Source: Salinirussus salinus
Lineage (GTDB): Archaea > Halobacteriota > Halobacteria > Halobacteriales > Haloarculaceae
Reading direction: 5' to 3'
Length of the DNA: 64,000 nucleotides
NCBI RefSeq assembly: GCF_009831455.1
Contig: NZ_WOWO01000003.1
Location: 682,001-746,000 of the forward strand
Below the pieces are notes generated by a model, which saw nothing but the letters and a program-made list of their open reading frames with translations, searched no databases and was not told the DNA's origin. Within the stretch, counting starts at the first letter, position 1; the number at the start of each line of letters is the position of its first letter. This document shows, piece by piece, positions 1 to 64,000 of this stretch. Made by a program: the position numbers and the translations under genes.

Positions 1-749
1 TCTTTGAGTTCGCTTCCTGTGACTCGTTCTGCCTGGAGTTCCGCTGAGTTGACGGCGTCGATGACCTCGTTGCAGCGGCTGTCCAGTTCCTCTGTCAACG
101 GTTTCTCGCCGGTTCCTTCGTCGGTGAGCTGTAGGAAGTCCGGGAGCAGGGTATCGGCGTTTTTCTCTGCGTAGATCTTGATGTAGTGGGTGGTGTAGGA
201 CAGGTCTTGCTCGGTGAACTCCCGGCACCGCAGCATATACTCGTGGCGGAGGTCATCCCGGATGTCGCCGGGTTCATCCAGTTTCTGGATGTAGTCGTCT
301 AGATCCAGGTGGTTCTGCCGGGAGACAACGTGGACAGGATAGTTCACCGTGTCCAGAAGACGGCGGTACAGGTTGTGTAGCGCCTTTCTCTCGTCCTCGG
401 TCTTCATATCGAGATTGGTCGGTGTGACCTTGACGTAGGCCGCAGCTCTGTCGTCACTCATTCGGATGACCTTGGTAAACGGGGTCGCGTTGTCCTCGAA
501 GTCGATCTTCTTTCGGTGAGTCCTGTATCTGACCAGGTTGTACAGCAGGGTGTCCAGGTGCTGGCCGTACACGGTGAGCCAGTACCAGGCCCCTCCAAGT
601 ACTGCGGCGAGGATGAAGCCGGGTATGGAGGGTGCGAAGATGTACACCAGTCCTGAAGGGGTCAGTAACCGGAGCAGGTCTTTCACTGTGAACTGGCCGA
701 AGAACTTGGTGGAGACCTCCAGTTTACCGGGGAAGCGGATTCCGGTCAA
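1..749 (-). CDS. PrgI/VirB4-like type IV secretion protein, N-terminal part (C-terminus beyond window)
   Basis: About 249 codons are visible and the frame stays open to the window edge. I chose a TTG start at 749-747 because it overlaps the TGA of the upstream gene (ATTGA), the usual coupling in this cluster. Residues 1-75 resemble PrgI/TcpE proteins: an N-terminal segment with FFGQFTVKDLLRLL, then two close membrane segments. After a basic stretch, the region holding DDRAAAYVKVTPTNLDMKT and VNYPVHVVSRQNHLDLDDYI matches the N-terminal domain of VirB4 ATPases. The Walker motifs would lie outside the window. Together with the VirB6-like and VirB2-like genes upstream, this points to a conjugation apparatus. 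The PrgI-VirB4 fusion is inferred from sequence pattern and was not tested by search. Confidence 0.72.
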   Translation of the reverse strand, partial: MTGIRFPGKLEVSTKFFGQFTVKDLLRLLTPSGLVYIFAPSIPGFILAAVLGGAWYWLTVYGQHLDTLLYNLVRYRTHRKKIDFEDNATPFTKVIRMSDDRAAAYVKVTPTNLDMKTEDERKALHNLYRRLLDTVNYPVHVVSRQNHLDLDDYIQKLDEPGDIRDDLRHEYMLRCREFTEQDLSYTTHYIKIYAEKNADTLLPDFLQLTDEGTGEKPLTEELDSRCNEVIDAVNSAELQAERVTGSELK

Positions 750-1843
750 TCGTCGTCACCTCCGAAGTCGAATTTCTTGCTTCCCGTGGATGCGCGGCGT
801 TTCCTCCGGTTTTCACGTAGCCGCTGCTTCTGATCCTCGTCCAGCATTTTAGCGAACTCGCCTTCTCTGTCGTCGCTGGAGTTCATCCGCTTCTTCACGC
901 CACTGGAGGCGGCGTAGCTCAGTCCGACTGCGGCCTGTGAAGCGTCCCAGATTTGTTTTGACACCAACAGGATCATAACGGGAAACGAAACGCCGAGAAT
1001 CCAGTTCGATACTCCCTGGAAGACGGTGTTTCCCTGTCCGCTGAAGAGTGCGAAGGAGAACTTCAGCACCAGCATGTCCAGTGGTGCGATCAGGAGTGCG
1101 GCGAACCATCCGGCTATGAACGTGTCTGCGTATCGTTTGACTCGTGGCAGGCTCCAGCCCAGTGCCAGTAATGGGGAGATGGCGGCGACGAACAGGATGT
1201 AGACGTTCCTGATGTAGAACAGGATGGCAATTGCCAGTAGCAGGATGGCCTGGATAACGTAGGCCAGGACAAGTCCTGTGGAAAGACCCAGTCTTTGCTG
1301 GAACGTGGTTTCGAAGAGCTGTGGTTCGAAGGCGGTGGTCAGTGCGCGTGTGAACTCAATGCTGAGCTGAAGCAAGGGCAGGGAGACAGTGGCGAAGATC
1401 AGTGCAACGACGACTCGTGGAAGGATCTGCCGGACCTCACGGTAACTGACGCCGAGAATCGGGCCGACCATATGGAGTATACCGGCCACAATGAACGCGA
1501 GGGTGGACAGCAGGAATGTCACCAGCAGTACGTCGCTGTGAACGTCTTCTACTGCAGGGTTCCCGTCGACAGAAGGAGTGGCGGTGAGCATCCGGATAAC
1601 GGACGCCCACAACGCTTCACCTAGCTCAATGAATGGCTGGAACAGGACTGACTGAAGAATCTCTGTAAGCGACTTTCCCTCCGTGAAATCCTCTAGGGTC
1701 TCGATTAGTTCACCGAGGAATCCGGTTTGCCGTTCTTCCTCTGTTTCGTGGTCTGCTGCGGCCGGAGCGACGAAGACCGTGCTGAGGACCAACAGGGTCA
1801 ACGCCGCGGCTACGAGTTTTCCCCAGTTCATTTTTTCAGGCAC
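746..1843 (-). CDS. VirB6/TrbL-like polytopic membrane protein of a type IV secretion system
   Basis: 365 residues. The order is an N-terminal signal peptide ending near VAPAAADHE, a short soluble part, six or so hydrophobic segments between about residues 95 and 310, and a charged cytoplasmic tail ending GGDDD. This is the layout of VirB6/TrbL inner-membrane channel proteins, though the sequence family is not diagnostic. It overlaps the VirB2-like gene upstream by eight bases and the PrgI/VirB4 gene downstream by four, so the three are probably co-translated. Likely role: membrane channel for DNA or protein export during conjugation. Another polytopic conjugation protein remains possible. 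Confidence 0.68.
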   Translation of the reverse strand: MPEKMNWGKLVAAALTLLVLSTVFVAPAAADHETEEERQTGFLGELIETLEDFTEGKSLTEILQSVLFQPFIELGEALWASVIRMLTATPSVDGNPAVEDVHSDVLLVTFLLSTLAFIVAGILHMVGPILGVSYREVRQILPRVVVALIFATVSLPLLQLSIEFTRALTTAFEPQLFETTFQQRLGLSTGLVLAYVIQAILLLAIAILFYIRNVYILFVAAISPLLALGWSLPRVKRYADTFIAGWFAALLIAPLDMLVLKFSFALFSGQGNTVFQGVSNWILGVSFPVMILLVSKQIWDASQAAVGLSYAASSGVKKRMNSSDDREGEFAKMLDEDQKQRLRENRRKRRASTGSKKFDFGGDDD

Positions 1844-2201
1844 AGATGTTCGCCCCCAGTTGAGCGACGAGGTACGAGGTGATCATATTCGCAGACAGGA
1901 GCAGGATAGCCCCGATCAACCCGTTCTTAGCTATCTTCTTTCCCAGGCGCGTGTAGTCCTGTCCCGGCAGGATCAGGCAGATACCGGCGACCACGAACGT
2001 CAACGTGGCAAGGCCGACACCTGCCAGGAACGCCAGCTCCGTGATCGAGTTCAGGAAGTCGAACAACGGCACCAGTCCATCCGAGGGTTCACAGGGAAGC
2101 TGATCCGTTGCGTTCTGTGCTGCGGCTGGTTGTATCAGTGCGGTACTGGTCAAGCCGAAGACCCAGAGTTTTAGGGTCTTCCGCGGGAGTTTTGCGAACA
2201 T
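1836..2201 (-). CDS. VirB2/TrbC-like pilin subunit candidate
   Basis: 121 residues. An N-terminal signal peptide (cleavage likely after PAAAQ) precedes a short loop with a Cys and two hydrophobic segments (about 50-75 and 88-115) joined by a basic turn containing YTRLGKKIAKNG. This two-helix hairpin after a signal is the hallmark of VirB2/TrbC pilins, and the position just before a VirB6-like gene supports it. There are two cysteines, one near residue 37 and one at the next-to-last residue, which could form a disulfide. It is the first gene of the minus-strand conjugation operon; its promoter must lie in 2202-2277, which it shares with a divergent gene. Confidence 0.66.
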   Translation of the reverse strand: MFAKLPRKTLKLWVFGLTSTALIQPAAAQNATDQLPCEPSDGLVPLFDFLNSITELAFLAGVGLATLTFVVAGICLILPGQDYTRLGKKIAKNGLIGAILLLSANMITSYLVAQLGANICA

Positions 2202-2277
2202 TACAGGTTTGACCGAGGTTGGAAATGGTGTTATTGAATGCAGGAAAATTTCCTAGTAAAGAGTTCAGGAAAACAAC

Positions 2278-3276
2278 ATGAGCAATGACAAAGTAATCGC
2301 CTACGCAGTAGAGATACGGGAGTATCGAAACCAGGCCAGTGTGATAACGCCGGGAAAGTATCTCGAAATCCCTCTTCCTGAAGAAGTAACTGATTTTGAA
2401 GATGTGGAGATAGGTGAGAAATCCTTCTACGCTCATCTGGAGAGGGCCGAGGACTTCTCGTATCTGAGATATACGCCGGAAGACGACGGTTCACGGCACC
2501 ACCTGACGTTAAAAGAGAAGAGCGGCAGTGATCCATCTCTCGCGGTTAGTCTTCCTGCAGAGTTTGCAGTTACGAATGATCGGAGTCCTTTCCAGGGGAT
2601 GCAGCACGGTGACCGGGTGAATATCGAGATACGTGAAGAGGAAAATGAGATAAGGGTCTACACGCCAGAAGACTTCCCTCACCGGGTGAGACAGTTATCC
2701 GAGGAAGGGACTCTGACAGACTTCGATACACCTGTTATCGCACCCTTACTGGCGACGGGAGACGGGTTTTCAGATTTAACCGTTTCAGCCGATGCACCAA
2801 GCCAGAAGTTCGAGATAGTACCCTTCGACGGTCAGCATAAGGGGTTCGTGGAAGTTGCAGAAGAATACCCGATATTCCGCTCTCGGACACAGCAAGGTTT
2901 CCGAGGTGGTCCTAAACCACTGAATATTGTGAAAGACAAATACGGGATCCCGACTGTTGAGGCAGATATCACGGTGAAGTGGGCACCCGAGGCAGCGCCG
3001 AGTATGGGGGGTGGTGGAGACGTGATCTACACTAAGAAGGATTCTTCCTCCGCTAAAGTTGAGCTTCAGGAGAAAGGATCCTACTCCGTATTAGCCGAAA
3101 AAGATGGTGACCACGGTGGTATGTGGCTGGCCCCTGATCCAAATCTAGCTATGACCGACCCGATCAGAGAATCCTGGAGTGCATTTCTCTACGACGACGA
3201 TGAAGAGTGGGAAGCGCCGAAGATCTACATACCAGTGAACGTGGGAGAAGAGAAAGGTCATTGGCCGCAGCGTTAA
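2278..3276 (+). CDS. Hypothetical protein with possible AbrB-like repeats
   Basis: 332 residues, acidic, no signal peptide or membrane segment. It is divergent from the conjugation operon with only 76 bases between, so it may be its regulator. Two stretches look alike: residues 22-68 (PGKYLEIPLPEE ... YTPEDD) and about 90-130 (SLPAEFA ... GDRVNIEIREEENE ... YTPEDF). Both recall the swapped-hairpin AbrB fold, where a Pro-acidic strand is followed by GD.V.I.....EI. The middle and C-terminal parts show no motif I recognise; a glycine-rich patch lies near residue 243. The function is unknown; DNA binding is only a guess from the fold pattern and position. Confidence 0.6.
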   Translation: MSNDKVIAYAVEIREYRNQASVITPGKYLEIPLPEEVTDFEDVEIGEKSFYAHLERAEDFSYLRYTPEDDGSRHHLTLKEKSGSDPSLAVSLPAEFAVTNDRSPFQGMQHGDRVNIEIREEENEIRVYTPEDFPHRVRQLSEEGTLTDFDTPVIAPLLATGDGFSDLTVSADAPSQKFEIVPFDGQHKGFVEVAEEYPIFRSRTQQGFRGGPKPLNIVKDKYGIPTVEADITVKWAPEAAPSMGGGGDVIYTKKDSSSAKVELQEKGSYSVLAEKDGDHGGMWLAPDPNLAMTDPIRESWSAFLYDDDEEWEAPKIYIPVNVGEEKGHWPQR

Positions 3277-3441
3277 CTGGGATCATTTCGTCTTCTGGAA
3301 TACATCAATAGACAAAACAAAGTGAGTGGTGTCGAGAGTTTCCAGTAGCCCTGAGAGATTCTGATGCCGCCTACCGCTGCGGTAAAGAGCCAGAGTTTCT
3401 TGTTGATGTCCACACAGACTCGATATTGGTTTTCAATTAAT

Positions 3442-3957
3442 TTAGTTGATGTCTCCTATTTCGGCTTCCAATCCGTGTTCCTCTAATGCGCCGACGATCC
3501 TTTCTGCATATTCTTGGGCATCTTCCATATCGTACGGGTTCTGAGTTTCTGCCGTGCTGATCTCCCAGTGATCGTTCGGTTGCTCTGGAACGTACCGGAT
3601 CCCAACTCCGAATGCTGGGAGTTCCTCGTTTGCCCACTCCGGCTGTGTCATTGGTTCGTCTATTTCTACTATGCCCTTTAGGTTCCTGTAGACGAGTGAC
3701 CCAGGATCTCTTTCCCCGAGTATTGCTTCACGGAATTCGTCGCCGCCGATGTAGAAGAAAAATCGGTTATCAGAATCCAGTTCTTCGAGAGTCTTGTCGA
3801 AGGCTTGTTGTGGTGTATTGCCACTTCCTGTTACTGCTTCCGCTGTAGCGTTGGAGAATATTTCTCCTTGATATGCTAGTACATCGTATCCTGCGTCTTC
3901 GAGTGCTTCTGCACCTGTTTCAAGCTGGTCTACGAACTCTTCACGAAACCCGGTCAT
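3442..3957 (-). CDS. Hypothetical acidic protein
   Basis: 171 residues, soluble, strongly acidic, start ATG at 3957. No family recognised. The sequence alternates predicted helices (residues 1-25, 45-60, 145-165) with strands (FFFYIGGDEF, GIVEID, GVGIRYVPE), suggesting a compact alpha/beta domain. It stands alone on the minus strand, divergent from the HTH gene that follows, with an AT-rich gap between them that can hold both promoters. I can give no function. Confidence 0.55.
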   Translation of the reverse strand: MTGFREEFVDQLETGAEALEDAGYDVLAYQGEIFSNATAEAVTGSGNTPQQAFDKTLEELDSDNRFFFYIGGDEFREAILGERDPGSLVYRNLKGIVEIDEPMTQPEWANEELPAFGVGIRYVPEQPNDHWEISTAETQNPYDMEDAQEYAERIVGALEEHGLEAEIGDIN

Positions 3958-3992
3958 ATACTACTACAAAATAACAAATATTTTATAATTAA

Positions 3993-4385
3993 TTGAACTG
4001 TTGGAATATAAGGTGGACTGAGATTTCAGAAGATGTCGAGTACGGGTTTGAGAATATCGACGAGGTAGCCTCTCTGATGAAGGCTTTTGACAAGCCTGAG
4101 AAGATCAAGGCGTATGATCTGCTGTCACAAGGATACCTGAGAGAGGAGATTGTAGACGAGCTGGATGTGAGCGAATCGACGTTCTACAACTACAGAGATG
4201 CCTTCAAACAGAATGGTTGGATAGACAGACGTGGCAACCTTACCGAGGAAGGCGAGTTCGTCTACGATCAGCTTCAGAGTCTTGACGAGGAGTACGGCCA
4301 GTTCCTGTACCAGCAGGCCGTAGATCAACTCGGTATTGATGAAGAAGACCTGGACTCGATAGAGGATGTAGAACTACCGGAATAA
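3993..4385 (+). CDS. Winged-helix DNA-binding protein
   Basis: 130 residues from the first start; an internal ATG at 4077 (MKAFDKPEKIK) is an equally likely start. Residues about 40-80 form a helix-turn-helix: KAYDLLSQGYLREEIVDELD, then a recognition helix with SESTFYNYRDAFKQNGW and a wing containing RRGNLTEEGE. The C-terminal tail is acidic and helical. Such small winged-helix proteins usually regulate a nearby promoter; the nearest candidates are the DUF932 gene downstream and the divergent gene at 3442-3957. No ligand-binding domain is visible. Confidence 0.65.
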   Translation: MNCWNIRWTEISEDVEYGFENIDEVASLMKAFDKPEKIKAYDLLSQGYLREEIVDELDVSESTFYNYRDAFKQNGWIDRRGNLTEEGEFVYDQLQSLDEEYGQFLYQQAVDQLGIDEEDLDSIEDVELPE

Positions 4386-4502
4386 CCATTCTCAGCACTC
4401 GTTTTTTCTATTGTATCCACCTTTCCTTATTCATCCGAAACTTGGTGTGTGGCTTGAATAGTAGCGTTTCGGTCACCTGTTTTCCTCTAAGGTGATTGAA
4501 CG

Positions 4503-5495
4503 ATTCAAGGCGAGACCTACACTTTCGACGATTTGGACGAGCTTTACGAAACCGCAGAAACACTGCCGGAGGTGGATCGGCACGATGTCTACGCCCATCA
4601 CACTGGGGAGGATGACTGGGAGGAGGTGCCGTACCGGGACAGTTTGTGGACTGACGACGGCAGAGCCACGGGTGTTGTTTCCAGCAGCGATGATTTCTAC
4701 AACATCATTCAGTACGGGGATATCCTGGAGACGGTTGGAGACGCGGTGGACAGGCACGAGGATGTGGAGCCACGCGGCCAGGTCTCGGTGTCTCCTACTG
4801 CGCACAAGATGAGTGCGAAAATAGATTTTGACGGTGCAACGGTGTACGCTGCTGAGGATGATCCTATCGACCTTGGTTTACAGGTTCGGAGCGGCCACAG
4901 TGGTTTCCACGGTTTGAAGTATGACGTGGGTGCGGAGCGCCAGGTATGCAGTAACGGGATGACCGCTTTCATCTCCGAACTGGGTTTTGACCAGACCCAC
5001 AGTGAGCCGTTCCAGCCCGGTCTAGCTTACAACGCTGTTGATGCTGTGATCGAGTCGCCGGCGGAGATCGAGCACCGGCTGGCTCAGGCTCAGAACCGGG
5101 AGTTGATGAATCAGGATGAGGCCCTTTTGGTGTTGATGGATACAGGGATCGACCGGTATCTGGAGAACCCTGTACCTGATCTATTGAATGCGATGCACGA
5201 TGAGGTGGAGGATCCGGAGTCTCCGACGCTCTGGGAGACGTACAACACGGCTACACGCGCGTTGACTCATTACACGCAGGATGTGCCGGATTATGAACTG
5301 GCGCAAGGGTTTGAGCAGGCTGCCCAGCTTCTGGAGAGCGGTGGTAACGATGTTCCGGAGCCTGAGAACCTTGGTCGTTCAGCGGTCTACAATCGGTCGC
5401 GTGATTTGATCGAGCAGGGTGATTCGGAGCCTTACTGGCCGGACGAGGAAAACGCGCTTAGAGAATTGATGGAGGAGCACGAGCTCGAAGCTTGA
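4503..5495 (+). CDS. DUF932 (plasmid/phage accessory) protein
   Basis: 330 residues if read from ATT at 4503; 320 from TTG at 4533. A strong Shine-Dalgarno sequence GGTGAT (4491-4496) lies six bases before the ATT, whereas the TTG has none at the right distance, so the ATT start is preferred (see findings). The central part, with VSVSPTAHKMSAKIDFDG and the pair GLKYDVGAERQVCSNGMTAF, matches DUF932, found on plasmids and phages, where the VCSNG motif is typical. The biochemical role is unknown; an anti-restriction or DNA-metabolism role has been guessed for such genes. It opens a run of three plus-strand genes with similar start regions. Confidence 0.7.
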   Translation: MQGETYTFDDLDELYETAETLPEVDRHDVYAHHTGEDDWEEVPYRDSLWTDDGRATGVVSSSDDFYNIIQYGDILETVGDAVDRHEDVEPRGQVSVSPTAHKMSAKIDFDGATVYAAEDDPIDLGLQVRSGHSGFHGLKYDVGAERQVCSNGMTAFISELGFDQTHSEPFQPGLAYNAVDAVIESPAEIEHRLAQAQNRELMNQDEALLVLMDTGIDRYLENPVPDLLNAMHDEVEDPESPTLWETYNTATRALTHYTQDVPDYELAQGFEQAAQLLESGGNDVPEPENLGRSAVYNRSRDLIEQGDSEPYWPDEENALRELMEEHELEA

Positions 5496-5586
5496 ACCAG
5501 GAGGTAGAGAACAATGCTGCGACGAATGAGGTCTGAAGGACGAGAAGATGATGAAAACCGGAAGAGGGCGGTGAAGGTGACGTACA

Positions 5587-5916
5587 ATTACTGATTACGA
5601 CGAGGAAGAGCCTATCGCGGAGTGGGAGGCCGCGTTTCTCCCGGACTGGGAGTGGGAAGCCTACGACAAGGTCGAGGAAGACGACGACGTCTACTTCGGC
5701 CGTGTCCGCTCCCCCAACACCTACGGAGAATGGGAGTACGGCTACTTCAGCCAGGAACAACTCGAAAAAGCCGGTGCGTACCGTACTGATCTAGATCCGG
5801 AGGAGGACGCACCCTTGTACCCTGACGGTGGGGAGGTTGAGGACGTCGTCGGGATCTTTGAAACCGAGTTAGAGGCGTTGCTCGAAGAAGGTGATGAACG
5901 ATACAAAGAGACGTAG
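5587..5916 (+). CDS. DUF2958-like small protein with no AUG/GUG/UUG start
   Basis: 109 residues read from ATT at 5587 to TAG at 5914-5916. The frame is closed by TGA at 5578-5580, and between them there are only CGT and ACA codons before the ATT, so no AUG, GUG or UUG start exists ahead of the conserved part. A Shine-Dalgarno GGTGAC (5576-5581) sits five bases upstream of the ATT. The sequence EWEAAFLPDWEWEAYDKV, DDVYFGRV, then EYGYFSQEQLEK resembles DUF2958, often encoded beside DUF932 genes on plasmids. The alternative is a frameshifted pseudogene whose first codons lie in another frame. Overlaps the next gene. Confidence 0.55.
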   Translation: MTDYDEEEPIAEWEAAFLPDWEWEAYDKVEEDDDVYFGRVRSPNTYGEWEYGYFSQEQLEKAGAYRTDLDPEEDAPLYPDGGEVEDVVGIFETELEALLEEGDERYKET

Positions 5917-6359
5917 ACGAATTGATCGAAGAGTACGTGGAGGAGAAACGGTTCGTGGAGGAGGATAAGCCGTACTGGATGAACCTTACCGGTGGCACCT
6001 CTTTCTCCGGGCCTCTCCGCTTCGAACTGGAGAACTACTTCCCTGACGCACATTACAGACAGGCGATTGACCAGGCCTTCGAAGAAGAAGCCGAGGAAGA
6101 GATTCTACCGGACGGAGGAAGCAGGACGCAGTACTACTGGAGCGGAGACGAAGGAGTCGTCTACCACACCGAATCTGGCGACGACCTCGTCGACCCATTC
6201 TTCGGCTCCGTAGAGGAAGCAGAACAGTACCTGGAGAACCTGGCTGACCGCCACGGCAAGGAACAGTACACGGGAATGGTGCTGCGAAAATCCGGGAACA
6301 GGAAAGTCGAGGAAGCGACAGAGGTACTGACCGAGCAAAGCGGGCTCACGGATTGGTGA
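5901..6359 (+). CDS. Hypothetical acidic protein in the DUF932 cluster
   Basis: 152 residues from ATA at 5901, or 145 from TTG at 5922. GGTGAT at 5890-5895 is five bases from the ATA, repeating the pattern of the two preceding genes; the TTG lacks a ribosome site. The protein begins IQRDVDELIEEYVEEKRF and is rich in Glu/Asp and Tyr, with a stretch GGSRTQYYWSGDEGVVYHT near the middle that looks like a beta hairpin. No family recognised. It overlaps the DUF2958-like gene by 16 bases, so the two are translationally coupled. Probably an accessory gene of the mobile element. Confidence 0.55.
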   Translation: MQRDVDELIEEYVEEKRFVEEDKPYWMNLTGGTSFSGPLRFELENYFPDAHYRQAIDQAFEEEAEEEILPDGGSRTQYYWSGDEGVVYHTESGDDLVDPFFGSVEEAEQYLENLADRHGKEQYTGMVLRKSGNRKVEEATEVLTEQSGLTDW

Positions 6360-6394
6360 TTCCCAGATCGATATCTCAGACAACGCCCTGAACT

Positions 6395-6410
6395 GGAGGT
6401 GGTGGCCTCC
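6395..6410. terminator. GC-rich hairpin after the DUF932 cluster
   Basis: GGAGG, a six-base loop, then CCTCC, extendable by two pairs with a G-U. It lies 36 bases after the last stop of the cluster and before the hsdM promoter. No T-run follows, so its role in termination is uncertain. Confidence 0.3.
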
Positions 6411-6429
6411 GGCTCAACGCAACCATTAA

Positions 6430-6451
6430 CAGTGTTTCCTTAGCAACACTG
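6430..6451. promoter_or_regulatory. Inverted repeat directly upstream of hsdM
   Basis: CAGTGTT (6430-6436) and AACACTG (6445-6451) form a perfect seven-base dyad with an eight-base spacer, ending three bases before the hsdM ATG. A site here would cover the transcription start of a leaderless mRNA, so it is a good operator candidate for controlling the restriction operon. Confidence 0.5.
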
Positions 6452-6454
6452 TGT

Positions 6455-8035
6455 ATGGCTATCGCGGGAAATTCTAACGGCGAACTTGAAAAGAAACTCT
6501 GGGAAACCGCCGAAAAACTACGTGGCCCTGTCGACCCTTCTGAATACAAGGATTTCGCTCTTGGCCTCCTGTTCCTGAAGAATATGTCTGACTCTTTCGA
6601 GGCCCGTAGACAGGAACTCGAAGAGAAGACCCACGACGAAGATTCTCGATACTATACTGAGGACGAGAAGGAACGCGAATACATACTAACCCACAAAGAC
6701 GAATACAAAAGAGAGAACGTATTCTACCTTCCTGAAGAGGCCCGCTGGCAATACTTCGTTGACAACGCCACAGACCCACAGATTGGGAAAAAGATCGACG
6801 ATGCAATGCGGGCAATCGAAGATGAAAACCCGCGCCTCAAAGGGATTCTTCCGAAGGGCTATTCTCGCTCTTCTATAGCCAGTAACGGTTCTGACGCACT
6901 TGAAGGCCTGATCAATTTGTTTGCAGACGTCAATTTGGAAGCGGAGAATGGCAATCAGGATGAGGATATCTTCGGCCGTATCTACGAATACTTTATTAAG
7001 CAGTTCGCTATGAAGGGCGGACAAAAGGGGGGTGAATTCTACACGCCGAAGAGCGTTGTTGAGCTGATGGTTGAAATCTTGGAGCCCTATGAAGGTCGAA
7101 TATTCGACCCATTCAGCGGCTCAGGCGGAATGTTCGTACAGAGCCAGAAATTCATCGAAAGCCACGGGGGAGACACCGACAAAATCTCCATCTACGGTCA
7201 AGAGGTCAAGGAAAGCACCTTACAGATCTCTAAGATGAACCTTTATCTCCGAGGGCTTGACGGGAACATCAAACAAGGAGATAGCATCCTCAATGATCAG
7301 CACAAAGGTCTAGAAGCGGACTATATCATCACGAATCCTCCATTCAATATGAGCGAGTGGGGCAGGGATTCAATCGCAGACGATGATCCCCGTTTCAAAT
7401 ACGGGATGCCGCCATCTAGCAACGCCAACTATGCCTTCATACAGCATATGATTCACCATCTCAACGATACTGGGATGGCAGCCACAGTTATGGCTAACGG
7501 GGCAATGTCTACTCAGAGTAAAGACGGGGAAATTCGAGAAGGAATTATTGAAGATGATCTGTTAGACGCTGTAATCGCCCTCCCGAAGGAACTGTTCTAT
7601 ACTACAAGTATTCCTGCTTGTATATTCATTTTGAGTAAAGGGAAAGAAAAAGACAAATACAGAGATAGAACAGACGAGACTCTATTTGTTGATGCAAGAG
7701 ATCTGTACACGAGTATAAATCGGACTCAAAACACACTTGAAGAAAAACATATAAAGAAAATTACCAGGAAGATCCGAGCCTACAGAGGTGAAGAGGATGC
7801 AGATGAATATTCAGATGAGAAGGGTTTCTGCAAAGTAGCGGAAACTGATGATATCAGAGACAACCGGTATATCATAACCCCGGGAAGGTATGTCGGCGTA
7901 AAAGAGCAAGAAGGCGATGACGAGCCGTTTGAAGTCAAGATGGAGAGACTTTCTGCCGATCTCAGGGAGAGTCTACAAAAGTCAAATGAGCTGCAAGATA
8001 ATATTGAGAAGAATTTGGAGGTGCTTGGATTTTGA
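6455..8035 (+). CDS. hsdM: Type I restriction-modification system methyltransferase subunit
   Basis: 526 residues, the normal HsdM length. It transfers a methyl group from S-adenosylmethionine to adenine N6 at the site chosen by HsdS. Residues 1-150 are the helical HsdM N-terminal domain (LWETAEKLRGPVDPSEYKDF). The catalytic domain has the AdoMet-binding motif FDPFSGSGGMFV near residue 215 and the adenine-methylase motif NPPF near 295. The sequence KGGEFYTPKSVVELMVEILE is the usual HsdM signature before the AdoMet site. The stop overlaps the hsdS start by four bases. An inverted repeat just upstream of the ATG may control the operon. Confident assignment. Confidence 0.96.
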   Translation: MAIAGNSNGELEKKLWETAEKLRGPVDPSEYKDFALGLLFLKNMSDSFEARRQELEEKTHDEDSRYYTEDEKEREYILTHKDEYKRENVFYLPEEARWQYFVDNATDPQIGKKIDDAMRAIEDENPRLKGILPKGYSRSSIASNGSDALEGLINLFADVNLEAENGNQDEDIFGRIYEYFIKQFAMKGGQKGGEFYTPKSVVELMVEILEPYEGRIFDPFSGSGGMFVQSQKFIESHGGDTDKISIYGQEVKESTLQISKMNLYLRGLDGNIKQGDSILNDQHKGLEADYIITNPPFNMSEWGRDSIADDDPRFKYGMPPSSNANYAFIQHMIHHLNDTGMAATVMANGAMSTQSKDGEIREGIIEDDLLDAVIALPKELFYTTSIPACIFILSKGKEKDKYRDRTDETLFVDARDLYTSINRTQNTLEEKHIKKITRKIRAYRGEEDADEYSDEKGFCKVAETDDIRDNRYIITPGRYVGVKEQEGDDEPFEVKMERLSADLRESLQKSNELQDNIEKNLEVLGF

Positions 8036-9333
8036 CTTCCGAGCAAAAAGAGCTAGAGGGATTTGATGAATCTCCCGAAATGGAAGAAAATGAGTGGAAA
8101 GAGGTGATATTCTCAGACGTCATTGAAATAAACGACTACCCATCTGCCGAAAAGGGTGAGGAGTACAAATCTATTGGAATGTCTGATGTAGCACAGAATG
8201 TGAGGAAAATCCAAAGTTGGGAGGTGAAAGAGTATTCTTATTCAAGGCCTCGATTCAGGAATGGCCAGACTTTGATGGCGAGAATCACACCTTGTCTTGA
8301 AAATGGGAAAACCGCTTTTGTAGATATCCTTGATGACGACGAATTAGCTATAGGTTCAACAGAATTCATAGTTTTATCTGACACAAAGGAAACACTCCCG
8401 AAGTTTGTCTACTATACTGCTCGAAGACCGGAGATAAGACAATTCTCTATCAAAAGAATGACCGGAACCTCTGGCAGACAGAGAGTCCCTCTGGATATTT
8501 TTGACGATAAGAAAATAAAAATACCTCCGATAACTGAACAGAAAAAAATAGTAGAGATATTAGATGCCTTTGATAGCAAGATCGAAGTTAACAACAGAGT
8601 TAATGAAAACCTGGAGAAGATCTCAAAAGCTCTTTTCAAATCGTGGTTTGTCGAATTTGAGCCCTATGATACATTCAAAGAGACTGATCTAGGGAAAATA
8701 CCTGAAGATTTTGAGGTTGTAGAATTCTCAGACATCTCTAATACAGAAGGTGGAGGAACCCCCGACACAGAAGAAGACTCATTCTGGGGTGAAGATATTC
8801 TCTGGCTCACTCCAAAAGAAGTGGCTCCGTTGACCTCCTCTGTTGCATTTGACTCTGAGAGGAAACTAACTGAAAAGGGTCTAAAAAATACTTCTGCTAA
8901 GGTAATGCCAAAAAATTCTACTCTCCTATATAGCCGAGGCGCAAATATGGGCGTGTCAGTTATTAATAAGGAACCGATGGCGACAAACCAGGGATTCGTC
9001 TGTGTTGAGCCAGATGGAGTACCCCCTCATTTTCTGTTCCATTTAGTTACATCGAACCGATCTAAAATAGAAAACAGGGCGGGAGGAAGTACCTATCCTG
9101 AGATTAGCCAGACGTCATTTAATGAAATACAGATTGCTATCCCTTCCTCAAAGGATCGTATAAGAAGGTTCGAGAATATTGCTGCTGCTATTTACGAAGA
9201 TGTCTATAATAGGGTTCAAGAAAATGTGTATCTCAGTGAATTGAGGGATACATTACTGCCAAAACTAATGTCGGGTGAGATAAGGGTTAATGACATTAAT
9301 CTTGAGGAATTAGAGGTTAGTAGCGAGGTTTAA
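8032..9333 (+). CDS. hsdS: Type I restriction-modification system specificity subunit
   Basis: 433 residues; TTG start overlaps the hsdM stop (TTTTGA). HsdS carries two target-recognition domains separated by helical spacers. The first domain ends at KKIKIPPITEQKKIVEILDA, followed by the coiled spacer (DSKIEVNNRVNENLEKISKA) and LFKSWFVEFEP. The second starts at IPEDFEVVEFSDIS and ends before the C-terminal spacer, which finishes LRDTLLPKLMSGEIRV, a classic HsdS ending. Codon use is more AT-rich than hsdM, common for the recombining S gene. The recognised DNA sequence cannot be told from this. It lies between M and R with tight spacing. Confidence 0.95.
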   Translation: MTSEQKELEGFDESPEMEENEWKEVIFSDVIEINDYPSAEKGEEYKSIGMSDVAQNVRKIQSWEVKEYSYSRPRFRNGQTLMARITPCLENGKTAFVDILDDDELAIGSTEFIVLSDTKETLPKFVYYTARRPEIRQFSIKRMTGTSGRQRVPLDIFDDKKIKIPPITEQKKIVEILDAFDSKIEVNNRVNENLEKISKALFKSWFVEFEPYDTFKETDLGKIPEDFEVVEFSDISNTEGGGTPDTEEDSFWGEDILWLTPKEVAPLTSSVAFDSERKLTEKGLKNTSAKVMPKNSTLLYSRGANMGVSVINKEPMATNQGFVCVEPDGVPPHFLFHLVTSNRSKIENRAGGSTYPEISQTSFNEIQIAIPSSKDRIRRFENIAAAIYEDVYNRVQENVYLSELRDTLLPKLMSGEIRVNDINLEELEVSSEV

Positions 9334-9339
9334 TCGGTA

Positions 9340-12330
9340 ATGTCTATGAATGAGATGGAGTTGGCGGAGTTACCGGCCCTACAGGCTTTCCAGAATATTG
9401 GATACGACTACAAGCCTGGTTCTGAACTTGGGCCGAATAGTGAAGACCCAGAGCGCACTTCACTTTCTGATGTGGTGCTGCGTGGCCGTCTTGAACGAAA
9501 ACTCCGTGAGATCAATCCATCTCTGCCCGATGAAGCCATCGAGGACGCTATCTCTCAACTCCTCGGTTCCAATTCTCCCGATCTTCTCAAGAATAACAAG
9601 GACTTCCACGAGAAGCTAGTCAACGGTATTCAAGTTGAATATGAGGTAGACGGTGAACCAAGAGGAGACTTCGTCGACGTCTTCAATTTTGAAGAGCCAG
9701 AAAAGAACGATTTCCTGGTCTCAAACCAAGTCGTAATTCAGATTGGGGAAGGCCCGCAGAGAAGGCCTGACGTCATCGTGTTTGTCAACGGTCTTCCCAT
9801 CGCTGTATTGGAGATGAAGGACCCGACGAACCCGCAGGCATCGATGGGTAATGCGTATAAGCAGGTCACGGATCGATATGTGAATGATATTCCGGATCTG
9901 TTCCACTATAACGAGCTTATTGGTATTTTGGATATGAATAATGCCGAGCTCGGATGTCTTAGTGCCGGTTGGGAGTGGTTCTCACCTTGGAGGTATATCG
10001 ATGAGGAAAAAGATGCTACTGACGAGTTACCTCCTTCGGAGGTCTTGATTCGCGGTGCTTTCGACAAGAAGAGACTGCTAGATCTGATCCAGAATTTCAT
10101 ACTATACGCTGATGAGGACGGGAAGCTTGGGAAGAAGCTTGCAGCCTATCACCAGTTCTACGCTGTGAACAGTGCTGTAGAGAGCAGTCGAGAAGTTGTT
10201 CCGAATCCTGACGAGGATCGTATCGGTCTTGTTTGGCACACTCAGGGGTCCGGAAAGTCGCTGTCGATGGTTTTCTACGCGAAGAAGATTCGTGGGGAAA
10301 GCTCGATGAAGAATCCGACTCTTGTCTTCCTTACTGATCGGAATGATCTTGACGACCAACTCTACAAGGAATTCAAGAAGCACGGATTAGATGCTGAGTG
10401 GGCAGATAGTGATAACCGAGTTGAACTCCGTGATAGGTTGGATCGAGAGGCTGGCGGAATTATTTTTGCGACGATCCAGAAGTTCCAGACCACGGACGAC
10501 GAAGTCCAGTATCCGGAAGTCAACGACCGCGAGAATGTAATTGTGGTAGCGGACGAAGCCCATCGCACGCAGTACAAGAGTCTGGCGACAAACGTCCGTG
10601 ACGGGCTCCCCAACGCGTCTCATCTCGGATTCACAGCGACACCTATTGAGAAAGAAGATCGCTCCACTACGAATACGTTCGGTGGCTACATCAGCCAGTA
10701 TACCATCAGAGAGTCGGAAAAGGACGAGTCCACTGTTCCGATATACTACGAGAGCCGATTAGCAAAGCTCCAGATTAACAATCCCGAGATCGAGGACAAG
10801 TTTAACGAGTTGATGGAGTCGAAGTCGGATGATTTGAAGCAGGAGATGAAGAGGAAGTGGACTCAGCTTCGCCGCGTCATTGAGAACAGCGAGGAAAGAA
10901 CGGAGATGATCGCGGATGATATCGTTGAACACTATAATAATAGAGAGATCGAAGGAAAGGCGATGGTGGTTGCAATCAGCCGCCAAGCCGCAGTAAACTT
11001 GAGCAGGAAAATCAGGGCCAACCCAGATGCTCCCGAGACCCGAGTGGTGATTTCAGGACAGGAAGACTTCATCGACGATCCAATCTCAAATGATGAGTTG
11101 AAGCGTCGTTTCAAAGACGACGAAGATCCGTTCGAAATTGCTGTAGTCTGTGACAAGTGGTTAACAGGATTTGACGCTCCGCATCTCCACACGTTGTATG
11201 TTGATAAGCCGATGAAGAATCATAATCTGCTTCAGGCAATCGGCAGAGTCAACCGTGTTTACAAAGACAAGCCAGGAGGCCTGATTGTAGACTACATTGG
11301 CATCAGTAAGAGGCTGAAAGAGGCTTTGGACAAGTACACGTCTGAGGTTCGGAACGACGCGATGCTGGATATAGAAGAGGCTGTGAAGGTGATGAAGGAT
11401 AAGCACAAGAAGGTCGCAGACTTCTTTGCAGCAGTTGATTACAGCGACTGGCCTCAGCTTGAGGAGTTAGAGCGAAAACGGTTGCTCTACAAAGCCCAGA
11501 ACGAGGTACTAGTTACTGAGGAACGTGAGGATAAGTTCCGGGAGTCAATGAAGGAGCTAAAGAAAGCTCACGCATTGGTCACTCCACACTCTGCGGCAAG
11601 TGATATCCGTGCGGATGTGGCCTTCTTTGAAGCCGTTCTTGGAGCGATAAACAGTATTGAAGACTCCAATAATCCGGATGAGATGGAAGACCTAGACTCG
11701 GCTATGAAAGAACTGGTAGCTGAGGGGGTCGGTATCGAAGATCTGATTGAGGTAACTGGTTTCGATAAATGGGAGAAGGAGAAGCCGGTACTGAGTGATG
11801 AGTTCCTTGAGGATGTGGAAGAGGTCGAATTTGAGAATCTTCAGGTCAAGATGCTTCGGCAGTTGCTGGAGAACGAGATTACGACTCGGAAGAAGGGTAA
11901 CTTGGCGAAGTACGAGTCTTTCGAGAAGGAGCTCAAGGAGACGATTGAGAAGTACAATGAAGGGTTTGGTTCCACTCAGCAGGTTATCGATGAGTTGAGA
12001 GATATTGCTGATCGGATTCAGGAGACGGACGACCGGCAGGAGGAACTCGGGTTGAATGATGAGGAGCTTGCGTTCTATGACGCTATTTCTGCGAATACGG
12101 AGACTGAGATCGACGAGGATACCCTGAAGGAGATTGCTCAGGAGCTTAAGCAGAATCTGAAGGATAGTGTTGAGCTTGATTGGACGAATCGGGAGAAAAT
12201 AAGAGCTGAAATACGCTCCGAGGTTAGGTCGGTACTGCGACAGAACGGTTTGAAAATGTATAAGCATGACAATCTAGTTGATCCAATTGTTACCCAGGCA
12301 GAGGCATTTTACGGTGGAGCTGCAGCTTGA
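9340..12330 (+). CDS. hsdR: Type I restriction endonuclease and DNA translocase subunit
   Basis: 996 residues, full length. The N-terminal nuclease has the PD-(D/E)xK pattern in RPDVIVFVNGLPIAVLEMKD (about residues 142-162). The helicase core has Walker A GLVWHTQGSGKSLSMVF near 300, motif II VVADEAHRTQ, motif III LGFTATP, and motif VI region LLQAIGRVNRVY. The C-terminal half is helical and binds the M2S core. It uses ATP to pull DNA and cuts at a distance when sites are unmethylated. It follows hsdS by six bases. All key motifs are present, so the system is probably active. Confidence 0.96.
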   Translation: MSMNEMELAELPALQAFQNIGYDYKPGSELGPNSEDPERTSLSDVVLRGRLERKLREINPSLPDEAIEDAISQLLGSNSPDLLKNNKDFHEKLVNGIQVEYEVDGEPRGDFVDVFNFEEPEKNDFLVSNQVVIQIGEGPQRRPDVIVFVNGLPIAVLEMKDPTNPQASMGNAYKQVTDRYVNDIPDLFHYNELIGILDMNNAELGCLSAGWEWFSPWRYIDEEKDATDELPPSEVLIRGAFDKKRLLDLIQNFILYADEDGKLGKKLAAYHQFYAVNSAVESSREVVPNPDEDRIGLVWHTQGSGKSLSMVFYAKKIRGESSMKNPTLVFLTDRNDLDDQLYKEFKKHGLDAEWADSDNRVELRDRLDREAGGIIFATIQKFQTTDDEVQYPEVNDRENVIVVADEAHRTQYKSLATNVRDGLPNASHLGFTATPIEKEDRSTTNTFGGYISQYTIRESEKDESTVPIYYESRLAKLQINNPEIEDKFNELMESKSDDLKQEMKRKWTQLRRVIENSEERTEMIADDIVEHYNNREIEGKAMVVAISRQAAVNLSRKIRANPDAPETRVVISGQEDFIDDPISNDELKRRFKDDEDPFEIAVVCDKWLTGFDAPHLHTLYVDKPMKNHNLLQAIGRVNRVYKDKPGGLIVDYIGISKRLKEALDKYTSEVRNDAMLDIEEAVKVMKDKHKKVADFFAAVDYSDWPQLEELERKRLLYKAQNEVLVTEEREDKFRESMKELKKAHALVTPHSAASDIRADVAFFEAVLGAINSIEDSNNPDEMEDLDSAMKELVAEGVGIEDLIEVTGFDKWEKEKPVLSDEFLEDVEEVEFENLQVKMLRQLLENEITTRKKGNLAKYESFEKELKETIEKYNEGFGSTQQVIDELRDIADRIQETDDRQEELGLNDEELAFYDAISANTETEIDEDTLKEIAQELKQNLKDSVELDWTNREKIRAEIRSEVRSVLRQNGLKMYKHDNLVDPIVTQAEAFYGGAAA

Positions 12331-12338
12331 CCTAACTG

Positions 12339-12884
12339 ATGGTTAAGATAGTGAATGTAGTTGGTTCTGGCTTTCTACGCAGAGAATTTGATCTTTCTGT
12401 TGTTGCTGAGGATCTTGGTTCCGTAGCTGAGTTCGACCCCGAAAAGTACCCAGCAATGTATGTCAGATTCTCCGAAGATTCCCCACTTGTAACGGTCTAT
12501 CGGACTGGGAAGTTCATTATCACTGGTGCGGGTTCTATTGAGGAATCATACGAATCGAAGGATGGTTTGCTATCTTGTTTGAGTAGTGCTGGTATCGTTT
12601 CTAAAGAGGATTTGGAGTGGTTTAAAATTCAGAATCTGGTTTGTACGACCGTTCTCGGAGATAACTTGAATTTGAGTGCTTTAGCTATTGGTCTGGGTTT
12701 GGAACAGACGGAATATGAGCCGGAGCAGTTCCCAGGCCTGATTTATCGTAATCCTGATTTTGAGTGTGTTGTTCTAATTTTCTCTACGGGTAAGGCGGTG
12801 ATCACAGGTAGCAGTGATTTAGATGATGTAGAGGCTGTTGCTGACTATTTAATCCAGGAGTTATCGAGTCTTCAATTGAACTGA
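12339..12884 (+). CDS. Divergent TATA-box-binding protein on the mobile element
   Basis: 181 residues, the length of archaeal TBP. Two imperfect repeats are plain: the first has VVGSGFLRREFDLSVVAEDL, EFDPEKYPAMYVRF and TGKFIITGAGS; the second has NLVCTTVLGDNLNLSALAIG, EYEPEQFPGLIYRN and LIFSTGKAVITGS. The YxPEQFPGLIYR and SGKxVxTG patterns are the TBP signature. The first repeat is more divergent than the second. It starts eight bases after hsdR and may be in its transcript. Extra TBPs are common in haloarchaea and can direct subsets of promoters; this one might steer expression of the element. DNA-contacting residues in repeat 1 are altered, so specificity may differ. Confidence 0.88.
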   Translation: MVKIVNVVGSGFLRREFDLSVVAEDLGSVAEFDPEKYPAMYVRFSEDSPLVTVYRTGKFIITGAGSIEESYESKDGLLSCLSSAGIVSKEDLEWFKIQNLVCTTVLGDNLNLSALAIGLGLEQTEYEPEQFPGLIYRNPDFECVVLIFSTGKAVITGSSDLDDVEAVADYLIQELSSLQLN

Positions 12885-12931
12885 GGCCTCAAATCCGTGT
12901 TTTAGCTTCTTGTGTTTCAGTCTGAGTTGCT

Positions 12932-14920
12932 GTGAGTCGAAACGGGATGAATCTTCTAGATCTGGCCAAGCGGAGCGATATCTTGGACGACGAGGCTGTG
13001 CAGAAGTTGGTTGCGGCTGCTGGATTATCTGGAAACGAATCTATACAGAGTTCAGCTTCGAAGGCCGTCCTTGGTAAGTCGGTTCAGCAGTACCGATACC
13101 CGTTTGACTCTGGTTCGAGATACGGCGATATCTATCTGGGAGAGACTTTCCAGAACCAGTTGTTCTACCTCTCTCAGGAGGATTTAACGAAGCATCTCTT
13201 GGCTGTCGGGCAGTCGGGTTCTGGGAAGACGACGTTGTTCTATTCGTTGATGAGTGAGGTTGATGTGCCGTTCTGGGCGTTTGATTTGAAGCAGGATTAC
13301 CGGCATCTTTCCCAGGATCTTGATTTACTGGTGGTGCCGTGGACTCGTCTCAGGTTTAATCCGTTGAAGCCGCCGGAGGGTGTTCCGCCTCGGAGATGGG
13401 CTCAGGTTTTCGCGGAGATCTTCGGTCACGCTACTTCGTTGCTGAGTGGTTCGAAGAATTATTTGATGAAGAAGGTGATCGAGCTCTACACTCTGTACAA
13501 CTTGTTCGACAAGGTTTCGGAGCCGTATCCGAGTCTTCACGAGCTGGAGCTTTTGATCAAGAAGCAGAAGGTCAACTTTGTTCGTAAGGCGTCGGATTAC
13601 CGCGATACGCTGTTGAATCGGTTGGAGGCGATGAACCTGGTTGCGGGAACCGTTTTCGACTGTAACCGGGGTTACGCTGTAGATGAACTACTGAAGGAGA
13701 ATGTTGTCTTCGAGTTTGACGGCCTGAGTCGTGATGTTCAGAATTTCTTGATGGAGGTTCTCTTTGCTTACGTCTATGAGTATCGTTTGGCGCAGGGCCA
13801 CAGGAACAGTGGTTTGAACCATCTCTTCTTTCTCGACGAAGGTAAGCGGGTTTTCAGTGTGTACAAGGAGCGGCAGGATGCCGCTGGTATCCCTGAAGTG
13901 GATGAGTTGACGGCGAAGATGCGGGAGTTCGGTGAGGGATTAGTCGTCGCGGATCAGGAGGCAAGCAAGTTGACGGATTCGATCAAGGCGAATACTCACA
14001 CCAAGCTTCTGTTGCCTACAGCTGACCGGAAGCAGTTCCAATCGGTTACGGATGCGATGAACTTGTCTGAGAGGCAGGCGGAGTTCGCTCACGACCTTAC
14101 CACCGGGGAAGCGATTGTCCAGGTCGGTGGCCGTGACCCAGTCCCGGTCAAACTACGGAACTACGAACTGGAAAAGACGGTTACGGATAGAGTATTGGAA
14201 AAGCAGCAGGCCGAGAAGTGGAGTGAGCTAAGCAGTGAGAGGCGGAAGACCACGAAACGTTTCGACGACCGGATAGCACCCGGACGTTCCGAGGAAGTTC
14301 CGGAGACCACGATCCCTGACGACCCGACCGAGATACAGGTATCTAACGAAGCGAACCGTTTACTGAAAGACATCGTCGAGAACCCGTTCAAACCTCTCAC
14401 CGAGAGGTACGAAGGTTTCAGTAGTACGTACAAGGGAAACAAGGCGAAGAACGAACTGGTCGACCAGGGTGTCGTCATAGAACGTAACATCAAAGCTCAG
14501 GATGGCAAGCGAAAGCTGCTCCAGTTGACGGAGAAAGGCCGTGACTACGCAGAAAGTCTAGATCTGGAGGTGAAACACAGGGGGCGAGGAGGAATCATCC
14601 ACAGGTACTGGCAACACCAAGTCAAGGAAGCATTCGAAGAACAGGGTTGGGATGCGTTCCTCGAAAAGTTCGACGCCGACATCTACATCAATATGGGAAA
14701 CACGGAGTTAGTGGTCGAGGTGGCGATGGGTGACAATCCAAGAGAAATCGAGCACGTCCAGCAGCACCTGGAATCCGGTTTCGACGCGGTCTGGGTAGCA
14801 GCACGGAACCAGGAAGTACTGGACGGATTGAAGCAGAGAACCGAAGAACAAGGGTTAGATCTGGATCGAGTGGCGTTTAGGCTGGTTCGGGAGTTTAGAG
14901 AGTTAGGGGGTCGTTTGTAA
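12932..14920 (+). CDS. HerA/VirB4-like DNA-translocating ATPase with nuclease-like C-terminus
   Basis: 662 residues, GTG start. Walker A HLLAVGQSGSGKTTLFYSLM lies near residue 95; Walker B NHLFFLDEGKRVFS near 300; a sensor-like GEGLVVADQEASKLTDSIKAN follows, as in HerA/DUF87 and conjugative VirB4/TraG ATPases. After residue 480 comes a winged-helix segment (GNKAKNELVDQGVVIERN ... LLQLTEKGRDYAE), then GIIHRYWQHQVKEAFEEQGW, DADIYINMG and TELVVEVAMGD, which fit a PD-(D/E)xK core (D, then E.V). I read it as a motor that moves DNA, possibly the coupling protein of the conjugation system, with a C-terminal nuclease or dead-nuclease DNA-binding domain. It could also be a stand-alone defence ATPase. 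Confidence 0.75.
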   Translation: MSRNGMNLLDLAKRSDILDDEAVQKLVAAAGLSGNESIQSSASKAVLGKSVQQYRYPFDSGSRYGDIYLGETFQNQLFYLSQEDLTKHLLAVGQSGSGKTTLFYSLMSEVDVPFWAFDLKQDYRHLSQDLDLLVVPWTRLRFNPLKPPEGVPPRRWAQVFAEIFGHATSLLSGSKNYLMKKVIELYTLYNLFDKVSEPYPSLHELELLIKKQKVNFVRKASDYRDTLLNRLEAMNLVAGTVFDCNRGYAVDELLKENVVFEFDGLSRDVQNFLMEVLFAYVYEYRLAQGHRNSGLNHLFFLDEGKRVFSVYKERQDAAGIPEVDELTAKMREFGEGLVVADQEASKLTDSIKANTHTKLLLPTADRKQFQSVTDAMNLSERQAEFAHDLTTGEAIVQVGGRDPVPVKLRNYELEKTVTDRVLEKQQAEKWSELSSERRKTTKRFDDRIAPGRSEEVPETTIPDDPTEIQVSNEANRLLKDIVENPFKPLTERYEGFSSTYKGNKAKNELVDQGVVIERNIKAQDGKRKLLQLTEKGRDYAESLDLEVKHRGRGGIIHRYWQHQVKEAFEEQGWDAFLEKFDADIYINMGNTELVVEVAMGDNPREIEHVQQHLESGFDAVWVAARNQEVLDGLKQRTEEQGLDLDRVAFRLVREFRELGGRL

Positions 14921-14993
14921 CCGGTTGTTTGTGGGGTTCGGGTGTGGTGAAAATTGTTTATTAGTTGGTGTTTGAAGTGTTTGATAGATTGAA

Positions 14994-15323
14994 ATGCCTA
15001 AGTTCCCTGATGGATTAGAGCGAGGCTTTGGGATGATTATTGAAGCGGTTATAGTGGCTGCTATTTTTTCGGCTTTTATTGAATCGGGATTGATCCCTAA
15101 ATGGGTCTTCGTAGCGTTCAACATCGTCTCAATAGTTGCTCTAGTCTTTTTGATCGACAAATCCCGGTACTGGTCTTTTGGTTACCTTGCTGGGTACGTT
15201 ATCGGAGTCGTATTTTCGCTTAGCACGTTAATGAGCACAGAATTCTTGGGAATATTAGATGTCATACTTTACCTGGGCGTTGCATTTGGAGCGGTTTATC
15301 TCAGGGTTAGAATCCACACTTAG
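14994..15323 (+). CDS. Small four-helix membrane protein
   Basis: 109 residues with four hydrophobic segments (about 13-33, 38-55, 62-80, 85-102) joined by very short loops, and a basic C-terminus RVRIHT. No family recognised. It sits between the ATPase gene and the convergent DUF262 gene. Small membrane proteins in defence islands can act as membrane-disrupting effectors, but nothing in the sequence proves that here. Confidence 0.6.
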   Translation: MPKFPDGLERGFGMIIEAVIVAAIFSAFIESGLIPKWVFVAFNIVSIVALVFLIDKSRYWSFGYLAGYVIGVVFSLSTLMSTEFLGILDVILYLGVAFGAVYLRVRIHT

Positions 15324-15350
15324 AAGGAATAAAAAACAGACAGTGATCTT

Positions 15351-17426
15351 TCAGGCCCAGTTTTCTTGGATGTACTGGTTTGCGTCTTGGATGCTGAGTG
15401 GTCTTGCTGAGCTTCCTTGTCGGACGATGAAGTCGTCTTCTTCGAAGTAGACTGGTTCTGAGCTTGGTTCAACTGAAACGGTGCAGACGGTTTTACCGTC
15501 TATCTCTTTGAAGTCGATTTCTGTGTAGAGCGAGGCTGTTGCGTCTCCGAGTCTTGAGGAGATCTCCTGGCTCAGAGTTACCTCGAAGTCGTCGAGGTCG
15601 TCCATCAGCTTCAGGTCGCGTTCAAGTCCTTTGATTTCTTTGTCGTCGTCGACCCCGATGATGAGTGTGCCCCCTTCCGCGTTGGCGAATGAGGCGATCT
15701 CTTTCACGGCTTCTTTCTTTAGTTCCTTGTTTGCCTGGTTTTGGTAGACGTCGTAGAGAAGTGTTTCCTTGAATTCGATTCTGTAGTTTTCGCCTTTCTC
15801 GATCAGTGATTCGAGCGAAGTCTCTTCCGGGCCTTCTGGCGTGTCGAAGGACTGGATGAATTCGTTGATGGCGTTTGCCAGCATTTCCCGGCGTTCTGCA
15901 AGGAACCGTTCGTAGTTATCCAGTTTCCAGAACTCGGGGTTCTCCGGTATGTACTGTTTCTCAAAGATCTCAGGGTGATCCTCCTTCACGTCGGGGAGGT
16001 AGTCTTCCGGTAGAGAGGTGAAGATGTCTTTGTTGCCTCTGGAGGTGAGGAAAGCCCGGTTTGCTATCTCGTTGACCTTCTTGCGCCCCATGTGGTTGTT
16101 GGAGTCGTAGAGGTTGCCGTAGAGCTGTGATTTCGGGAAGATGTGGTGTGACTCCAGCTTGTAGCTTCCACGTAGTGGTTCTCCGGTTTTCCAGTCGCTG
16201 GGGTTGTTGTTCCTGCTGATGATCCGTACCATATTGTAGAAGTGCTTGCTGGACTTGCCGCGGCCTTCCAGGTCGGAGGGTTGGACTTCGAGGCGTCCTC
16301 TGTCGTCTTTGATTTCTTCCATCAGGTCTTCGACCGGATTCGGTCCACCAAGCAGGGAGAGATCTTTGTCAAGGGTGCTGTCGGTGGAGCGGCTGTATCT
16401 TCTCCACATCATCGCGGAGTACAGCCATTTGAGGAAGGCGTCCTTCTCCTCCCGTGTCATCCTCGCGTCGTTGTCACTGAGGTACTTGATCAGAGGAATG
16501 AGGACTGCTCGGGTGTTGATGTAGCTGGAGTCGGGGATCAGGGCCTCGTTTTCCAGGAAGCTAGTTAGGAAGTCAAGGACTTTATTGACAAGATCCCAGT
16601 TCTGTTTGAGTACGTCTTTCTCCGTATCGTAGACGTGTTCGTAGGTCATACCGTCGGTGACGGCGGCGATCATACATTTGACGTAGAAGTCGAGGTTGAA
16701 GTCGTAGCCGTTCTCCGCCATCATCGTCTGGGTCTTCTTCATCTCCCGGCGGATGTACGGCCACTGGGCGCTCATATGCGCCAGAGCAAGTTCAGCGTCT
16801 CCTAGATCTGTTCCCTGTGAATTGACCTTGTCGAAGAGGTTGATTGCCTGGTGGACGTCAGCAGATTTGCCGAGTTCTTCTTTCGGCATCTGAAGAGAGG
16901 TGATCTTGTTGATTTTCTTCAGCTCCCGGTTGTACTCTTCTGCCTTCTCACCGACTTCGGCATCTTCCTCTGTCGTCTCTTTTGCGATCTGGAATATGCT
17001 AACGTCGTCTTTGAAGCAGTCAATGACCTTCACCCACTCTGGATTGTCCCGAGTGCTCTTGTTCTCGTATTTGAACTCGCCAGAATCCAGATTGAAGTAT
17101 AGATGTCTTGGATCGGTTTGGATATCGTCTTCTGTGTAGTATGGTGGTATGTCGTCCTTGATCATCAGGTACAGTACTGTGAGACGCTGTTGGCCGTCGA
17201 GGAGGACCTTGAACAGTCCGTACTGTTCTCGGTCGACTGCGTCGTTCTTAATCTCAGGAGGATTCTCTGTTTCCCAGATTAGAAGACTCCCTATGGGGTA
17301 TTCTCGGTACAAGGATTTCATCAGTTCTTTCGCTTGGTCCTTGCCCCAGACGTATTCCCGCTGGAACTCAGGGAGAACTATTTCGTTTGACTCAACTTTG
17401 TCAACGAGCTTCCCAATCTCTGGCAT
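15351..17426 (-). CDS. DUF262/DUF1524 (GmrSD-like) restriction protein with C-terminal AlbA_2 domain
   Basis: 691 residues. Residues 1-120 are a DUF262 domain: EFQREYVWGKDQAKELMKSL, YPIGSLLIWE and the nucleotide-binding motif VLLDGQQRLTVLYL. Around residue 420, ESHHIFPKSQLYG and NRAFLTSRGNKDI give the His-Asn nuclease motif of DUF1524/HNH domains. Residues about 535-690 are a third module: NYRIEFKETL, IASFANAEGGTLIIGVDD and DDFIVRQGSSARPL, the AlbA_2 (Schlafen AAA_4-type) domain. GmrSD proteins cut phage DNA carrying modified bases. The extra AlbA_2 module is unusual and may sense nucleic acid. It stands alone on the minus strand between defence genes. Confidence 0.85.
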   Translation of the reverse strand: MPEIGKLVDKVESNEIVLPEFQREYVWGKDQAKELMKSLYREYPIGSLLIWETENPPEIKNDAVDREQYGLFKVLLDGQQRLTVLYLMIKDDIPPYYTEDDIQTDPRHLYFNLDSGEFKYENKSTRDNPEWVKVIDCFKDDVSIFQIAKETTEEDAEVGEKAEEYNRELKKINKITSLQMPKEELGKSADVHQAINLFDKVNSQGTDLGDAELALAHMSAQWPYIRREMKKTQTMMAENGYDFNLDFYVKCMIAAVTDGMTYEHVYDTEKDVLKQNWDLVNKVLDFLTSFLENEALIPDSSYINTRAVLIPLIKYLSDNDARMTREEKDAFLKWLYSAMMWRRYSRSTDSTLDKDLSLLGGPNPVEDLMEEIKDDRGRLEVQPSDLEGRGKSSKHFYNMVRIISRNNNPSDWKTGEPLRGSYKLESHHIFPKSQLYGNLYDSNNHMGRKKVNEIANRAFLTSRGNKDIFTSLPEDYLPDVKEDHPEIFEKQYIPENPEFWKLDNYERFLAERREMLANAINEFIQSFDTPEGPEETSLESLIEKGENYRIEFKETLLYDVYQNQANKELKKEAVKEIASFANAEGGTLIIGVDDDKEIKGLERDLKLMDDLDDFEVTLSQEISSRLGDATASLYTEIDFKEIDGKTVCTVSVEPSSEPVYFEEDDFIVRQGSSARPLSIQDANQYIQENWA

Positions 17427-17492
17427 AATGTACTCATTAACACAAACTGGTTAAAATCCTGCCCACAGTCTAACCCCCTCTTCTCCTCTGTA

Positions 17493-17909
17493 TCAGTCTC
17501 GGTACTGTTCAGTACTCTTGGCAGCCTGACGAACCAATGCGTCATGGGGATCAGTTTCAGGTCGCCGTTCGATTATCTGGTTGAAGGCTTCGTTGAGGGT
17601 TGTTTCCGAGAGTCGGGTTATTGCGGCTGCGGCAACGGAAGGACTACGGGAGGAACCAGCCGAACAATGAACCAGGACACGTTGACCGTTTTCCCGCTGC
17701 TCCACAACCTCGCTTACAGCTTCAGTGAAAGCGTCGTAGCTGTTCTGAGGACCATCTATCATCGGCACATCAACGCGTGTGACGTCTCCTGTTTTCGGGT
17801 TGCTGTGAGTTAGAGAGACCACGGTGTCGACACCGTGTTTCCGTAGAAGTGCCTCATCGCTGGCATCAGATTCGGTACCTACGAAAATCCCATCAACAAC
17901 CTCATCCAT
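17493..17909 (-). CDS. Dual-specificity protein phosphatase
   Basis: 138 residues. The active-site loop RVLVHCSAGSSRSPSVAAAA contains the C-x5-R motif (HCSAGSSRS) of Cys-based phosphatases; the general acid is likely the Asp in VDVPMIDGPQN. The start IFVGTESDASDEALLRKHGV is typical of small archaeal dual-specificity enzymes, which remove phosphate from Ser/Thr/Tyr. It lies between the GmrSD-like gene and the candidate RNA/integrase unit. A housekeeping signalling role is possible; on a mobile element it could reverse a defence kinase, but no kinase is visible in the window. Confidence 0.85.
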   Translation of the reverse strand: MDEVVDGIFVGTESDASDEALLRKHGVDTVVSLTHSNPKTGDVTRVDVPMIDGPQNSYDAFTEAVSEVVEQRENGQRVLVHCSAGSSRSPSVAAAAITRLSETTLNEAFNQIIERRPETDPHDALVRQAAKSTEQYRD

Positions 17910-18004
17910 TCCGATACATCTCGTTGAGAAGGGTCTATGGCCAGGATTTGTTTAAGTTCTATCCGTTGATAACCCTGAATTCCGATGGTGAACAGGACAG
18001 ATTA

Positions 18005-18012
18005 TTTAAATA
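18005..18012 (+). promoter_or_regulatory. TATA box for the candidate ncRNA
   Basis: TTTAAATA in an AT-rich tract, about 30 bases before the predicted 5' end of the structured RNA. This is the usual archaeal TATA spacing. It is far from the integrase ATG (18,274), which argues for a long leader or a separate RNA. Confidence 0.5.
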
Positions 18013-18034
18013 TTCTAGACCAATCTTCGGATGA

Positions 18035-18256
18035 AAAGCCAAACGAAGGAAGGAGAGGACTTGAGAAACAGTGAACGGAAAGTAGGTAGCCCCGTCCGGG
18101 CACCCTATCAAGGGTTCACTGTCCTTCAACCGTAATGAGGGGTCTGAACCCCAAGAGAAGCGTTGTGATAAGGGCGTCTGGACAGAGGGTTCAATGTCCT
18201 TTCCCAGCAGTTGATCCATCTGAACCGTGGCTTGTCCTCTCCTTTCCTTCTCTTTG
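18035..18256 (+). ncRNA. Candidate structured RNA enclosed by a 16-bp terminal stem, upstream of the integrase
   Basis: Positions 18,045-18,060 and 18,234-18,250 pair over 16 bp with one bulged base. Inside: a perfect 9-bp stem (18,068-18,076 with 18,114-18,122) capped by a hairpin (18,083-18,107; two 4-bp helices around an internal loop); a 5-bp hairpin with a four-base loop (18,139-18,152); and a 5-bp hairpin with a ten-base loop (18,180-18,199). The core contains an imperfect duplication: AGGGTTCA.TGTCCTT ... TCTGAACC occurs at 18,111-18,150 and again at 18,186-18,226, so GGTTCA and TGAACC can also pair across modules. No reading frame fits. It may be an independent RNA, a structured integrase leader, or DNA arms for the recombinase. 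Confidence 0.55.
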
Positions 18257-18273
18257 AGGTGCAGAACCACTTT

Positions 18274-19512
18274 ATGTCTACTAAACGCTACATCAACGTT
18301 GAGAAACAGCTTGAAAATCTGAAAGACTCAGAACTGGAATCGGCTAATGTAGAGGCGATCCGGAAGTTCATTGATCACAGTGCTGCTGAAGGGATTAGTG
18401 AAGTCCGTCAAAGCCGTTTGATTACTGCTTTGAAGTCTCTAGTGTTGAATTTCGCTCCGGATGATTTTGAGTTGAGCGGAGCTTCTGAGGAGGAACTGAA
18501 ACTGATGATCGCGAATTTGAACAGGAGTGATTATGCCGATTCTACGCAGCATACGATGAGAGCTGCTGCCAAGAAGTTCTATAAGGTGGAGAACGGAGGA
18601 CGTGAGCATCCTGAGAAAGTCGATTTCTTCTCTGCTTCTTCAAGCCAGAAATCGACTGTAAGCCGAGAGGATATCTTCACTGAAGAGGAGTTGAAGCGGT
18701 TGTTCAGCAGTTTCATCAGCACTCGTGACCGTGCATTCACGATGGTTTTATATGAGTCTGCGGCACGTCCTGGTGAGCTTTTATCTCGTAACCTGGGCGA
18801 TTTTACTTCGAATGAGAAGGGGGACTTCATCTATTTGGAGGGGATCAAGGGAACCCCTGATAGGACCAATCAACTGGTTCGTTCTGGGCGTCCTCTACGT
18901 GAGTGGATTGCTCAGCATCCTCTTGGCGGTGAGGTAGGAGATATTGATGATCCCAGTGTCCCCTTGTTTGTCAAAACCCAGCAACAGGAGTGTAAGAAGT
19001 GCGGTAATGTACCTCAACAGCACGGCGATACTAACTGTATGTACGAACCGGATTTGAGAGACAGGTGGAAGTACGATAGCTTTCTCCGCCGGTTCCAAGA
19101 TGCCTGTGAAAGAGCAAGTATCCCTGAGAACAAGCGTCGGCCATACAACCTGCGGCACACCCGACTGACTGAGGTTGCGACGTTTATGGGCTACGAGCAG
19201 TTGAACAAGTTTGCAGGTTGGAAGCCAGGATCGGACAGGGCGAAGGTGTACGTCCACTTGAACAATGACGACGTCAATGAAGCTATCCGAGAAGAATACG
19301 GTTTGAGCGGTGGTGAAGACGAGGACGGAAGCGTTGAATGTTCGTTCTGTGGTGCGGAGAACAGCGATGTCTACTCAGAATGCCGTAACTGCGGAAGAGC
19401 TCTCAGCCTTGAGGATGAGTCTACGAAAGAGGAGAAACAAAACGTTCTGGAGCGATTAGCCGAACTGGAAGACAAGGGTGTATTGGAGAAGCTGGAACAG
19501 CTTGAAGACTAG
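18274..19512 (+). CDS. Tyrosine recombinase (phage/plasmid integrase) with zinc-ribbon tail
   Basis: 412 residues from ATG at 18,274; the frame extends 21 codons upstream but that part falls in the structured leader. Order: N-terminal SAM-like core-binding domain; catalytic domain with the first Arg in ESAARPGELLSRNLGDF, the H-x-x-R box in YNLRHTRLTEVATF, a Trp in FAGWKPGSDRAK and the nucleophile Tyr in KVYVHLNNDD. A Cys motif KKCGNVPQQHGDTNC is inserted in the catalytic domain, and a zinc ribbon ECSFCGAEN...ECRNCGR precedes a coiled C-terminus. It catalyses site-specific recombination. The gene lies 15 kb from the tRNA-Thr scar, so it may serve another site or resolve dimers, or the att-proximal integrase may lie beyond the window. 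Confidence 0.9.
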   Translation: MSTKRYINVEKQLENLKDSELESANVEAIRKFIDHSAAEGISEVRQSRLITALKSLVLNFAPDDFELSGASEEELKLMIANLNRSDYADSTQHTMRAAAKKFYKVENGGREHPEKVDFFSASSSQKSTVSREDIFTEEELKRLFSSFISTRDRAFTMVLYESAARPGELLSRNLGDFTSNEKGDFIYLEGIKGTPDRTNQLVRSGRPLREWIAQHPLGGEVGDIDDPSVPLFVKTQQQECKKCGNVPQQHGDTNCMYEPDLRDRWKYDSFLRRFQDACERASIPENKRRPYNLRHTRLTEVATFMGYEQLNKFAGWKPGSDRAKVYVHLNNDDVNEAIREEYGLSGGEDEDGSVECSFCGAENSDVYSECRNCGRALSLEDESTKEEKQNVLERLAELEDKGVLEKLEQLED

Positions 19513-19572
19513 ACCTTGGGAAACCCGGTGTTCCTGTACTTTCCAATCCTTTCCCTCTCTTCTAATTTTGGT

Positions 19573-19725
19573 ATGAGTCGAGTCACAGCAAGTGAAGTAT
19601 TCGAGGCCGAGGAACTCTTGGAGAAAGTCGATTCCTGGAGTGAAGAGGAGATCGAGGAGTTGCCGAAGTTCTACAGGGAGAAGGCAAGAGAATATCGGGG
19701 TCTAACGAACTCTGGAGAGGGATAA
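19573..19725 (+). CDS. Small acidic helical protein
   Basis: 50 residues from ATG at 19,573 (MSRVTASEVFEAEELLEKVD), with a second helix containing EEIEELPKFYREKAREY. It is 60 bases after the integrase stop and 33 bases before the next gene, so it is likely in the same transcript. No family recognised; size and charge suit a small partner or DNA-mimic protein. Confidence 0.45.
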   Translation: MSRVTASEVFEAEELLEKVDSWSEEEIEELPKFYREKAREYRGLTNSGEG

Positions 19726-19758
19726 CACCCTTTCCAGTTATCCAATCTTTACTGAGTG

Positions 19759-20175
19759 ATGGAGTACCGGAACTACTGGGAAGACCTAGATCTATCATCC
19801 TCTGGATTCAGTGTTGAAGAGTTTCTAAGGGAGGAACAGCAGAGTGAGGAAGAGAGGTTGGAGCAGGAATTGAAGCGGCTTGAGTCCCTGTTGGAGGAGC
19901 GTAGGGAAATTCATTCAGAGACGGTCGAGGAATTGGAGTCGAAGATTGACTGGTACTTGGAGAAGTTGGGCGATGCCTCGCGTGGATTTGGTGCCGGTGA
20001 CGTAGAAGAGGAGGAACGTCTAAAGGCGAGGATTGACGAGTTTTACTCGGAGATACGGAGCGAGAAGCGTCAGCAGTGGCGTGACCGGATCGAACTGGAG
20101 ATGGAGGTCCGAGAAGTTGAACAGGCACTGGAGGAGGTCAGAGATGAAGACAATCTGTGGAAACTGCTGGAGTAG
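19759..20175 (+). CDS. Coiled-coil protein
   Basis: 138 residues from ATG at 19,759 (a GTG one codon upstream is possible). From residue 27 on nearly all of it is predicted heptad-rich helix, broken by a Gly-rich turn (DASRGFGAGD) near the middle, which would give an antiparallel hairpin. It ends with a Trp-containing tip. No enzymatic motif. It may be a structural or scaffold partner of the neighbouring small zinc and AAA+ proteins. Confidence 0.6.
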   Translation: MEYRNYWEDLDLSSSGFSVEEFLREEQQSEEERLEQELKRLESLLEERREIHSETVEELESKIDWYLEKLGDASRGFGAGDVEEEERLKARIDEFYSEIRSEKRQQWRDRIELEMEVREVEQALEEVRDEDNLWKLLE

Positions 20176-20249
20176 AAGTCCTCGCTAAAATCAATGATAC
20201 AAATAGAAGTGTACCAAAGAGTGAAGTCCTCTAAACAGTTGACTAGGGT

Positions 20250-20828
20250 ATGGTGACGCAGTTGATCTTGAAAAGACTGGGTGAGTTCCTCAGCAAGACG
20301 GATAGGGACACTGTGGCTCACCTGCCAGCTACTGTAGGCCGTGAGGAAGAGGTCTGGGTGTATTCACTGGATAACGCGAACTACGGGTTCTTCTTCTCAG
20401 TCCACACCAAGGACGGGAAGGTCGTTGATATCCAGGCCCGGCGGATGGAGTGGATTCGCCGCCACCTCGGTTTCGACAAGTACGTTGAGCCACCGGATTT
20501 CGTAAAGGAAGCTGTTAGTGACCGTGTCGAGTTCGTTGAAGACCCGAACGCACTCGCTATCCTCGATACGGAGTGTGTCAAGTGCAACGAAGAGTACCAG
20601 GTTGATGTCACACCGAAGATCGACTTGTTGATTGACGGCAGGGTCGGTCAGAGAATGATCGAGGAGTACTGCCCGGACTGCGGCTACTCATTGACTCAGA
20701 GACAGACGTTTAACCCGCCGAAGCAGTACGAAGCCGAGTTCCACAACGAGAACGCGCCTCCGGAGCACCAGTTCGACCCGGAAGAAGTCGACATCAGTGC
20801 GTACACCTGGAAGCACGCACGGAGATAA
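20250..20828 (+). CDS. Zinc-ribbon protein of unknown function
   Basis: 192 residues. The N-terminal half (VWVYSLDNANYGFFFSVHTK) is an alpha/beta domain I do not recognise. Residues 109-152 hold two Cys pairs, ECVKCNEEYQVDV and EEYCPDCGYSL, spaced as in a zinc ribbon, with an intervening beta hairpin. The C-terminus is acidic. It ends two bases before the convergent gene at 20,831. The ribbon suggests binding to nucleic acid or protein; no catalytic motif is seen. Confidence 0.6.
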   Translation: MVTQLILKRLGEFLSKTDRDTVAHLPATVGREEEVWVYSLDNANYGFFFSVHTKDGKVVDIQARRMEWIRRHLGFDKYVEPPDFVKEAVSDRVEFVEDPNALAILDTECVKCNEEYQVDVTPKIDLLIDGRVGQRMIEEYCPDCGYSLTQRQTFNPPKQYEAEFHNENAPPEHQFDPEEVDISAYTWKHARR

Positions 20829-20830
20829 CT

Positions 20831-21130
20831 TCAGAAGTTGTTCCGTAGCTGGTTGTGGATTTGCTCCTTCTTCATCTCCAGATCCTTCTCTCTGGCCTTG
20901 TTTTCTGTTTCGCTCAGTGCTTCGTTGATGTTGAAGAGCTCCATCAGGAGTTGTTGCTGTTTCTTCCGCTCCATTCTCTCTGGGTCCGGGAGGTCGAGCT
21001 CGTTGACGATCTGGAGGTAGTGGTTGTTTTGCAGGTAGTCCTCCCGTTTCATCCAGCGGAGAAACCGGGTTATCTCGTGGTCGAGCGTGATTTCCTTGCC
21101 GCAGCACGGACAGGTAAACTCTGGCACCAT
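20831..21130 (-). CDS. Small zinc-knuckle/coiled-coil protein
   Basis: 99 residues. It opens with FTCPCCGKEITLDHEITRFL, a CPxC knuckle with a nearby His, which is half of a usual zinc site, so it may dimerise or bind metal weakly. The rest is a long charged helix (RMERKKQQQLLMELFNINEA onward). It is divergent from the AAA+ gene, with a perfect inverted repeat between them, so it may be the local regulator. Confidence 0.55.
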   Translation of the reverse strand: MVPEFTCPCCGKEITLDHEITRFLRWMKREDYLQNNHYLQIVNELDLPDPERMERKKQQQLLMELFNINEALSETENKAREKDLEMKKEQIHNQLRNNF

Positions 21131-21149
21131 ACCTGTATCTAACAGTGTT

Positions 21150-21167
21150 GTTAACCAAAAGGTTAAC
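21150..21167. promoter_or_regulatory. Perfect 7-bp dyad in a divergent promoter
   Basis: GTTAACC, AAAA, GGTTAAC. It lies 20 bases from the start of the minus-strand zinc-knuckle gene and 27 bases before the AAA+ ATG at 21,194, overlapping where the core promoters should be. Good operator candidate for both genes. Confidence 0.55.
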
Positions 21168-21193
21168 GTCGCTATCTACTCTACACGTGTTTG

Positions 21194-22105
21194 ATGTCGC
21201 AGTCAGGACTGTCAGCGGAAGAGCGGGATGATCTGGCCGAGTTAATCGAGGACGGCGAAGAAGAAACACGAGAGGAACAGGGTAGAGACAGGCATAAGGA
21301 CGCGGAGTTCCAGTTCCGGGAGCCAGGCCACGACTTCTCCGACGTCGTCGCTATGGATCACCTGAAGCGGATGCTCGTGGACAAGGTTCAGAACCCGATA
21401 GAAGACAGGGAAGAGTACCAGCGGTACGGCATCCAAGGTTGTATCAATGGTGTGTTGCTGTACGGCCCGCCACGCACCGGGAAGAGTTTCTTGGCGGAGG
21501 GATTCGCAGGTGAAGCCGGGTACAACTATGTCAAGGTGAACGCCTCGGATATCAAAGATCCGCGTGTCGGTGTCTCCGAGAAAAATGTGAAGGCACTGGT
21601 TCAGCAGGCGGTCAAGTTCCAGCCGTGTATCGTCCAGGTGGATGAGATCGAGGGCTTGTCCGGCAGCAGGGAAGGTGAAAGCCACAGCCACAAGCAGGAC
21701 CTGGTCGGCGTGTTCCTGAACGAAATGGAGGAACTGGAGGAAGAGGATGCGGTCATCATCGGCACCACGAACCATCCTGGCAGGATTGACGAGGCGTTTC
21801 TTCAGCCGGGCAGGTTCTCGGAGCAGTTCTACGTCGGGCTTCCCTCGGAACAGATGCGAATCGAGCTGATTGAGCAGGGACTGAGTCAGGCGGAGGAAGA
21901 GGTCTTGAACCTGAGTGAGATCGATGTGGACCGGGCAGCTGAGTTGACTGAGGGCTTCACCTGCGGAGACATCCTACAGGGAGCGGTTTACGAGGCGAAA
22001 TTGAAGGCGTTGAAGCGGGGTGACCCGATCAACAACGAGCACCTGCTGTACGGCGTGGAGATGACTGACCGAAGCGTGGTCTCACCGGAGAAATACCGGC
22101 TCTAA
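21194..22105 (+). CDS. AAA+ ATPase of the Cdc48/FtsH/PAN type
   Basis: 303 residues from ATG at 21,194. Walker A is GVLLYGPPRTGKSFLAEG (about 84-101; the usual GPPGTGKT is changed to GPPRTGKS), Walker B CIVQVDEIEGL, sensor 1 IIGTTNHPGRID, and the second region of homology FLQPGRFSEQFYVGLP with Arg fingers. The C-terminal lid has the GDI motif in TEGFTCGDILQGAVYEAK. The first 60 residues are acidic and lack a protease or N-domain. It is probably a hexameric remodelling motor. The transglutaminase-like gene starts three bases after its stop, indicating joint function. Confidence 0.88.
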   Translation: MSQSGLSAEERDDLAELIEDGEEETREEQGRDRHKDAEFQFREPGHDFSDVVAMDHLKRMLVDKVQNPIEDREEYQRYGIQGCINGVLLYGPPRTGKSFLAEGFAGEAGYNYVKVNASDIKDPRVGVSEKNVKALVQQAVKFQPCIVQVDEIEGLSGSREGESHSHKQDLVGVFLNEMEELEEEDAVIIGTTNHPGRIDEAFLQPGRFSEQFYVGLPSEQMRIELIEQGLSQAEEEVLNLSEIDVDRAAELTEGFTCGDILQGAVYEAKLKALKRGDPINNEHLLYGVEMTDRSVVSPEKYRL

Positions 22106-22108
22106 ACG

Positions 22109-22669
22109 ATGGAACTGATAGACTACGTCAGGTACGAGGGCTTGCATCGCTCCGTCGAGGGTATCTGCTCCAGGTTCGATGCTGCTGGTCGGTGGGACTG
22201 TGTCCGTGTCTCTGCCGCTCTCCACTTCTACGTCAGGCACAGTGTCGAAAACAGGGAGTTCGACGGCGAGGTCAAGGATTTCAAAGAGATTCTGCACGTC
22301 GGCGGTGACTGCCGTGAGAAATCGGTGTTCCTTGCGTCCTTACTGTCTCACGTCTCCGGCGTACAGCCCCGGTTCGTGGAGATCCAGAACTCGGGTGAGG
22401 ACTACGTCTTCCTCCAGGCATCTTTCCCGGACAAGTCGCCGGAAGAGGTGACAAGGGCTTTGAAACAGTTCTACCACTCGAATCTGGGTGAACCGGATGC
22501 TCCTGTGGTCTTCGAGGAGCGGGACGATGTCTTCTGGTTCTTTGCCGATGCGTTCCTCGGCACGTATCTCGGAGCTATCTCCGGGCTACAGAACACGCCG
22601 TACATGGAAGTAGAGGAGGACGGCAGCTACAGTTTCTACGGCTGCGATGTCGACTACGTCCGAGTATAG
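22109..22669 (+). CDS. Transglutaminase-like (papain-fold) protein paired with the AAA+ ATPase
   Basis: 186 residues. VGGDCREKSVFLASLLSHVS followed by GVQPRFVEIQ has the nucleophile region of transglutaminase-like folds: G-D-C, then a helix with LL, then G-x-x-x-R-x-V. The putative Cys is residue 68. The next strand, where a His is expected, reads EDYVFLQASF, so the catalytic His is not evident; the protein may be a non-catalytic fold member or use another His. C-terminal residues DVFWFFADAFLGTYLGA are aromatic-rich. Co-operonic with the AAA+ gene. Family assignment is tentative. Confidence 0.5.
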   Translation: MELIDYVRYEGLHRSVEGICSRFDAAGRWDCVRVSAALHFYVRHSVENREFDGEVKDFKEILHVGGDCREKSVFLASLLSHVSGVQPRFVEIQNSGEDYVFLQASFPDKSPEEVTRALKQFYHSNLGEPDAPVVFEERDDVFWFFADAFLGTYLGAISGLQNTPYMEVEEDGSYSFYGCDVDYVRV

Positions 22670-22672
22670 ATT

Positions 22673-22885
22673 TTAGACCGTGTACTCTCCCCAGTTCCCC
22701 TTGTTCAATTCTACAAGCCCTCGCTCCCGCATATCCTCCAGGTGTTCACGGAACTCCCCGACATCGTAGTCCTCAATCACACCTCTCCGCTTCAATTCTA
22801 ATCCGATACTGCCGGGTGTCCGGACAGGTTCGTCACCGGTCAACGTATCCAGAATCTCATCTTCAAGTTCGGCGGGATCAGTCAT
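22673..22885 (-). CDS. Small winged-helix protein
   Basis: 70 residues with ILDTLTGDEPVRTPGSIGLE, then LKRRGVIEDYDVGEFREHLE and MRERGLVELNKGNWGEYTV: the helix-turn-helix and wing of a minimal winged-helix domain. The start overlaps the stop of the ArsR-like gene (ATGA), so both are made together. Confidence 0.6.
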   Translation of the reverse strand: MTDPAELEDEILDTLTGDEPVRTPGSIGLELKRRGVIEDYDVGEFREHLEDMRERGLVELNKGNWGEYTV

Positions 22886-23334
22886 AATTCGTCCTCTGCG
22901 TCCTCCCAGATGTTTTGCCAGGCTTCTGCTTTCAGCTTCTGTTCGAACTCGGTGACGTCGACTCCGGCTTCCTCCAGGGTTTTCCTGGTTTCTGATTGGT
23001 CTTCCTCTAACTGTTCGAGTTCTTCCCGGAGTGATTTCAGAACAGTTAGTGACTTTTCCGCATCGTCCTGTATGAGGTCTACGTAGCGGTATCCGAGGGG
23101 GGTCAGGGCGTAGGTCTTTGAATCTTCTTCTTGTGGTCTGTAGACGAGTTCTGATGAGATCAGGCGTTCAATGTTCTTCTGTAGGCCGGAGCGTGTTATC
23201 CCGAGTTTGTCTGTGAGATGGGAGACTGGCTCGTCCTTACTGAGTTGTATGAGGACTTCGAGACGGGTCTGATTCCCGAGGGCCTGGTAGATATCCGCGA
23301 GATCTTCGATATCCTGGCTACTCAAATCACTCAT
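22882..23334 (-). CDS. ArsR-type winged-helix regulator
   Basis: 150 residues from ATG at 23,334 (156 from an in-frame start at 23,352). The motif IYQALGNQTRLEVLIQLSKD is the ArsR family entry, followed by recognition helix VSHLTDKLGITRSGLQKNIE and wing ELVYRPQEEDSKTYALTPLG. A long coiled coil fills residues 95-140, probably for dimerisation. No metal-binding Cys motif is seen. The divergent YhaO-like gene starts about 200 bases away, so it may regulate that operon as well as its own. Confidence 0.75.
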   Translation of the reverse strand: MSDLSSQDIEDLADIYQALGNQTRLEVLIQLSKDEPVSHLTDKLGITRSGLQKNIERLISSELVYRPQEEDSKTYALTPLGYRYVDLIQDDAEKSLTVLKSLREELEQLEEDQSETRKTLEEAGVDVTEFEQKLKAEAWQNIWEDAEDEL

Positions 23335-23539
23335 TGACTCGAAGCTATACACTGTCGCTGGCTTAAAAGTGCGGCAGTTGGAGCAGTAAACTAGCTACTT
23401 TAGTTGAGCAAATAGATTGGGTCTTCTGGTTATTTAGGTCAGGTGTATTGCTGTAGGGTAGAAGCTATCCCTCCAAATTTTAAGAGTCGTGTGAACAATG
23501 GTCATTTAGAAGGATATTGATTCTGGGGGGCAATCATAC

Positions 23540-24589
23540 GTGAAGATCCTACACACTGCGGATGTTCATCTAAAACAAGACGACTCTGAGACCGTAGAAG
23601 CCTTGAAACAAGTATTGACCAAGGCTGAAGAGCTGGAAGTCGACCTACTTACTATCGGTGGTGATCTCTTCGATTCTTCAGAAGATGCGGAAGCACTGCG
23701 TCCTGAGCTCCGTGAATTATTGAAGAATAATTCATTCGACATACTGGCTATCCCTGGTAATCACGATGAAGATGTTTATCGGGAGAACTTGCGGTTTGGC
23801 AACGATCTGGATATTCTGACTGATACACCGTACGAAATCCGAGAATTTGGTGACATAGAGATCATAGGGGTACCGTTCCAGTCTTCTATGGATGATGAAC
23901 TATTCTCAGCCTTGAAGGAGAACAGCAGTGACCAGACTCAGTTGATGTTGCTGCACTGTACTTTAGATATCGGGTTTAAGTCGGGAGGGGTCGGTGAAGA
24001 GGAAGGAGAATACTTCCCGATCACTAAGGCAACACTAGCGGAACTGGATTATGATTACGTCTTAGCCGGTCACATTCATTCGACAGATCGTGAAGTACCG
24101 CTTGATAACGGAGGTACGTTCATTTACCCTGGTTCCCCGGTATCCCACTCTACAAAGGAGACCGGCCAACGCAAGACAGTTTTAATCGATACTGAGGAGG
24201 AAAGCGTTTCGAGTGTCCCTCTTAGGACTTTTTACTACGACTCTTTCTCGGAGATGGTTAGACCTGGAGAAGAAGATGAAGTCGTTAACGAGATTGAAGA
24301 CTGGGTGAATCGACGAGAAGAGGATAACTGCGAGTTGACAGTCTCGGTTGACGGGTTTGTTGACCGTGATGAGAACGAATTTTACGAAGAATTAGAGAAT
24401 GCAGCAGGACCAGCAGAACTAAGCGACAGTTTCAGATCAGTGAGTTCGGTTCTAGATCATCCTCTGTATCAGAGGTTTATGGAGAAGCTGGAAGAAAAAG
24501 AAGACTTGGAAGAAGATGAGGTAGTCAAAGATCGGGTAATCCAGGTCTTGTCGCAGCTACTAGCTCAAAACAAGGTGCAGGCATCATGA
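23540..24589 (+). CDS. Mre11/SbcD/YhaO-like metallophosphoesterase
   Basis: 349 residues, GTG start. The calcineurin-fold motifs are all present: KILHTADVHL (D8, H10), TIGGDLFDSS, AIPGNHDED, a metal His in QLMLLHCTLD, and YVLAGHIHSTD. Such enzymes cut DNA ends with Mn2+ together with a Rad50-type ATPase. The C-terminal part after residue 230 is a charged capping region. The stop overlaps the start of the ATPase gene (ATGA). The pairing with an ATPase carrying a membrane hairpin resembles bacterial YhaO/YhaN more than chromosomal Mre11/Rad50. Confidence 0.88.
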   Translation: MKILHTADVHLKQDDSETVEALKQVLTKAEELEVDLLTIGGDLFDSSEDAEALRPELRELLKNNSFDILAIPGNHDEDVYRENLRFGNDLDILTDTPYEIREFGDIEIIGVPFQSSMDDELFSALKENSSDQTQLMLLHCTLDIGFKSGGVGEEEGEYFPITKATLAELDYDYVLAGHIHSTDREVPLDNGGTFIYPGSPVSHSTKETGQRKTVLIDTEEESVSSVPLRTFYYDSFSEMVRPGEEDEVVNEIEDWVNRREEDNCELTVSVDGFVDRDENEFYEELENAAGPAELSDSFRSVSSVLDHPLYQRFMEKLEEKEDLEEDEVVKDRVIQVLSQLLAQNKVQAS

Positions 24590-26559
24590 GATTGAATCAA
24601 GTCTATGTGCGTCAGTATGGCCCGGTTCAGAAAGATCTTGAACTGGATGGACAGATCAACGTTATTCGTGGACCGAATGAGTCCGGTAAAAGCCTGCTCG
24701 TGGAAGGCTTGCTAAAACAACTGGCAGACGGGTCAGTTCCGAATCCTGTGATCCCTGATGTGCCGGAAGGGTTCGTGGAGATATCAGATGGGGTTGAAAC
24801 AGAGACTCTTCGAGATGGAGACTCATTAACCAGTTTCTGTGAAGAGAACTACAACCAAGAGGTTCGTGCAGAGGAGCTGAGAAACGTATTTGTTATCCAG
24901 AGAGGGGACTTGACGTTTGATGATGGGGACGATTTTTACTCCCATATCACGGACAAACTGACCGGTCGAAGAGTGGAGGATATCGACGAGGTCAAAGACG
25001 CTCTCATCGATGAGGGTCGACTTACATCCACTACTCACAAGCTGGCTAATGATCAAGGAAATCATAAGCCGAAAGATCAGAGGAATGATGCTAACTCTCT
25101 CAAAGATGACGTTGAGGCATATATCGAAGAAGCAGAGGAAAACGGATTAGAACAGGCGGAGAGTGAGCTATTCGCCGCAAGACAGAAAGAGGATGAATTA
25201 GAGGAGAGGGTTGAAAAGCTTGAGAAAGCTGAAACTGAGCAAAAAAAGAAGCAACGGCACGAAAATCTATCCGAAGATAAGGATGCTATAGAAGAGAATC
25301 TAGATGAGTTAGAAGGTCTTCCTGCAAGTTCTGATCTCGAAGATATCGATGATCGGCTTCAGGAGCTAAGTAATGAAGAAGGACAACAGTCCGAATTGAG
25401 AGAGCAGAAAGAAAGTAACCTTTCTCTGGCGAAGTGGTCTCTCGCGGCAGGTTTAGGTGCCTTTGTGGCATTGCTAGCTTTCGGATTCCCGGCAATAGGT
25501 ATTCTGGCACCTATCATCTTCGTTGCCGGTTCAGGCTACTTTTGGAAGCAGGCCAAGGGGGTTAGCAGCGACATTGCCGAGTTGAGTGTCAAAGAAAAGA
25601 ATATCCTGTCCGATGCCCGAGCAGCAGGACTTTCATTTGATAGCCGCGATGAGGTCAGGAGCGAAATATCCCGCATCGAGAAGCGTAGAAATGAGCTGGA
25701 GGATAAGAATCAGGGTAAGAAAGCGGTGTTAGAACGAGAATTCAATTTTGAGGCAGAATCTATGAATGAGGTCGTGACGAAGGCCGAAGAGAGCTTGGAG
25801 AGTCTTGAATCCAATATTGATGATTCTCTTGATGTCGACTATGACGAACAAAAATACGGGGAAGCGAAAGAAGGCTACGAAGACGCGAAGGAGAAGCGCG
25901 AAAAGTTAGAGCAGGAGCTTGAAGAGCATAGAGAGGAGCTTCAAGCTTTCCGTGATAGGGCGAAGGACTTGGATTTCAGTATCTTTGTCGGTGAACGTCT
26001 AGATCTGGAGATCCAGAATCTTGATTCTCTCCGGACACTGGTTAAGCGGTTAGACGAGTTTGTCTCTGCTATCGATGAAGATGCAGAAGCTTCGAGAGTA
26101 GCTCTTGAGATATTTGATGAGATTCAAGAGGAAGAGAAAGAGGAAACGGCAGAGCTGTTTGAGGAAGGGAGCAGGGCTACTGAGATCTTCCAGCAGATCA
26201 CCGAAGAACGGTATAGTAAGGTCACCTACGACAACGAACAGAATCAGCTTGAGGTTGAGAAGTCGACTGGTGAGAGCTTTACACCTGAACAGCTGAGTGA
26301 TGGTACACGTGACCAGCTTTACCTGTCTATCAGGGTTGCGCTCGGTGAGAAGATATTAGATGGGAATACCGGATTCTTTGTGATGGACGATGCTTTCCTG
26401 ACCTCTGATTCCTCCCGGCTGGAAACCCAAGTAGAGGTTGTGGAGCAGTTGGCCGAGCAAGGTTGGCAGATAATCTATCTCAGTTCGAAAGAGGATGCTA
26501 TCTCGGCCTTGTCCGCGAGGAGCGATAATGAAGTAATGGAACTCGCGGCTTTGGAATAA
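24586..26559 (+). CDS. Rad50/YhaN-like ATPase with a central membrane hairpin
   Basis: 657 residues. Walker A is INVIRGPNESGKSLLVEGLL (residues 24-43), the ABC signature TPEQLSDGTRDQLYLSIRVA (about 566), Walker B GFFVMDDAFLTSD (about 594), then an H-loop-like region with QIIYLSSKED. Between the two halves there are coiled coils, and at about 283-322 two adjacent hydrophobic segments (WSLAAGLGAFVALLAFGFPA and IGILAPIIFVAGSGYFW) in the place where Rad50 has its zinc hook. There is no CxxC hook. The complex may thus be tethered to the membrane or dimerise there. Partner of the nuclease upstream; role in DNA-end processing or phage defence is inferred. Confidence 0.85.
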   Translation: MRLNQVYVRQYGPVQKDLELDGQINVIRGPNESGKSLLVEGLLKQLADGSVPNPVIPDVPEGFVEISDGVETETLRDGDSLTSFCEENYNQEVRAEELRNVFVIQRGDLTFDDGDDFYSHITDKLTGRRVEDIDEVKDALIDEGRLTSTTHKLANDQGNHKPKDQRNDANSLKDDVEAYIEEAEENGLEQAESELFAARQKEDELEERVEKLEKAETEQKKKQRHENLSEDKDAIEENLDELEGLPASSDLEDIDDRLQELSNEEGQQSELREQKESNLSLAKWSLAAGLGAFVALLAFGFPAIGILAPIIFVAGSGYFWKQAKGVSSDIAELSVKEKNILSDARAAGLSFDSRDEVRSEISRIEKRRNELEDKNQGKKAVLEREFNFEAESMNEVVTKAEESLESLESNIDDSLDVDYDEQKYGEAKEGYEDAKEKREKLEQELEEHREELQAFRDRAKDLDFSIFVGERLDLEIQNLDSLRTLVKRLDEFVSAIDEDAEASRVALEIFDEIQEEEKEETAELFEEGSRATEIFQQITEERYSKVTYDNEQNQLEVEKSTGESFTPEQLSDGTRDQLYLSIRVALGEKILDGNTGFFVMDDAFLTSDSSRLETQVEVVEQLAEQGWQIIYLSSKEDAISALSARSDNEVMELAALE

Positions 26560-26561
26560 GA

Positions 26562-27584
26562 TTACAACGTGGTGAGTTTCACGTCTCGTGTTTTGCCGTT
26601 GCTGCCGCCGTAGTGGTATTCTGCTTCAATCAAGTCGAGTAGTTCCAATTGTTTGAGGTAGTCGCTGAGCCGGCGTTTGGACAATGTGTTCTCGTTGTAG
26701 GTTTTACAGAGTTCTTCGTATCGTGTGTAGATTTCTCCGGTTCGTATCGTGTTTTCTTCGACGTCGAGTTCCTGTACTGCCTGGTAGAGCAGACGGTGGT
26801 GTTCTGTGAACTGGTTGAGGAGGTGTGCGGCGTACTTCTCGTAGGCTTTCTCCTGCACTTGCTGGACGTGGGATTCTGTGATGACTGATTCCGTGGTTTC
26901 GGCTGCGTGTTTCAGCCAGTGTAGTGCGACAGATATGTTCTGGGTAGTGGAGGTGATGTAGGTTAACGCGGCTTTCTGGAGGCTTTGGTCGACAAGTGCT
27001 TTCTGAGCTCTTTCGACGAGGACCTGGTATGCTTCTTCTGCGGTGTAGGGTTCGAAGCTGATTCTTCTGGGTTGGAGGCTGCTGTAGGTTCGTTCCTCGA
27101 TTTGTGATTCGAGTCCGGTGTGGTTGGAGGAGATGAGTACTAGATCTACGCTGTTTCGTGTTTCCATCCTGGTGAGGAAGTAGAGGAGGTCGTCACCGTC
27201 GTTCAGGAGCAGGAAGTCGATGTCGTCGAGGATTATTACGGTGTGTACGGCCTTGGTTTTCTTGACAAGTTTTCTTTGTAGGTCGGAGGTGTGGTGGCCG
27301 TCGTTGACTTCTTCGTTTAGTCCTCTGAGGATCTGTTTGAGTGCCTTGTACTGTGTGTCGTGCTGGGTGCAGGGAATGTAGCATTTCCTGTCGATTTCTT
27401 CGAGTGCAAGGTGTGTGACGTGGGTTTTGCCTGTGCCGCGGGGGCCGTGGAGAAAGAGGTTCTGTGGGGCAGAGTTCTCCGAGGTCAAGGTGTTCAACTG
27501 TTTCTGCTCTTTCTGTCGGTTGTATAGGGTTTCAGGCAGGTAGTTTGGTTGCAGTGGTGTCGGGTCTTTCAGTGGTTCTGGCAT
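26562..27584 (-). CDS. Orc1/Cdc6-family replication initiator
   Basis: 340 residues from ATG at 27,584; an in-frame start 15 codons upstream exists. AAA+ motifs: Walker A NLFLHGPRGTGKTHVTHL, Walker B TVIILDDIDFLL, sensor 1 LVLISSNHTG. The C-terminal 90 residues form a winged helix (TGEIYTRYEELCKTYNENT, LSKRRLSDYLKQLELLDL). It loads the replicative helicase at an origin in archaea. It faces a second Orc1/Cdc6-like gene, and the stretch between holds a 28-bp dyad, so a replication origin of the element may lie here. Codon use is unlike the flanking genes (many CAC/ACA on the antisense side), hinting at separate transfer. Confidence 0.88.
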   Translation of the reverse strand: MPEPLKDPTPLQPNYLPETLYNRQKEQKQLNTLTSENSAPQNLFLHGPRGTGKTHVTHLALEEIDRKCYIPCTQHDTQYKALKQILRGLNEEVNDGHHTSDLQRKLVKKTKAVHTVIILDDIDFLLLNDGDDLLYFLTRMETRNSVDLVLISSNHTGLESQIEERTYSSLQPRRISFEPYTAEEAYQVLVERAQKALVDQSLQKAALTYITSTTQNISVALHWLKHAAETTESVITESHVQQVQEKAYEKYAAHLLNQFTEHHRLLYQAVQELDVEENTIRTGEIYTRYEELCKTYNENTLSKRRLSDYLKQLELLDLIEAEYHYGGSNGKTRDVKLTTL

Positions 27585-27684
27585 AGATGATTTTCTTCGA
27601 GGAAAGGGGTTACACGGTTTTACTGGCACCCAGGTTCGGATGCCGCTTGGTTGAGAACTGCGGCCTTGCTAGTTTTAATTCAGG

Positions 27685-27712
27685 TCCGGAGGTTTCCGCG
27701 GAATGATCCGGA
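27685..27712. repeat. Nested palindrome in the Orc1/Cdc6 intergenic region
   Basis: TCCGGA, three bases, TTCCGCGGAA, three bases, TCCGGA: a symmetric 28-bp array of three palindromes. It lies 101 bases upstream of the minus-strand Orc1/Cdc6 gene and 40 bases before the zinc micro-ORF, next to an AT-rich tract. It could be an initiator-binding site or an operator. Confidence 0.5.
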
Positions 27713-27751
27713 TTCTTTCTTAATACCTGAGGGGTCTAACACGTACCCGTT

Positions 27752-27841
27752 ATGAAGAACTGCGTGAGAGACGATGGCCACGAGCTTGTGAAAGAGGAGC
27801 AGAAAGCGGGCAGGTGTATTTACTGCGGTGAACGGTTGTGA
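27752..27841 (+). CDS. 29-residue zinc-binding microprotein
   Basis: ATG at 27,752 to TGA at 27,839-27,841. The peptide starts MKNCVRDDGHEL and ends RCIYCGERL, giving a Cys-x6-His pair and a CxxC knuckle, enough for one zinc ion. Its TGA overlaps the GTG start of the next gene (GTGA), which supports real translation. Haloarchaea encode many such zinc microproteins. Confidence 0.55.
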   Translation: MKNCVRDDGHELVKEEQKAGRCIYCGERL

Positions 27842-28125
27842 CTTCGGTGTCCCGGCGGTTCGATCCTACGGATTTCACGAAGAACAATCCGTCTACAGAT
27901 ATCAAGTCGCTGCAAGGCAGGACGACAGCTAAACCCTACACACGATCCAACTACTGGCATAGGCAACACGACCGATACGAGTGCTCTGATACTGGTCTCT
28001 CCAAGTGGATAAACGGGCAGACCTTCCAGTGCCTGAATTGTAGCAATAGCATCTGTTGGTACCGTTATCCTAGTGGAGACGGTTTGCCGGAGTGGTTCAA
28101 GAACCCTGGTAATCCGAGCAAGTGA
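27838..28125 (+). CDS. Small zinc-finger-like protein
   Basis: 95 residues, GTG start overlapping the preceding microprotein stop. The C-terminal half has YECSDTGLSKWINGQTFQCL followed by NCSNSICWY: four Cys (C-x18-CxxC-x4-C type) that could bind zinc, plus many aromatic residues. No family recognised. Probably a nucleic-acid or protein-binding partner of the microprotein. Confidence 0.55.
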   Translation: MTSVSRRFDPTDFTKNNPSTDIKSLQGRTTAKPYTRSNYWHRQHDRYECSDTGLSKWINGQTFQCLNCSNSICWYRYPSGDGLPEWFKNPGNPSK

Positions 28126-28193
28126 AACGCCTCCCCTGATCCGGTTTTTGAAACTACCTGTTACAGGTTAGATGATACGAGGCGAAGCCAGCA

Positions 28194-28991
28194 GTGTTCC
28201 AAGAATCAACGAGCAGCGGCGGGATTCTACGTTCGGAAACATACCTGACAACGAACTACGAACCGGATGAACCGGTAGGTCGAGAGACCGAGATCAACAG
28301 GATTGCTGACGCTGTCCGGCCTTTGACGAGGAGAAAGACTCCGGAGAACCTGTTGGTGTACGGCCCGGCCGGAGTCGGGAAGACGACCTGTGTGAAGCAC
28401 GTTTTCGACCGGTTAGAGACAGAGGCCGGTGCAGAATCCGTGTACATCAATGCCTGGCAGTACAACTCCCGCTCCTCACTTCTGACCGAGTTACTGATCC
28501 AGCTCGGGTATCCTGCGCCTCGGAAAGGCAAACCCGTAGATGAACTACTTTCCAAGCTTCGGGAATGGCTAGACAAAAACCGTGGAGTAGCTGTAGCCAT
28601 CGACGAGTTCGACCAGCTAGAGGAGAAGACGGAGATCATCTACGACCTGCAAATGCTGAATCAGGAAGCGGAGAACTCGCTTGGCCTCGTGATGGTTTCC
28701 AACCGGCCTCCCTCCAAGGTCCACCTGGATCCACGGAGCCAATCACGGTTGAACTGCCAGACACTCCAGTTCAACTCCTACAACGCACCGCAGCTCGAAA
28801 AGATACTGTCGAAACGGGTAGAGCAAGCATTCAAGCCCGGAACCGTACCCGACGACGTCCTCGAAGAGATCGCGGAACGGGTGGCAGAGAACAGCGGGGA
28901 CTGTCGAGAAGCACTGGAGAAACTATTGAGGGGTGGGCGGGAAGCGGATCAAGATGGATTGTCAGAGCTTCGGTTAGATTCGAGTAAATGA
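28194..28991 (+). CDS. Short Orc1/Cdc6-like AAA+ ATPase without winged helix
   Basis: 265 residues, GTG start. EPVGRETEINRIADAVRPL is the Orc1/Cdc6 entry motif; Walker A ENLLVYGPAGVGKTTCVKHV, Walker B GVAVAIDEFDQLEEK, sensor 1 LGLVMVSNRPP, and the lid with NSGDCREALEKLLRGG. The protein stops where the DNA-binding winged helix should begin (family length about 400), so it is either truncated or a specialised ATPase that works with the full-length paralogue at 26,562-27,584. It ends three bases before the convergent STAND gene. Confidence 0.85.
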   Translation: MFQESTSSGGILRSETYLTTNYEPDEPVGRETEINRIADAVRPLTRRKTPENLLVYGPAGVGKTTCVKHVFDRLETEAGAESVYINAWQYNSRSSLLTELLIQLGYPAPRKGKPVDELLSKLREWLDKNRGVAVAIDEFDQLEEKTEIIYDLQMLNQEAENSLGLVMVSNRPPSKVHLDPRSQSRLNCQTLQFNSYNAPQLEKILSKRVEQAFKPGTVPDDVLEEIAERVAENSGDCREALEKLLRGGREADQDGLSELRLDSSK

Positions 28992-28994
28992 ATA

Positions 28995-31900
28995 CTAGAA
29001 GTCTTTGAACCGGTTTTCGCGTTGTTCTACGTCTTTGAGTAGGTAGTCTTCTGCTTCTTCCGCAAACCTGTGGATAGAAGACGAGAGTGAAGAGTCTCGT
29101 TGCCAGTTTCTCACCATCTCCAATTCGTCTTCTTTCATATCCACGCCCATACTTGGTGTCGTCAGAGGATCTGAGGAGAGCCCGGTGAGGATCTCGTTTT
29201 TGACGGTTTCAGAGCTGTTGATGTCGTCAACTCCTTCTGTGATGATTATGAGGTAGATCTCTTCGATGTCTTCTGTGACTGGGTACTGTCTAACGTACCA
29301 GATGATATGCATCAGCTCGTCCTCGGAACAGTCCGGTATCTCTTGTGTGAGTCTTTCTGCGAGGTCTGCTGTAGGGAAGCAACGGGTTAGGGCAGAGAAT
29401 CCTATTGGGTTGTAGTAGTCGGCGTCGAGGATACGGCTGGCGACTTCATCTACGGCATTACTGTACCCCTCGGCCTGTGTCATCCTTTCGGTATCTACAT
29501 CTATGTGAGCCGGAAGGATCGAGGTTCCTGTGTGCCCGTTTTCCAGTCGCTGGAGGCAGAAGTCGACGAACTGTTCCGGGTCTCGTTCAGCGACTTCTTC
29601 GATTGCGAGCTTAAGGCCGTGAGGTTCATTGGCAAAGTTTTCTCTGTCTTCTGCGTAGTCCAGTACCTCTTTTAGAATATCCTCGCCCACTTCTTGTGAA
29701 TCGTCTTTGTGTAATGGAAGGGGCTGGAGTACGGCTTTGATCGACCGAGGTTCAAGTGATTCTGCGCCTTGCAGAAGGGTGAGGAGGACGTTTTCTGTCC
29801 ATTCTTGGTGGTCTTCCCAGTATCCGTGTACTACTTGACTGAGGCCGGACACAAGTTCTGGAGGTATCTCGGATCTATCTTCCAGTAGTTCGTTGACGTT
29901 TTCTTTGGCGAAGTCCAGGTCTTGGGTGGCTAAGGCACTGAGTCCTGCGGATATCAGGTTGAACCTCTCTTCTTCGGTGTACTGTTCTACAAGTTCTTTT
30001 CCCTTCTCTGGGTCAGTGGAGCAGATCCCCACGAGGATCTGTGGTTTACACGAATCGAGCCCTTGGGCATCGGCTTCGAGAAGTTTTTCTCCATATTCAG
30101 GTCGCTCGTCTGCCAGGACTCTGAAGAACTGGTGGAAGGATGTGTTCGTGAGCTCTGAGACGATATTTGAGAAGTCGGATGGTTCGAGTTCTTCTTCGTC
30201 CAGGTCTTCCGCGAAACTACGGATCTCGGCTTCCCGTTCTTCCATCTTCGTAGGAGGGTTGTACCTCATATTCTGGAGTAGCCGGAATCTCTCGTTCTCC
30301 GCTAACGCCTCTTCGAGTTCTTGGACTTCGGATTCGATGCCGAGTTCTTTTGCGTTTTCGCGGTCAGCTAACTTGCTCAGGGTATCGATACACTGCAAGT
30401 CTTGGTCCTGTGAGACGTATTCTGAGGCGAATTCGAGAATCCGGACTAGTTCGTCGTTGCTGATAACTTCTTGATGTTTGCCGTGGTGTCTGGCCTGTGA
30501 GTTCTCGAAGCTCACCAGTTTCTTCGCAGCCTTTCTCCTTAATTCGGGGTGAGGGTCTTCCCAGATAATCTCGATAAGATGTTCGACGGCTTGCTTCCGT
30601 AGCTCAATCCGTGGTTCCGTCATTCGTAGGTCTCCTTGCCAAGACCGCATCTTGGAGTGATCGACCGGATCAACGGAGAAGTCGTGTATCTCTATCTTAG
30701 AGGTTTCACCTATGATGTCAAGGAGGTCAAGCCGGAGCTCTTTCTCGATTTCTTCGTTGAGAAAGTTTTCCCCGATCACTTTCAAGATCTTTTGCTGTGC
30801 GGCAGGTGATCTACGGAGACCGGGTCGCATCGCCTGCTTGAGCTTCTGTTCTACGCTTTCGGTTCGAAGCTGTGACTGTGATGGATAGTCTACTGCGATC
30901 CGGAGCAACCAGACTGCCGCCTCTTCCGGTTCCCCCTGTAGAGCGTTGGAAAGTAGGTCGATAGATTCGATTATGAAGTCTCCGGCTGGGGATGCCGTGT
31001 ACATCGAACTCCTAATTAACGGTTCGTCTTCCTGGTCCTCCGGCAGTTCTTCCCGGAACGATTTTTTGAATAGTTCGATAGCGTGGTGTGGATACACTGA
31101 GCCCAGAACCTTGAATCTGCGAAGGAGTTTCACCCTTTCTGCGAAGCCATATTCACTTAGCTGCTCTAATTCTGAATCCAAGGCCTCTCGAATGGTTCTC
31201 CGAGCGTCCCTACAGTCGTATCGTCGATGGATTACAGCTAACTGGTTGATCTGGTTCTTCCCTGTGAACTCGCTGAAATTCTCGTAGATTTTGTCTTTAT
31301 AGTCTCGTGGAGAATCCGAGAAGAAACTGTCATAGACTATGTATTCTTGTAGCGCATCCGGTTGGATGGTAAGGGTTCCACCGCGTTCGGTAACCATTCC
31401 GATGTGCTCAGTCAGCGTTTCTCGAAGGTTTTCCTCCGTTGTACTGTCGATGTTTAGTACATCTCGGAATCGCTGTATCTGCTCATCGTTGTTAGTATCG
31501 AGTTCTCCAACTGCTGCAAGGTATTTTACGTAGGTTTCCAGGTCTTGCGAGTCTCCAACGGTATCCAGTCGCTGGATATCTTTGAGGACGTCCTCGAATA
31601 CCTCCTCTAACACTTCATCCTGCGCCATAGAGTCGGCTTGTTCTCCTCTAGAGCGTTGTTCAGCGAGGAGATGTGCGTAGAGAGGGATGCCTTCACTGAT
31701 CGCTGTAATCCGCTCAAGCGTAGATGGATCAGTGATTCCATAGTACTCCTGCAAGACTTGATGTACGTCGTCAGTATCTAGCCTAGGGAGCTCGACTATG
31801 TCTGTTTCAACACCTCTTAGCCGGTTTCCGTGGCTTTGTAATGTAGAGGTGAAGTGTGATCTCTCCGCGAAAATCAGTTTGAGTCGGGGCTGATGCTGAT

Positions 31901-32753
31901 CCACCAGGTCGAATAAACGCCTTATCTGACCCGTATTTCGCGCATCGTCAACGAAAAGAATTGTATTTCGTTCCTCCAGGTCGAGGTCTTCAAGACCATC
32001 GTCGATGTTTCCGGCGTCGATATCTGTCCAGTAAACTTGCCAGTTCGGGTGTTCAGTTTCTAAAAGTAGACTACCTTCGACCGCGAGACGTGTCTTCCCG
32101 ATTCCAGCACGTCCAGCGAGTATGAGTACGTCTTCATCGGCTTCTGCAAAGTCTCGGACTTTGTCCAGTTCCTCTTCACGTCCGAAGAGGGGGAGATCAT
32201 ATCGGTTGGCGGGGTCCTCACCATCGAGTTCCTTCTCAAATCTCTGGTGGATCGGTTGAAAAATATCGTACCCTTTGTCTGTTGGAATCCTTGCCTCGAT
32301 CTCTTGGATCCCACGCAGGATCTCTTCCTGGCCTTCGTCCAGATCCTCGGAGTACTGGTGGATCCGCTGTAAATAAATCGTGCGTAGCTTGTTACCTATC
32401 TCCTGATCCTGGCTAATTTCAATCTCCAACTTATTCAGAAACTCTAGAATTAGTTCTTCTGGAGGTGCTTCTACTTCTTCACCAAGCAGATCGTCTTCGA
32501 ATGAACTGGCGATGTCTTCAGGCGTGATCAAATTGTTTCCGTCGTCGAACTCTTCTACAAGCTCGATAACCTCGTCTTTCTGGAAAATATGTATGAAAAC
32601 GTCGGAGTCCAGTCCCTCGTGGTTCTCGGCTACCTGAGATGCCGCGTTCTCGACCGCTTCGTTCAGGAAGTGCATCTGTTTTCCTTTACTGTAGACATAG
32701 TTCGCCGTGGAGGAAGCGAGGATACTTGCTCCGATAGAGACTGGTTCAACCAT
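28995..32753 (-). CDS. Large STAND-type NTPase with helical-repeat sensor, defence candidate
   Basis: 1252 residues. Residues 1-155 are a helical N-terminal domain of unknown type (a short hydrophobic start, then IEISQDQEIGNKLRTIYLQR). Residues 186-480 hold the NTPase: FGREEELDKVRDF, Walker A LILAGRAGIGKTRLAVEG (K220), Walker B NTILFVDDARN (D269, D270), an ELPRLDTDDVHQVLQEYYG helical lid and a winged-helix segment. From about 500 to the end are helical repeats with HEAT-like units (HPELRRKAAKKLVSFENSQ). This is the architecture of STAND immune ATPases (Avs-like): repeat sensor, switch NTPase and N-terminal effector or adaptor. No nuclease or protease motif is visible at the N-terminus. Confidence 0.75.
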   Translation of the reverse strand: MVEPVSIGASILASSTANYVYSKGKQMHFLNEAVENAASQVAENHEGLDSDVFIHIFQKDEVIELVEEFDDGNNLITPEDIASSFEDDLLGEEVEAPPEELILEFLNKLEIEISQDQEIGNKLRTIYLQRIHQYSEDLDEGQEEILRGIQEIEARIPTDKGYDIFQPIHQRFEKELDGEDPANRYDLPLFGREEELDKVRDFAEADEDVLILAGRAGIGKTRLAVEGSLLLETEHPNWQVYWTDIDAGNIDDGLEDLDLEERNTILFVDDARNTGQIRRLFDLVDQHQPRLKLIFAERSHFTSTLQSHGNRLRGVETDIVELPRLDTDDVHQVLQEYYGITDPSTLERITAISEGIPLYAHLLAEQRSRGEQADSMAQDEVLEEVFEDVLKDIQRLDTVGDSQDLETYVKYLAAVGELDTNNDEQIQRFRDVLNIDSTTEENLRETLTEHIGMVTERGGTLTIQPDALQEYIVYDSFFSDSPRDYKDKIYENFSEFTGKNQINQLAVIHRRYDCRDARRTIREALDSELEQLSEYGFAERVKLLRRFKVLGSVYPHHAIELFKKSFREELPEDQEDEPLIRSSMYTASPAGDFIIESIDLLSNALQGEPEEAAVWLLRIAVDYPSQSQLRTESVEQKLKQAMRPGLRRSPAAQQKILKVIGENFLNEEIEKELRLDLLDIIGETSKIEIHDFSVDPVDHSKMRSWQGDLRMTEPRIELRKQAVEHLIEIIWEDPHPELRRKAAKKLVSFENSQARHHGKHQEVISNDELVRILEFASEYVSQDQDLQCIDTLSKLADRENAKELGIESEVQELEEALAENERFRLLQNMRYNPPTKMEEREAEIRSFAEDLDEEELEPSDFSNIVSELTNTSFHQFFRVLADERPEYGEKLLEADAQGLDSCKPQILVGICSTDPEKGKELVEQYTEEERFNLISAGLSALATQDLDFAKENVNELLEDRSEIPPELVSGLSQVVHGYWEDHQEWTENVLLTLLQGAESLEPRSIKAVLQPLPLHKDDSQEVGEDILKEVLDYAEDRENFANEPHGLKLAIEEVAERDPEQFVDFCLQRLENGHTGTSILPAHIDVDTERMTQAEGYSNAVDEVASRILDADYYNPIGFSALTRCFPTADLAERLTQEIPDCSEDELMHIIWYVRQYPVTEDIEEIYLIIITEGVDDINSSETVKNEILTGLSSDPLTTPSMGVDMKEDELEMVRNWQRDSSLSSSIHRFAEEAEDYLLKDVEQRENRFKDF

Positions 32754-32763
32754 AGTCGGGGGT

Positions 32764-32961
32764 ATGGATGTGAGTGATTTAACAGTGGGGCTCAGTCGGG
32801 TTTACCCTCACAGGTTGGATCAGTATGTAGCTAGTAGCGTGTATCAGGCCGAAAGACTGCTTGCCCGGTGTTTCAAGGAGGTGCGCGATAATACTAAGTT
32901 GACGAAGAGACCGGCCAGCTACCGGGAATACAGCAAAGTCCAAGACGGCGACGTGGTCTGA
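32764..32961 (+). CDS. Small basic hypothetical protein
   Basis: 65 residues from ATG at 32,764 (MDVSDLTVGLSRVYPHRLDQ ... RCFKEVRDNTKLTKRPASY). It starts ten bases from the divergent STAND start, so the two promoters would have to lie inside each other's coding regions; that lowers my trust. It resembles no family I know. It is the last possible gene of the element before the tRNA scar. Confidence 0.35.
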   Translation: MDVSDLTVGLSRVYPHRLDQYVASSVYQAERLLARCFKEVRDNTKLTKRPASYREYSKVQDGDVV

Positions 32962-33033
32962 AATACAGAGAGAATACGTGTCGTCTGAAGACGGTCAAAA
33001 TGCCGTTTTCAGGCCACGAAACATATCAACGTC

Positions 33034-33075
33034 TTGGTAAGGACGAGAGCCCGGGTTCAAATCCCGGCCTAGGCT
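33034..33075 (+). other. 3' half of tRNA-Thr(GGU): element attachment site (attR)
   Basis: TTGGTAA (anticodon loop, anticodon GGT), GGACG (3' strand of anticodon stem), AGAGC (variable loop), T arm CCGGG-TTCAAAT-CCCGG, acceptor strand CCTAGGC and discriminator T at 33,075. The 5' half is missing: upstream bases do not form the anticodon stem in register or any D arm. This is the duplicate 3' end left when an element integrates in a tRNA gene. Because the fragment keeps its 3' end to the right, the element lies to the left and the complete tRNA should be at its far end, outside the window. Confidence 0.8.
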
Positions 33076-33411
33076 TGCGCGTCCTATTCTCAGGAGGTTT
33101 ACCGTCTTTACCGTGATCCACAACGTTCAGTGTTGAAAGGCTACCCGACAGTGCTGGCCGGTCGGAACGGCAACTTCCAGTGGGTCGATGTGAGCAGAAT
33201 CGCGTGAACGACGAGCCGTCTAATGGTCACAATCGCGTCAGAAATCAAAACTCCGGGATAGCGGTTCAAAACCGACAAGCGACTTGCTCCCGGTTTTACT
33301 GGCCGTGATAGCGGATCAAAACCTCGGTCCAGAGTCCGCAAGTAATGCCAAATCGGAGTTTTGAAAACCGATCGGGGTCGGGTTCACCATCGCCACGATG
33401 CTCTCGAGCTA
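33076..33411. other. Gene-poor junction, degenerate sequence
   Basis: No supported gene. Open frames here (for example on the minus strand at 33,141-33,341) lack a start context and family likeness. A 17-base direct repeat lies at 33,257-33,323. The segment may be decayed remains of the outer transposase. Confidence 0.5.
33257..33323 (+). repeat. Pair of 17-base direct repeats
   Basis: GATAGCGG(T/A)TCAAAACC at 33,257-33,273 and 33,307-33,323, one mismatch, 50 bases apart. Meaning unknown; may belong to a decayed insertion sequence. Confidence 0.4.
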
Positions 33412-34466
33412 TAGCAGACGTTAGAAATAATTGCTCACTTTTGGAAGCGAAAGTTGATCGAGAGAAGTATCGATCGCGGTGGTCAGTTGCTCAAGCGAGT
33501 CGAAGAACCGGTTGCTGAGGGCGTTTTGGAGTTGTCGCCAGCACTCTTCGACAGGGTTGAGTTCCGGCGAATACGCTGGCAACGTGACGAAGGCGAGGTC
33601 GTCACGGGCCGCCAGGTCCGTGACGGCCGACGCCTGGAAGTACGGCGCTCCGTCCAGCACGACGATCAAGTCTTCTTCGAATTCTTCGCATAATGCGAGA
33701 ATGAAATGTTTTGCGTGATCGGCGGTGACGTATTCGGTAAATCGGGAGAAAAAGCAGTCACCGTTTTCGGTGACTGCGCCAAGTAGACACGTCCAGTCTC
33801 GTTGGCCTGACAGTTCGACGGTCGGCCGCGCGCCGCGCGGAAACCACGCGGCACGCGGCTCGACCTGCACCGATTTCTTGGTTTGGTCGATGCAGACTAC
33901 TTTGGCGTCCATCTCCGCTCGCTTTTTTTGATCTCGTCGTGGAACTCCGCTTTGTCGGATTCCTCGGCTTCGGCGGCTGTACGACGCGGTTTTTGATAAC
34001 TCAATCCAGCTTCTTTCAGCAACCGCCGACAACTCGGATAGGAGTACTCGACGCCGTAGGATTCTTCGAGAAACTCCTGAACGAGCGCCGGCGTCCACGC
34101 CGGCGCGTCGATCTCGACTTCTTCGGGTGGTTCGTGAACGGCCTGTTCGAACTCTTCTTGCTGTGATTCTGAAAGCTTTCGTTTTCTCCCGGATCGATGA
34201 GCATCAGAGACGGCTTGCTCAAGCGGTTCGTCCGTATCAAGTCGCATCAGCCAGCTGTAGATCGTTCTTCGACCGGTGTCGTGCCACTCTGCGAGTTCGG
34301 TCTGCGTCACGCCGTTCTTGTACGCGATCGCCGCTAACAACCGTTGTGTCGGCTTGTTTCCCTCAACCTTGTCGAGGGCGTCTTGGAGTTCTTCGACGGA
34401 GATCTCGTCGAGATGGTCCATTAATCACAGTAACAATCTCTGAGCGGAAAGTTCTAACGGATACTA
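33412..34466 (-). mobile_element. Complete IS630-family insertion sequence (1055 bp)
   Basis: Ends are imperfect inverted repeats: the left begins TAGCAGACGTTAGAA and the right, reversed, begins TAGTATCCGTTAGAA, with GCTCA shared further in. TA is duplicated on both sides (33,410-33,411 and 34,467-34,468), the target rule of IS630/Tc1 elements. It carries one transposase in two frames and interrupts an older transposase gene. With intact ends and reading frames it may still be mobile. Confidence 0.88.
33421..34421 (-). CDS. IS630-family transposase made by -1 frameshift
   Basis: The first frame (34,421-33,897) encodes the DNA-binding part: helix-turn-helix NGVTQTELAEWHDTGRRTIY and a second one around the PALVQEFLEESYGVEYS region. 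The second frame ends at 33,421 and holds the DDE catalytic domain: VVCIDQTKK, EDLIVVLDGAPYFQ and SPELNPVEECW. The frames overlap at a run of seven A (33,923-33,929, read on the minus strand) where a -1 slip joins EIKK to a stretch reading AEMDAKVVCIDQT. This programmed slip is common in IS630 elements. Catalyses cut-and-paste transposition to TA sites. Confidence 0.88.
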
Positions 34467-35541
34467 TAGCTCGCCGCACTAATCGTCGGACGACACGGTG
34501 AATCTGGTTCGGCGGGTTCCCGTCCCACGCTGAACTCTCTCGGACAGGTTCGACGGCCAGGATGAGTGGGATGTTCAGCCCAACAATCGACAGGGTAGCG
34601 AATTTGAAAGCTCGCTCTTCATGATTGAGTCCGCTGACCATCGCCATTCCCTCGACATCGCCATAGTACGGGACGGTTGTGATGTCGATCGCAGCTGTCA
34701 CGGGCCGACGGAACGATGCTTCGGATTCGATGACCGAGAGCAGCCGATCGGCCACTGCATCGAATCCATCGATAAGTTCCTCTGGCGAAAACTGTTTGAT
34801 CGTTCTAAGATGCGTATCGCCGTGTGGACTGCTGTCCGAGCCGTGTCGATACTGAAATCGAGCCGCTCCTTGCGGTGTCCCGCAGTTAACCATTCCCATG
34901 AACGTCTGCAATTCGAAGAACTGCGTGTCTTCGTAGGTCGTGTTCGCAGCGCGACCGGAATCAAACTCATCGAAGCCGTGATCACGAGTGAGTCGAGTCG
35001 TCCGGTAGATTTGCTTGTCGGAGAATTCACACCCAGCCGTCTCATCATCAGTGGAGGGGTCCACTTCGTCGACGATCTCTGCTTTCGGCCGGACAGCGGG
35101 AGCTGAAAACCCGCGGTCGTGAGATTGTTTAATGACGAAGTGCGAAGCAATCTGGACAAACTCCCGAACGCCGTCGTCGAAGCGTTTCCGCCACGTTCGG
35201 GACAACACGGATTCATCGGGGATGTGTTCCAAATCGAGTGGCTCGGCGAGTTCTTGGTACCGAGCCAGCGCTCGATAGCTCTCACCTGTGGCCTCTCGGT
35301 AGATGAGGAGCCGAACCATTCCGAGAAAGGAGTGTGGAGCAGGATGCCACTCTGGATAGCTATCGTCGAGATATTCCGTCTGGATTGAACTATCTGCAAC
35401 GCTCAATAGCAGGGAGTCACCTTCTCGCAACTGTTCAGTGATTTCGATTCCTGTGTTGTAGGCGTCGGTCATCCGGCAGGCACGGTCAGAAAGCGGGTCC
35501 AGTGACTCCGCCATTAATTCTCGATGAGATTGGTTCGACAA
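34467..35541 (-). pseudogene. Transposase gene broken by the IS630 insertion
   Basis: About 358 codons remain, from ATG at 35,541 (or 35,514) to the insertion point, where the frame runs into IS630 ends and stops. The product has a helical N-terminal region (LLLSVADSSIQTEYLDDSYP), the first catalytic Asp in RRPVTAAIDITTVPYYG, and LILAVEPVRESSAWDG, as in haloarchaeal IS4-like transposases. On the far side of the insertion I find no continuation that restores the remaining catalytic residues, so the gene was also deleted or decayed there. Its own end repeats were not identified. Confidence 0.7.
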
Positions 35542-35712
35542 AAGTGGCCGCGGAAACGTCTGTTCTGTGGCGCTACCCGCGGATTTAGATACTGCTCGTC
35601 TACACGACGATCTCGGACTACTAGAAAATCGAATGTTACTATTACTCCCACTGTTATCAATAATAGCTAATTAGACATAGAGTATTAATACCTTCATCTC
35701 GGAACTTCTGAT

Positions 35713-36090
35713 ATGAGCTATCGGAAGGTGAATTACGAGGACGTCGAACAGGTTTCAGATGCGAAACACTTCCTGAGTGAACCGCTCGGCTGTCGACAGG
35801 TCGGCGTAACCTTTTCCCGATGTCCACCAGGGTGGAACAGCGAACCACACGACCACGTCGATGACGAGCACGAGGAAGTCTACGTGTTGGTCAGTGGGAC
35901 TGCCGAAGTTCGAGTTGATCAAGAATCGGTTCCTGTTGAAGAAGGAGATGCTGTCTGGATTGCGCCCGAGGCAACGAGGCAGATCAGGAACGGTGAGGAC
36001 GAAAGTGCCTTCGTCCTGATTAGCGCCCCCGAATTCGATTCCTCCGGGAGTTCAGATGATGCTTGGAACCTCACTGGATTCCAGGGATAG
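35713..36090 (+). CDS. Cupin-domain protein
   Basis: 125 residues. Cupin motif 1 is GWNSEPHDHVDDEHEEVYVL (His-rich metal site H-x-H...E) and motif 2 GDAVWIAPEATRQIRNG; the usual second-motif His is replaced. Single small cupins bind a metal or a small ligand and may be sensors or enzymes. It opens the metal region and is divergent from the transposase remnant; AT-rich sequence upstream (35,640-35,705) can hold its promoter. Confidence 0.85.
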   Translation: MSYRKVNYEDVEQVSDAKHFLSEPLGCRQVGVTFSRCPPGWNSEPHDHVDDEHEEVYVLVSGTAEVRVDQESVPVEEGDAVWIAPEATRQIRNGEDESAFVLISAPEFDSSGSSDDAWNLTGFQG

Positions 36091-36156
36091 ATTCGGACGA
36101 TAGATATCTGATACTCGGCTATCTCTACGCTTGAGGCCCTCTCCTAACGGTATCTC

Positions 36157-36567
36157 TCACCCGTTACTCCTGAATACACGAGCCAACCAGGAGGTCACCT
36201 GCTTCCGTGACGTGGTCTCCTCGTTGTCGAGCTCCCAGCTGGCAGCACTCGCAGCGTCCGCGAGAGCGAAATACTCCCAGTGCTGCTGAGGAAGGTAATC
36301 TGGACGGTCAGGAGCCTCTCCGACCAGAACGTGTCTCTCGGTCGTGACCCGGCTAGAGAGGTGCCGGAAGTTCGAGGTGGTCGGCGCTACTTGGAAGTCT
36401 CGACGAATGAGGTGCTTGGCACTAAAGGCGTGAGCGGCGCAGGAATCGATCGAGACGAGACCGACGTTCTGCGCCCATCGGCGTGCATCGACCACAACCG
36501 CCTGTGGCTCACGAACCTGCCGAAGCGCCGCAAGCTCGAACGCGAGCGTCATGGTGTCGGTGGTCAT
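36157..36567 (-). CDS. Haloarchaeal DUF7124-like protein
   Basis: 136 residues. Clearly paralogous to the gene at 48,333-48,716: both start TLAF.L.AL, share a D(A)..W...(V/I)GIVS-like segment, and end with W....L.DAA.AA.W.L. No catalytic motif. It follows the FeoB-like gene with three bases between, so it is the last gene of that operon. I recall this as a haloarchaeal domain of unknown function; the family number should be checked. The association of both copies with metal transport genes suggests an accessory role there. Confidence 0.65.
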   Translation of the reverse strand: MTTDTMTLAFELAALRQVREPQAVVVDARRWAQNVGLVSIDSCAAHAFSAKHLIRRDFQVAPTTSNFRHLSSRVTTERHVLVGEAPDRPDYLPQQHWEYFALADAASAASWELDNEETTSRKQVTSWLARVFRSNG

Positions 36568-36570
36568 CGA

Positions 36571-38280
36571 TTAGAAGAGGACGGCACCACCCCATCCGAT
36601 GAGTAGCGAGAAACCGATGGCAGCTGCTGCCTGCCGGAGCAGCATCCGACCGGCGTACCTCGGGGAGAGCTCCTTCGCGACCGTAATCGCCGTCACCAGG
36701 CACGGAAGTAGCACCCCGGCTAGGTAGACGGCGGTCAGTACCTGTATGGGGCTCATTGCGGACAGCGTCGCACTGAGGCCATCCGACTGTAACAGGAGCA
36801 GACCGTCCTTCCGGATCGACCCCATCACGACGACAAGTGCTGTCTTACCGGGGAGGTTGAACAGTCCCATCACTGGTCCGAGAGCCTCACCCATCACATC
36901 CAGGACTCCAAAGTAGTCCAGCAGTGATGCGACGAGGACGATCCCGGCGAAGACAGGGAGCGCCTTCAGGAAGAAACTCCGAACCACGGTTCTGGTCTCG
37001 CGCCACACAGACTGCCAGTTGGGCCACTGGAGGAACGCACGATTCTCGGTGGCGAGTGACGCCGTTCGAGCACGCTCGGGTGCAATCAGGCGCGCATAGA
37101 CGAGTGTCGTAACCGTGAGAATCCCGACGTACGGGAGAACGAGCCATGGCATCTCGACGGCTGCGAACACAGCGAGCGTCGCTGGGAACTGGTACGAGCA
37201 GGCCGAGCCAAACCCAATCGCCGAGACGGTCGTCCGCCGCGTACAGTCCGAACATCCCCGAGTGCTGGTGACCGCCGGGACGTTACAACCGAATCCCATG
37301 ACCACTCGAACGAGATCCCGGCCGGTGAGGCCCACGCGCCGAAGGTATGGGTGGAGTGACGCCGTGATTCGCGTGACGAGCCCGCTCTTCTTGTAGACGG
37401 CCATGAAGACCGCAAAGATGAGAATCGTCGGGCCAGCCCAGACGAACAGGAACGGCCCCATCGAGAGCAGGCCGTAGTCCCCACCCAACACTGCAGCGAG
37501 GGGTCCTGGAAGATCGTTGGCCCACTGGACTGCGGGTTCCAAGAGGGAACTCACTCGGGGAGAGAGTTCGGCAGCCACAGCGTTTGCGAAGTGAACTGCG
37601 ACCGCGGCTGGCAACAGGAGCAAGACGATACTGACGAACGGGCCGAGAAGCGGATGTTCGATAATCGTCTCCGGCGGGTCGAGATGAATCCCTGTCTGTC
37701 GGTGAACCCGTCCCGGGAACTCGTCGGCGTCGCGGAGCGCGTTGACGAGCTGCTTGTGGTCGGTTCCGTCGATTGCAGTGCCGCCGCCGTCGGTTGCGAC
37801 GCGGGAGACGTTTCGCGCGTCCACTGGAGCGAGCGGAACTCCGAGATCGTCGGCGAGCGCGTTCAGTTCACTGCGTGCTTCGGTCGGGTTCTCCACTTTG
37901 TCCCAGAACGTCACTGCGATGGCACCGACCTTTCCCTGCACCAGCGGCAGCAAATCTTCGAGATCGTCGTCGATGTTCGTCGCGCGAACGACGAGTAACA
38001 CGGTCTCGGTTGCTTCGACGGCGCTGATCGCCGTTCGGGTGGTCTCGGTGTCCGTCCCGAGCAGGATACCAGGTGTGTCGACGAAGACGAACTCCTCGGA
38101 CTCGTATCGCTCGATATCGACGGTCGTTCCGCGGAAGTTCCCAGTCGTCGGCGTCGTCCCGGAGAGGCCAGCGACGAGTTCCGATTTCCCGACGCTCTCT
38201 TTCCCGACGACCACGACGGTTTCCTTTCCGTCGTCGTCCGTCGATGGGACGTTACCTGTGAGGCCCGGTGTGTCAGTCAT
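36571..38280 (-). CDS. FeoB-like GTPase-coupled metal permease
   Basis: 569 residues. The N-terminal G domain has G1 [20 protein letters not shown] (26-33 core) and G3 FVDTPGI; G4 is degenerate (TFWDKVEN in place of NKxD), so guanine selectivity may be lost. The membrane part (about 215-569) has two Gate-like domains and the FeoB signature [20 protein letters not shown], with an added C-x2-C. FeoB moves Fe2+; the operon here (S14 paralogue, DUF7124-like) and region suggest zinc or another metal instead, which is my inference. Its start lies inside the end of the S14 gene. FeoA is absent. Confidence 0.82.
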
Positions 38281-38458
38281 ATTTTTTGAACCCCATCTTC
38301 GGAGCCAGTTCTCGAAACGATTGCCGGCAGAGCCAGATGTCGTACTTACCGACGAGGCCCTGTTCGCGTCCCGTCATCCGGCAGACGTGTCGGTCGTCGT
38401 CTCTCGAATCGTTTGACTGCTCGGTTCCACTGTCTTTCTGGGGAGTCTCTCGTGTCAT
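38273..38458 (-). CDS. Ribosomal protein S14 (uS14) paralogue with two zinc ligands missing
   Basis: 61 residues from ATG at 38,458. The C-terminal half, [20 protein letters not shown] then [18 protein letters not shown], is archaeal S14. The zinc form has CxxC twice; here they read CRMT (C26, T29) and CRQS (C44, S47), leaving one Cys of each pair. The gene is not among ribosomal genes but inside an operon with an oxidoreductase and a FeoB-like permease. In bacteria, zinc-free paralogues of S14 are made under zinc shortage to release zinc from ribosomes; a like role is inferred. The main-chromosome S14 must be compared, since some haloarchaeal copies may also lack Cys. Confidence 0.8.
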
Positions 38459-38460
38459 GA

Positions 38461-39621
38461 TTAGCAGTCGCACATATCGGGTTCGCAGCAGGACAAATCC
38501 TCGAGAAACATGCTCTTCTCACGGTACTCGTCGAGGGGAGTGCGGTCGACGTCGAGTCTGGAGGCGATTTCGTCAGCCACGACAGCGAAGCGCTGCCTGA
38601 ACTTGTAGATGAAGCAGAACTGCTGGCCGTTGTGCGTGACCTGTGGACCGGCGAGAAACAGGCCAGGACTGATGGTCGACTCGTCTTGGTCGGTCAGCCG
38701 GGGCTGGCCATTCTCGAACTCGAAGTGTTCGTCGACGAGGCCGAGTCCGCTCTCGAATCCAGTCGCGAGCACTGGCCGATTCCGTGTCCTAAACGACGCG
38801 CCGTCGGTCACGATTACGTCGAACGTCCCCTCCTCGACGTCGACGCGCTCGACTCGGATTCCGTCTTCGAGAGCGATCGGTGCGTCGTGTTCGAGGGCTT
38901 CCCGCAGCCGCTGGCTGGTATACGGAGAGAGTACTTCGCTCGGATCTGGTCCCCGGAACTGCCACGGCCCGTCCTCGTCGACGACGAGCACTTCGTGACC
39001 CAGGTCGGCGAGTGCGAGTGCCGCGTCGATACCGCTCTCGTACCCGCCGACGATGACGATGGGGTCCTCGACACACTCGCTGGCGAACGCGCTCCAGGAC
39101 TCCACTCGGGAGTTGTGGACGCAGTGGCTCGCACCGGGGAACGCATCGTCGTTTGGTTGCCCGAACTGTCCGGCCGCCCAGATGACGAACCTGCTCTGGA
39201 TGACGCCAGTAGACGTGTGGAGTATGAATCCGTCGTCGTGTCGTTGTACCGATTCCACCTTGACACCGGTCCGGACGGGTAAGTCGTGAAACTCGACGAC
39301 TCCCTGGAGATATTCGGCGTACTCTCCGCCGGTCGGGTGTTCACGGTCGAGTGCAAATGCGGGTGAGGTGTCAGTGGTGACAGCGTTGAGGTCGCGGCAG
39401 CCGAAGCTGTTGCTGGGAAACGATGGCGTGATGAGGCGCATTTCTTCTGGCCACTGTTGGAACGACGCCCCGACTTCGCCTCGCTCGAGGATGGCGTAGG
39501 AGTCGAGACCCAGATCCGCGAGGACGGCCCCAAGACCGACGCCTGCGGCACCTGCCCCGACAATCGCTACGTCGAGCGACTCGTGTTTACGGGCTTCTTC
39601 GAATGTCACTGTTAACAACAT
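38461..39621 (-). CDS. FAD-dependent NAD(P)-oxidoreductase with Cys-rich tail
   Basis: 386 residues from ATG at 39,621 (six codons more from 39,639). The N-terminal FAD site is [20 protein letters not shown]; a second Rossmann motif [20 protein letters not shown] binds NAD(P); LATGFESG and [11 protein letters not shown] close the FAD domain. The layout is that of CzcO-like flavin monooxygenases or reductases. The last residues, [12 protein letters not shown], form a Cys cluster fit for binding a soft metal. First gene of the operon with S14 and FeoB-like genes, divergent from a CobW gene. Substrate unknown; reduction or release of a metal complex is a guess. Confidence 0.82.
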
Positions 39622-39673
39622 AGGGTAGTAGATAGCCAATTATAAATAATATACGCTCTAGCCTTAATAACAG

Positions 39674-40942
39674 ATGAGTCGAGAGACTATTCCTGTCACC
39701 GTGCTGAGCGGCAACCTCGGCGCGGGCAAGACGACCGTGCTGAACAACCTCCTGAACACGCGAACCGACCTGGACGTCGCGGTCCTCGTCAACGACATGG
39801 GCGAGGTGAACGTCGACGCCGAGCGCGTCGCCGAACACTCGGACATCTCGGAAGACGACGAGGACCTGATCGAACTGTCGAACGGCTGTATCTGCTGTGA
39901 GCTACGCGGCGACCTGCTGGACGCGCTCGCGAAGCTCGCACAAGCTCGCGAGTTCGACTACCTGGTCATCGAATCGACCGGCGTCGCCGAACCGTTGCCC
40001 GTCGCCCAGACGCTCACCATGGGATTCGACCAGGGCGACCTCGACCCCACGGAGTTCTACGAGGAGACCGGCATCGAGGTGATGGATTACTATGACCTCG
40101 ACACCACGGTCACCGTCGTCGACGCCCACCAGTTCTGGACGACGTTCGACTCGAAGGAATCGCTGATGGACGGCGACACCGAGAAGGACCTTGGAAGCCT
40201 CTTGGTCGAACAGATCGAGTTCTGCGACGTCCTCCTGTTGAACAAGTGTGACCTTGTCGACGAGGAGACGCTCGACGAGATCGAAGCGATGATCGAAGTG
40301 CTGCAACCGCGCGCGGAGATCATCCGAACCGAACACGGCGCCGTCGATCCGGAGGCAATCGTCGATACCGGTCGGTTCGATTTCGAAGCAGCGAGTCAGT
40401 CCACGGGCTGGATGCAAGAACTGCAGGAACCACACGAGTCTGCCGAGGAGGAACACGGCGTCACCTCGTTCGTTTTCGAATCTCGCCGACCGTTCCACCC
40501 CGAACGATTCGCCGAGTTGCTGGACGAGTTTCCGACGAATGTGGTCCGGTCGAAGGGCCACTTCTGGCTCGCGGGACGTGAAGATATGGCACTCGGGATA
40601 GATGCTGCTGGCCAATCTATCCGAATTGCACCCGCGGGCGGATGGATTGCGGCGCTTCCGACTGAAGAGCGTGAGGCCTACTTCGAGGCCAATCCCCAGC
40701 TAGAGGAGGTGTGGGACGAGGAGTGGGGTGACAGAGGAACCCGACTCGTTCTTATCGGTACCGACATGGACCACGACGCGCTCCGAACGGATCTCGATGC
40801 AGCTACACTGACCGACGAAGAGATGGACGCCGACTGGAATGCGTTCGAAGACCGTTTCCCGACATTCGACCTCGAAGCAGCGGACGAACAGACGGAAGCG
40901 ACAGATGCTGACGACCCGGAAGAAGTGGGGTTGGCTGATTGA
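39674..40942 (+). CDS. CobW/COG0523 metallochaperone GTPase (copy 1)
   Basis: 422 residues. Walker A is VTVLSGNLGAGKTTVLNNLL (13-20), the metal motif GCICCEL (72-75, CxCC), the E-S-T-G-V-A-E-P region of the G3 neighbourhood, and NKCDLVDEE for guanine binding. The C-terminal CobW_C domain runs from SFVFESRRPFHPERFAELL. COG0523 proteins hand zinc, cobalt or other metals to client enzymes using GTP; some are made under zinc starvation. It is divergent from the FAD gene, 52 bases apart, so they share a control region. Likely in one transcript with the HEAT-like and P-loop genes that follow. Confidence 0.93.
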   Translation: MSRETIPVTVLSGNLGAGKTTVLNNLLNTRTDLDVAVLVNDMGEVNVDAERVAEHSDISEDDEDLIELSNGCICCELRGDLLDALAKLAQAREFDYLVIESTGVAEPLPVAQTLTMGFDQGDLDPTEFYEETGIEVMDYYDLDTTVTVVDAHQFWTTFDSKESLMDGDTEKDLGSLLVEQIEFCDVLLLNKCDLVDEETLDEIEAMIEVLQPRAEIIRTEHGAVDPEAIVDTGRFDFEAASQSTGWMQELQEPHESAEEEHGVTSFVFESRRPFHPERFAELLDEFPTNVVRSKGHFWLAGREDMALGIDAAGQSIRIAPAGGWIAALPTEEREAYFEANPQLEEVWDEEWGDRGTRLVLIGTDMDHDALRTDLDAATLTDEEMDADWNAFEDRFPTFDLEAADEQTEATDADDPEEVGLAD

Positions 40943-40944
40943 CC

Positions 40945-41205
40945 ATGCCGAGCAAACGAAGCCTATTCCAGCAGTCCGTCGCAAAGTCTGCCTCCCGTGA
41001 GACGCGCCGAGAGGCGGTCAGTGAGCTGAGACGGATAGGTGCCGTCGATCAACTCAGCACACTCACGCAGACCAACGGCATCGCTGGCCCCCTCCGGCGG
41101 GCGGCTGTTAGGGAACTCAAAGAACTCCGCGCGACGGAAGCGCTCGAAACGATTTCCGAGAACACTGCGGTCGACCCCGCCATCAGAGAGCAAGCACAGC
41201 TATGA
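40945..41205 (+). CDS. Small HEAT-repeat-like helical protein
   Basis: 86 residues from ATG at 40,945. Two helix pairs, SRETRREAVSELRRIGAVDQ and GPLRRAAVRELKELRATEAL, have the R-x2-A-v-x-x-L pattern of HEAT/PBS-lyase repeats. It lies between a CobW gene (two bases) and a P-loop gene (ATGA overlap), so it is probably an adaptor in metal delivery. Confidence 0.7.
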   Translation: MPSKRSLFQQSVAKSASRETRREAVSELRRIGAVDQLSTLTQTNGIAGPLRRAAVRELKELRATEALETISENTAVDPAIREQAQL

Positions 41206-41969
41206 GTTCCGGATCGAATACCGCACCGACAGAGACTCCACTCGAGAATGATACTCGCCACGTGGATCGTCAGCGAATCGGGTTCGTTGGACCCGAAGGC
41301 GCTGGCAAAACGACCGTCGCCACGATGGTCGCGAATCGACTCTCCGAGCGGACCGACGTCGCAACCGTCGGGGAAGCCGCGACGTTTTTCGAACAGCCAT
41401 CGGCCTCGCCTGAGAACGTCGGCCCGTTGGGCGTCCACTGGACAGTCGTCGATCACTCCCCGGGAACGGATTCTCTCGAAACTGCCGGTGAGGCACTCGA
41501 TACTGTCTTCCTCGTTGTGACGCCCGTGATGCTGGACTGTGTGGCTGCCTACGAGCGCGTGATAGACCAGCTCGACTCCGACGTGTTTCTCGTCGTCAAT
41601 CGCTTCGAGGAGCGCTACCGTGACAGACTCAGAGATCTCGACGGACCCGAACTCGCGGAATACTTCTACGAAGACACCACCCTCGCAGCGGCGATATCTG
41701 ATGAAACGGTTCCAAAGTTAGAAGAGTGGACGACTGAGGCGATACTGTTGGAGTCGCTCCAGCCCGAACGGCTTGACATCGCCGAAGCGATGGCGGCCCT
41801 CGACCGTGGTCACCGATCGATTGTCAATGTCGAGGTTGAGAGTGACGCATCGGCTCTAGCAGTGGCTCGATCGTTCCGCGAAAAAGGCTACGCTGCAGAC
41901 TTCTTCCGGTGTAACTGCCGCTGTCACGACGGACACGTCCTCGCCCGTGCGCGACCACCTAGGACCTGA
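41202..41969 (+). CDS. P-loop NTPase (CooC/MinD-like) with C-terminal Cys-His metal motif
   Basis: 255 residues. Walker A is RIGFVGPEGAGKTTVATMVA (30-37); VVDHSPGTDSLE is a switch-like segment; VFLVVTPVMLDC and FLVVNRFEERY follow as in SIMIBI ATPases or GTPases. The C-terminus reads FFRCNCRCHDGHVLARAR, a C-x-C-x-C-H cluster likely to bind metal. CooC-type proteins insert nickel in enzymes. Location between a CobW gene and the Nik-type importer supports a metal-insertion or metal-sensing role; the substrate is inferred, not known. Confidence 0.72.
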   Translation: MSSGSNTAPTETPLENDTRHVDRQRIGFVGPEGAGKTTVATMVANRLSERTDVATVGEAATFFEQPSASPENVGPLGVHWTVVDHSPGTDSLETAGEALDTVFLVVTPVMLDCVAAYERVIDQLDSDVFLVVNRFEERYRDRLRDLDGPELAEYFYEDTTLAAAISDETVPKLEEWTTEAILLESLQPERLDIAEAMAALDRGHRSIVNVEVESDASALAVARSFREKGYAADFFRCNCRCHDGHVLARARPPRT

Positions 41970-42125
41970 CTCCGTTTGCCTATATCCTCTCCTCGATTTC
42001 TTTTCCTACTGCGTTGTCTGTCCAACGAACAGTCGAATCATTGGTCGAGGCCCACTCTCGATCAGACTATGCGGGCGTATTAATCTCGTGGCAATTATTA
42101 ACAACTCTTATTACTATCCGAGCTA

Positions 42126-42137
42126 GGATTGCTAATC
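42126..42137 (+). promoter_or_regulatory. GGATTGCTAATC motif before nikA
   Basis: Directly upstream of the nikA ATG; GATT-GCT-AATC is a small dyad. A near copy lies at 53,753-53,765 and the core AATTGCTA at two other metal-region promoters (see findings). Possible operator. Confidence 0.35.
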
Positions 42138-42140
42138 ACG

Positions 42141-43664
42141 ATGCAACAGACGCTTTCACGACGCCAGTTACTCGGTGGCGTCGCAGGTGGTGCCGTAGCG
42201 ATGACCGCCGGTTGCCAGTCAATCGGCGCTGAAACCGGCGGCGGCTCGAAGACGGTCGCGTTGAGCCAATCCCTTACCAGTGGAGACTGGTCGATGTACG
42301 GTGGTGCGGCGCCGTACTATTCACCGATGCACGAGACATTGACGGCCTCATCACACAACTTCTCGGAGATAGAGCCGTGGCTCGCAACGGAGTGGGAGAC
42401 GGTCGATGACACGACATGGGAGTTCAGACTTCGTGATGACGTGACGTTCCACAACGGGGAGGATTTCACTGCGGACGCCGTCGCTCAATCGCTGTCGGCG
42501 CTGCTCGCGGACCGGCCGCTCGGGTGGGCGAAGGTAACCGATGAGAGTTTTACCGCACTGGATGACCGAACGCTCCAGATCGAGACCGTCGCACGGTTCG
42601 GGGCGCTCGCCGGGACACTGAGCCATCCGCTGTTCGGTATCCAACATCCAAGTAGTTACGAGCGCCCTATCGGCACTGGACCGTTCGAGGCCGAAGCGGT
42701 TGACGCAGACAGCCCACTAGAGACTGTTCGCTTCAGGGACTACTGGGGTGACGAACCGCAACTGGAAGAGCTCACTTTCGAGGGAATCTCCGATCCGACG
42801 ACGCGGTCGACAAGCCTCCAATCCGGCGACATCGATGCGTCGTTCGAGATCCCTCGGCAGGACTACGAACTACTCTCTGCGAACGAGGATATCCAGGTTC
42901 GCACGAAGCGTGAGCCACGTGCCGGATCTGCGATGGTCAACCTTTACAACTCGCCGACTGACGACGCTGACCTCCGTAGAGCGCTCAACTACGCCGTCGA
43001 CCAGCAGGCCATCGTCGAGTCCATCCTGAGTGGAATCGGTGCACCGGCGAAAGGCCCGTACCCGCCGATGATTCCGTGGTCGGCACACGACGATCTCCCT
43101 GCGTACGGACCGAACTTAGAGCGTGCTCGTGAACTGGTCGAGCAATCGGCATACGACGGCGAAGACGTGGCGCTGCACGTGAGTAGCGACACACCGCATA
43201 TGCAACTCATCGCGACACGGATGCAGGAGCGTTTCGCCGAGATCGGCGTCTCAAGTACGGTCCGCCAGTTCGGTCGCGGCTCGTTCTACACAACAGAGCA
43301 GAAAGCCAACTCGAACCTCACACTGATCGAACTGGGATCGATCAACGGGGCCGCGGACTACCTCGTTCGTCTGCAATTCCACTCCGAAGGCGGCGATAAC
43401 GCTGCACTCCACGAGTCGGAGGGGACTGGACTGTACAACCTTGGGCCGGATGTGGACGACCTCATCGAAACGGGTGACCGGGCACTGGACGAGGAGACGA
43501 AACACGAGGCCTACCGCGAGGTACAGCAGCGCGTCATGGAAGAGGGCGTACTCGTCCCGATATACTATAAGGAGTATGTGTTCGGCCAGCGTGCGAACAC
43601 GACGGGCCCACAGATGCACGCCGTCCCCCACATGACTCGGTGGACGGAGTTCGCAAACGAGTAG
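42141..43664 (+). CDS. nikA: Nickel/peptide ABC transporter substrate-binding lipoprotein
   Basis: 507 residues from ATG at 42,141. Twin-arginine signal SRRQLLGGVAGGAVAMTAGC with lipobox TAGC, so it is exported folded and anchored by lipid. The rest is SBP family 5: WETVDDTTWEFRLRDDVTFH, NGEDFTADAVAQSL, LRRALNYAVDQQAIV. Family members bind oligopeptides, nickel or nickel-chelator complexes. The downstream permeases and fused ATPase complete an importer. Nickel as substrate is inferred from the surrounding NikR-like and CobW genes; a peptide or metallophore complex is equally open. Confidence 0.85.
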   Translation: MQQTLSRRQLLGGVAGGAVAMTAGCQSIGAETGGGSKTVALSQSLTSGDWSMYGGAAPYYSPMHETLTASSHNFSEIEPWLATEWETVDDTTWEFRLRDDVTFHNGEDFTADAVAQSLSALLADRPLGWAKVTDESFTALDDRTLQIETVARFGALAGTLSHPLFGIQHPSSYERPIGTGPFEAEAVDADSPLETVRFRDYWGDEPQLEELTFEGISDPTTRSTSLQSGDIDASFEIPRQDYELLSANEDIQVRTKREPRAGSAMVNLYNSPTDDADLRRALNYAVDQQAIVESILSGIGAPAKGPYPPMIPWSAHDDLPAYGPNLERARELVEQSAYDGEDVALHVSSDTPHMQLIATRMQERFAEIGVSSTVRQFGRGSFYTTEQKANSNLTLIELGSINGAADYLVRLQFHSEGGDNAALHESEGTGLYNLGPDVDDLIETGDRALDEETKHEAYREVQQRVMEEGVLVPIYYKEYVFGQRANTTGPQMHAVPHMTRWTEFANE

Positions 43665-43667
43665 CGG

Positions 43668-44615
43668 ATGCACTGGCAGTATCTCTTCCGCCGGTTGACG
43701 CTGACGGCGGTCACCCTAGTGCTGGTCAGCGCTGTCACGTACAGCCTCATCGGCATCGCGCCAGGGGATCCGGCAGAGCTAGTACTGCAAAAACAGCTTG
43801 GCCAATCGCCGACGACCGAACAAATCGAAACGTTCCGTGCGAAGCACGGCTTAGACGAGCCGATACACTGGCAGTATCTCCACTGGTTTGGTGACCTCCT
43901 GAAGGGGGATTTGGGCCAGTCGTACTACCACGAGCGGTCGGTGAGCGAACTGCTCATGGATCGGCTCCCGGTAACAGTCAAACTAGCTGCTGGGGGGCTC
44001 GCGGTGTCGCTCGCCGTATCTCTCCCGACGGGTATCCTCAGTGCCCGCCGCCCACAGGGACTCGCCGACCATCTGAGCCAGACCATCGCACTTCTCGGCG
44101 TCGCGATGCCGAACTTTTGGCTCGGTTACCTCCTGATATTTGCCTTCTCTTTGAAGCTCGGACTGACGCCCGTCTACGGTAGCGGGACACTCGCCCATCT
44201 CGTCCTCCCCTCGATTACCCTCGGGACTGGACTCGCAGCCGTCCAGACCCGGTTGCTCCGTGCGACGCTTCAGGACACGCTCGGCGCGGAATTCGTTACT
44301 GCCGCGCGGACTCGCGGTCTGCGCGAATGGCTCGTCGTCGGCAAGCACGCGCTTCGAAACGCGCTGTTACCATTACTCACCGTGGTCGGCCTCCAGTTGG
44401 GATTCGTCCTCAACGGCGCCGTCGTCGTCGAAGTAGTCTTCCAACGACCCGGACTCGGCACCTTACTGGTGGATGCGATCTTCGACCGGAACTACCCCGT
44501 CGTCCAAGGCGTGACGCTGCTCGCCGGAGTCCTGTTCGTGTCGGTCAACACCGTGACTGACCTCGCGTATGGGCTGATTGACCCACGAATCGACGTTGGG
44601 GGTGACCCAGCGTGA
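43668..44615 (+). CDS. nikB: ABC transporter permease, NikB/DppB type
   Basis: 315 residues, six membrane segments. The N-terminal helix is followed by the family marker GDPAELVLQKQLGQSPTTEQ, and the EAA loop is EFVTAARTRGLREWLVVGKH. It starts three bases after nikA and its stop overlaps the nikC start (GTGA). Forms the channel with NikC. Confidence 0.93.
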   Translation: MHWQYLFRRLTLTAVTLVLVSAVTYSLIGIAPGDPAELVLQKQLGQSPTTEQIETFRAKHGLDEPIHWQYLHWFGDLLKGDLGQSYYHERSVSELLMDRLPVTVKLAAGGLAVSLAVSLPTGILSARRPQGLADHLSQTIALLGVAMPNFWLGYLLIFAFSLKLGLTPVYGSGTLAHLVLPSITLGTGLAAVQTRLLRATLQDTLGAEFVTAARTRGLREWLVVGKHALRNALLPLLTVVGLQLGFVLNGAVVVEVVFQRPGLGTLLVDAIFDRNYPVVQGVTLLAGVLFVSVNTVTDLAYGLIDPRIDVGGDPA

Positions 44616-45499
44616 GTTTCTTCACAGGGGCTGGTGACGAGACGTCGTCTCGCTCACGTACACGCCGGTTACGACGGGCGCTTCGGAAGCCACAGACGGC
44701 TGTTGGCGCGCTGCTCGTGATGACGCTTACCGCCGTCGCACTGCTGGGTCCGGAACTGCTCGCGACCGACCCACTGGCACAGGACCTCACGAGTCGACTG
44801 CAATCTCCCTCGCCAGCGCACCCGTTCGGAACCGATCGACTCGGTCGGGACGTGTTCTCCCGTGTCGTCCACGGAGCGCGGTTCTCATTGGGTATCGCTA
44901 TCACCGTCACAGGCGTCAGGTTTCTCATCGGCGTCGGTATCGGGCTCGTGGCCGGTTATAACGGGGAGTGGATCGACGAACTCATGATGCGGTTCGTCGA
45001 CCTTCTGTTCGCGTTTCCCGGCATCGTCCTGGCACTGGTCATCGCCGGTATCGCTGGTCCCAGTCTCACGAACGTGTTGCTCGCACTGGCGGTCGTCGGC
45101 TGGGGGACCTACGCACGGGTCGTCCGGTCGGAGGTACTGTCCGTTCGCGAGCGTGACTACGTTGCGGCCGCTCGTCTGTCCGGAACGCCCCGCCACCGCG
45201 TCGTCCTTGAGCACGTCCTGCCGAACGTGCTCGGCCCGACAATCGTCCTCGCGGCCCTGGACGTGGGAACGGTCGTCCTCGCGACGGCGGGGCTATCTTT
45301 CCTCGGGCTCGGCGCACAGCCGCCGACACCCGAATGGGGGACCATGATCGCCTCCGGCCGCCACTACCTGCAGACTGCGTGGTGGCTCGTGAACGTTCCT
45401 GGAATTGCAATTGTGCTAACAGTACTAGGATTCACGCTTCTGGGCGATGGGCTCCGCGACGCCCTCGACCCGGACGGAAGAACAAAAAGGGGACGTTGA
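44612..45499 (+). CDS. nikC: ABC transporter permease, NikC/DppC type
   Basis: 295 residues, GTG start. A basic N-terminus, then membrane segments with HPFGTDRLGRDVFSRVVHGA, typical of DppC/NikC, and EAA loop DYVAAARLSGTPRHRVVLEH. Ends ...ALDPDGRTKRGR four bases before the ATPase start. Second half of the channel. Confidence 0.93.
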   Translation: MSFFTGAGDETSSRSRTRRLRRALRKPQTAVGALLVMTLTAVALLGPELLATDPLAQDLTSRLQSPSPAHPFGTDRLGRDVFSRVVHGARFSLGIAITVTGVRFLIGVGIGLVAGYNGEWIDELMMRFVDLLFAFPGIVLALVIAGIAGPSLTNVLLALAVVGWGTYARVVRSEVLSVRERDYVAAARLSGTPRHRVVLEHVLPNVLGPTIVLAALDVGTVVLATAGLSFLGLGAQPPTPEWGTMIASGRHYLQTAWWLVNVPGIAIVLTVLGFTLLGDGLRDALDPDGRTKRGR

Positions 45500-45503
45500 T
45501 ACG

Positions 45504-47258
45504 ATGGCACGACTCGACATCACCAATCTGACAATCACGTACAGTAGTGATAGCCGCCAGCAAACCGCTGTCGATGATGCGAACCTCACGGTCGAACGTG
45601 GGGACCTCGTCGCGCTCGTCGGCGAGAGCGGGGCTGGAAAGTCAACGCTCGCCCGTGCCGTCGCCGGCATCCACGAACCCGCGACCATCCAGTCTGGCTC
45701 GATACTACTGGACGACCGAGACCTCACCACGGCCTCCACCGAGGAGTGGCGGGCCATCCGCGGTTCTCGCGTCGGATTCGCGTTCCAGGACCCAACGACG
45801 GCGTTTGATCCTATATACACTGTCGGTGAGCAGTTGGTAGAAGCAATCCGTGCGGGCGGTACCCCAGTCACCGGTGGCTCCTTGCTCGAGTCAGTCTCTC
45901 GCCGCTTTCGGCGGCGCAGTTTTCCACGACACCGTGATCGGGCGATTGCGCTTCTGGAAGAAGTCGGTATCGACGACCCGGGGGCGTGTCTGGATGCGTA
46001 CCCGTCGGAGTTGAGTGGTGGGCAATGTCAGCGTGCGTTTCTCGCGACGGCGCTGGCCGGTGAACCAGATATCCTCGTCGCCGATGAACCGGCGAGTGGT
46101 CTCGACGCGACAACACAGGCACGCGTACTTGCGCTGCTCGAAAATCTCTCTGAGACGCGTGACCTCGGGGTGTTGTTGGTCACGCACGACCTCGGGCTTG
46201 CAAGTGAACATTGCGACAACATCAGCGTTCTCGCAGACGGACGAACCGTCGACAGCGGACCGGTAGAGGAGCTACTTTCGAAGCCCGACCACACCGCCAC
46301 CGAATCGCTCGTCAGTGCAGCGAGAAGGCTCACGCTCCCGGACCGGCAGCCAGTGTCGGTGGACGGCTGTGGCGCGTCGCCGGGCCCACGACCGACGACC
46401 GACGAGACGATTGTCTCGGTGTGTGGACTCACGAAGCGCTATCCGGTCGACGATGCGATCGTGGATCGTCTGCTGAAGGATAGGTCGTATCTGACCGCCC
46501 TCGACGACGTCTCAATCGACGTTCGGAAAGGTGAAACACTGGGCGTTGTCGGCTCCAGTGGCTCCGGGAAGTCAACTGTTGTCGAGTGTATCGCTGGCCT
46601 GACCGAACCGACGAGCGGTGATGTGCGAATCGACGGCCGGTCGGTCGGGACAGTGTCCTCCCGAGATGTCGAAACACTGGGCCGAGTCGGTGTCGTCTTC
46701 CAGCAGCCGAAATCGAGCTTGAATCCGCGGTGGCCACTCCGTCGGTCGATTGCTGAGCCGCTGTCACGGCGTGGGTGGGCGGACGACCGTATCGACGAGC
46801 GCATCTCCGAGCTGTGTTCGCTGGTCGAGATCTCTCCGTCCGTCGCGGCGTCGAGGCCCGACGCGGTGTCCGGTGGGCAGGCCCAGCGCGCGGCACTGGC
46901 ACGCGCAATCGCAGACGATCCGGAGATCCTGCTGTTGGACGAACCAATGTCGGCGCTGGATGCCACGACGCGCGCTGCGGTTGTATCGTTGCTCGGAGAG
47001 TTGCAGACCAGCAGCGAGGGGCCCGACGCCACCGTCGTCGTCTCTCACGACCTCGGGATAGTCGGTCAACTCGCCGACCGCATCGTCGTCCTGGACAAAG
47101 GTGCAATTGTCGAGAGAGGTCCCGCAGACGAGGTCTTGTCGGCACCGGAACACCCAGGAACACGTGCGTTGCTCGATGCAGTTCCGAATCTCCCCGCAGC
47201 CGCCGAAACAGGCGTGCTGTCGGCTGGAATCACTTCGGACAACGCATCATCACTGTAA
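45504..47258 (+). CDS. Fused NikD-NikE-type double ABC ATPase
   Basis: 584 residues from ATG at 45,504. Two complete ATPase domains in tandem. Domain 1: Walker A VALVGESGAGKSTLARAVAG, signature ELSGGQCQRAFLA, Walker B ILVADEPASGLD. Domain 2, from about residue 300: Walker A GVVGSSGSGKSTVVECIAG, signature AVSGGQAQRAALA, Walker B ILLLDEPMSALDA. In most organisms NikD/DppD and NikE/DppF are separate; here one chain powers the importer with nikA, B and C. The linker carries one oppA-type C-terminal region after domain 1. Confidence 0.93.
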   Translation: MARLDITNLTITYSSDSRQQTAVDDANLTVERGDLVALVGESGAGKSTLARAVAGIHEPATIQSGSILLDDRDLTTASTEEWRAIRGSRVGFAFQDPTTAFDPIYTVGEQLVEAIRAGGTPVTGGSLLESVSRRFRRRSFPRHRDRAIALLEEVGIDDPGACLDAYPSELSGGQCQRAFLATALAGEPDILVADEPASGLDATTQARVLALLENLSETRDLGVLLVTHDLGLASEHCDNISVLADGRTVDSGPVEELLSKPDHTATESLVSAARRLTLPDRQPVSVDGCGASPGPRPTTDETIVSVCGLTKRYPVDDAIVDRLLKDRSYLTALDDVSIDVRKGETLGVVGSSGSGKSTVVECIAGLTEPTSGDVRIDGRSVGTVSSRDVETLGRVGVVFQQPKSSLNPRWPLRRSIAEPLSRRGWADDRIDERISELCSLVEISPSVAASRPDAVSGGQAQRAALARAIADDPEILLLDEPMSALDATTRAAVVSLLGELQTSSEGPDATVVVSHDLGIVGQLADRIVVLDKGAIVERGPADEVLSAPEHPGTRALLDAVPNLPAAAETGVLSAGITSDNASSL

Positions 47259-47269
47259 TCCATTCACTA

Positions 47270-47977
47270 ATGACAGAGAAGACATCCACGAAATACGACG
47301 TAGCGATCGTTGGCGGCGGTCCAGCGGGCTGTTCGGCCGGTGTATTCTGTAGCCGGGCTGGGCTCGACACCGTCGTCGTATCGAACGGCCGCTCTACGCT
47401 CCAGAAATGTGCGTTCGTTGAGAACTATCTCGGCTTCCCGGCGGGAATCGAACCCAGGTCGTTGTTGGAGCTCGTCAAGCGACATGCTCGCGAGGCGGGC
47501 TGTACAATGGTCGAGGAGTCGGTATCATCAGCAGCGGAGGGCGAAGACGCCTTCGTCCTTTCTCTCGACCAAGGGTCGATCACCACCGATCGACTGCTTG
47601 CGGCTTCCTGGTCCGATAGCGACTATCTCGAAGCGCTGGACGTCGAGACGGTGCCCGAATCCGGTTGTGGTTCCGTTTCCGTGGTTCCGACCGACGACAG
47701 AGGGGAGACCAACGTCGACGGCGTGTACGCCGCTGGCCGGATCACCGACACCCACCACCAGGCGATCGTCAACGCAGGCGACGGTGCCCGCGTGGCACTC
47801 GAGATCGTCGAAGAAATCGACCCCGAATTCTACAACGATTGGGTCGCACCCGAAGGCTACTACGAACAATACGACCGCGAGGTGCCGGTCGGGGTCGAAG
47901 AGATCGACCATAGCGAACGACGACACCGTGTCGAGTACGCAAACGAATATATGCGAACGTTCTTCGAGTCGAGGTAA
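47270..47977 (+). CDS. Thioredoxin reductase-like FAD protein lacking the NAD(P) domain
   Basis: 235 residues from ATG at 47,270. FAD site YDVAIVGGGPAGCSAGVFCS and the closing motif VDGVYAAGRITDTHHQAIVN are intact. Thioredoxin reductases have about 310 residues; the central NAD(P)-binding domain with its redox CxxC is absent, so this protein cannot work as a classic reductase. It follows the nik ATPase by 11 bases and is likely in the nik transcript. Perhaps it senses redox or handles a metal ligand. The reading frame is intact, so truncation is old or functional. Confidence 0.78.
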   Translation: MTEKTSTKYDVAIVGGGPAGCSAGVFCSRAGLDTVVVSNGRSTLQKCAFVENYLGFPAGIEPRSLLELVKRHAREAGCTMVEESVSSAAEGEDAFVLSLDQGSITTDRLLAASWSDSDYLEALDVETVPESGCGSVSVVPTDDRGETNVDGVYAAGRITDTHHQAIVNAGDGARVALEIVEEIDPEFYNDWVAPEGYYEQYDREVPVGVEEIDHSERRHRVEYANEYMRTFFESR

Positions 47978-48071
47978 ACTACAAGCCGACGCCGACGCAT
48001 TCTCTCGGAACGTATTATGTAGAACCGTCTGGTGGGCGGTTAGTTATTCTGGTGAGCGAATTAATACTGCG

Positions 48072-48080
48072 TAGCAATTC
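48072..48080 (-). promoter_or_regulatory. TAGCAATTC motif before the C2H2 gene
   Basis: Reverse orientation of the AATTGCTA core seen at three other metal-region promoters. It lies about 60 bases before the zinc-finger start. Confidence 0.3.
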
Positions 48081-48137
48081 TACTGACCTCATTTTTAATA
48101 ACCCTTTTAGTGACTCAGGGCCTCAGTTGTTAATGTA

Positions 48138-48290
48138 ATGTCGTACACCTGCTCCAGTTGCGATGCACAGTTCCAGAGCGCTGCTGGCGTGACCCAGCAC
48201 GTCGCGCTTCACCACAACACGTGTGCCGAGTGCGACGAGAAGTTCGAGGAGACCGACGCGCTGCGCGACCACATCCACGAGAACCACTGA
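48138..48290 (+). CDS. Small two-finger C2H2 zinc protein
   Basis: 50 residues from ATG at 48,138 to TGA at 48,288. Finger 1 is TCSSCDAQF...TQHVALHH (C-x2-C...H-x3-H/H) and finger 2 TCAECDEKF...DALRDHIHENH. Both match the C2H2 pattern with hydrophobic core residues (F, L). AT-rich sequence with TTTTTAATAA (48,090-48,105) supplies a promoter. Small zinc fingers are frequent in haloarchaea; here it could report zinc status or bind nucleic acid. Confidence 0.72.
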   Translation: MSYTCSSCDAQFQSAAGVTQHVALHHNTCAECDEKFEETDALRDHIHENH

Positions 48291-48332
48291 GCGAATAGCT
48301 CGCCGAGAGTTCGCTGGAACTCCCCTTCTCTG

Positions 48333-48716
48333 TCAGGGCCAATCGTCATCAACTGTTGACGCACTCTCAAGCCGCCAGTCCGCAGCCGTTGCAGCGTCGG
48401 TCAGTGATTGGAAGGACCACTCAGGCACTGTCTCTACGATCCCGTCGGTCTCGTCCGTCCCGACGAACACGTACCGTTCCGTCTCGAAGTGATTTCGAAG
48501 ACTCGAGAGTGCCTCTTCGATTGAACGCGGACCCGATAAGAAGTCCTGGGGGTATCCCGCCTCTCGTACTCGCCGTCGTTCGACGAAGGACGACTCCGAG
48601 GAGACGATCCCGATGTAGCTGGTCCACGTTGCGGCGTCTTCGAATGCTCGTTTCGGTCGTGCGAGCTTCTCGAGTGCCTGTAACGAGAAGGCGAGCGTGA
48701 GGTCGTTCGAAGGCAT
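48333..48716 (-). CDS. Haloarchaeal DUF7124-like protein, second copy
   Basis: 127 residues from ATG at 48,716. Paralogue of the gene at 36,157-36,567 (shared NDLTLAFSLQALEKL-type start, RYVFVGTDE and W.F..L.DAA.AADW). Starts two bases before the end of the upstream FAD gene and closes the znu operon on the minus strand. Function unknown. Two copies at the ends of two metal operons suggest a conserved partner of metal uptake. Confidence 0.65.
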   Translation of the reverse strand: MPSNDLTLAFSLQALEKLARPKRAFEDAATWTSYIGIVSSESSFVERRRVREAGYPQDFLSGPRSIEEALSSLRNHFETERYVFVGTDETDGIVETVPEWSFQSLTDAATAADWRLESASTVDDDWP

Positions 48717-48717
48717 C

Positions 48718-50010
48718 TTAGGACCTTCCTCTGGGGGCCGACGGTGCTCCCCGTGAACCGGCCCCGGCTCCTGATGCGAGGAGCCGTTCTGCGACTCGAC
48801 GAGCACCGACGATATTCCGGGCGAAAGGACCGACGCTGGGTTCTGCGAGCGCTCCCGAAACGTACACCGCAGAACGGCTGCCATCGGTCCCTCGCCACGC
48901 GAGCGTCCGGTCGTCGAGGACGGGAAAGCCGCCAGCCCCGCGCTCGAGTGACAACGACTCGGCGACGGATCCGACTAATGGGTGCTCTGGGACTGGATCG
49001 AGTCCGGTCGTGAGGACAACTTGTGCATTCGTTGCGGTCGTGCCGTCGTCGAACCGCACCAGTAATCCCTCGTCTGTCGCGTATGCAGACGCGATCTCGC
49101 CGCGTCGGATTTCGAGATCGTCACAGTCACGGGCTTCGTCCAGTCGACGCTCGACGTACGGCGGAATCGTCGCGTCGTTGCGGGCGGCCCGAATCCGGTC
49201 AAGACGGGCCTTCGACCCCGGCGGGAGCGTGTGAATCTCCTGTTCGATGTGTCGCCAGTTGATCCAGTACGGGTCGGCTTCGGTCAGTTCGATATCGAGG
49301 TCGTGACGCGAAAGGAGTGTCACGTCTGTGTGTTCCGAGAGGCAGCAGGCAAGTTGCCCAGCGGTGATACCGCCCCCAACGACGAACGTCGGCCCCGAAA
49401 ATTCCGCTGCTGTCGTCGGGTCGAACTCGTCGTCCCAGACGTGAACGAGCGGGGCGTCGTCCGGGAGTGACGTCCCCCACGTGGGGAGCGTTCGCGAGCC
49501 ACCGAGTCCGATGGCTAACACGACGTGGCGAGCTTCGAGCGACCCAGCATTCGTCTGTACTTCGAGTCGGTCGCCTGCCCCAGTCCTGGTAACTCCCGTC
49601 GCCCTCGACTGGAGGTGACACTCGTGGATACCACGCCGGTCAATGACGTTTCGAGCGTGGTCGAGAAAGAGTTCCAGCGTCGGTCGATTCGGATAGTTTT
49701 CCGTCGAGACGAGTTCGGCCTCCCGACCTGCCCCCTCCGCGAACGATTCAAGCGAGAACGGCTCTGTGCCGATATGGTGGACGAACGTCGACCGGAGCGT
49801 TCGCATTCCGCACTGACGAGCCTTGGTCTCGAACGACGCGAGTAACTGCTCGCGAGGTTCGACGAGACAGAGGTCCTGGTGTCTGTACGCTCCCTCGGTG
49901 AGGAGATAGTTCGCCAGGCACGTTCCGTGAATACCGCCACCGATGATCACGTACTCGTAGGACTGTGGCCCGCTCATCGTGTGATCGGTGTCCAGTCCGT
50001 CGACGGTCAC
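48718..50010 (-). CDS. FAD/NAD(P)-binding protein, SidA/lysine N-monooxygenase-like
   Basis: 430 residues from a GTG at 50,010 that overlaps the znuB stop (GTGA); ATG at 49,977 (MSGPQSYEYVIIGGG) is the alternative. FAD motif YEYVIIGGGIHGTCLANYLL; NAD(P) motif GPTFVVGGGITAGQLACCLS; FAD-closing VYVSGALAEPSVGPFARNIV. The signature around DPYWINWRHIEQEIHTLP resembles N-hydroxylating monooxygenases that make siderophores. Being in the znu operon, it could modify a metal-binding small molecule, but no biosynthetic partners are seen. A general oxidoreductase is as likely. Confidence 0.75.
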   Translation of the reverse strand: MTVDGLDTDHTMSGPQSYEYVIIGGGIHGTCLANYLLTEGAYRHQDLCLVEPREQLLASFETKARQCGMRTLRSTFVHHIGTEPFSLESFAEGAGREAELVSTENYPNRPTLELFLDHARNVIDRRGIHECHLQSRATGVTRTGAGDRLEVQTNAGSLEARHVVLAIGLGGSRTLPTWGTSLPDDAPLVHVWDDEFDPTTAAEFSGPTFVVGGGITAGQLACCLSEHTDVTLLSRHDLDIELTEADPYWINWRHIEQEIHTLPPGSKARLDRIRAARNDATIPPYVERRLDEARDCDDLEIRRGEIASAYATDEGLLVRFDDGTTATNAQVVLTTGLDPVPEHPLVGSVAESLSLERGAGGFPVLDDRTLAWRGTDGSRSAVYVSGALAEPSVGPFARNIVGARRVAERLLASGAGAGSRGAPSAPRGRS

Positions 50011-51062
50011 TCTCGCTCGCCTCCGTCGGCTTCGAGTCCTTCTCGGGTCTGTCCGGGCCGTTGGCTTCGGAGCCGTTGAACGGTTGGGAGACGATGCGCC
50101 AGCCCCTGGAAGCCGAGGGCGACAGCGTACACAGCAATCGCCGCGACGACAATCGAGCCACCGGCCGCAATTCCATAGACGTACGATAGTGTCACACCGG
50201 CTATCGCCGCGAACTCGGCAGCAAGGACCGCCAACAAGATAGACTGCTTGAAACTCCCGGCGACCTGCGCCGCGGCGGCGACCGGAACGACAAGCATCGC
50301 AGCGACCAGAATGACGCCCATAATCTGCATCGCGCTAACGACGACCATCGCCGTGAGCACGACCATGAGGCGTTTGTACAGGCGGACATTCAGTCGCGCC
50401 GCGCGGGCGGCCGTCGCATCGAACGTGACGTACAGGAGTGGCCGATACGCAAGCGTGACGAGGCTGCCGACGATGACGCTCATCAACACGAGAATCCCGA
50501 CGTTCTCCGTCGAGACGGTCGCCAGACTGCCGAAGAGGTAGGCGTCGATGCCGACCGCAATGCCACCGTCGGTTGCGGTGATGAGAATACTGCCGACGGC
50601 GAACCCGCCCGTCAGGACGATCGCCAGCGAGGTGTCGCTGTACGCCCCGGCGTGTTCGACGAGCAACTCCACGAGCAGCGCCGTGACGACTGCGACCACG
50701 AACGCGGTGAGCAGCGGGGACAGCGTGAGCGAGAGGGCCGAATTGAGGAACAGTCCGACGGCGACGCCGGCGAAGGCTGTGTGTGCGAGGGTGTCGCCGA
50801 TCATCGCCATCTCTCGATGGACGAGGAACGTCCCGACGATCGGCCCGATGACAGCGATACACACCGCAGCGAGGTAGGCTCGCTGCATGTAGGGATATCC
50901 AAGCATCGGTGTGCCGAGCAGGTCGGCCAACACGTCCATTCCGGGACCGAAGATGTGGTCGAGGAACCACTCGACGCCGTCGATGAGTATGCCACCGATC
51001 CATAGGACAGCGGTCACTTCGTCGAACGGCACGCCTGCGTCAAGAGAGGAGGATTGCATCAT
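50007..51062 (-). CDS. znuB: Zinc/manganese ABC transporter permease (ABC-3 family)
   Basis: 351 residues, eight or nine membrane segments. YMQRAYLAAVCIAVIGPIVG and VHREMAMIGDTLAHTAFAGV are ABC-3 family hallmarks (TroC/ZnuB). The N-terminus is extended by about 45 residues with one more hydrophobic stretch. Start is two bases from the znuC stop. Forms the zinc channel. Confidence 0.93.
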   Translation of the reverse strand: MMQSSSLDAGVPFDEVTAVLWIGGILIDGVEWFLDHIFGPGMDVLADLLGTPMLGYPYMQRAYLAAVCIAVIGPIVGTFLVHREMAMIGDTLAHTAFAGVAVGLFLNSALSLTLSPLLTAFVVAVVTALLVELLVEHAGAYSDTSLAIVLTGGFAVGSILITATDGGIAVGIDAYLFGSLATVSTENVGILVLMSVIVGSLVTLAYRPLLYVTFDATAARAARLNVRLYKRLMVVLTAMVVVSAMQIMGVILVAAMLVVPVAAAAQVAGSFKQSILLAVLAAEFAAIAGVTLSYVYGIAAGGSIVVAAIAVYAVALGFQGLAHRLPTVQRLRSQRPGQTREGLEADGGERE

Positions 51063-51064
51063 GG

Positions 51065-51838
51065 TCAGTGGTCGTGGTGGAGGACGTGCTGATCGGTCCC
51101 GTACGCTTGCGCGAGGGCGTCCGTTTCGACGAACGTACTGGGGTCACCGTCGAAGTACAGTTCGCGGTTGAGACACGCGATATCCGTCGCGTAGGTGGTG
51201 ACGACGCCGATATCGTGTTCGATGAGGATGACGGTCAGCCCGGTCGCATTCAGGTCGTGCAGGAGGCTGTAGAACTCCTCTCTGGATTCGGCATCGACGC
51301 CGACCGTCGGTTCGTCGAGTGCGAGCAGGTCGGCCTCCGAGGCGAGGGCACGGGCGATGAAGACCCGTTGTCGTTGGCCACCAGACAGTCGGCCGACTCG
51401 ACGAGACGCGAGATCTGCGATTCCGACCTGTTCCAGCGCCTCCTCGACCGCTCGCCGGTCCGCTGTCGAGAATCGGCCGAAGAGCCGCCGCGGGTATCGC
51501 CCCATCTCGACAACTTCTCGAACCGTGACCGGCATATCGCGCGCCGCCTTCGTCGCGTCCTGTGCGACGTATCCGATTCGCTCACCGGCGTCGAACTCGT
51601 GGGCGGGTTCGCCGAACAGCGAAACCGTTCCACTGTCGGGCCGTCGGAGACCGAGCATCAGGTCAAGCAGCGTGCTCTTGCCGCTGCCGTTCGGCCCGAC
51701 CAGTCCGAGGAAGGATCCGGGTTCGACGTCGATCGACACCGACTCGAGAACCGGGATCTCTCCGTAGCCGAATGTGACGTCGTCGACGCTGATGAGAGGG
51801 TCTCCCGCCCGTTCCCTCTCCGTCGTTGCTGTCGTCAT
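51065..51838 (-). CDS. znuC: Zinc/manganese ABC transporter ATP-binding protein
   Basis: 257 residues from ATG at 51,838, which overlaps the stop of the small gene upstream (ATGA); a longer frame exists but is shadow coding. Walker A LGLVGPNGSGKSTLLDLMLG, Q-loop IGYVAQDAT, signature RLSGGQRQRVFIA, Walker B LLALDEPTVGVD, and H-loop VILIEHDIGVV. The C-terminus ends QHVLHHDH, a His cluster as in ZnuC proteins. Confidence 0.94.
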   Translation of the reverse strand: MTTATTERERAGDPLISVDDVTFGYGEIPVLESVSIDVEPGSFLGLVGPNGSGKSTLLDLMLGLRRPDSGTVSLFGEPAHEFDAGERIGYVAQDATKAARDMPVTVREVVEMGRYPRRLFGRFSTADRRAVEEALEQVGIADLASRRVGRLSGGQRQRVFIARALASEADLLALDEPTVGVDAESREEFYSLLHDLNATGLTVILIEHDIGVVTTYATDIACLNRELYFDGDPSTFVETDALAQAYGTDQHVLHHDH

Positions 51839-52056
51839 CGGTAGTCGTCGAGGTCGACGAACGAGTTCCCGTACGCCGTAATCCAGGTCGTCGTCCGATA
51901 CGGAACAGCCACGTCCGGCGGATAGATCGTACAGACGGGTCTCTCCGCAGGGCCGACGACCAGTGCCATCAATCCCGAACGAGGGCTCTCGGACGGACCG
52001 GGCTCGGCGTTCCCGTCCCACTCCGGTTCCGTGTCGCCAGACGTGGTGTCGCTCAT
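51835..52056 (-). CDS. Small haloarchaeal protein (DUF7511-like)
   Basis: 73 residues. The core GLMALVVGPAERPVCTIYPP with TTTWITAYGNSFVDLDDYR is a short beta-rich domain I know from small haloarchaeal proteins of unknown function (family number to be checked). It lies between znuA and znuC, overlapping both by four bases, so it is made with the transporter. Confidence 0.72.
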   Translation of the reverse strand: MSDTTSGDTEPEWDGNAEPGPSESPRSGLMALVVGPAERPVCTIYPPDVAVPYRTTTWITAYGNSFVDLDDYR

Positions 52057-53630
52057 TCTGCGTCGAGGGCCTGCTTCAGCGTCTCGAGATTGATGTTTTC
52101 CATGATCTCGACATAGCCCCAGTCCTCATCGGCCCACTCCTGGGTCTGTCCGGGAATCGGCGTCAGCGGCAGGACTTCGGTGGCGTCGGTTTCTTCGACG
52201 AGCTGGTTCGCCGCGGTCTGGGATTCGAGCGGATCCGCACAGACGTACTGGAGGTCGTGCTCGGCAATGATCTCCTGGGCCCGCTCGATGTCCTTCGGCG
52301 TCGGCTGGTCGTCCGGTGACAGTCCCGTCAGCGTCTGTACTTCGAATCCGTAGCGCTGGCCGAGATACTGGAAGGCGTTGTGACCAGCGACGAACACGAC
52401 GTCTTTCGAGGCGCCCTCAAGCGCGGACTGGAACGACTCGTCGAGTTCGTCCAGACGATTACGGTACGACTCGGCGTTCTCGGCGTAGGCACTGGCATTG
52501 TCGCTGTCGACGTCGACGAACCCGCTCCGGATGTTGTCGACCGCCTGCTTCGCTCGCTCCGGGTCTAGCCAGAAGTGCGGGTCCGTTCCGCCGGAGTGGT
52601 CGTGGTTGTGTCCCTCCTCGCCTTCGTGTTCGCTTTCTCCCTCGTGCTCGTCTTCGTGTTCCTCTCCACTCTCGTGGTCGTGTTCACCTTCGTGCTCGCC
52701 ATCGCCCTCGTGTCCGTGTTCGCCGGCAGTCTCGGTCACTTCGGGTTCGATGGCCGACCCACTGCCGTTGGTGAGCGTCGCGTCGAACTCCGCGGGAGCG
52801 TGCTGGGCGAAGAGGACGTAGTGGCCCTCCGTTTCGATATCGAGGGAGAACGTCGTCTCGCCGGAATCCGCGAACTGGAGGTGGTAGAGTGACTCACTGG
52901 ACGGCGTGAGTGTCTCTCCGCCTTCTCCCGGTGTGTGCGTGTCGTGGTCGCCGTAGAGGGTGGTTGCGGTCTCCTCGACGTGGTGAATGCCGTGGTCGCC
53001 GCCCTCTTCGGTTGCGATAACGGCTAGCTGCATCTTCGGATCAGGGCCCTCGTGGAACGTGTACGTGTAGGTGCCAGCTTCGAGGTGGTAGAGACCAGCC
53101 CACTCCCACGGGGCCGATTCGCCGTGGTGCTCCTCGTGGTCTCCCTCTCCGTGTTCGTCGTGGCCGTGTTCTCCTTCGCCGTCGTGGCCTTCCTCGTGTT
53201 CCCCCTCGTGGTCTTCTTCGTGACCGTGGTCGTGTCCGCCTTCGATGAGGTCGATACCAGCACCGGCAGCGACGATGTCGACATCGGCGTCGTCGTCACG
53301 GAGACTCGTCACGAGGTCGTCAGCCCACGGCTGGAATCCCTCCATCCCGTAGAGGAAGAGATCCGATTCGAGGATCGTTCCCTGTATTTTGGAGCCAGGC
53401 TCCCACCCGTGGCCGTGTTGGCCGATCGGGACGAGCGTCTCTGCGGTCGCAGTGTCGCCTGCAACCTGACTGGCCAAGTCCCCGAATACGAAGAACGAAG
53501 ACTGGGCTTCCGGCCCGGCGCTCTCCGTCGCGCCGGAGTCGTCGTTGCTCGACGTACATCCCGCGAGCGCGCCGATGGTTGCCGTACCGAGTCCAGTTGC
53601 GATGAGTCGTCGGCGGGTGTATCGCGACAT
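52053..53630 (-). CDS. znuA: Zinc ABC transporter substrate-binding lipoprotein with inserted domain and two His-rich stretches
   Basis: 525 residues against about 310 for the family. Tat-type start SRYTRRRLIATGLGTATIG, lipobox LAGC (22-25). ZnuA N-lobe SSFFVFGDLASQVAGDTATA with ligand His in PIGQHGHGWEPGS (70-80); C-lobe TDPHFWLDPERAKQAV (about 349), VVFVAGHNAFQYLGQRYGFE and the conserved LESQTAAN. Between the lobes: His/Glu/Asp-rich 133-170, a beta-rich insert 172-300 with PWEWAGLYHLEAGTYTYTFH and EGHYVLFAQHAPAEFDATLT, then His-rich 304-346. ZnuA normally has only one short His loop. The insert may be a separate metal-binding module. Heads the znu operon. Confidence 0.92.
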   Translation of the reverse strand: MSRYTRRRLIATGLGTATIGALAGCTSSNDDSGATESAGPEAQSSFFVFGDLASQVAGDTATAETLVPIGQHGHGWEPGSKIQGTILESDLFLYGMEGFQPWADDLVTSLRDDDADVDIVAAGAGIDLIEGGHDHGHEEDHEGEHEEGHDGEGEHGHDEHGEGDHEEHHGESAPWEWAGLYHLEAGTYTYTFHEGPDPKMQLAVIATEEGGDHGIHHVEETATTLYGDHDTHTPGEGGETLTPSSESLYHLQFADSGETTFSLDIETEGHYVLFAQHAPAEFDATLTNGSGSAIEPEVTETAGEHGHEGDGEHEGEHDHESGEEHEDEHEGESEHEGEEGHNHDHSGGTDPHFWLDPERAKQAVDNIRSGFVDVDSDNASAYAENAESYRNRLDELDESFQSALEGASKDVVFVAGHNAFQYLGQRYGFEVQTLTGLSPDDQPTPKDIERAQEIIAEHDLQYVCADPLESQTAANQLVEETDATEVLPLTPIPGQTQEWADEDWGYVEIMENINLETLKQALDAE

Positions 53631-53660
53631 CTATTGTTAACACTACTATCCTAGATAATA
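53631..53660 (-). promoter_or_regulatory. znuA promoter with nikR-like motif
   Basis: Read on the minus strand: TATTATCTAGGATAGTAG then TGTTAACAATAG just before the ATG. TATTAT is about 27 bases from the start, as in leaderless haloarchaeal promoters; the rest resembles the sequences before the nikR-like genes at 57,649 and 62,984. Confidence 0.5.
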
Positions 53661-53752
53661 AGAGCTATGATTTTAGACAGTTTAGTTAATAACCTCTCAC
53701 TAAGTAATAGGTAGTCTTAGTAACTTACATTGGGGTAACTAACGCGGAGCCT

Positions 53753-53765
53753 GGAATTGCTAATC
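53753..53765 (+). promoter_or_regulatory. GGAATTGCTAATC motif
   Basis: About 85 bases upstream of the small CHC gene. Nearly the same as the site in front of nikA. Confidence 0.35.
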
Positions 53766-53850
53766 GTTGCTACCTCAGATTCCGTATTACATAAGCCAGA
53801 GAAGCGTGCTAACAGGCGTTTAGTAGTTGTGGCACCCAGATACGGTTGCA

Positions 53851-53985
53851 ATGTGTCACTGCTTCAGCGACCCGGCCGAGATGAGTGACGAAGAGCGAGC
53901 GGAGGTCCTCGAAGACCACTCGACGGAAGAACTTCGCGCTGAATACTCCACCGAAGAACTAGAAGCCCTCGGTGTCACCGCCTGA
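53851..53985 (+). CDS. 44-residue acidic protein with Cys-His-Cys start
   Basis: ATG at 53,851, TGA at 53,983. It starts MCHCFSDPAEMSDEERAEVL, so C2-H3-C4 can bind a metal, and continues as acidic helices ending STEELEALGVTA. Stands alone on the plus strand upstream of znuA in the opposite direction. A small metal-linked protein is likely; no family recognised. Confidence 0.55.
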   Translation: MCHCFSDPAEMSDEERAEVLEDHSTEELRAEYSTEELEALGVTA

Positions 53986-54045
53986 GCAACGCGCTTTGCG
54001 CCGCCAGTGCTGGCACGGAGCCCGTCGGCCGACGGATGACCCAAC

Positions 54046-54366
54046 TCACCCGTCTTGATCGACTCTCTCGAATCGGTGGAGGACAGCAGTATCGTCGTCG
54101 TCCCACGTCACGTCGTGGGTCCGCTCGATCCGCTCCTTGTATGCGTCGAGATCCGGTGACCCTTCGGCTCGGGCGTCCTCGTCTGTCAGGTCCCCTAGTC
54201 GCTCCTCTCGTACGGTGGTCACTTCGAAGACGACATCATCGATCTCGAAGCGGTCACCTTCGGAGGCGTGTTTGTCGCCACGATGCAGTTGGGTAACGTC
54301 TCCGGCGACGGCCGCTCGTCGAATCCGTTCAGCCGGAAGCAGTTCGTTCGCTTCGATCGAGGTCAT
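54046..54366 (-). CDS. ASCH-domain protein
   Basis: 106 residues. LHRGDKHASEGDRFEIDDVV then FEVTTVREERLGDLTDEDAR has the ASCH fold pattern (G.. and hydrophobic strands, then a 'DA..EG' region), related to PUA domains that bind RNA. Ends near the gene for the MoaB-like enzyme, on the same strand. Exact ligand unknown. Confidence 0.75.
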   Translation of the reverse strand: MTSIEANELLPAERIRRAAVAGDVTQLHRGDKHASEGDRFEIDDVVFEVTTVREERLGDLTDEDARAEGSPDLDAYKERIERTHDVTWDDDDTAVLHRFERVDQDG

Positions 54367-54420
54367 CGGGTTCGTCTCTCCAGTTTCATCGGATGCTGAC
54401 TTCTTGTCGTTCGGTGGTCA

Positions 54421-55014
54421 TCAGTGCTGTTCACTGTCGACGTTCTCGTTCGCGTGTCGAGTTGCGAGTCCGGCAAGATGCGGGGCTTCCTCGCTGATAA
54501 TCTCCGCCGTGGCGAGCTCGACGGCGTTCACACTTCCCGGTAGGACGAACACTGGTACGTCGCGGGCGATACCCGCTGTCGCACGGGTCGAGACGATACG
54601 CGTTCGTACCTCCTCCCACGAGAGCCATCTGAACGCCTCGCCGAAGCCCGGCAGTTCGCGGTCGAAGAGCTCGCTCACCGCGTCCGGAGTGACGTCGTCG
54701 ATGGTGACGCCCGTCCCGCCCGTGGTGACGACGAGGTCGACGTCCGGCCGATCGAGGCACTCGCTCACTGTGGTCTTGATCCGGACGTAGTCGTCCGGAA
54801 CCATCCGGCGTGACGTGACGACGTGACCCGCTTCGACGAGGATACCTGCAATGGCGTCGCCACTGGGATCGGGTGGCGTCTTTTCGACGCCATCTCCGCG
54901 GGACGAGGACACGGTTACGATGGCCACGCCCAGCGGGTCGATACAGTCGTGACCGTCGGTATCCGTCGTCCGTCGGTCCGCTACTGGAGGAAGTTCGCGG
55001 TCATTCTGGATCAC
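54421..55014 (-). CDS. MoaB/Mog-type molybdopterin adenylyltransferase homologue
   Basis: 197 residues. The N-terminal region GVAIVTVSSSRGDGVEKTPP starts the fold; DLVVTTGGTGVTIDDVTPDA is the signature of MoaB/MogA (TTGGTG); VFVLPGSVNAVELATAEIIS closes the active site. It adenylates molybdopterin before molybdenum insertion. The start overlaps the stop of the CobW gene upstream (ATGA). Placement beside COG0523 genes may reflect cofactor-metal coordination. Confidence 0.88.
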   Translation of the reverse strand: MIQNDRELPPVADRRTTDTDGHDCIDPLGVAIVTVSSSRGDGVEKTPPDPSGDAIAGILVEAGHVVTSRRMVPDDYVRIKTTVSECLDRPDVDLVVTTGGTGVTIDDVTPDAVSELFDRELPGFGEAFRWLSWEEVRTRIVSTRATAGIARDVPVFVLPGSVNAVELATAEIISEEAPHLAGLATRHANENVDSEQH

Positions 55015-56333
55015 GATCGGTCACCTACCACGAGGCGTTGTTCCATCGGGGACTGCGACCACTCCATCGTCCCCGGGAACGGATTCTCGAACGCCTCCCA
55101 GTCGTCTTCCATCCCGGTCTCCGAAACGAGGCAGTCGTCGAGCGTATCCACGATGCTGGATTCGTCCATCCCAGCCCCGATGAAGACGAGTTTCACTTCG
55201 CGGTCCCCCCACTGTTCGTCCCAGTGGAGGTCCGACCGCGATTCGCGGTAGGACTCGCGCTGGAACTCGGGGAGTGTGACTGCCCACCGCCCGTTGACCT
55301 CGACGTGGGTCTGTGTTCCCGCCTGGCTCAGGTCGAGGGCGTAGCGCTCGCGGCCAGCGACCCACAGGTGGCCCTTGGCTCTGACGACGGAATCGGGGAA
55401 CGAACGGAGCCACTCGCTGAAGCGTTCGGGATGGAACGGCCGGTGGCGCTCGTAGACGAACGAGTCGACACCGAACTCCTCTGGTGGGTGACGATGGTCG
55501 TGCGCTTCGTCGTGGCTATGGTCGTGGTCGTCGCCATGTTCGTGACTGTGGTCGTCCGTCTCCGTCTGGCTCTCGTGGTGCTCATCTGAATCGACGTCTG
55601 TGCCGTCTCCGTGGGCGGTCGAGAGTGCCTGTTTCCACCGGGCAGAGTTACTTGCCTCGTCTTGATCGAATCGACCCGTTCCGAGAACTCGTTTCGGGTC
55701 GACGGTGCTTTCGGTCGTTCGGATGACGTCGACCCCGGGATGGAGTGTTCGGACGACGCGTTCGACCGCTTCAAGCTCTGTCTCGGAGACGAGGTCGCAC
55801 TTGTTGAGGACGAGTACGTCGCAGAACTCGACTTGCTCGGCGAGTAGGTCCGATAGCGGTCGGGCGTCGTCGTCTGTCGACTTGAGTGGGCGGCCATCGA
55901 CGAACGCCTGATGGAACTGTGCGGCGTCGACCACCGTGACGGTCGTATCGAGATCGTACAGTGCCGACGCACGTGCGGGCGAGACGAACCGCTGGGCGAT
56001 GGGGACCGGATCACTGATACCCGAGGCTTCGATGACCAGATAGTCGAACTCCTCGTCGAACGCGAAGCGTCTCAGTTCCTGATCGAGTTCGTTTTGCAGC
56101 CCACAGCAGATACAGCCGTTCGACAGCTCCGTGACACCGCCGTCTTCCATCGAGAGTTCGGAGCCATTCTCGATGAGGTCGGCGTCGACATTCACCTCGC
56201 CGACGTCGTTGACGAGAACGGCGATATCGTACTCCTCGCCGCCAACCGTGAGGAGGTGGTTGAGCAGGGTCGTCTTTCCGGCGCCGAGCCCGCCACTGAG
56301 GATCGTGACCGGGGGTTGCTCGTCGACGGCCAT
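55011..56333 (-). CDS. CobW/COG0523 metallochaperone GTPase with His-rich loop (copy 2)
   Basis: 440 residues. Walker A ILSGGLGAGKTTLLNHLL (14-21), metal motif GCICCGL (74-77), NKCDLVSE for guanine. A loop near residues 250-295 has about fifteen His (HGDDHDHSHDEAHDHRHPPE), absent from the other two copies, expected to store or bind zinc, nickel or cobalt. CobW_C follows from SFVYERHRPFHPERF. Overlaps both neighbours, so it shares one mRNA with copy 3 and the MoaB-like gene. Confidence 0.93.
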   Translation of the reverse strand: MAVDEQPPVTILSGGLGAGKTTLLNHLLTVGGEEYDIAVLVNDVGEVNVDADLIENGSELSMEDGGVTELSNGCICCGLQNELDQELRRFAFDEEFDYLVIEASGISDPVPIAQRFVSPARASALYDLDTTVTVVDAAQFHQAFVDGRPLKSTDDDARPLSDLLAEQVEFCDVLVLNKCDLVSETELEAVERVVRTLHPGVDVIRTTESTVDPKRVLGTGRFDQDEASNSARWKQALSTAHGDGTDVDSDEHHESQTETDDHSHEHGDDHDHSHDEAHDHRHPPEEFGVDSFVYERHRPFHPERFSEWLRSFPDSVVRAKGHLWVAGRERYALDLSQAGTQTHVEVNGRWAVTLPEFQRESYRESRSDLHWDEQWGDREVKLVFIGAGMDESSIVDTLDDCLVSETGMEDDWEAFENPFPGTMEWSQSPMEQRLVVGDRS

Positions 56334-57550
56334 CAGTCGTCAGCCAGTGCGAGTTCGCGCTGTTCGTCGGCGGTGAACGGATCCGGATACTCGTTCCAGT
56401 CCTCGGCCATTTCTGCGTCTGAGAGGACACAGTCTTCCAGTCGCTCGATTAGTGTCTCCTGATCGAATTCGCGGCCGATGAACACGAGTTCAGATCCGCG
56501 GTCGCCCCACTGGTCATCCCAGTCCTCTTTGATGCCGGGGCGGGCGGCGAAGTAGCGCTCCTGTTGGGCCTTTGGGAGCGTGGCGATCCACGTCCCTTTC
56601 GGACCGGCCCGGACCGACTGGCCTGCTTTGTCGAGCCCCATCGCGATGTCTTCGCGACCGGCGGACCAGAAAAAGCCCTTCGCGCGAACGATACCGTCGG
56701 GGAGATCGGCGAAGAGACGAGCGATCCGCTCGGGATGGAACGGACGGTCGGCGTCGAAGACGAACGAGGTGACGCCGTGTTCGTCGGCGGCTGACTCGTG
56801 ATGATGTCCGTGCTGGAGTTCACGCTTCCACCCGGCGGACTGGCTCGCCGCCTCGAAGTCGAATCGGCCAGTGTTCAGGATCTCCTCGGGATCGACGGCG
56901 CCGTGTTCGGTCCGGATGATCTTCGCTCGCGGCTGTAGCGTCTTCAAGACGGCCTCCATCTCCTCGAGTTCGTCATCCGGGACGAGGTCGCACTTGTTCA
57001 ACAGGAGGACGTCGCAGAACTCGATCTGGTCCATGAGGGCTTCTTCGGGGACACGATTGCCCTGCGGCTCCATTTCATCGTCAGTGAGCACCTCTCCGGA
57101 GTCGAAACCCTGCCAGAAGCTGTGGGCGTCGACGACACTGACCATCGTGTCGAGTTCGTAGACGCCCGTAGGGTCGAACTCCGCGTCCTCGAATCCGCGG
57201 GCGAACGTCTGGGCGACCGGAATCGGTTCGCTGATTCCAGACGATTCCACGAGGAGGTATTCGAAGTCTCGCTCTTCGGCCAATCGTCCCACTTCGTCGA
57301 GCATGTCGCCACGGAGCCGACAGCAGATACACCCGTTCGACATCTCGATGATCTCGTCGTCGTTCTGGGTGAGATCCGACTCGCGTTCGACGAGGTCGGC
57401 GTCGACGTTCACTTCGCCCATATCGTTGACTAAGATGGCAGCGTTCAGTTCCTGCTCGCTACTGAGAATGTGGTTGAGCGTCGTCGTCTTGCCGGCACCG
57501 AGGCTTCCGCTGAGAATTGTCACCGGGATCGGGTCGTTGTTGAACGGCAT
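56333..57550 (-). CDS. CobW/COG0523 metallochaperone GTPase (copy 3)
   Basis: 405 residues. Walker A ILSGSLGAGKTTTLNHIL (15-22), metal motif GCICCRL (74-77), NKCDLVPDDEL, and CobW_C from SFVFDADRPFHPERIARLF. Closer to copy 1 than to copy 2 (shared RTEHGAVDPE, NTGRFDFEAASQSAGWK). First gene of its operon; its promoter is back to back with a nikR-like gene and contains TATTTTAGTATAGTAG, like that of znuA. Confidence 0.93.
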   Translation of the reverse strand: MPFNNDPIPVTILSGSLGAGKTTTLNHILSSEQELNAAILVNDMGEVNVDADLVERESDLTQNDDEIIEMSNGCICCRLRGDMLDEVGRLAEERDFEYLLVESSGISEPIPVAQTFARGFEDAEFDPTGVYELDTMVSVVDAHSFWQGFDSGEVLTDDEMEPQGNRVPEEALMDQIEFCDVLLLNKCDLVPDDELEEMEAVLKTLQPRAKIIRTEHGAVDPEEILNTGRFDFEAASQSAGWKRELQHGHHHESAADEHGVTSFVFDADRPFHPERIARLFADLPDGIVRAKGFFWSAGREDIAMGLDKAGQSVRAGPKGTWIATLPKAQQERYFAARPGIKEDWDDQWGDRGSELVFIGREFDQETLIERLEDCVLSDAEMAEDWNEYPDPFTADEQRELALADD

Positions 57551-57619
57551 ACGCGAGTTATGAATCTACTATACTAAAATACTAATTATTACGGTGTAGC
57601 CTCCATAGTCATAACAGAT

Positions 57620-57651
57620 ACTAATAACTTAGAATAGAGTTTTAGCATATG
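57620..57651 (+). promoter_or_regulatory. Promoter/operator of the nikR-like gene at 57,649
   Basis: ACTAATAACTTAGAATAGAG then TTTTAGCATATG. It matches the sequence before the nikR-like gene at 62,984 at 26 of 32 positions. The ATAA element is about 27 bases from the ATG, fit for a leaderless transcript. Confidence 0.5.
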
Positions 57652-58080
57652 AGCGTCGTTAGCATCTCGATGCCCGAAACGTTACTCGAACGCATCGACG
57701 AGTTCGCCGACGAACACGGGTACAGTGGCCGAAGCGAGGTCGTCCGCGAAGGCACACGGACGCTACTCGAAGAGTTTCAGGGGCAAAATATCGACGGACA
57801 GAAGCAGATGTGTACAGTATCGGTGGTCTTCGAGTACTGTCAACCTGCCGTCCAGCAGCGTCTCACGGGAGTGCGCCACGAATACGATGCTATCGTCTCC
57901 GCAACTACCCATGCACACGTCCAGGACCAGTACTGTATGGAGTTGTTCGTCCTTGAAGGGACCACGGAGGCACTATCTGGCTTCGTCAATACCGTCCGGG
58001 CAGTACCGGATGTCCAAGCGGTGGATTACTCGATTACCTCATTCGGAAGAGATCCCATTGATCAGCACATCGAGTCGTGA
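57649..58080 (+). CDS. nikR: NikR-type nickel-responsive regulator
   Basis: 143 residues. Ribbon-helix-helix N-terminus VVSISMPETLLERIDEFADE, then the ACT-like domain. Nickel ligands are in place: H77, H88, H90 and C96 (RHEYD, THAHVQDQYC), matching H76/H87/H89/C95 of E. coli NikR. With nickel bound it should repress importer genes. Divergent from the CobW pair, so it may control both sides. Confidence 0.9.
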   Translation: MSVVSISMPETLLERIDEFADEHGYSGRSEVVREGTRTLLEEFQGQNIDGQKQMCTVSVVFEYCQPAVQQRLTGVRHEYDAIVSATTHAHVQDQYCMELFVLEGTTEALSGFVNTVRAVPDVQAVDYSITSFGRDPIDQHIES

Positions 58081-58196
58081 AGGCAAGTTGAAATCCACAG
58101 GAACGCGTAGGCGCCGCGTGCTTGTATTCGTGAGATAGGGCAGCAGCAGTTCGGACAGAGGGTGCAGTTATCTGCATGGGCGGCATCTGTGTCCAT

Positions 58197-58484
58197 ATGC
58201 CCGAAGAGGTCCTGTTCAAATCGGAAAGCGACCAGAGTCGAGAGGAAATCGCAGCGTATCTTCGCCGTGTAGCCGATAAATTAGAACAAGGAGACGGAAT
58301 CACTCTGAAATCGGGATCCGATTCCGTGACTATGGAACCGCCAGCTCGCCCGACGTTCGAGGTCAAAGCCGAACGTGAGGGGCCGACAGATGGACCCGGT
58401 GAATTGAGTATCGAGTTCGAACTCGAATGGGACGAGAACGGCGCTGATGGAGATGGTGGGAGCAGTCAGCTGGAAATCGAGTGA
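58197..58484 (+). CDS. Amphi-Trp domain protein
   Basis: 95 residues from ATG at 58,197. EVLFKSESDQSREEIAAYLR, RVADKLEQGDGITLKSGSDS and a beta-rich acidic end GELSIEFELEWDENG fit the amphi-Trp domain, small archaeal/bacterial proteins of unknown role. Not obviously linked to metals; convergent with the regulator downstream. Confidence 0.7.
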   Translation: MPEEVLFKSESDQSREEIAAYLRRVADKLEQGDGITLKSGSDSVTMEPPARPTFEVKAEREGPTDGPGELSIEFELEWDENGADGDGGSSQLEIE

Positions 58485-58504
58485 GAACCAGCCGTGAGTA
58501 CAGC

Positions 58505-58894
58505 CTAGTGCTCCGCGAGGAGCATCAGTTTGACCCGACTCACCGCATCGAAATCGCGCAAGCGATAGGTGAGGTCCCGGACACGCGGTGCCGGTCCGCT
58601 GCAGAAGAGTGTCTCGAGACACCATTCTCCTTCATGGATATGATTCGTGGTCGTGATGACGTCCTGAAACTGATGTTGTACGTCGTGAATCTCTTCGATA
58701 ACCGCTTCGTGTTCGTAATCGAAAGCGATGATAACGACGACGTCGCCTTCGATATCCTCCAGTCTGGTGTGTACCTCAATATACTCCTGCATCGCTTCGC
58801 GGACGCCTCGCGAACGTGAATCTAATCCCTCTGCCTGCCACGTCTCATCGAATTCGGAGAGGAGGTCGTCGGGGATGTTGAAGCTCGTGCGCAT
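58505..58894 (-). CDS. NikR-like ribbon-helix-helix regulator
   Basis: 129 residues. RTSFNIPDDLLSEFDETWQA is the DNA-binding part; the second domain has H74, H85, H87 and C92 (VQHQF, NHIHEGEWC), the NikR metal set with one residue less before the Cys. It probably senses nickel or a similar ion. A TAGCAATT motif lies about 36 bases upstream of its start. Confidence 0.75.
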   Translation of the reverse strand: MRTSFNIPDDLLSEFDETWQAEGLDSRSRGVREAMQEYIEVHTRLEDIEGDVVVIIAFDYEHEAVIEEIHDVQHQFQDVITTTNHIHEGEWCLETLFCSGPAPRVRDLTYRLRDFDAVSRVKLMLLAEH

Positions 58895-58929
58895 TTGGTG
58901 TTAATCTGTACTCCACACTTATGAGTTGT

Positions 58930-58937
58930 TAGCAATT
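58930..58937 (-). promoter_or_regulatory. TAGCAATT motif before the NikR-like gene
   Basis: Core AATTGCTA on the minus strand, as at 48,072 and 53,753. It would lie just upstream of the TATA region of the gene at 58,894. Confidence 0.3.
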
Positions 58938-59059
58938 GAATCCGCTATATTATGATAGTGGCCGACGGTAGAGTGAATTATTTTCCGGTGTTCGAACACC
59001 CCGAGCTGTAACGATCTGGCGGCGAAAGGCAGTCTTCAGGGTGATTCAGGCCTGTTAGT

Positions 59060-59773
59060 TCATATTGTTTTCACTCGTCGAGTCGCAACGGCGAGTATTG
59101 TCGCCAGTATCGTCAGCGCAACAGCGCCCGCAGCTGCAATCTCGTGTGCCGGGGAGACGTGCTGGACGGTGCCGTTCACAATCGGTTCGACCGGCAACAG
59201 GGTGTGATGCGGTGTCCCGACAATCGGGACGAAGTAGTCGACAAGGTCGTTGAATCCGTACCAGATTACGGCAACGAGAATCGCTCGACCCGGAAAATCA
59301 CAGTAGCGATGGATGAGGAACGCTTGGACGACCATCCCCAAGTGTGAGACGAACAGGAAGGCGTACATCGCCTTCGAGGCGAGTTCTCGTCCGAGCAGTG
59401 GAACGACCTGCGGTGGTGGCGTAACCGTCGCGAGAAACGCGTCTGCGAACACCGTCAGGACGAACGGCGTCCAGAGGCCGAGCTTGATACAACCGAAAAA
59501 CGCCAACACGTTCAGGTACTCGTTCGACCGGCCGAGTTTGTACAGCGCCAGCGAGCAGGCGATGAACAGCGTGGCCGTCGGACTGTCCGGGACGACCGGC
59601 CACGCGACGACCGGCTCGAGTTGGAACTGGGGGATATAGTACCAGAAGCCGAATGCCGTTCCCGCGATATTGATCGCAACGATTACCCACGCGTACTGCA
59701 GGGCAACGGTCTCGATCCGCCGAGGAAGTGGCGTGAGATACCGAGGGAGGCGCTCAGTCGTGTCCGCGCCCAT
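59060..59773 (-). CDS. DUF1405 membrane protein
   Basis: 237 residues with six or seven membrane segments. The pattern AINIAGTAFGFWYYIPQF, VVPDSPTATLFIACSLALY, GLWTPFVLTVFADAF and YGFNDLVDYFVPIVGTPHHT is that of DUF1405, found in archaea and firmicutes. Its start overlaps the cbiO end by about 20 bases, so it belongs to the cobalt/nickel ECF operon. A His pair (THH-type) in a loop might bind metal. Function unknown. Confidence 0.82.
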   Translation of the reverse strand: MGADTTERLPRYLTPLPRRIETVALQYAWVIVAINIAGTAFGFWYYIPQFQLEPVVAWPVVPDSPTATLFIACSLALYKLGRSNEYLNVLAFFGCIKLGLWTPFVLTVFADAFLATVTPPPQVVPLLGRELASKAMYAFLFVSHLGMVVQAFLIHRYCDFPGRAILVAVIWYGFNDLVDYFVPIVGTPHHTLLPVEPIVNGTVQHVSPAHEIAAAGAVALTILATILAVATRRVKTI

Positions 59774-60629
59774 CTGGAGAGGGTGTCTGTGTGGGTCCCA
59801 GGTTGTCGGCTTCTGTGAGGAGCGCCACCAGATCCGCTTCCGTCACTGGCTGTGCGGTCGTCCCCAGCCCTGCATCGCGAGCCACACGCACTGCACTCGG
59901 TGGGTGCAGGTTCGCGTCCGCCAACAGCGCGTCGTCGTAGAACACCTCTCGGGGCGTCCCGCTCCCGACGACGTTCCCGTCGGTCATCACACAGACCCTG
60001 TCGGCGACCTCGGCGGCGAACTCCAGGTCGTGCGTCGACAGGACGACGCTGATCCCGTCCTCGTGTATCTGTTCGATCCGGTCGGCGACCAGGCGCGAGC
60101 GCTCGGGGTCTAAACCCGCGAGGGGTTCGTCCAGGACGATCACGCTCGGGTTGAGGACGAGAACTCCCGCGAGACCGACGAGGCGCTTCTCGCCACCGCT
60201 CAGGTAGTGGGGGATCCGCTCTTCGAGGTGGGCGGCGTCGACGGTCGCCAGCGCCTCCCTCGCACGCTCTCTCGCGTCCTCGACGGCGACCCCGTAGTTC
60301 TGGAGGCCGAACATCACGTCGTCGAGCACTGTGGGGGCGACCAGTTGCGTATCGGCGTCCTGGAAGACGAACCCGACCGCTCGGCGTGCGGTGGACTCGT
60401 TGCCCTCCGTGATCGGCGTTCCCTCGACGACCAGTTCGCCCTCGTCGGGTACCAGCGTCGCGTTGAGGTGTTCCAGCAGCGTGGACTTCCCGGCGCCGTT
60501 GGGGCCGACGAGTGCGACGACTTCGTCGGGGTACACCGAGAACTCCACGTCGTGCATCCCGACCGTGCCGTCGGGATAGGTGTGAGCCTCACACCGGAGG
60601 TCCACGAGCGGGGACGTCTCCCGGGTCAC
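59754..60629 (-). CDS. cbiO: Nickel/cobalt ECF transporter ATP-binding subunit
   Basis: 291 residues from GTG at 60,629, chosen because it overlaps the cbiQ stop (GTGA). Walker A VVALVGPNGAGKSTLLEHLN, Q-loop FVFQDADTQLVAPTVLDDV (typical CbiO), signature YLSGGEKRLVGLA, Walker B VIVLDEPLAGLD. Powers uptake with CbiQ, CbiM and CbiN. The C-terminal tail is acidic. Confidence 0.95.
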   Translation of the reverse strand: MTRETSPLVDLRCEAHTYPDGTVGMHDVEFSVYPDEVVALVGPNGAGKSTLLEHLNATLVPDEGELVVEGTPITEGNESTARRAVGFVFQDADTQLVAPTVLDDVMFGLQNYGVAVEDARERAREALATVDAAHLEERIPHYLSGGEKRLVGLAGVLVLNPSVIVLDEPLAGLDPERSRLVADRIEQIHEDGISVVLSTHDLEFAAEVADRVCVMTDGNVVGSGTPREVFYDDALLADANLHPPSAVRVARDAGLGTTAQPVTEADLVALLTEADNLGPTQTPSPDGRGHD

Positions 60630-61438
60630 GGGCTCACCCCGTAGACCGCGACTGCCGAGTACCCGATCACGGCGGCGTAGGAGACGACGAGGACGGCCAG
60701 TTCGCGGGCCGGTGGCCGTCCCACGTCGCCGTACACCGTGATGTCGCCGTCGTACCCGCGTGCCTCCATCGACGTGACGAGGCGCTCGGATCGTTCGATC
60801 GCCGACAGCATCGTCGTCCCCAGGATCCGGGCGTACAAGCGCTTGTTCGACCAGAACTCCGAGAGGTTCGCACCCCGGGAGAGCGCACCCTTGACCAGGT
60901 CCTCGAGGGTCTCGATCATCACGAACGTGAACCGGTAGGTGAGCAAGGCGATCTGGTCCAGCGGCCGGGGCAGCACTCGACCGAGAACGTAGGCGACGTG
61001 AGTGTACTTCGTCGTCATCGACGCCGTCAGCGCGAACGTGACGACCACCAGCGACCGGCAGGTCAGTTCCGCGAACAGGGTCGCGCCCGCCCACGTCACC
61101 GAGAGGTCGCCGAGCGGCGTCGGGAGTGCCCCACCGATCGCCACGCCCGGCTCGAGGAAGGCCAGTGGGCCGGCGACGGAGACGACGAACAGCATCGGCA
61201 GCGTGTACCAGGCAACCAGTCGTCGGTACGGGAGCCCCGACACCCCGTAGACCCCGAGGACGGCGGCGTACAGGCCGGCGAGCAACGCCAGGCGGTCCAG
61301 GGTCGTGACCGCGAGGACGAGTGCGCCGACGATCCCCAGTTTCGTCCAGGGGTTGACCCGGTGGAGCGGTCCCTCCCGGTGCTCCGCGTAGGCCGTGATC
61401 AGTCGCGGGTCCGGGACGTGGTTCGACAGCGCGGTCAT
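60626..61438 (-). CDS. cbiQ: Nickel/cobalt ECF transporter transmembrane subunit
   Basis: 270 residues from ATG at 61,438. Several membrane segments and the T-component motif MEARGYDGDITVYG, with an Ala-Arg-Gly that couples to the ATPase; also LSRGANLSEFWSNKRLYAR. Overlaps neighbours by a few bases or touches them. Links the substrate subunit to CbiO. Confidence 0.94.
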   Translation of the reverse strand: MTALSNHVPDPRLITAYAEHREGPLHRVNPWTKLGIVGALVLAVTTLDRLALLAGLYAAVLGVYGVSGLPYRRLVAWYTLPMLFVVSVAGPLAFLEPGVAIGGALPTPLGDLSVTWAGATLFAELTCRSLVVVTFALTASMTTKYTHVAYVLGRVLPRPLDQIALLTYRFTFVMIETLEDLVKGALSRGANLSEFWSNKRLYARILGTTMLSAIERSERLVTSMEARGYDGDITVYGDVGRPPARELAVLVVSYAAVIGYSAVAVYGVSP

Positions 61439-61439
61439 C

Positions 61440-61760
61440 TTACGGGGCGTGGTCGGGGTCCTCGCCGTCGCGGACCCGGTCGACGTAGACGTACAGCGCC
61501 AGCCCGAACACCAGGAGTGCTCCCGCGATGGCCGCGTACTCGGTGACGAGACCACCCTTGCGGATCGGGCCGGCGATAACGATCCCGCGGCCGAGGTCGA
61601 GGATGGCGCCGCCGCCGTCGGCGAGACCGCGCTGGAGGGTCTTCGCCGAGCGCTTCGCCCACGGGAGGGCACCGCCGGTCGCCCCGAACGCCCACAGGCC
61701 GACCGCGGTCGCGACGGCGACGACGCCGACGAGGCCGCCGTACTGCTTCCAGCGATCCAT
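61440..61760 (-). CDS. CbiN/NikN-like small membrane subunit
   Basis: 106 residues from ATG at 61,760 (overlap with the cbiM stop, ATGA). Two membrane helices (YGGLVGVVAVATAVGLWAFG; EYAAIAGALLVFGLALYVYV) around an extracytoplasmic loop, the shape of CbiN/NikN, which opens the metal site of CbiM/NikM. Sequence match is weak; position is the main support. Confidence 0.72.
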   Translation of the reverse strand: MDRWKQYGGLVGVVAVATAVGLWAFGATGGALPWAKRSAKTLQRGLADGGGAILDLGRGIVIAGPIRKGGLVTEYAAIAGALLVFGLALYVYVDRVRDGEDPDHAP

Positions 61761-62440
61761 CAGGCGGACACCCCCGCTGGCTCGTCCCGGCCGGACCGGT
61801 CGCCGAGACCGACGAGGTCGGGCCGCACCGAGGCCAAAAACTGGACGACGAACCCGGTCAGGAGCCCCTCGATCACCGCGACGCCGACGTTGATCCCGAC
61901 GAGTCCGGCGACGGCGATCGCGAGGTCGGCCCGCGGGAGTGCACTCCCGTTGACGCCGCTGAGGACGATGATCCCGCCCATCAGGACCGCGCCCGAGGAG
62001 AGCCCGACGATTGCGGCCGTCGCCGTCGCGGGGAAGGTGTCCCAGTTCATCCCGATCAGGGTCTTGAACACGTAGTACGCGACGATCGCCTCGCCGGCGT
62101 TGATCATCACGTTCGCACCGAGGAGTCCGACCGCGCCGTGGCCCAGTGCGGCCGAGAAGACGTTGACCACGAGCGCGATGAGCCCGCCCAGGGCGGGCCC
62201 GGCGATGATACCCACGAGCGCGGTGAGGTTCATGTGGACCCCGCCCCAGACGGGGATGTTCAACTGGAAGATCGCGAAACTCGCGGCGGCACCGATGCCC
62301 GCGAGTGCGATCTGGTTGGGCTGGATCTTGCCGCTCCGCACCCGGTACAGTACCGCAGTGATCAGTCCGGTCCCGAGCACGGTCCAGAGGACCAGTGCCC
62401 ACAGTGGGAACGAGCCTTCGCCGAGGTGGATGTGTGCCAT
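61760..62440 (-). CDS. cbiM: Nickel/cobalt ECF transporter substrate-binding subunit
   Basis: 226 residues from ATG at 62,440. The N-terminus is MAHIHLGEGSFPLWALV; the family binds the ion with its first residues (MHI form), here AHIH, one residue longer, which may change the site. GGVHMNLTALVGIIAGPALG holds further conserved His; LGHGAVGLLGANVMINAGEA is the CbiM hallmark. First of the transporter genes, about 115 bases after the NikR-like gene. Confidence 0.93.
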   Translation of the reverse strand: MAHIHLGEGSFPLWALVLWTVLGTGLITAVLYRVRSGKIQPNQIALAGIGAAASFAIFQLNIPVWGGVHMNLTALVGIIAGPALGGLIALVVNVFSAALGHGAVGLLGANVMINAGEAIVAYYVFKTLIGMNWDTFPATATAAIVGLSSGAVLMGGIIVLSGVNGSALPRADLAIAVAGLVGINVGVAVIEGLLTGFVVQFLASVRPDLVGLGDRSGRDEPAGVSA

Positions 62441-62555
62441 GACTGATTGTGAATCTAGCATCCAAATATAATAAAGTTGCCTTACCACTGTAGGAGAGAT
62501 AACAACTAGTGCATTACGCACCAGGTTGAGTTGCCAACCTCCGAGAGTGAAGCGA

Positions 62556-62984
62556 TTACTCGACGACGTTAGCCGGGGCTACGTCGACCGGGAGAACAGT
62601 GTACTCCACCGAGACGGACTCATCAGCGCCTCGAACGGTTCCGACGAATCGCAAGAGGACATCGTACTCGGCTTCGACGACGAACGACTCGATACAGCCA
62701 GTGTTGCCCGTGAGACAATTATGCGAGTTCGAGCGGATCGACGCTTCGAATTCGTGGCGAATGTCCATCATCCTGCTCTCGATCTCGGGGTCGTCGTACC
62801 CAAAAACGGCCGTGACAGTCCCGACGACGCGTCGCCCCTCGTAGTCCGTCTCCTCGTACTGTTCCAGCAACGACCGGCACGCCTCACGAATGACTTCACT
62901 CCGTCCTCCGTACCCGTGTTCGTCGGCAAACCTGTCGAGGTCGTCCCGAAGTCGCTCCGGCATCGAAGAACTCACGATAGGCAT
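62556..62984 (-). CDS. NikR-like regulator with altered metal site
   Basis: 142 residues, clear NikR homologue (RLRDDLDRFADEHGYGGRSE). The metal ligands H77 and H88 remain, but the third His is replaced (SHNC has Cys90) and the last Cys is at 97 within GNTGCIES. It may prefer another ion, such as cobalt or zinc. Lies just upstream of the ECF transporter on the same strand and probably controls it and itself. Confidence 0.85.
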   Translation of the reverse strand: MPIVSSSMPERLRDDLDRFADEHGYGGRSEVIREACRSLLEQYEETDYEGRRVVGTVTAVFGYDDPEIESRMMDIRHEFEASIRSNSHNCLTGNTGCIESFVVEAEYDVLLRFVGTVRGADESVSVEYTVLPVDVAPANVVE

Positions 62985-63013
62985 ATGTTAAGATTCTACT
63001 CTAAGATAATAGT
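62982..63013 (-). promoter_or_regulatory. Promoter/operator of the nikR-like gene at 62,984
   Basis: On the minus strand ACTATTATCTTAGAGTAG then AATCTTAACATATG. Nearly the same as 57,620-57,651. TATTAT is at the leaderless TATA distance. Confidence 0.5.
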
Positions 63014-63060
63014 AATAGTGGTTTATTCAAGCCATTGTTAATAATTTATGCCAATGGGGG

Positions 63061-63843
63061 TTAGAGGTGTTGTTCGTCGTGACACCCGAGTTCGTCCCGG
63101 ATCTGTGCGACGTGGTCAACGAAGTCGTGTGCCGTCCTATCACGCGGACGGTCGAGATCGATGGGGAAAGACGACTGGACGCTACCGGGATCGGCATCCA
63201 TAACGATGACCCGGTCGGCCAGAGTCACCGCTTCGTCGATGTCGTGCGTAACGAATACGACGGTCTGCTCGGTCTGGGCCCAGATGTCCAGTAATTCGGC
63301 GTGCAGTCGATCGCGCGTCCGAGCGTCGACGCTGGCGAACGGTTCGTCCATCAACAGGATCTCCGGGTCGGGAGCGAGAGCGCGAGCGATTCCGACACGC
63401 TGTTTCATGCCGCCCGACAGCTCCTTTGGATAAGAATCCTCGAATCCGTCGAGTCCGACGAGATCGACCAGTTCCCGGACCCGTGCTTCACAGTCCGCAC
63501 ACTCACAGGCGGGTCGGTCGAGACCGAACCGGACGTTCCCGCGGACAGTTCGCCACGGAAACAACGCGTACTCCTGAAAGACCATGCCTCGGTCCAGACC
63601 TGGACCCGTGACCGGGTCGCCGCCGACCAGAACCGCACCACTGTCCGGACCGTCGAGGCCGGCGATCGCCCGCAGCATGGTGGTCTTTCCACAGCCAGAC
63701 GGCCCGACGACACAGCAAAACTCGCCCTCCGACACCGAGAACGAGACGTCTTCGAGCGCTCGTGTCTCCTCGTAGGCCTTGCTGACGTTCCGAACGTTGA
63801 TCTTCGTGCTTTCCTCCCGCTCGGAGGACGAACGCTCGGTCAT
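63061..63843 (-). CDS. ABC transporter ATP-binding protein (nitrate/sulfonate/taurine type)
   Basis: 260 residues from ATG at 63,843, which overlaps the permease stop (ATGA); two codons more are possible. Walker [20 protein letters not shown]-loop [14 protein letters not shown] (SsuB/TauB/NrtD hallmark), signature [16 protein letters not shown], Walker [13 protein letters not shown]. Unusually, after the Q-loop the sequence [13 protein letters not shown] inserts C-x-C-x2-C where relatives have none; it could bind metal or respond to redox. Substrate unknown as the binding protein is outside the window. Confidence 0.9.
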
Positions 63844-64000
63844 CGCCACGCGAGCACCCTCCGTTCGACGAGTCGAAACCCGACGTCCATACAGAGGAAC
63901 GCCAGGCTGATCAGGAACATGTACGCGACGCTGGTCGCCATCGCGAGGTTGTTCGAGGCGTTGATGATTTCGTAGCCGACGCCGGGGGCACCGAACAGCT
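63840..64000 (-). CDS. ABC transporter permease (SsuC/TauC type), C-terminal end only
   Basis: 53 codons are visible; the rest is beyond the right edge. [20 protein letters not shown] followed by a hydrophobic segment ([20 protein letters not shown]) and a short basic end is the usual C-terminus of these permeases. Its stop overlaps the ATPase start, so both form one importer. Confidence 0.75.

What the first reader, a model, noticed from the sequence alone, without database searches (positions are those of the whole stretch)
18035..18256. Undescribed structured RNA (or recombination site) with a duplicated core upstream of an integrase
A 16-bp near-perfect stem closes about 206 nt; inside are a perfect 9-bp stem with a branched cap and two more hairpins. 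The core contains an imperfect duplication about 75 nt apart (AGGGTTCA.TGTCCTT ... TCTGAACC), so four six-base blocks can pair in alternative ways, as in a switch. A TATA box lies at the right distance and no protein frame fits. The model explains nearly every base between the phosphatase and the integrase. It may be an RNA that controls integrase, a riboswitch-like leader, or arm sites for the recombinase.
Basis: partly seen in the sequence, partly recalled or inferred. Interest (0 to 1): 0.7.

Follow-up and report, generated by a model that had tools for sequence, protein, structure and literature searches.

The report
Second integrase's attachment site, folded and transcribed
The folded stretch in front of this integrase gene is most likely the integrase's own DNA attachment site, lying inside its promoter and mRNA leader, so that inserting the element into a tRNA gene cuts the stretch in two; it is not a free-standing regulatory RNA.

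Summary
The 222 bases fold to -87.3 kcal/mol (z -4.4), and the same architecture precedes the same tyrosine recombinase ("int2") in about 25 haloarchaeal genomes and, split, in one nanohaloarchaeal genome. It was never found without int2 except at a contig end. A TATA box sits 26-30 nt before it, and most int2 genes have an SD-like GTGA/GAGG just before the start codon, so it is probably int2's promoter and leader.

The decisive result is a nanohaloarchaeal MAG in which the locus is cut in two. Its 5' half (with TATA) and its 3' half (with int2) lie at opposite ends of an inserted element. Each half is joined to the 3' end of the same tRNA-Met gene and they share a 14-nt core at the central hairpin. 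The locus is therefore int2's attP. In 24 homologues that core resembles tRNA 3' tails better than any of 90 other offsets. The window's element itself entered tRNA-Thr beside a different integrase, so its int2 site is intact.

Core-to-flank complementarity co-varies and the transcribed strand folds better, which favours a single-strand fold. The long outer stem shows no G-U preference and may instead be inverted protein-binding arms. Whether the RNA itself acts is open.

The parts
18005..18012 (+). TATA box (TTTAAATA) of the int2 promoter
   Evidence: A TATA-like box ends 26-30 nt before the CAANNGAA motif in 21 of 24 homologues as scored automatically
18040..18047 (+). First CAANNGAA motif (CAAACGAA), predicted near the transcript start
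   Evidence: Present at a fixed position in nearly all homologues; start site inferred from TATA spacing only
18045..18060 (+). Left arm of the terminal inverted repeat / 5' strand of P1
   Evidence: Arms co-vary: native -25.6 vs permuted -20.1 +/- 0.69 kcal/mol, 0/20000; no G-U preference
18234..18250 (+). Right arm of the terminal inverted repeat / 3' strand of P1
18069..18078 (+). X: TGAAC-containing strand pairing with 18112-18120
18089..18101 (+). Hairpin H (GCCC-CGTCC-GGGC), site of strand exchange by homology with the split copy
   Evidence: a-b complementarity kept through sequence change
18090..18102 (+). attP core, 13 nt resembling a tRNA 3' tail (CCCCGTCCGGGCA; 11/13 to the own-genome tRNA-Glu(TTC) tail CCCCGACCGAGCA)
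   Evidence: Homologous to the 14-nt attL/attR core of the nanohaloarchaeal element; tRNA-tail resemblance peaks at this offset in 24 homologues
18112..18118 (+). Y1: conserved GGGTTCA, 9 nt after the core
18120..18124 (+). c1: segment complementary to the end of the core (b)
   Evidence: b-c complementarity follows the core through target change, 0/20000 permutations as good
18139..18152 (+). Hairpin Q (GGGG-TCTGAA-CCCC); GGCC/GGCC, TTGG/CCAA and GGTC/GGCC in homologues
   Evidence: Read off sequences
18152..18159 (+). CAANNGAA motif (CAAGAGAA)
18179..18199 (+). Duplicated module: hairpin TGGAC-AGAGG-GTTCA with second Y (18187-18193) and TGTCC
   Evidence: absent from the short (about 150-nt) forms
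18217..18226 (+). Motif CATCTGAA and Z strand TGAACC pairing with Y2
18256..18260 (+). SD-like GAGGT before the int2 start codon
   Evidence: An SD-like GTGA/GAGG/GGAG lies 6-13 nt before the start codon in 21 of 24 homologues
18274..19512 (+). int2: tyrosine recombinase (412 aa) with internal Cys/His cluster and C-terminal zinc ribbon
   Evidence: PF00589 4e-8, PF02899, PF13240; RH and Y residues invariant in 18 homologues
33033..33075 (+). Right end (attR) of the ~48-kb element at tRNA-Thr(GGT), attributed to the element's other integrase
   Evidence: 43-bp direct repeat of the tRNA-Thr 3' part at contig 3: 666702-666745; other integrase by the left end

Best explanation
This is the attP site of int2, a second tyrosine recombinase of a ~48-kb mobile element, built into int2's promoter and mRNA leader. 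The central hairpin carries a 13-14-nt core like the 3' end of a tRNA gene; int2 exchanges strands there with such a gene. SHOWN: in one nanohaloarchaeal genome the locus is split at that core, 5' half at one end of the element, 3' half plus int2 at the other, each joined to the same tRNA-Met. SUPPORTED: a TATA box and an SD-like site make the locus a transcribed leader; a single-stranded fold at and after the core is kept. INFERRED: int2 itself did the crossover; integration severs int2 from its promoter; the leader folds one way when intact (core paired with the tract behind it) and another when cut, so int2 output can follow the integration state. The long outer arms are probably inverted protein-binding sites.
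For: Split copy: tRNA-Met 3' end | 3' half | int2 on one contig with host-side genes and tRNA-Val; TATA | 5' half | CCCGGCTTTCCCAT | tRNA-synthetase gene on another, whose other side matches the haloarchaeal element. Core resembles tRNA 3' tails: mean mismatch 3.92 of 13, best of 91 offsets (next 5.29), shuffled 5.65 +/- 0.22, 0/2000. Locus found only before int2, apart from one contig end. TATA and SD-like sites. Core-flank complementarity tracks the core, 0/20000; a-b 18/20000; arms co-vary; + strand folds better, Wilcoxon p 0.003, consensus -12.3 vs -7.4.
Against: Only one integrated copy is known and it comes from a MAG with the two junctions on separate contigs. The window's own core has no exact 13-nt tRNA match in its genome or 115 relatives (no tRNA at the hits). 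The discriminator position was set by eye in the most divergent class, which helps the tRNA-tail statistic. Homologues are related, so the permutation p values are optimistic. No transcript data. In the outer arms mismatches are G-U 12, A-C 23, transversions 51, not what an RNA stem predicts.
Confidence: 0.77

Rival explanations
1. DNA-only attP (a narrower version of the best explanation): the inverted repeats are binding sites for int2 and helper proteins, and the predicted RNA fold is a by-product of that symmetry; the transcript has no role of its own.
For: Outer arms behave like paired DNA sites with no G-U preference. X-Y shows no co-variation and Y-Z little, as expected for a repeated conserved motif (TGAACCG). 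attP sites of about 240 bp with multiple binding sites are known (PMC8371274), and att regions overlapping an int promoter are common (PMC2951348).
Against: Core-flank (b-c) and a-b complementarity is kept while both sequences change with the target, which a fixed protein site does not need; the transcribed strand folds better than its complement.
Confidence: 0.4
2. RNA-assisted recombination: the transcript of the locus binds int2 and pairs with attP and the tRNA gene through the segments complementary to the core, as a bridge RNA does for IS110 recombinases.
For: The RNA lies directly 5' of the recombinase gene; two segments (a, c) are complementary to the core shared by donor and target and follow it; int2 has extra zinc-binding motifs.
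Against: In the one known integration c matches an attP-specific base beyond the core (CCCATT) better than the target (CCCATC), so b-c looks intramolecular. I know of no tyrosine recombinase that needs RNA. No guide to the left half of the core was found.
Confidence: 0.06
3. Folded single-stranded DNA site: the element enters as a single strand (conjugation) and the hairpin is the substrate, as for integron attC sites.
For: Hairpins around the core are kept on one strand; the element carries a large P-loop ATPase of possible transfer type (sequence motif only; no Pfam hit).
Against: No relaxase or transfer origin was identified here; the conserved promoter is not explained.
Confidence: 0.06
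4. Free regulatory RNA or riboswitch leader with no attachment role; the split copy is an accident of assembly or deletion.
For: Strong fold, TATA box and SD-like site.
Against: Both halves meet the same tRNA end with a shared 14-nt core at the homologous point; the tRNA-tail likeness of that point recurs in relatives with different best-matching tRNAs.
Confidence: 0.05

Closest known systems
Classical archaeal tRNA-targeting integrases, SNJ2 type (Liu 2015 and Wang 2018, as reviewed in PMC8371274)
   Same: Haloarchaeal tyrosine recombinase with SAM-like plus catalytic domain; att core of about 13 bp at the very 3' end of a tRNA gene
   Different: No SNJ2 record among int2's tblastn hits in the phage collection; C-terminal zinc ribbon; attP is a ~150-290-bp conserved folded region; sits in an element that already has another integrase
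KplE1 IntS module, att region overlapping the int promoter (PMC2951348)
   Same: Recombination region overlaps the promoter of the integrase gene, so site and expression are coupled
   Different: There the promoter stays with int in the prophage (attL); here integration separates promoter and int2. Repression by int2 has not been tested
Lambda-type attP (about 240 bp; PMC8371274)
   Same: Large site beside int with a short core and flanking repeats
   Different: int2 shows no added N-terminal arm-binding domain (helical core-binding domain starts at residue 9; low-confidence model)
IS110 bridge RNA (PMC11208160, PMC11208158)
   Same: Structured RNA encoded directly next to a recombinase with segments complementary to the recombining core
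   Different: Different recombinase family; no evidence that the RNA takes part; pairing looks internal
Pleolipovirus integrases of ThalV2 and GacPV1
   Same: Best phage-collection matches (27-28%); int follows a short intergenic region
   Different: Intergenic regions of about 76 and 181 nt lack the arms and overall fold

Membership tests
attP site of a tyrosine recombinase | Site is cut and joined to host DNA at both ends of an integrated element | tested here: met
   One nanohaloarchaeal MAG, both junctions
attP site of a tyrosine recombinase | Core shared with the target | tested here: met
   CCCGGCTTTCCCAT in attL and attR; tRNA-tail likeness in relatives; not exact for the window's own core
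attP site of a tyrosine recombinase | Cognate recombinase gene adjacent | tested here: met
   All inspected hits except one at a contig end
attP site of a tyrosine recombinase | Recombination by the enzyme in vitro or in vivo | not testable with these tools
   No experiment
Structured non-coding RNA family | Transcript | not testable with these tools
   Only promoter position
Structured non-coding RNA family | Compensatory change in stems | tested here: inconclusive
   a-b and b-c yes; outer arms co-vary without G-U preference; X-Y no
Structured non-coding RNA family | Match to a described family | tested here: not met
   No Rfam 15 match; best hit E 1.2, far below its gathering score
IS110-type bridge RNA system | IS110-type recombinase | tested here: not met
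   int2 is PF00589 Phage_integrase
SNJ2-like integrase | Sequence similarity to SNJ2 integrase | tested here: inconclusive
   Not among tblastn hits at E 0.01 in the phage collection; presence of SNJ2 in that collection was not checked and no profile was tried
Lambda-type heterobivalent integrase | N-terminal arm-binding domain before the core-binding domain | tested here: inconclusive
   SAM-like domain from residue 11; model of low confidence

The most novel reading that the evidence does not exclude
The transcript across attP is a working part of the system: an RNA whose fold reads whether the element is integrated, or that helps int2 find a tRNA target, with segments that co-evolve with the core so that the element can change target tRNA.
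Probability: 0.15. Interest if true: 0.92.

Novelty: new variant of a known kind. Interest (0 to 1): 0.58.

Why it matters
It explains a striking fold and describes a recombination module for which the searches made here found no earlier account: a folded, probably transcribed attP whose core is retuned to different tRNA ends while its flanks stay complementary to it. The element has two integration systems; the same kind of element sits in haloarchaea by one integrase (tRNA-Thr or tRNA-Gly) and in a nanohaloarchaeon by the other (tRNA-Met), which suggests a route by which elements cross between hosts in brines. It also warns that long inverted repeats next to integrases can look like structured RNAs.

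Tried and rejected
Rfam: nothing. Exact window core and the GCGGGTCCTGCCA core in 116 genomes each: about background-level hits, none at a tRNA among the loci checked. attP at the window element's own ends: rejected, those ends are at tRNA-Thr with another integrase beside one of them. int2 as the enzyme of the tRNA-Thr/Gly insertions: less likely, a PF00589 integrase lies 0.8 kb from the tRNA-Thr end. Plasmid and viral collections: no close int2. Model-driven alignment A3 too noisy to count pairs on. AlphaFold model of int2: mean pLDDT 52.6, not used for fold search. Papers on an RNA with a tyrosine recombinase or a structured RNA by a haloarchaeal integrase: none to the point.

Full report
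OBSERVATION. The window lies in a genome close to Halonotius pteroides (99% identical int2). It is single-copy and has no Rfam match.

CONSERVATION. Searching with the downstream recombinase (int2, 18274-19512) gave 22 loci in public genomes. The region before int2 is recognisably related in 17 of them; the others are cut, rearranged or partial. Two forms exist: a short one (about 150 nt, one core) and longer ones (about 220-290 nt), which in the window's group carry a second copy of the GGGTTCA module. A covariance model from ten short-form sequences found the region in 18 of 392 Halobacteriales genomes. In ten of the eleven hits inspected for it, int2 (62-89% identical) begins directly after the region; the eleventh ends at a contig end. 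A TATA-like box lies 26-30 nt before the first CAANNGAA motif in 21 of 24 as scored automatically, and an SD-like GTGA/GAGG/GGAG lies 6-13 nt before the int2 start in 21 of 24. Haloarchaeal genes are often leaderless (general knowledge), so the SD-like site suggests a leadered int2 mRNA. CAANNGAA recurs at near-fixed positions.

THE ELEMENT. int2 sits in a low-GC island. Its ends are a 43-bp direct repeat of the 3' part of tRNA-Thr(GGT): contig 3, 666702-666745, and window 33033-33075, about 48.3 kb apart. Another PF00589 integrase lies 0.8 kb from the tRNA-Thr end. Related elements sit at tRNA-Thr or tRNA-Gly(CCC), with the repeat starting at the anticodon loop. The backbone around the locus is a large ATPase gene, cargo, the locus, int2, cargo, and small genes. 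So int2 is a second recombinase and the locus is intact in these integrated copies.

THE SPLIT COPY. In a Nanohaloarchaea MAG, int2 (67%) and the 3' half of the locus directly follow the 3' end of an intron-containing tRNA-Met gene (read by eye; ARAGORN called only the tRNA-Val before it), with what look like helicase and pyrophosphatase genes and the tRNA-Val on the host side. The covariance model then found the missing 5' half, with its TATA box, on another contig of the same MAG, ending in CCCGGCTTTCCCAT, the last bases of that tRNA gene plus one, followed by what reads as a glutamyl-tRNA synthetase gene. Sequence to the left of that half matches the haloarchaeal element at several places. 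The two halves complement each other exactly at the central hairpin. This is the pattern of attL and attR, so attP is the hairpin inside the locus. int2 is the natural enzyme, by adjacency; this step is inferred.

THE CORE IN OTHER COPIES. At the homologous 13 nt (T-stem 3' strand, acceptor 3' strand, discriminator) 24 homologues resemble tRNA 3' tails of the window's genome: mean mismatch 3.92, against 5.29 or more at 90 other offsets and 5.65 +/- 0.22 for shuffled cores (0 of 2000 as low). Best matches differ between copies: tRNA-Glu for the window's group (11/13), a tRNA-Gly(CCC) tail for one, tRNA-Ala-like ends (GTCCA) for several. Caveats: the end position was chosen by eye in the divergent class, the tRNA set is that of one genome, and the exact window core is at no tRNA in 116 genomes. 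A short imperfect match may suffice, or the present host may not be the usual target.

RNA OR DNA. For a single-strand fold: complementarity between the core end b and the later segment c is kept as both change (mean run 4.96 vs 3.78 permuted, 0/20000); a-b is kept (42 of 56 pairs vs 32.9, 18/20000); the + strand folds better than the - strand in 18 of 23 homologues (Wilcoxon p 0.003) and in the consensus (-12.3 vs -7.4). Against: the outer arms co-vary strongly, but with equal penalties their mismatches are G-U 12, A-C 23 and transversions 51, so they look like inverted DNA sites; X-Y shows no significant co-variation and Y-Z little (3544 and 576 of 20000). All these tests treat related sequences as independent. 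I conclude that the locus is a site first, and that a fold at and after the core is probably kept as well; whether in RNA or in single-stranded DNA is not settled, the promoter favouring RNA.

MECHANISM PROPOSED. Free element: transcription from the TATA box makes the leader and int2; int2 recombines attP with a tRNA 3' end. Integrated: promoter and 5' half go to one end, int2 and the 3' half to the other, behind the tRNA, so int2 loses its promoter and segment c loses its intramolecular partner. That would make int2 output depend on integration state (inferred, untested).

KNOWN RELATIVES. tRNA-end cores of about 13 bp are described for SNJ2 integration, and attP sites of about 240 bp with several binding sites for lambdoid phages (PMC8371274). 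Overlap of an att region with an int promoter is described for KplE1 and many prophages (PMC2951348). A structured RNA beside a recombinase, giving specificity for its sites, is described for IS110 (PMC11208160). The present case combines parts of these but meets the defining tests of none beyond 'attP of a tyrosine recombinase'. No paper on such a module was found in the searches made.

Noticed in passing
window 12339-12884: A TATA-binding protein gene (PF00352, E 4e-41) carried by the element, just before the large ATPase gene; close copies at about the same place in two relatives.
   Followed up: partly
window 33033-33075 (and contig 3: 666702-666745): 43-bp direct repeats of tRNA-Thr(GGT) marking the ends of the ~48-kb element; a different integrase lies beside the left end.
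   Followed up: yes
window 6455-12330, 15351-17426, 28995-32753: Defence-like cargo: HsdM (6455) and HsdR (9340) of a type I restriction system with a gene between them in the place of HsdS, a GmrSD-AlbA_2 protein, and a large STAND-like NTPase. Cargo between ATPase and int2 differs between relatives.
   Followed up: partly
window 26562-28991: Two Orc1/Cdc6-type genes facing opposite ways, suggesting the element can replicate by itself.
   Followed up: no
own genome contig 4: 595400-597900 (L216): A dense array of about ten mostly low-scoring tRNA-like genes, unlike the chromosomal set.
   Followed up: no
L081 1954-3771: Halorutilus salinus: tRNA-Gly(CCC) followed by an integrase-like reading frame whose C-terminal half is int2 (72%) while the upstream part looks unrelated, possibly a hybrid.
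   Followed up: no
L300 and L182: The nanohaloarchaeal tRNA-Met gene used as target appears to carry an intron; recombination with tRNA genes has been proposed to move introns (PMC8371274).
   Followed up: no
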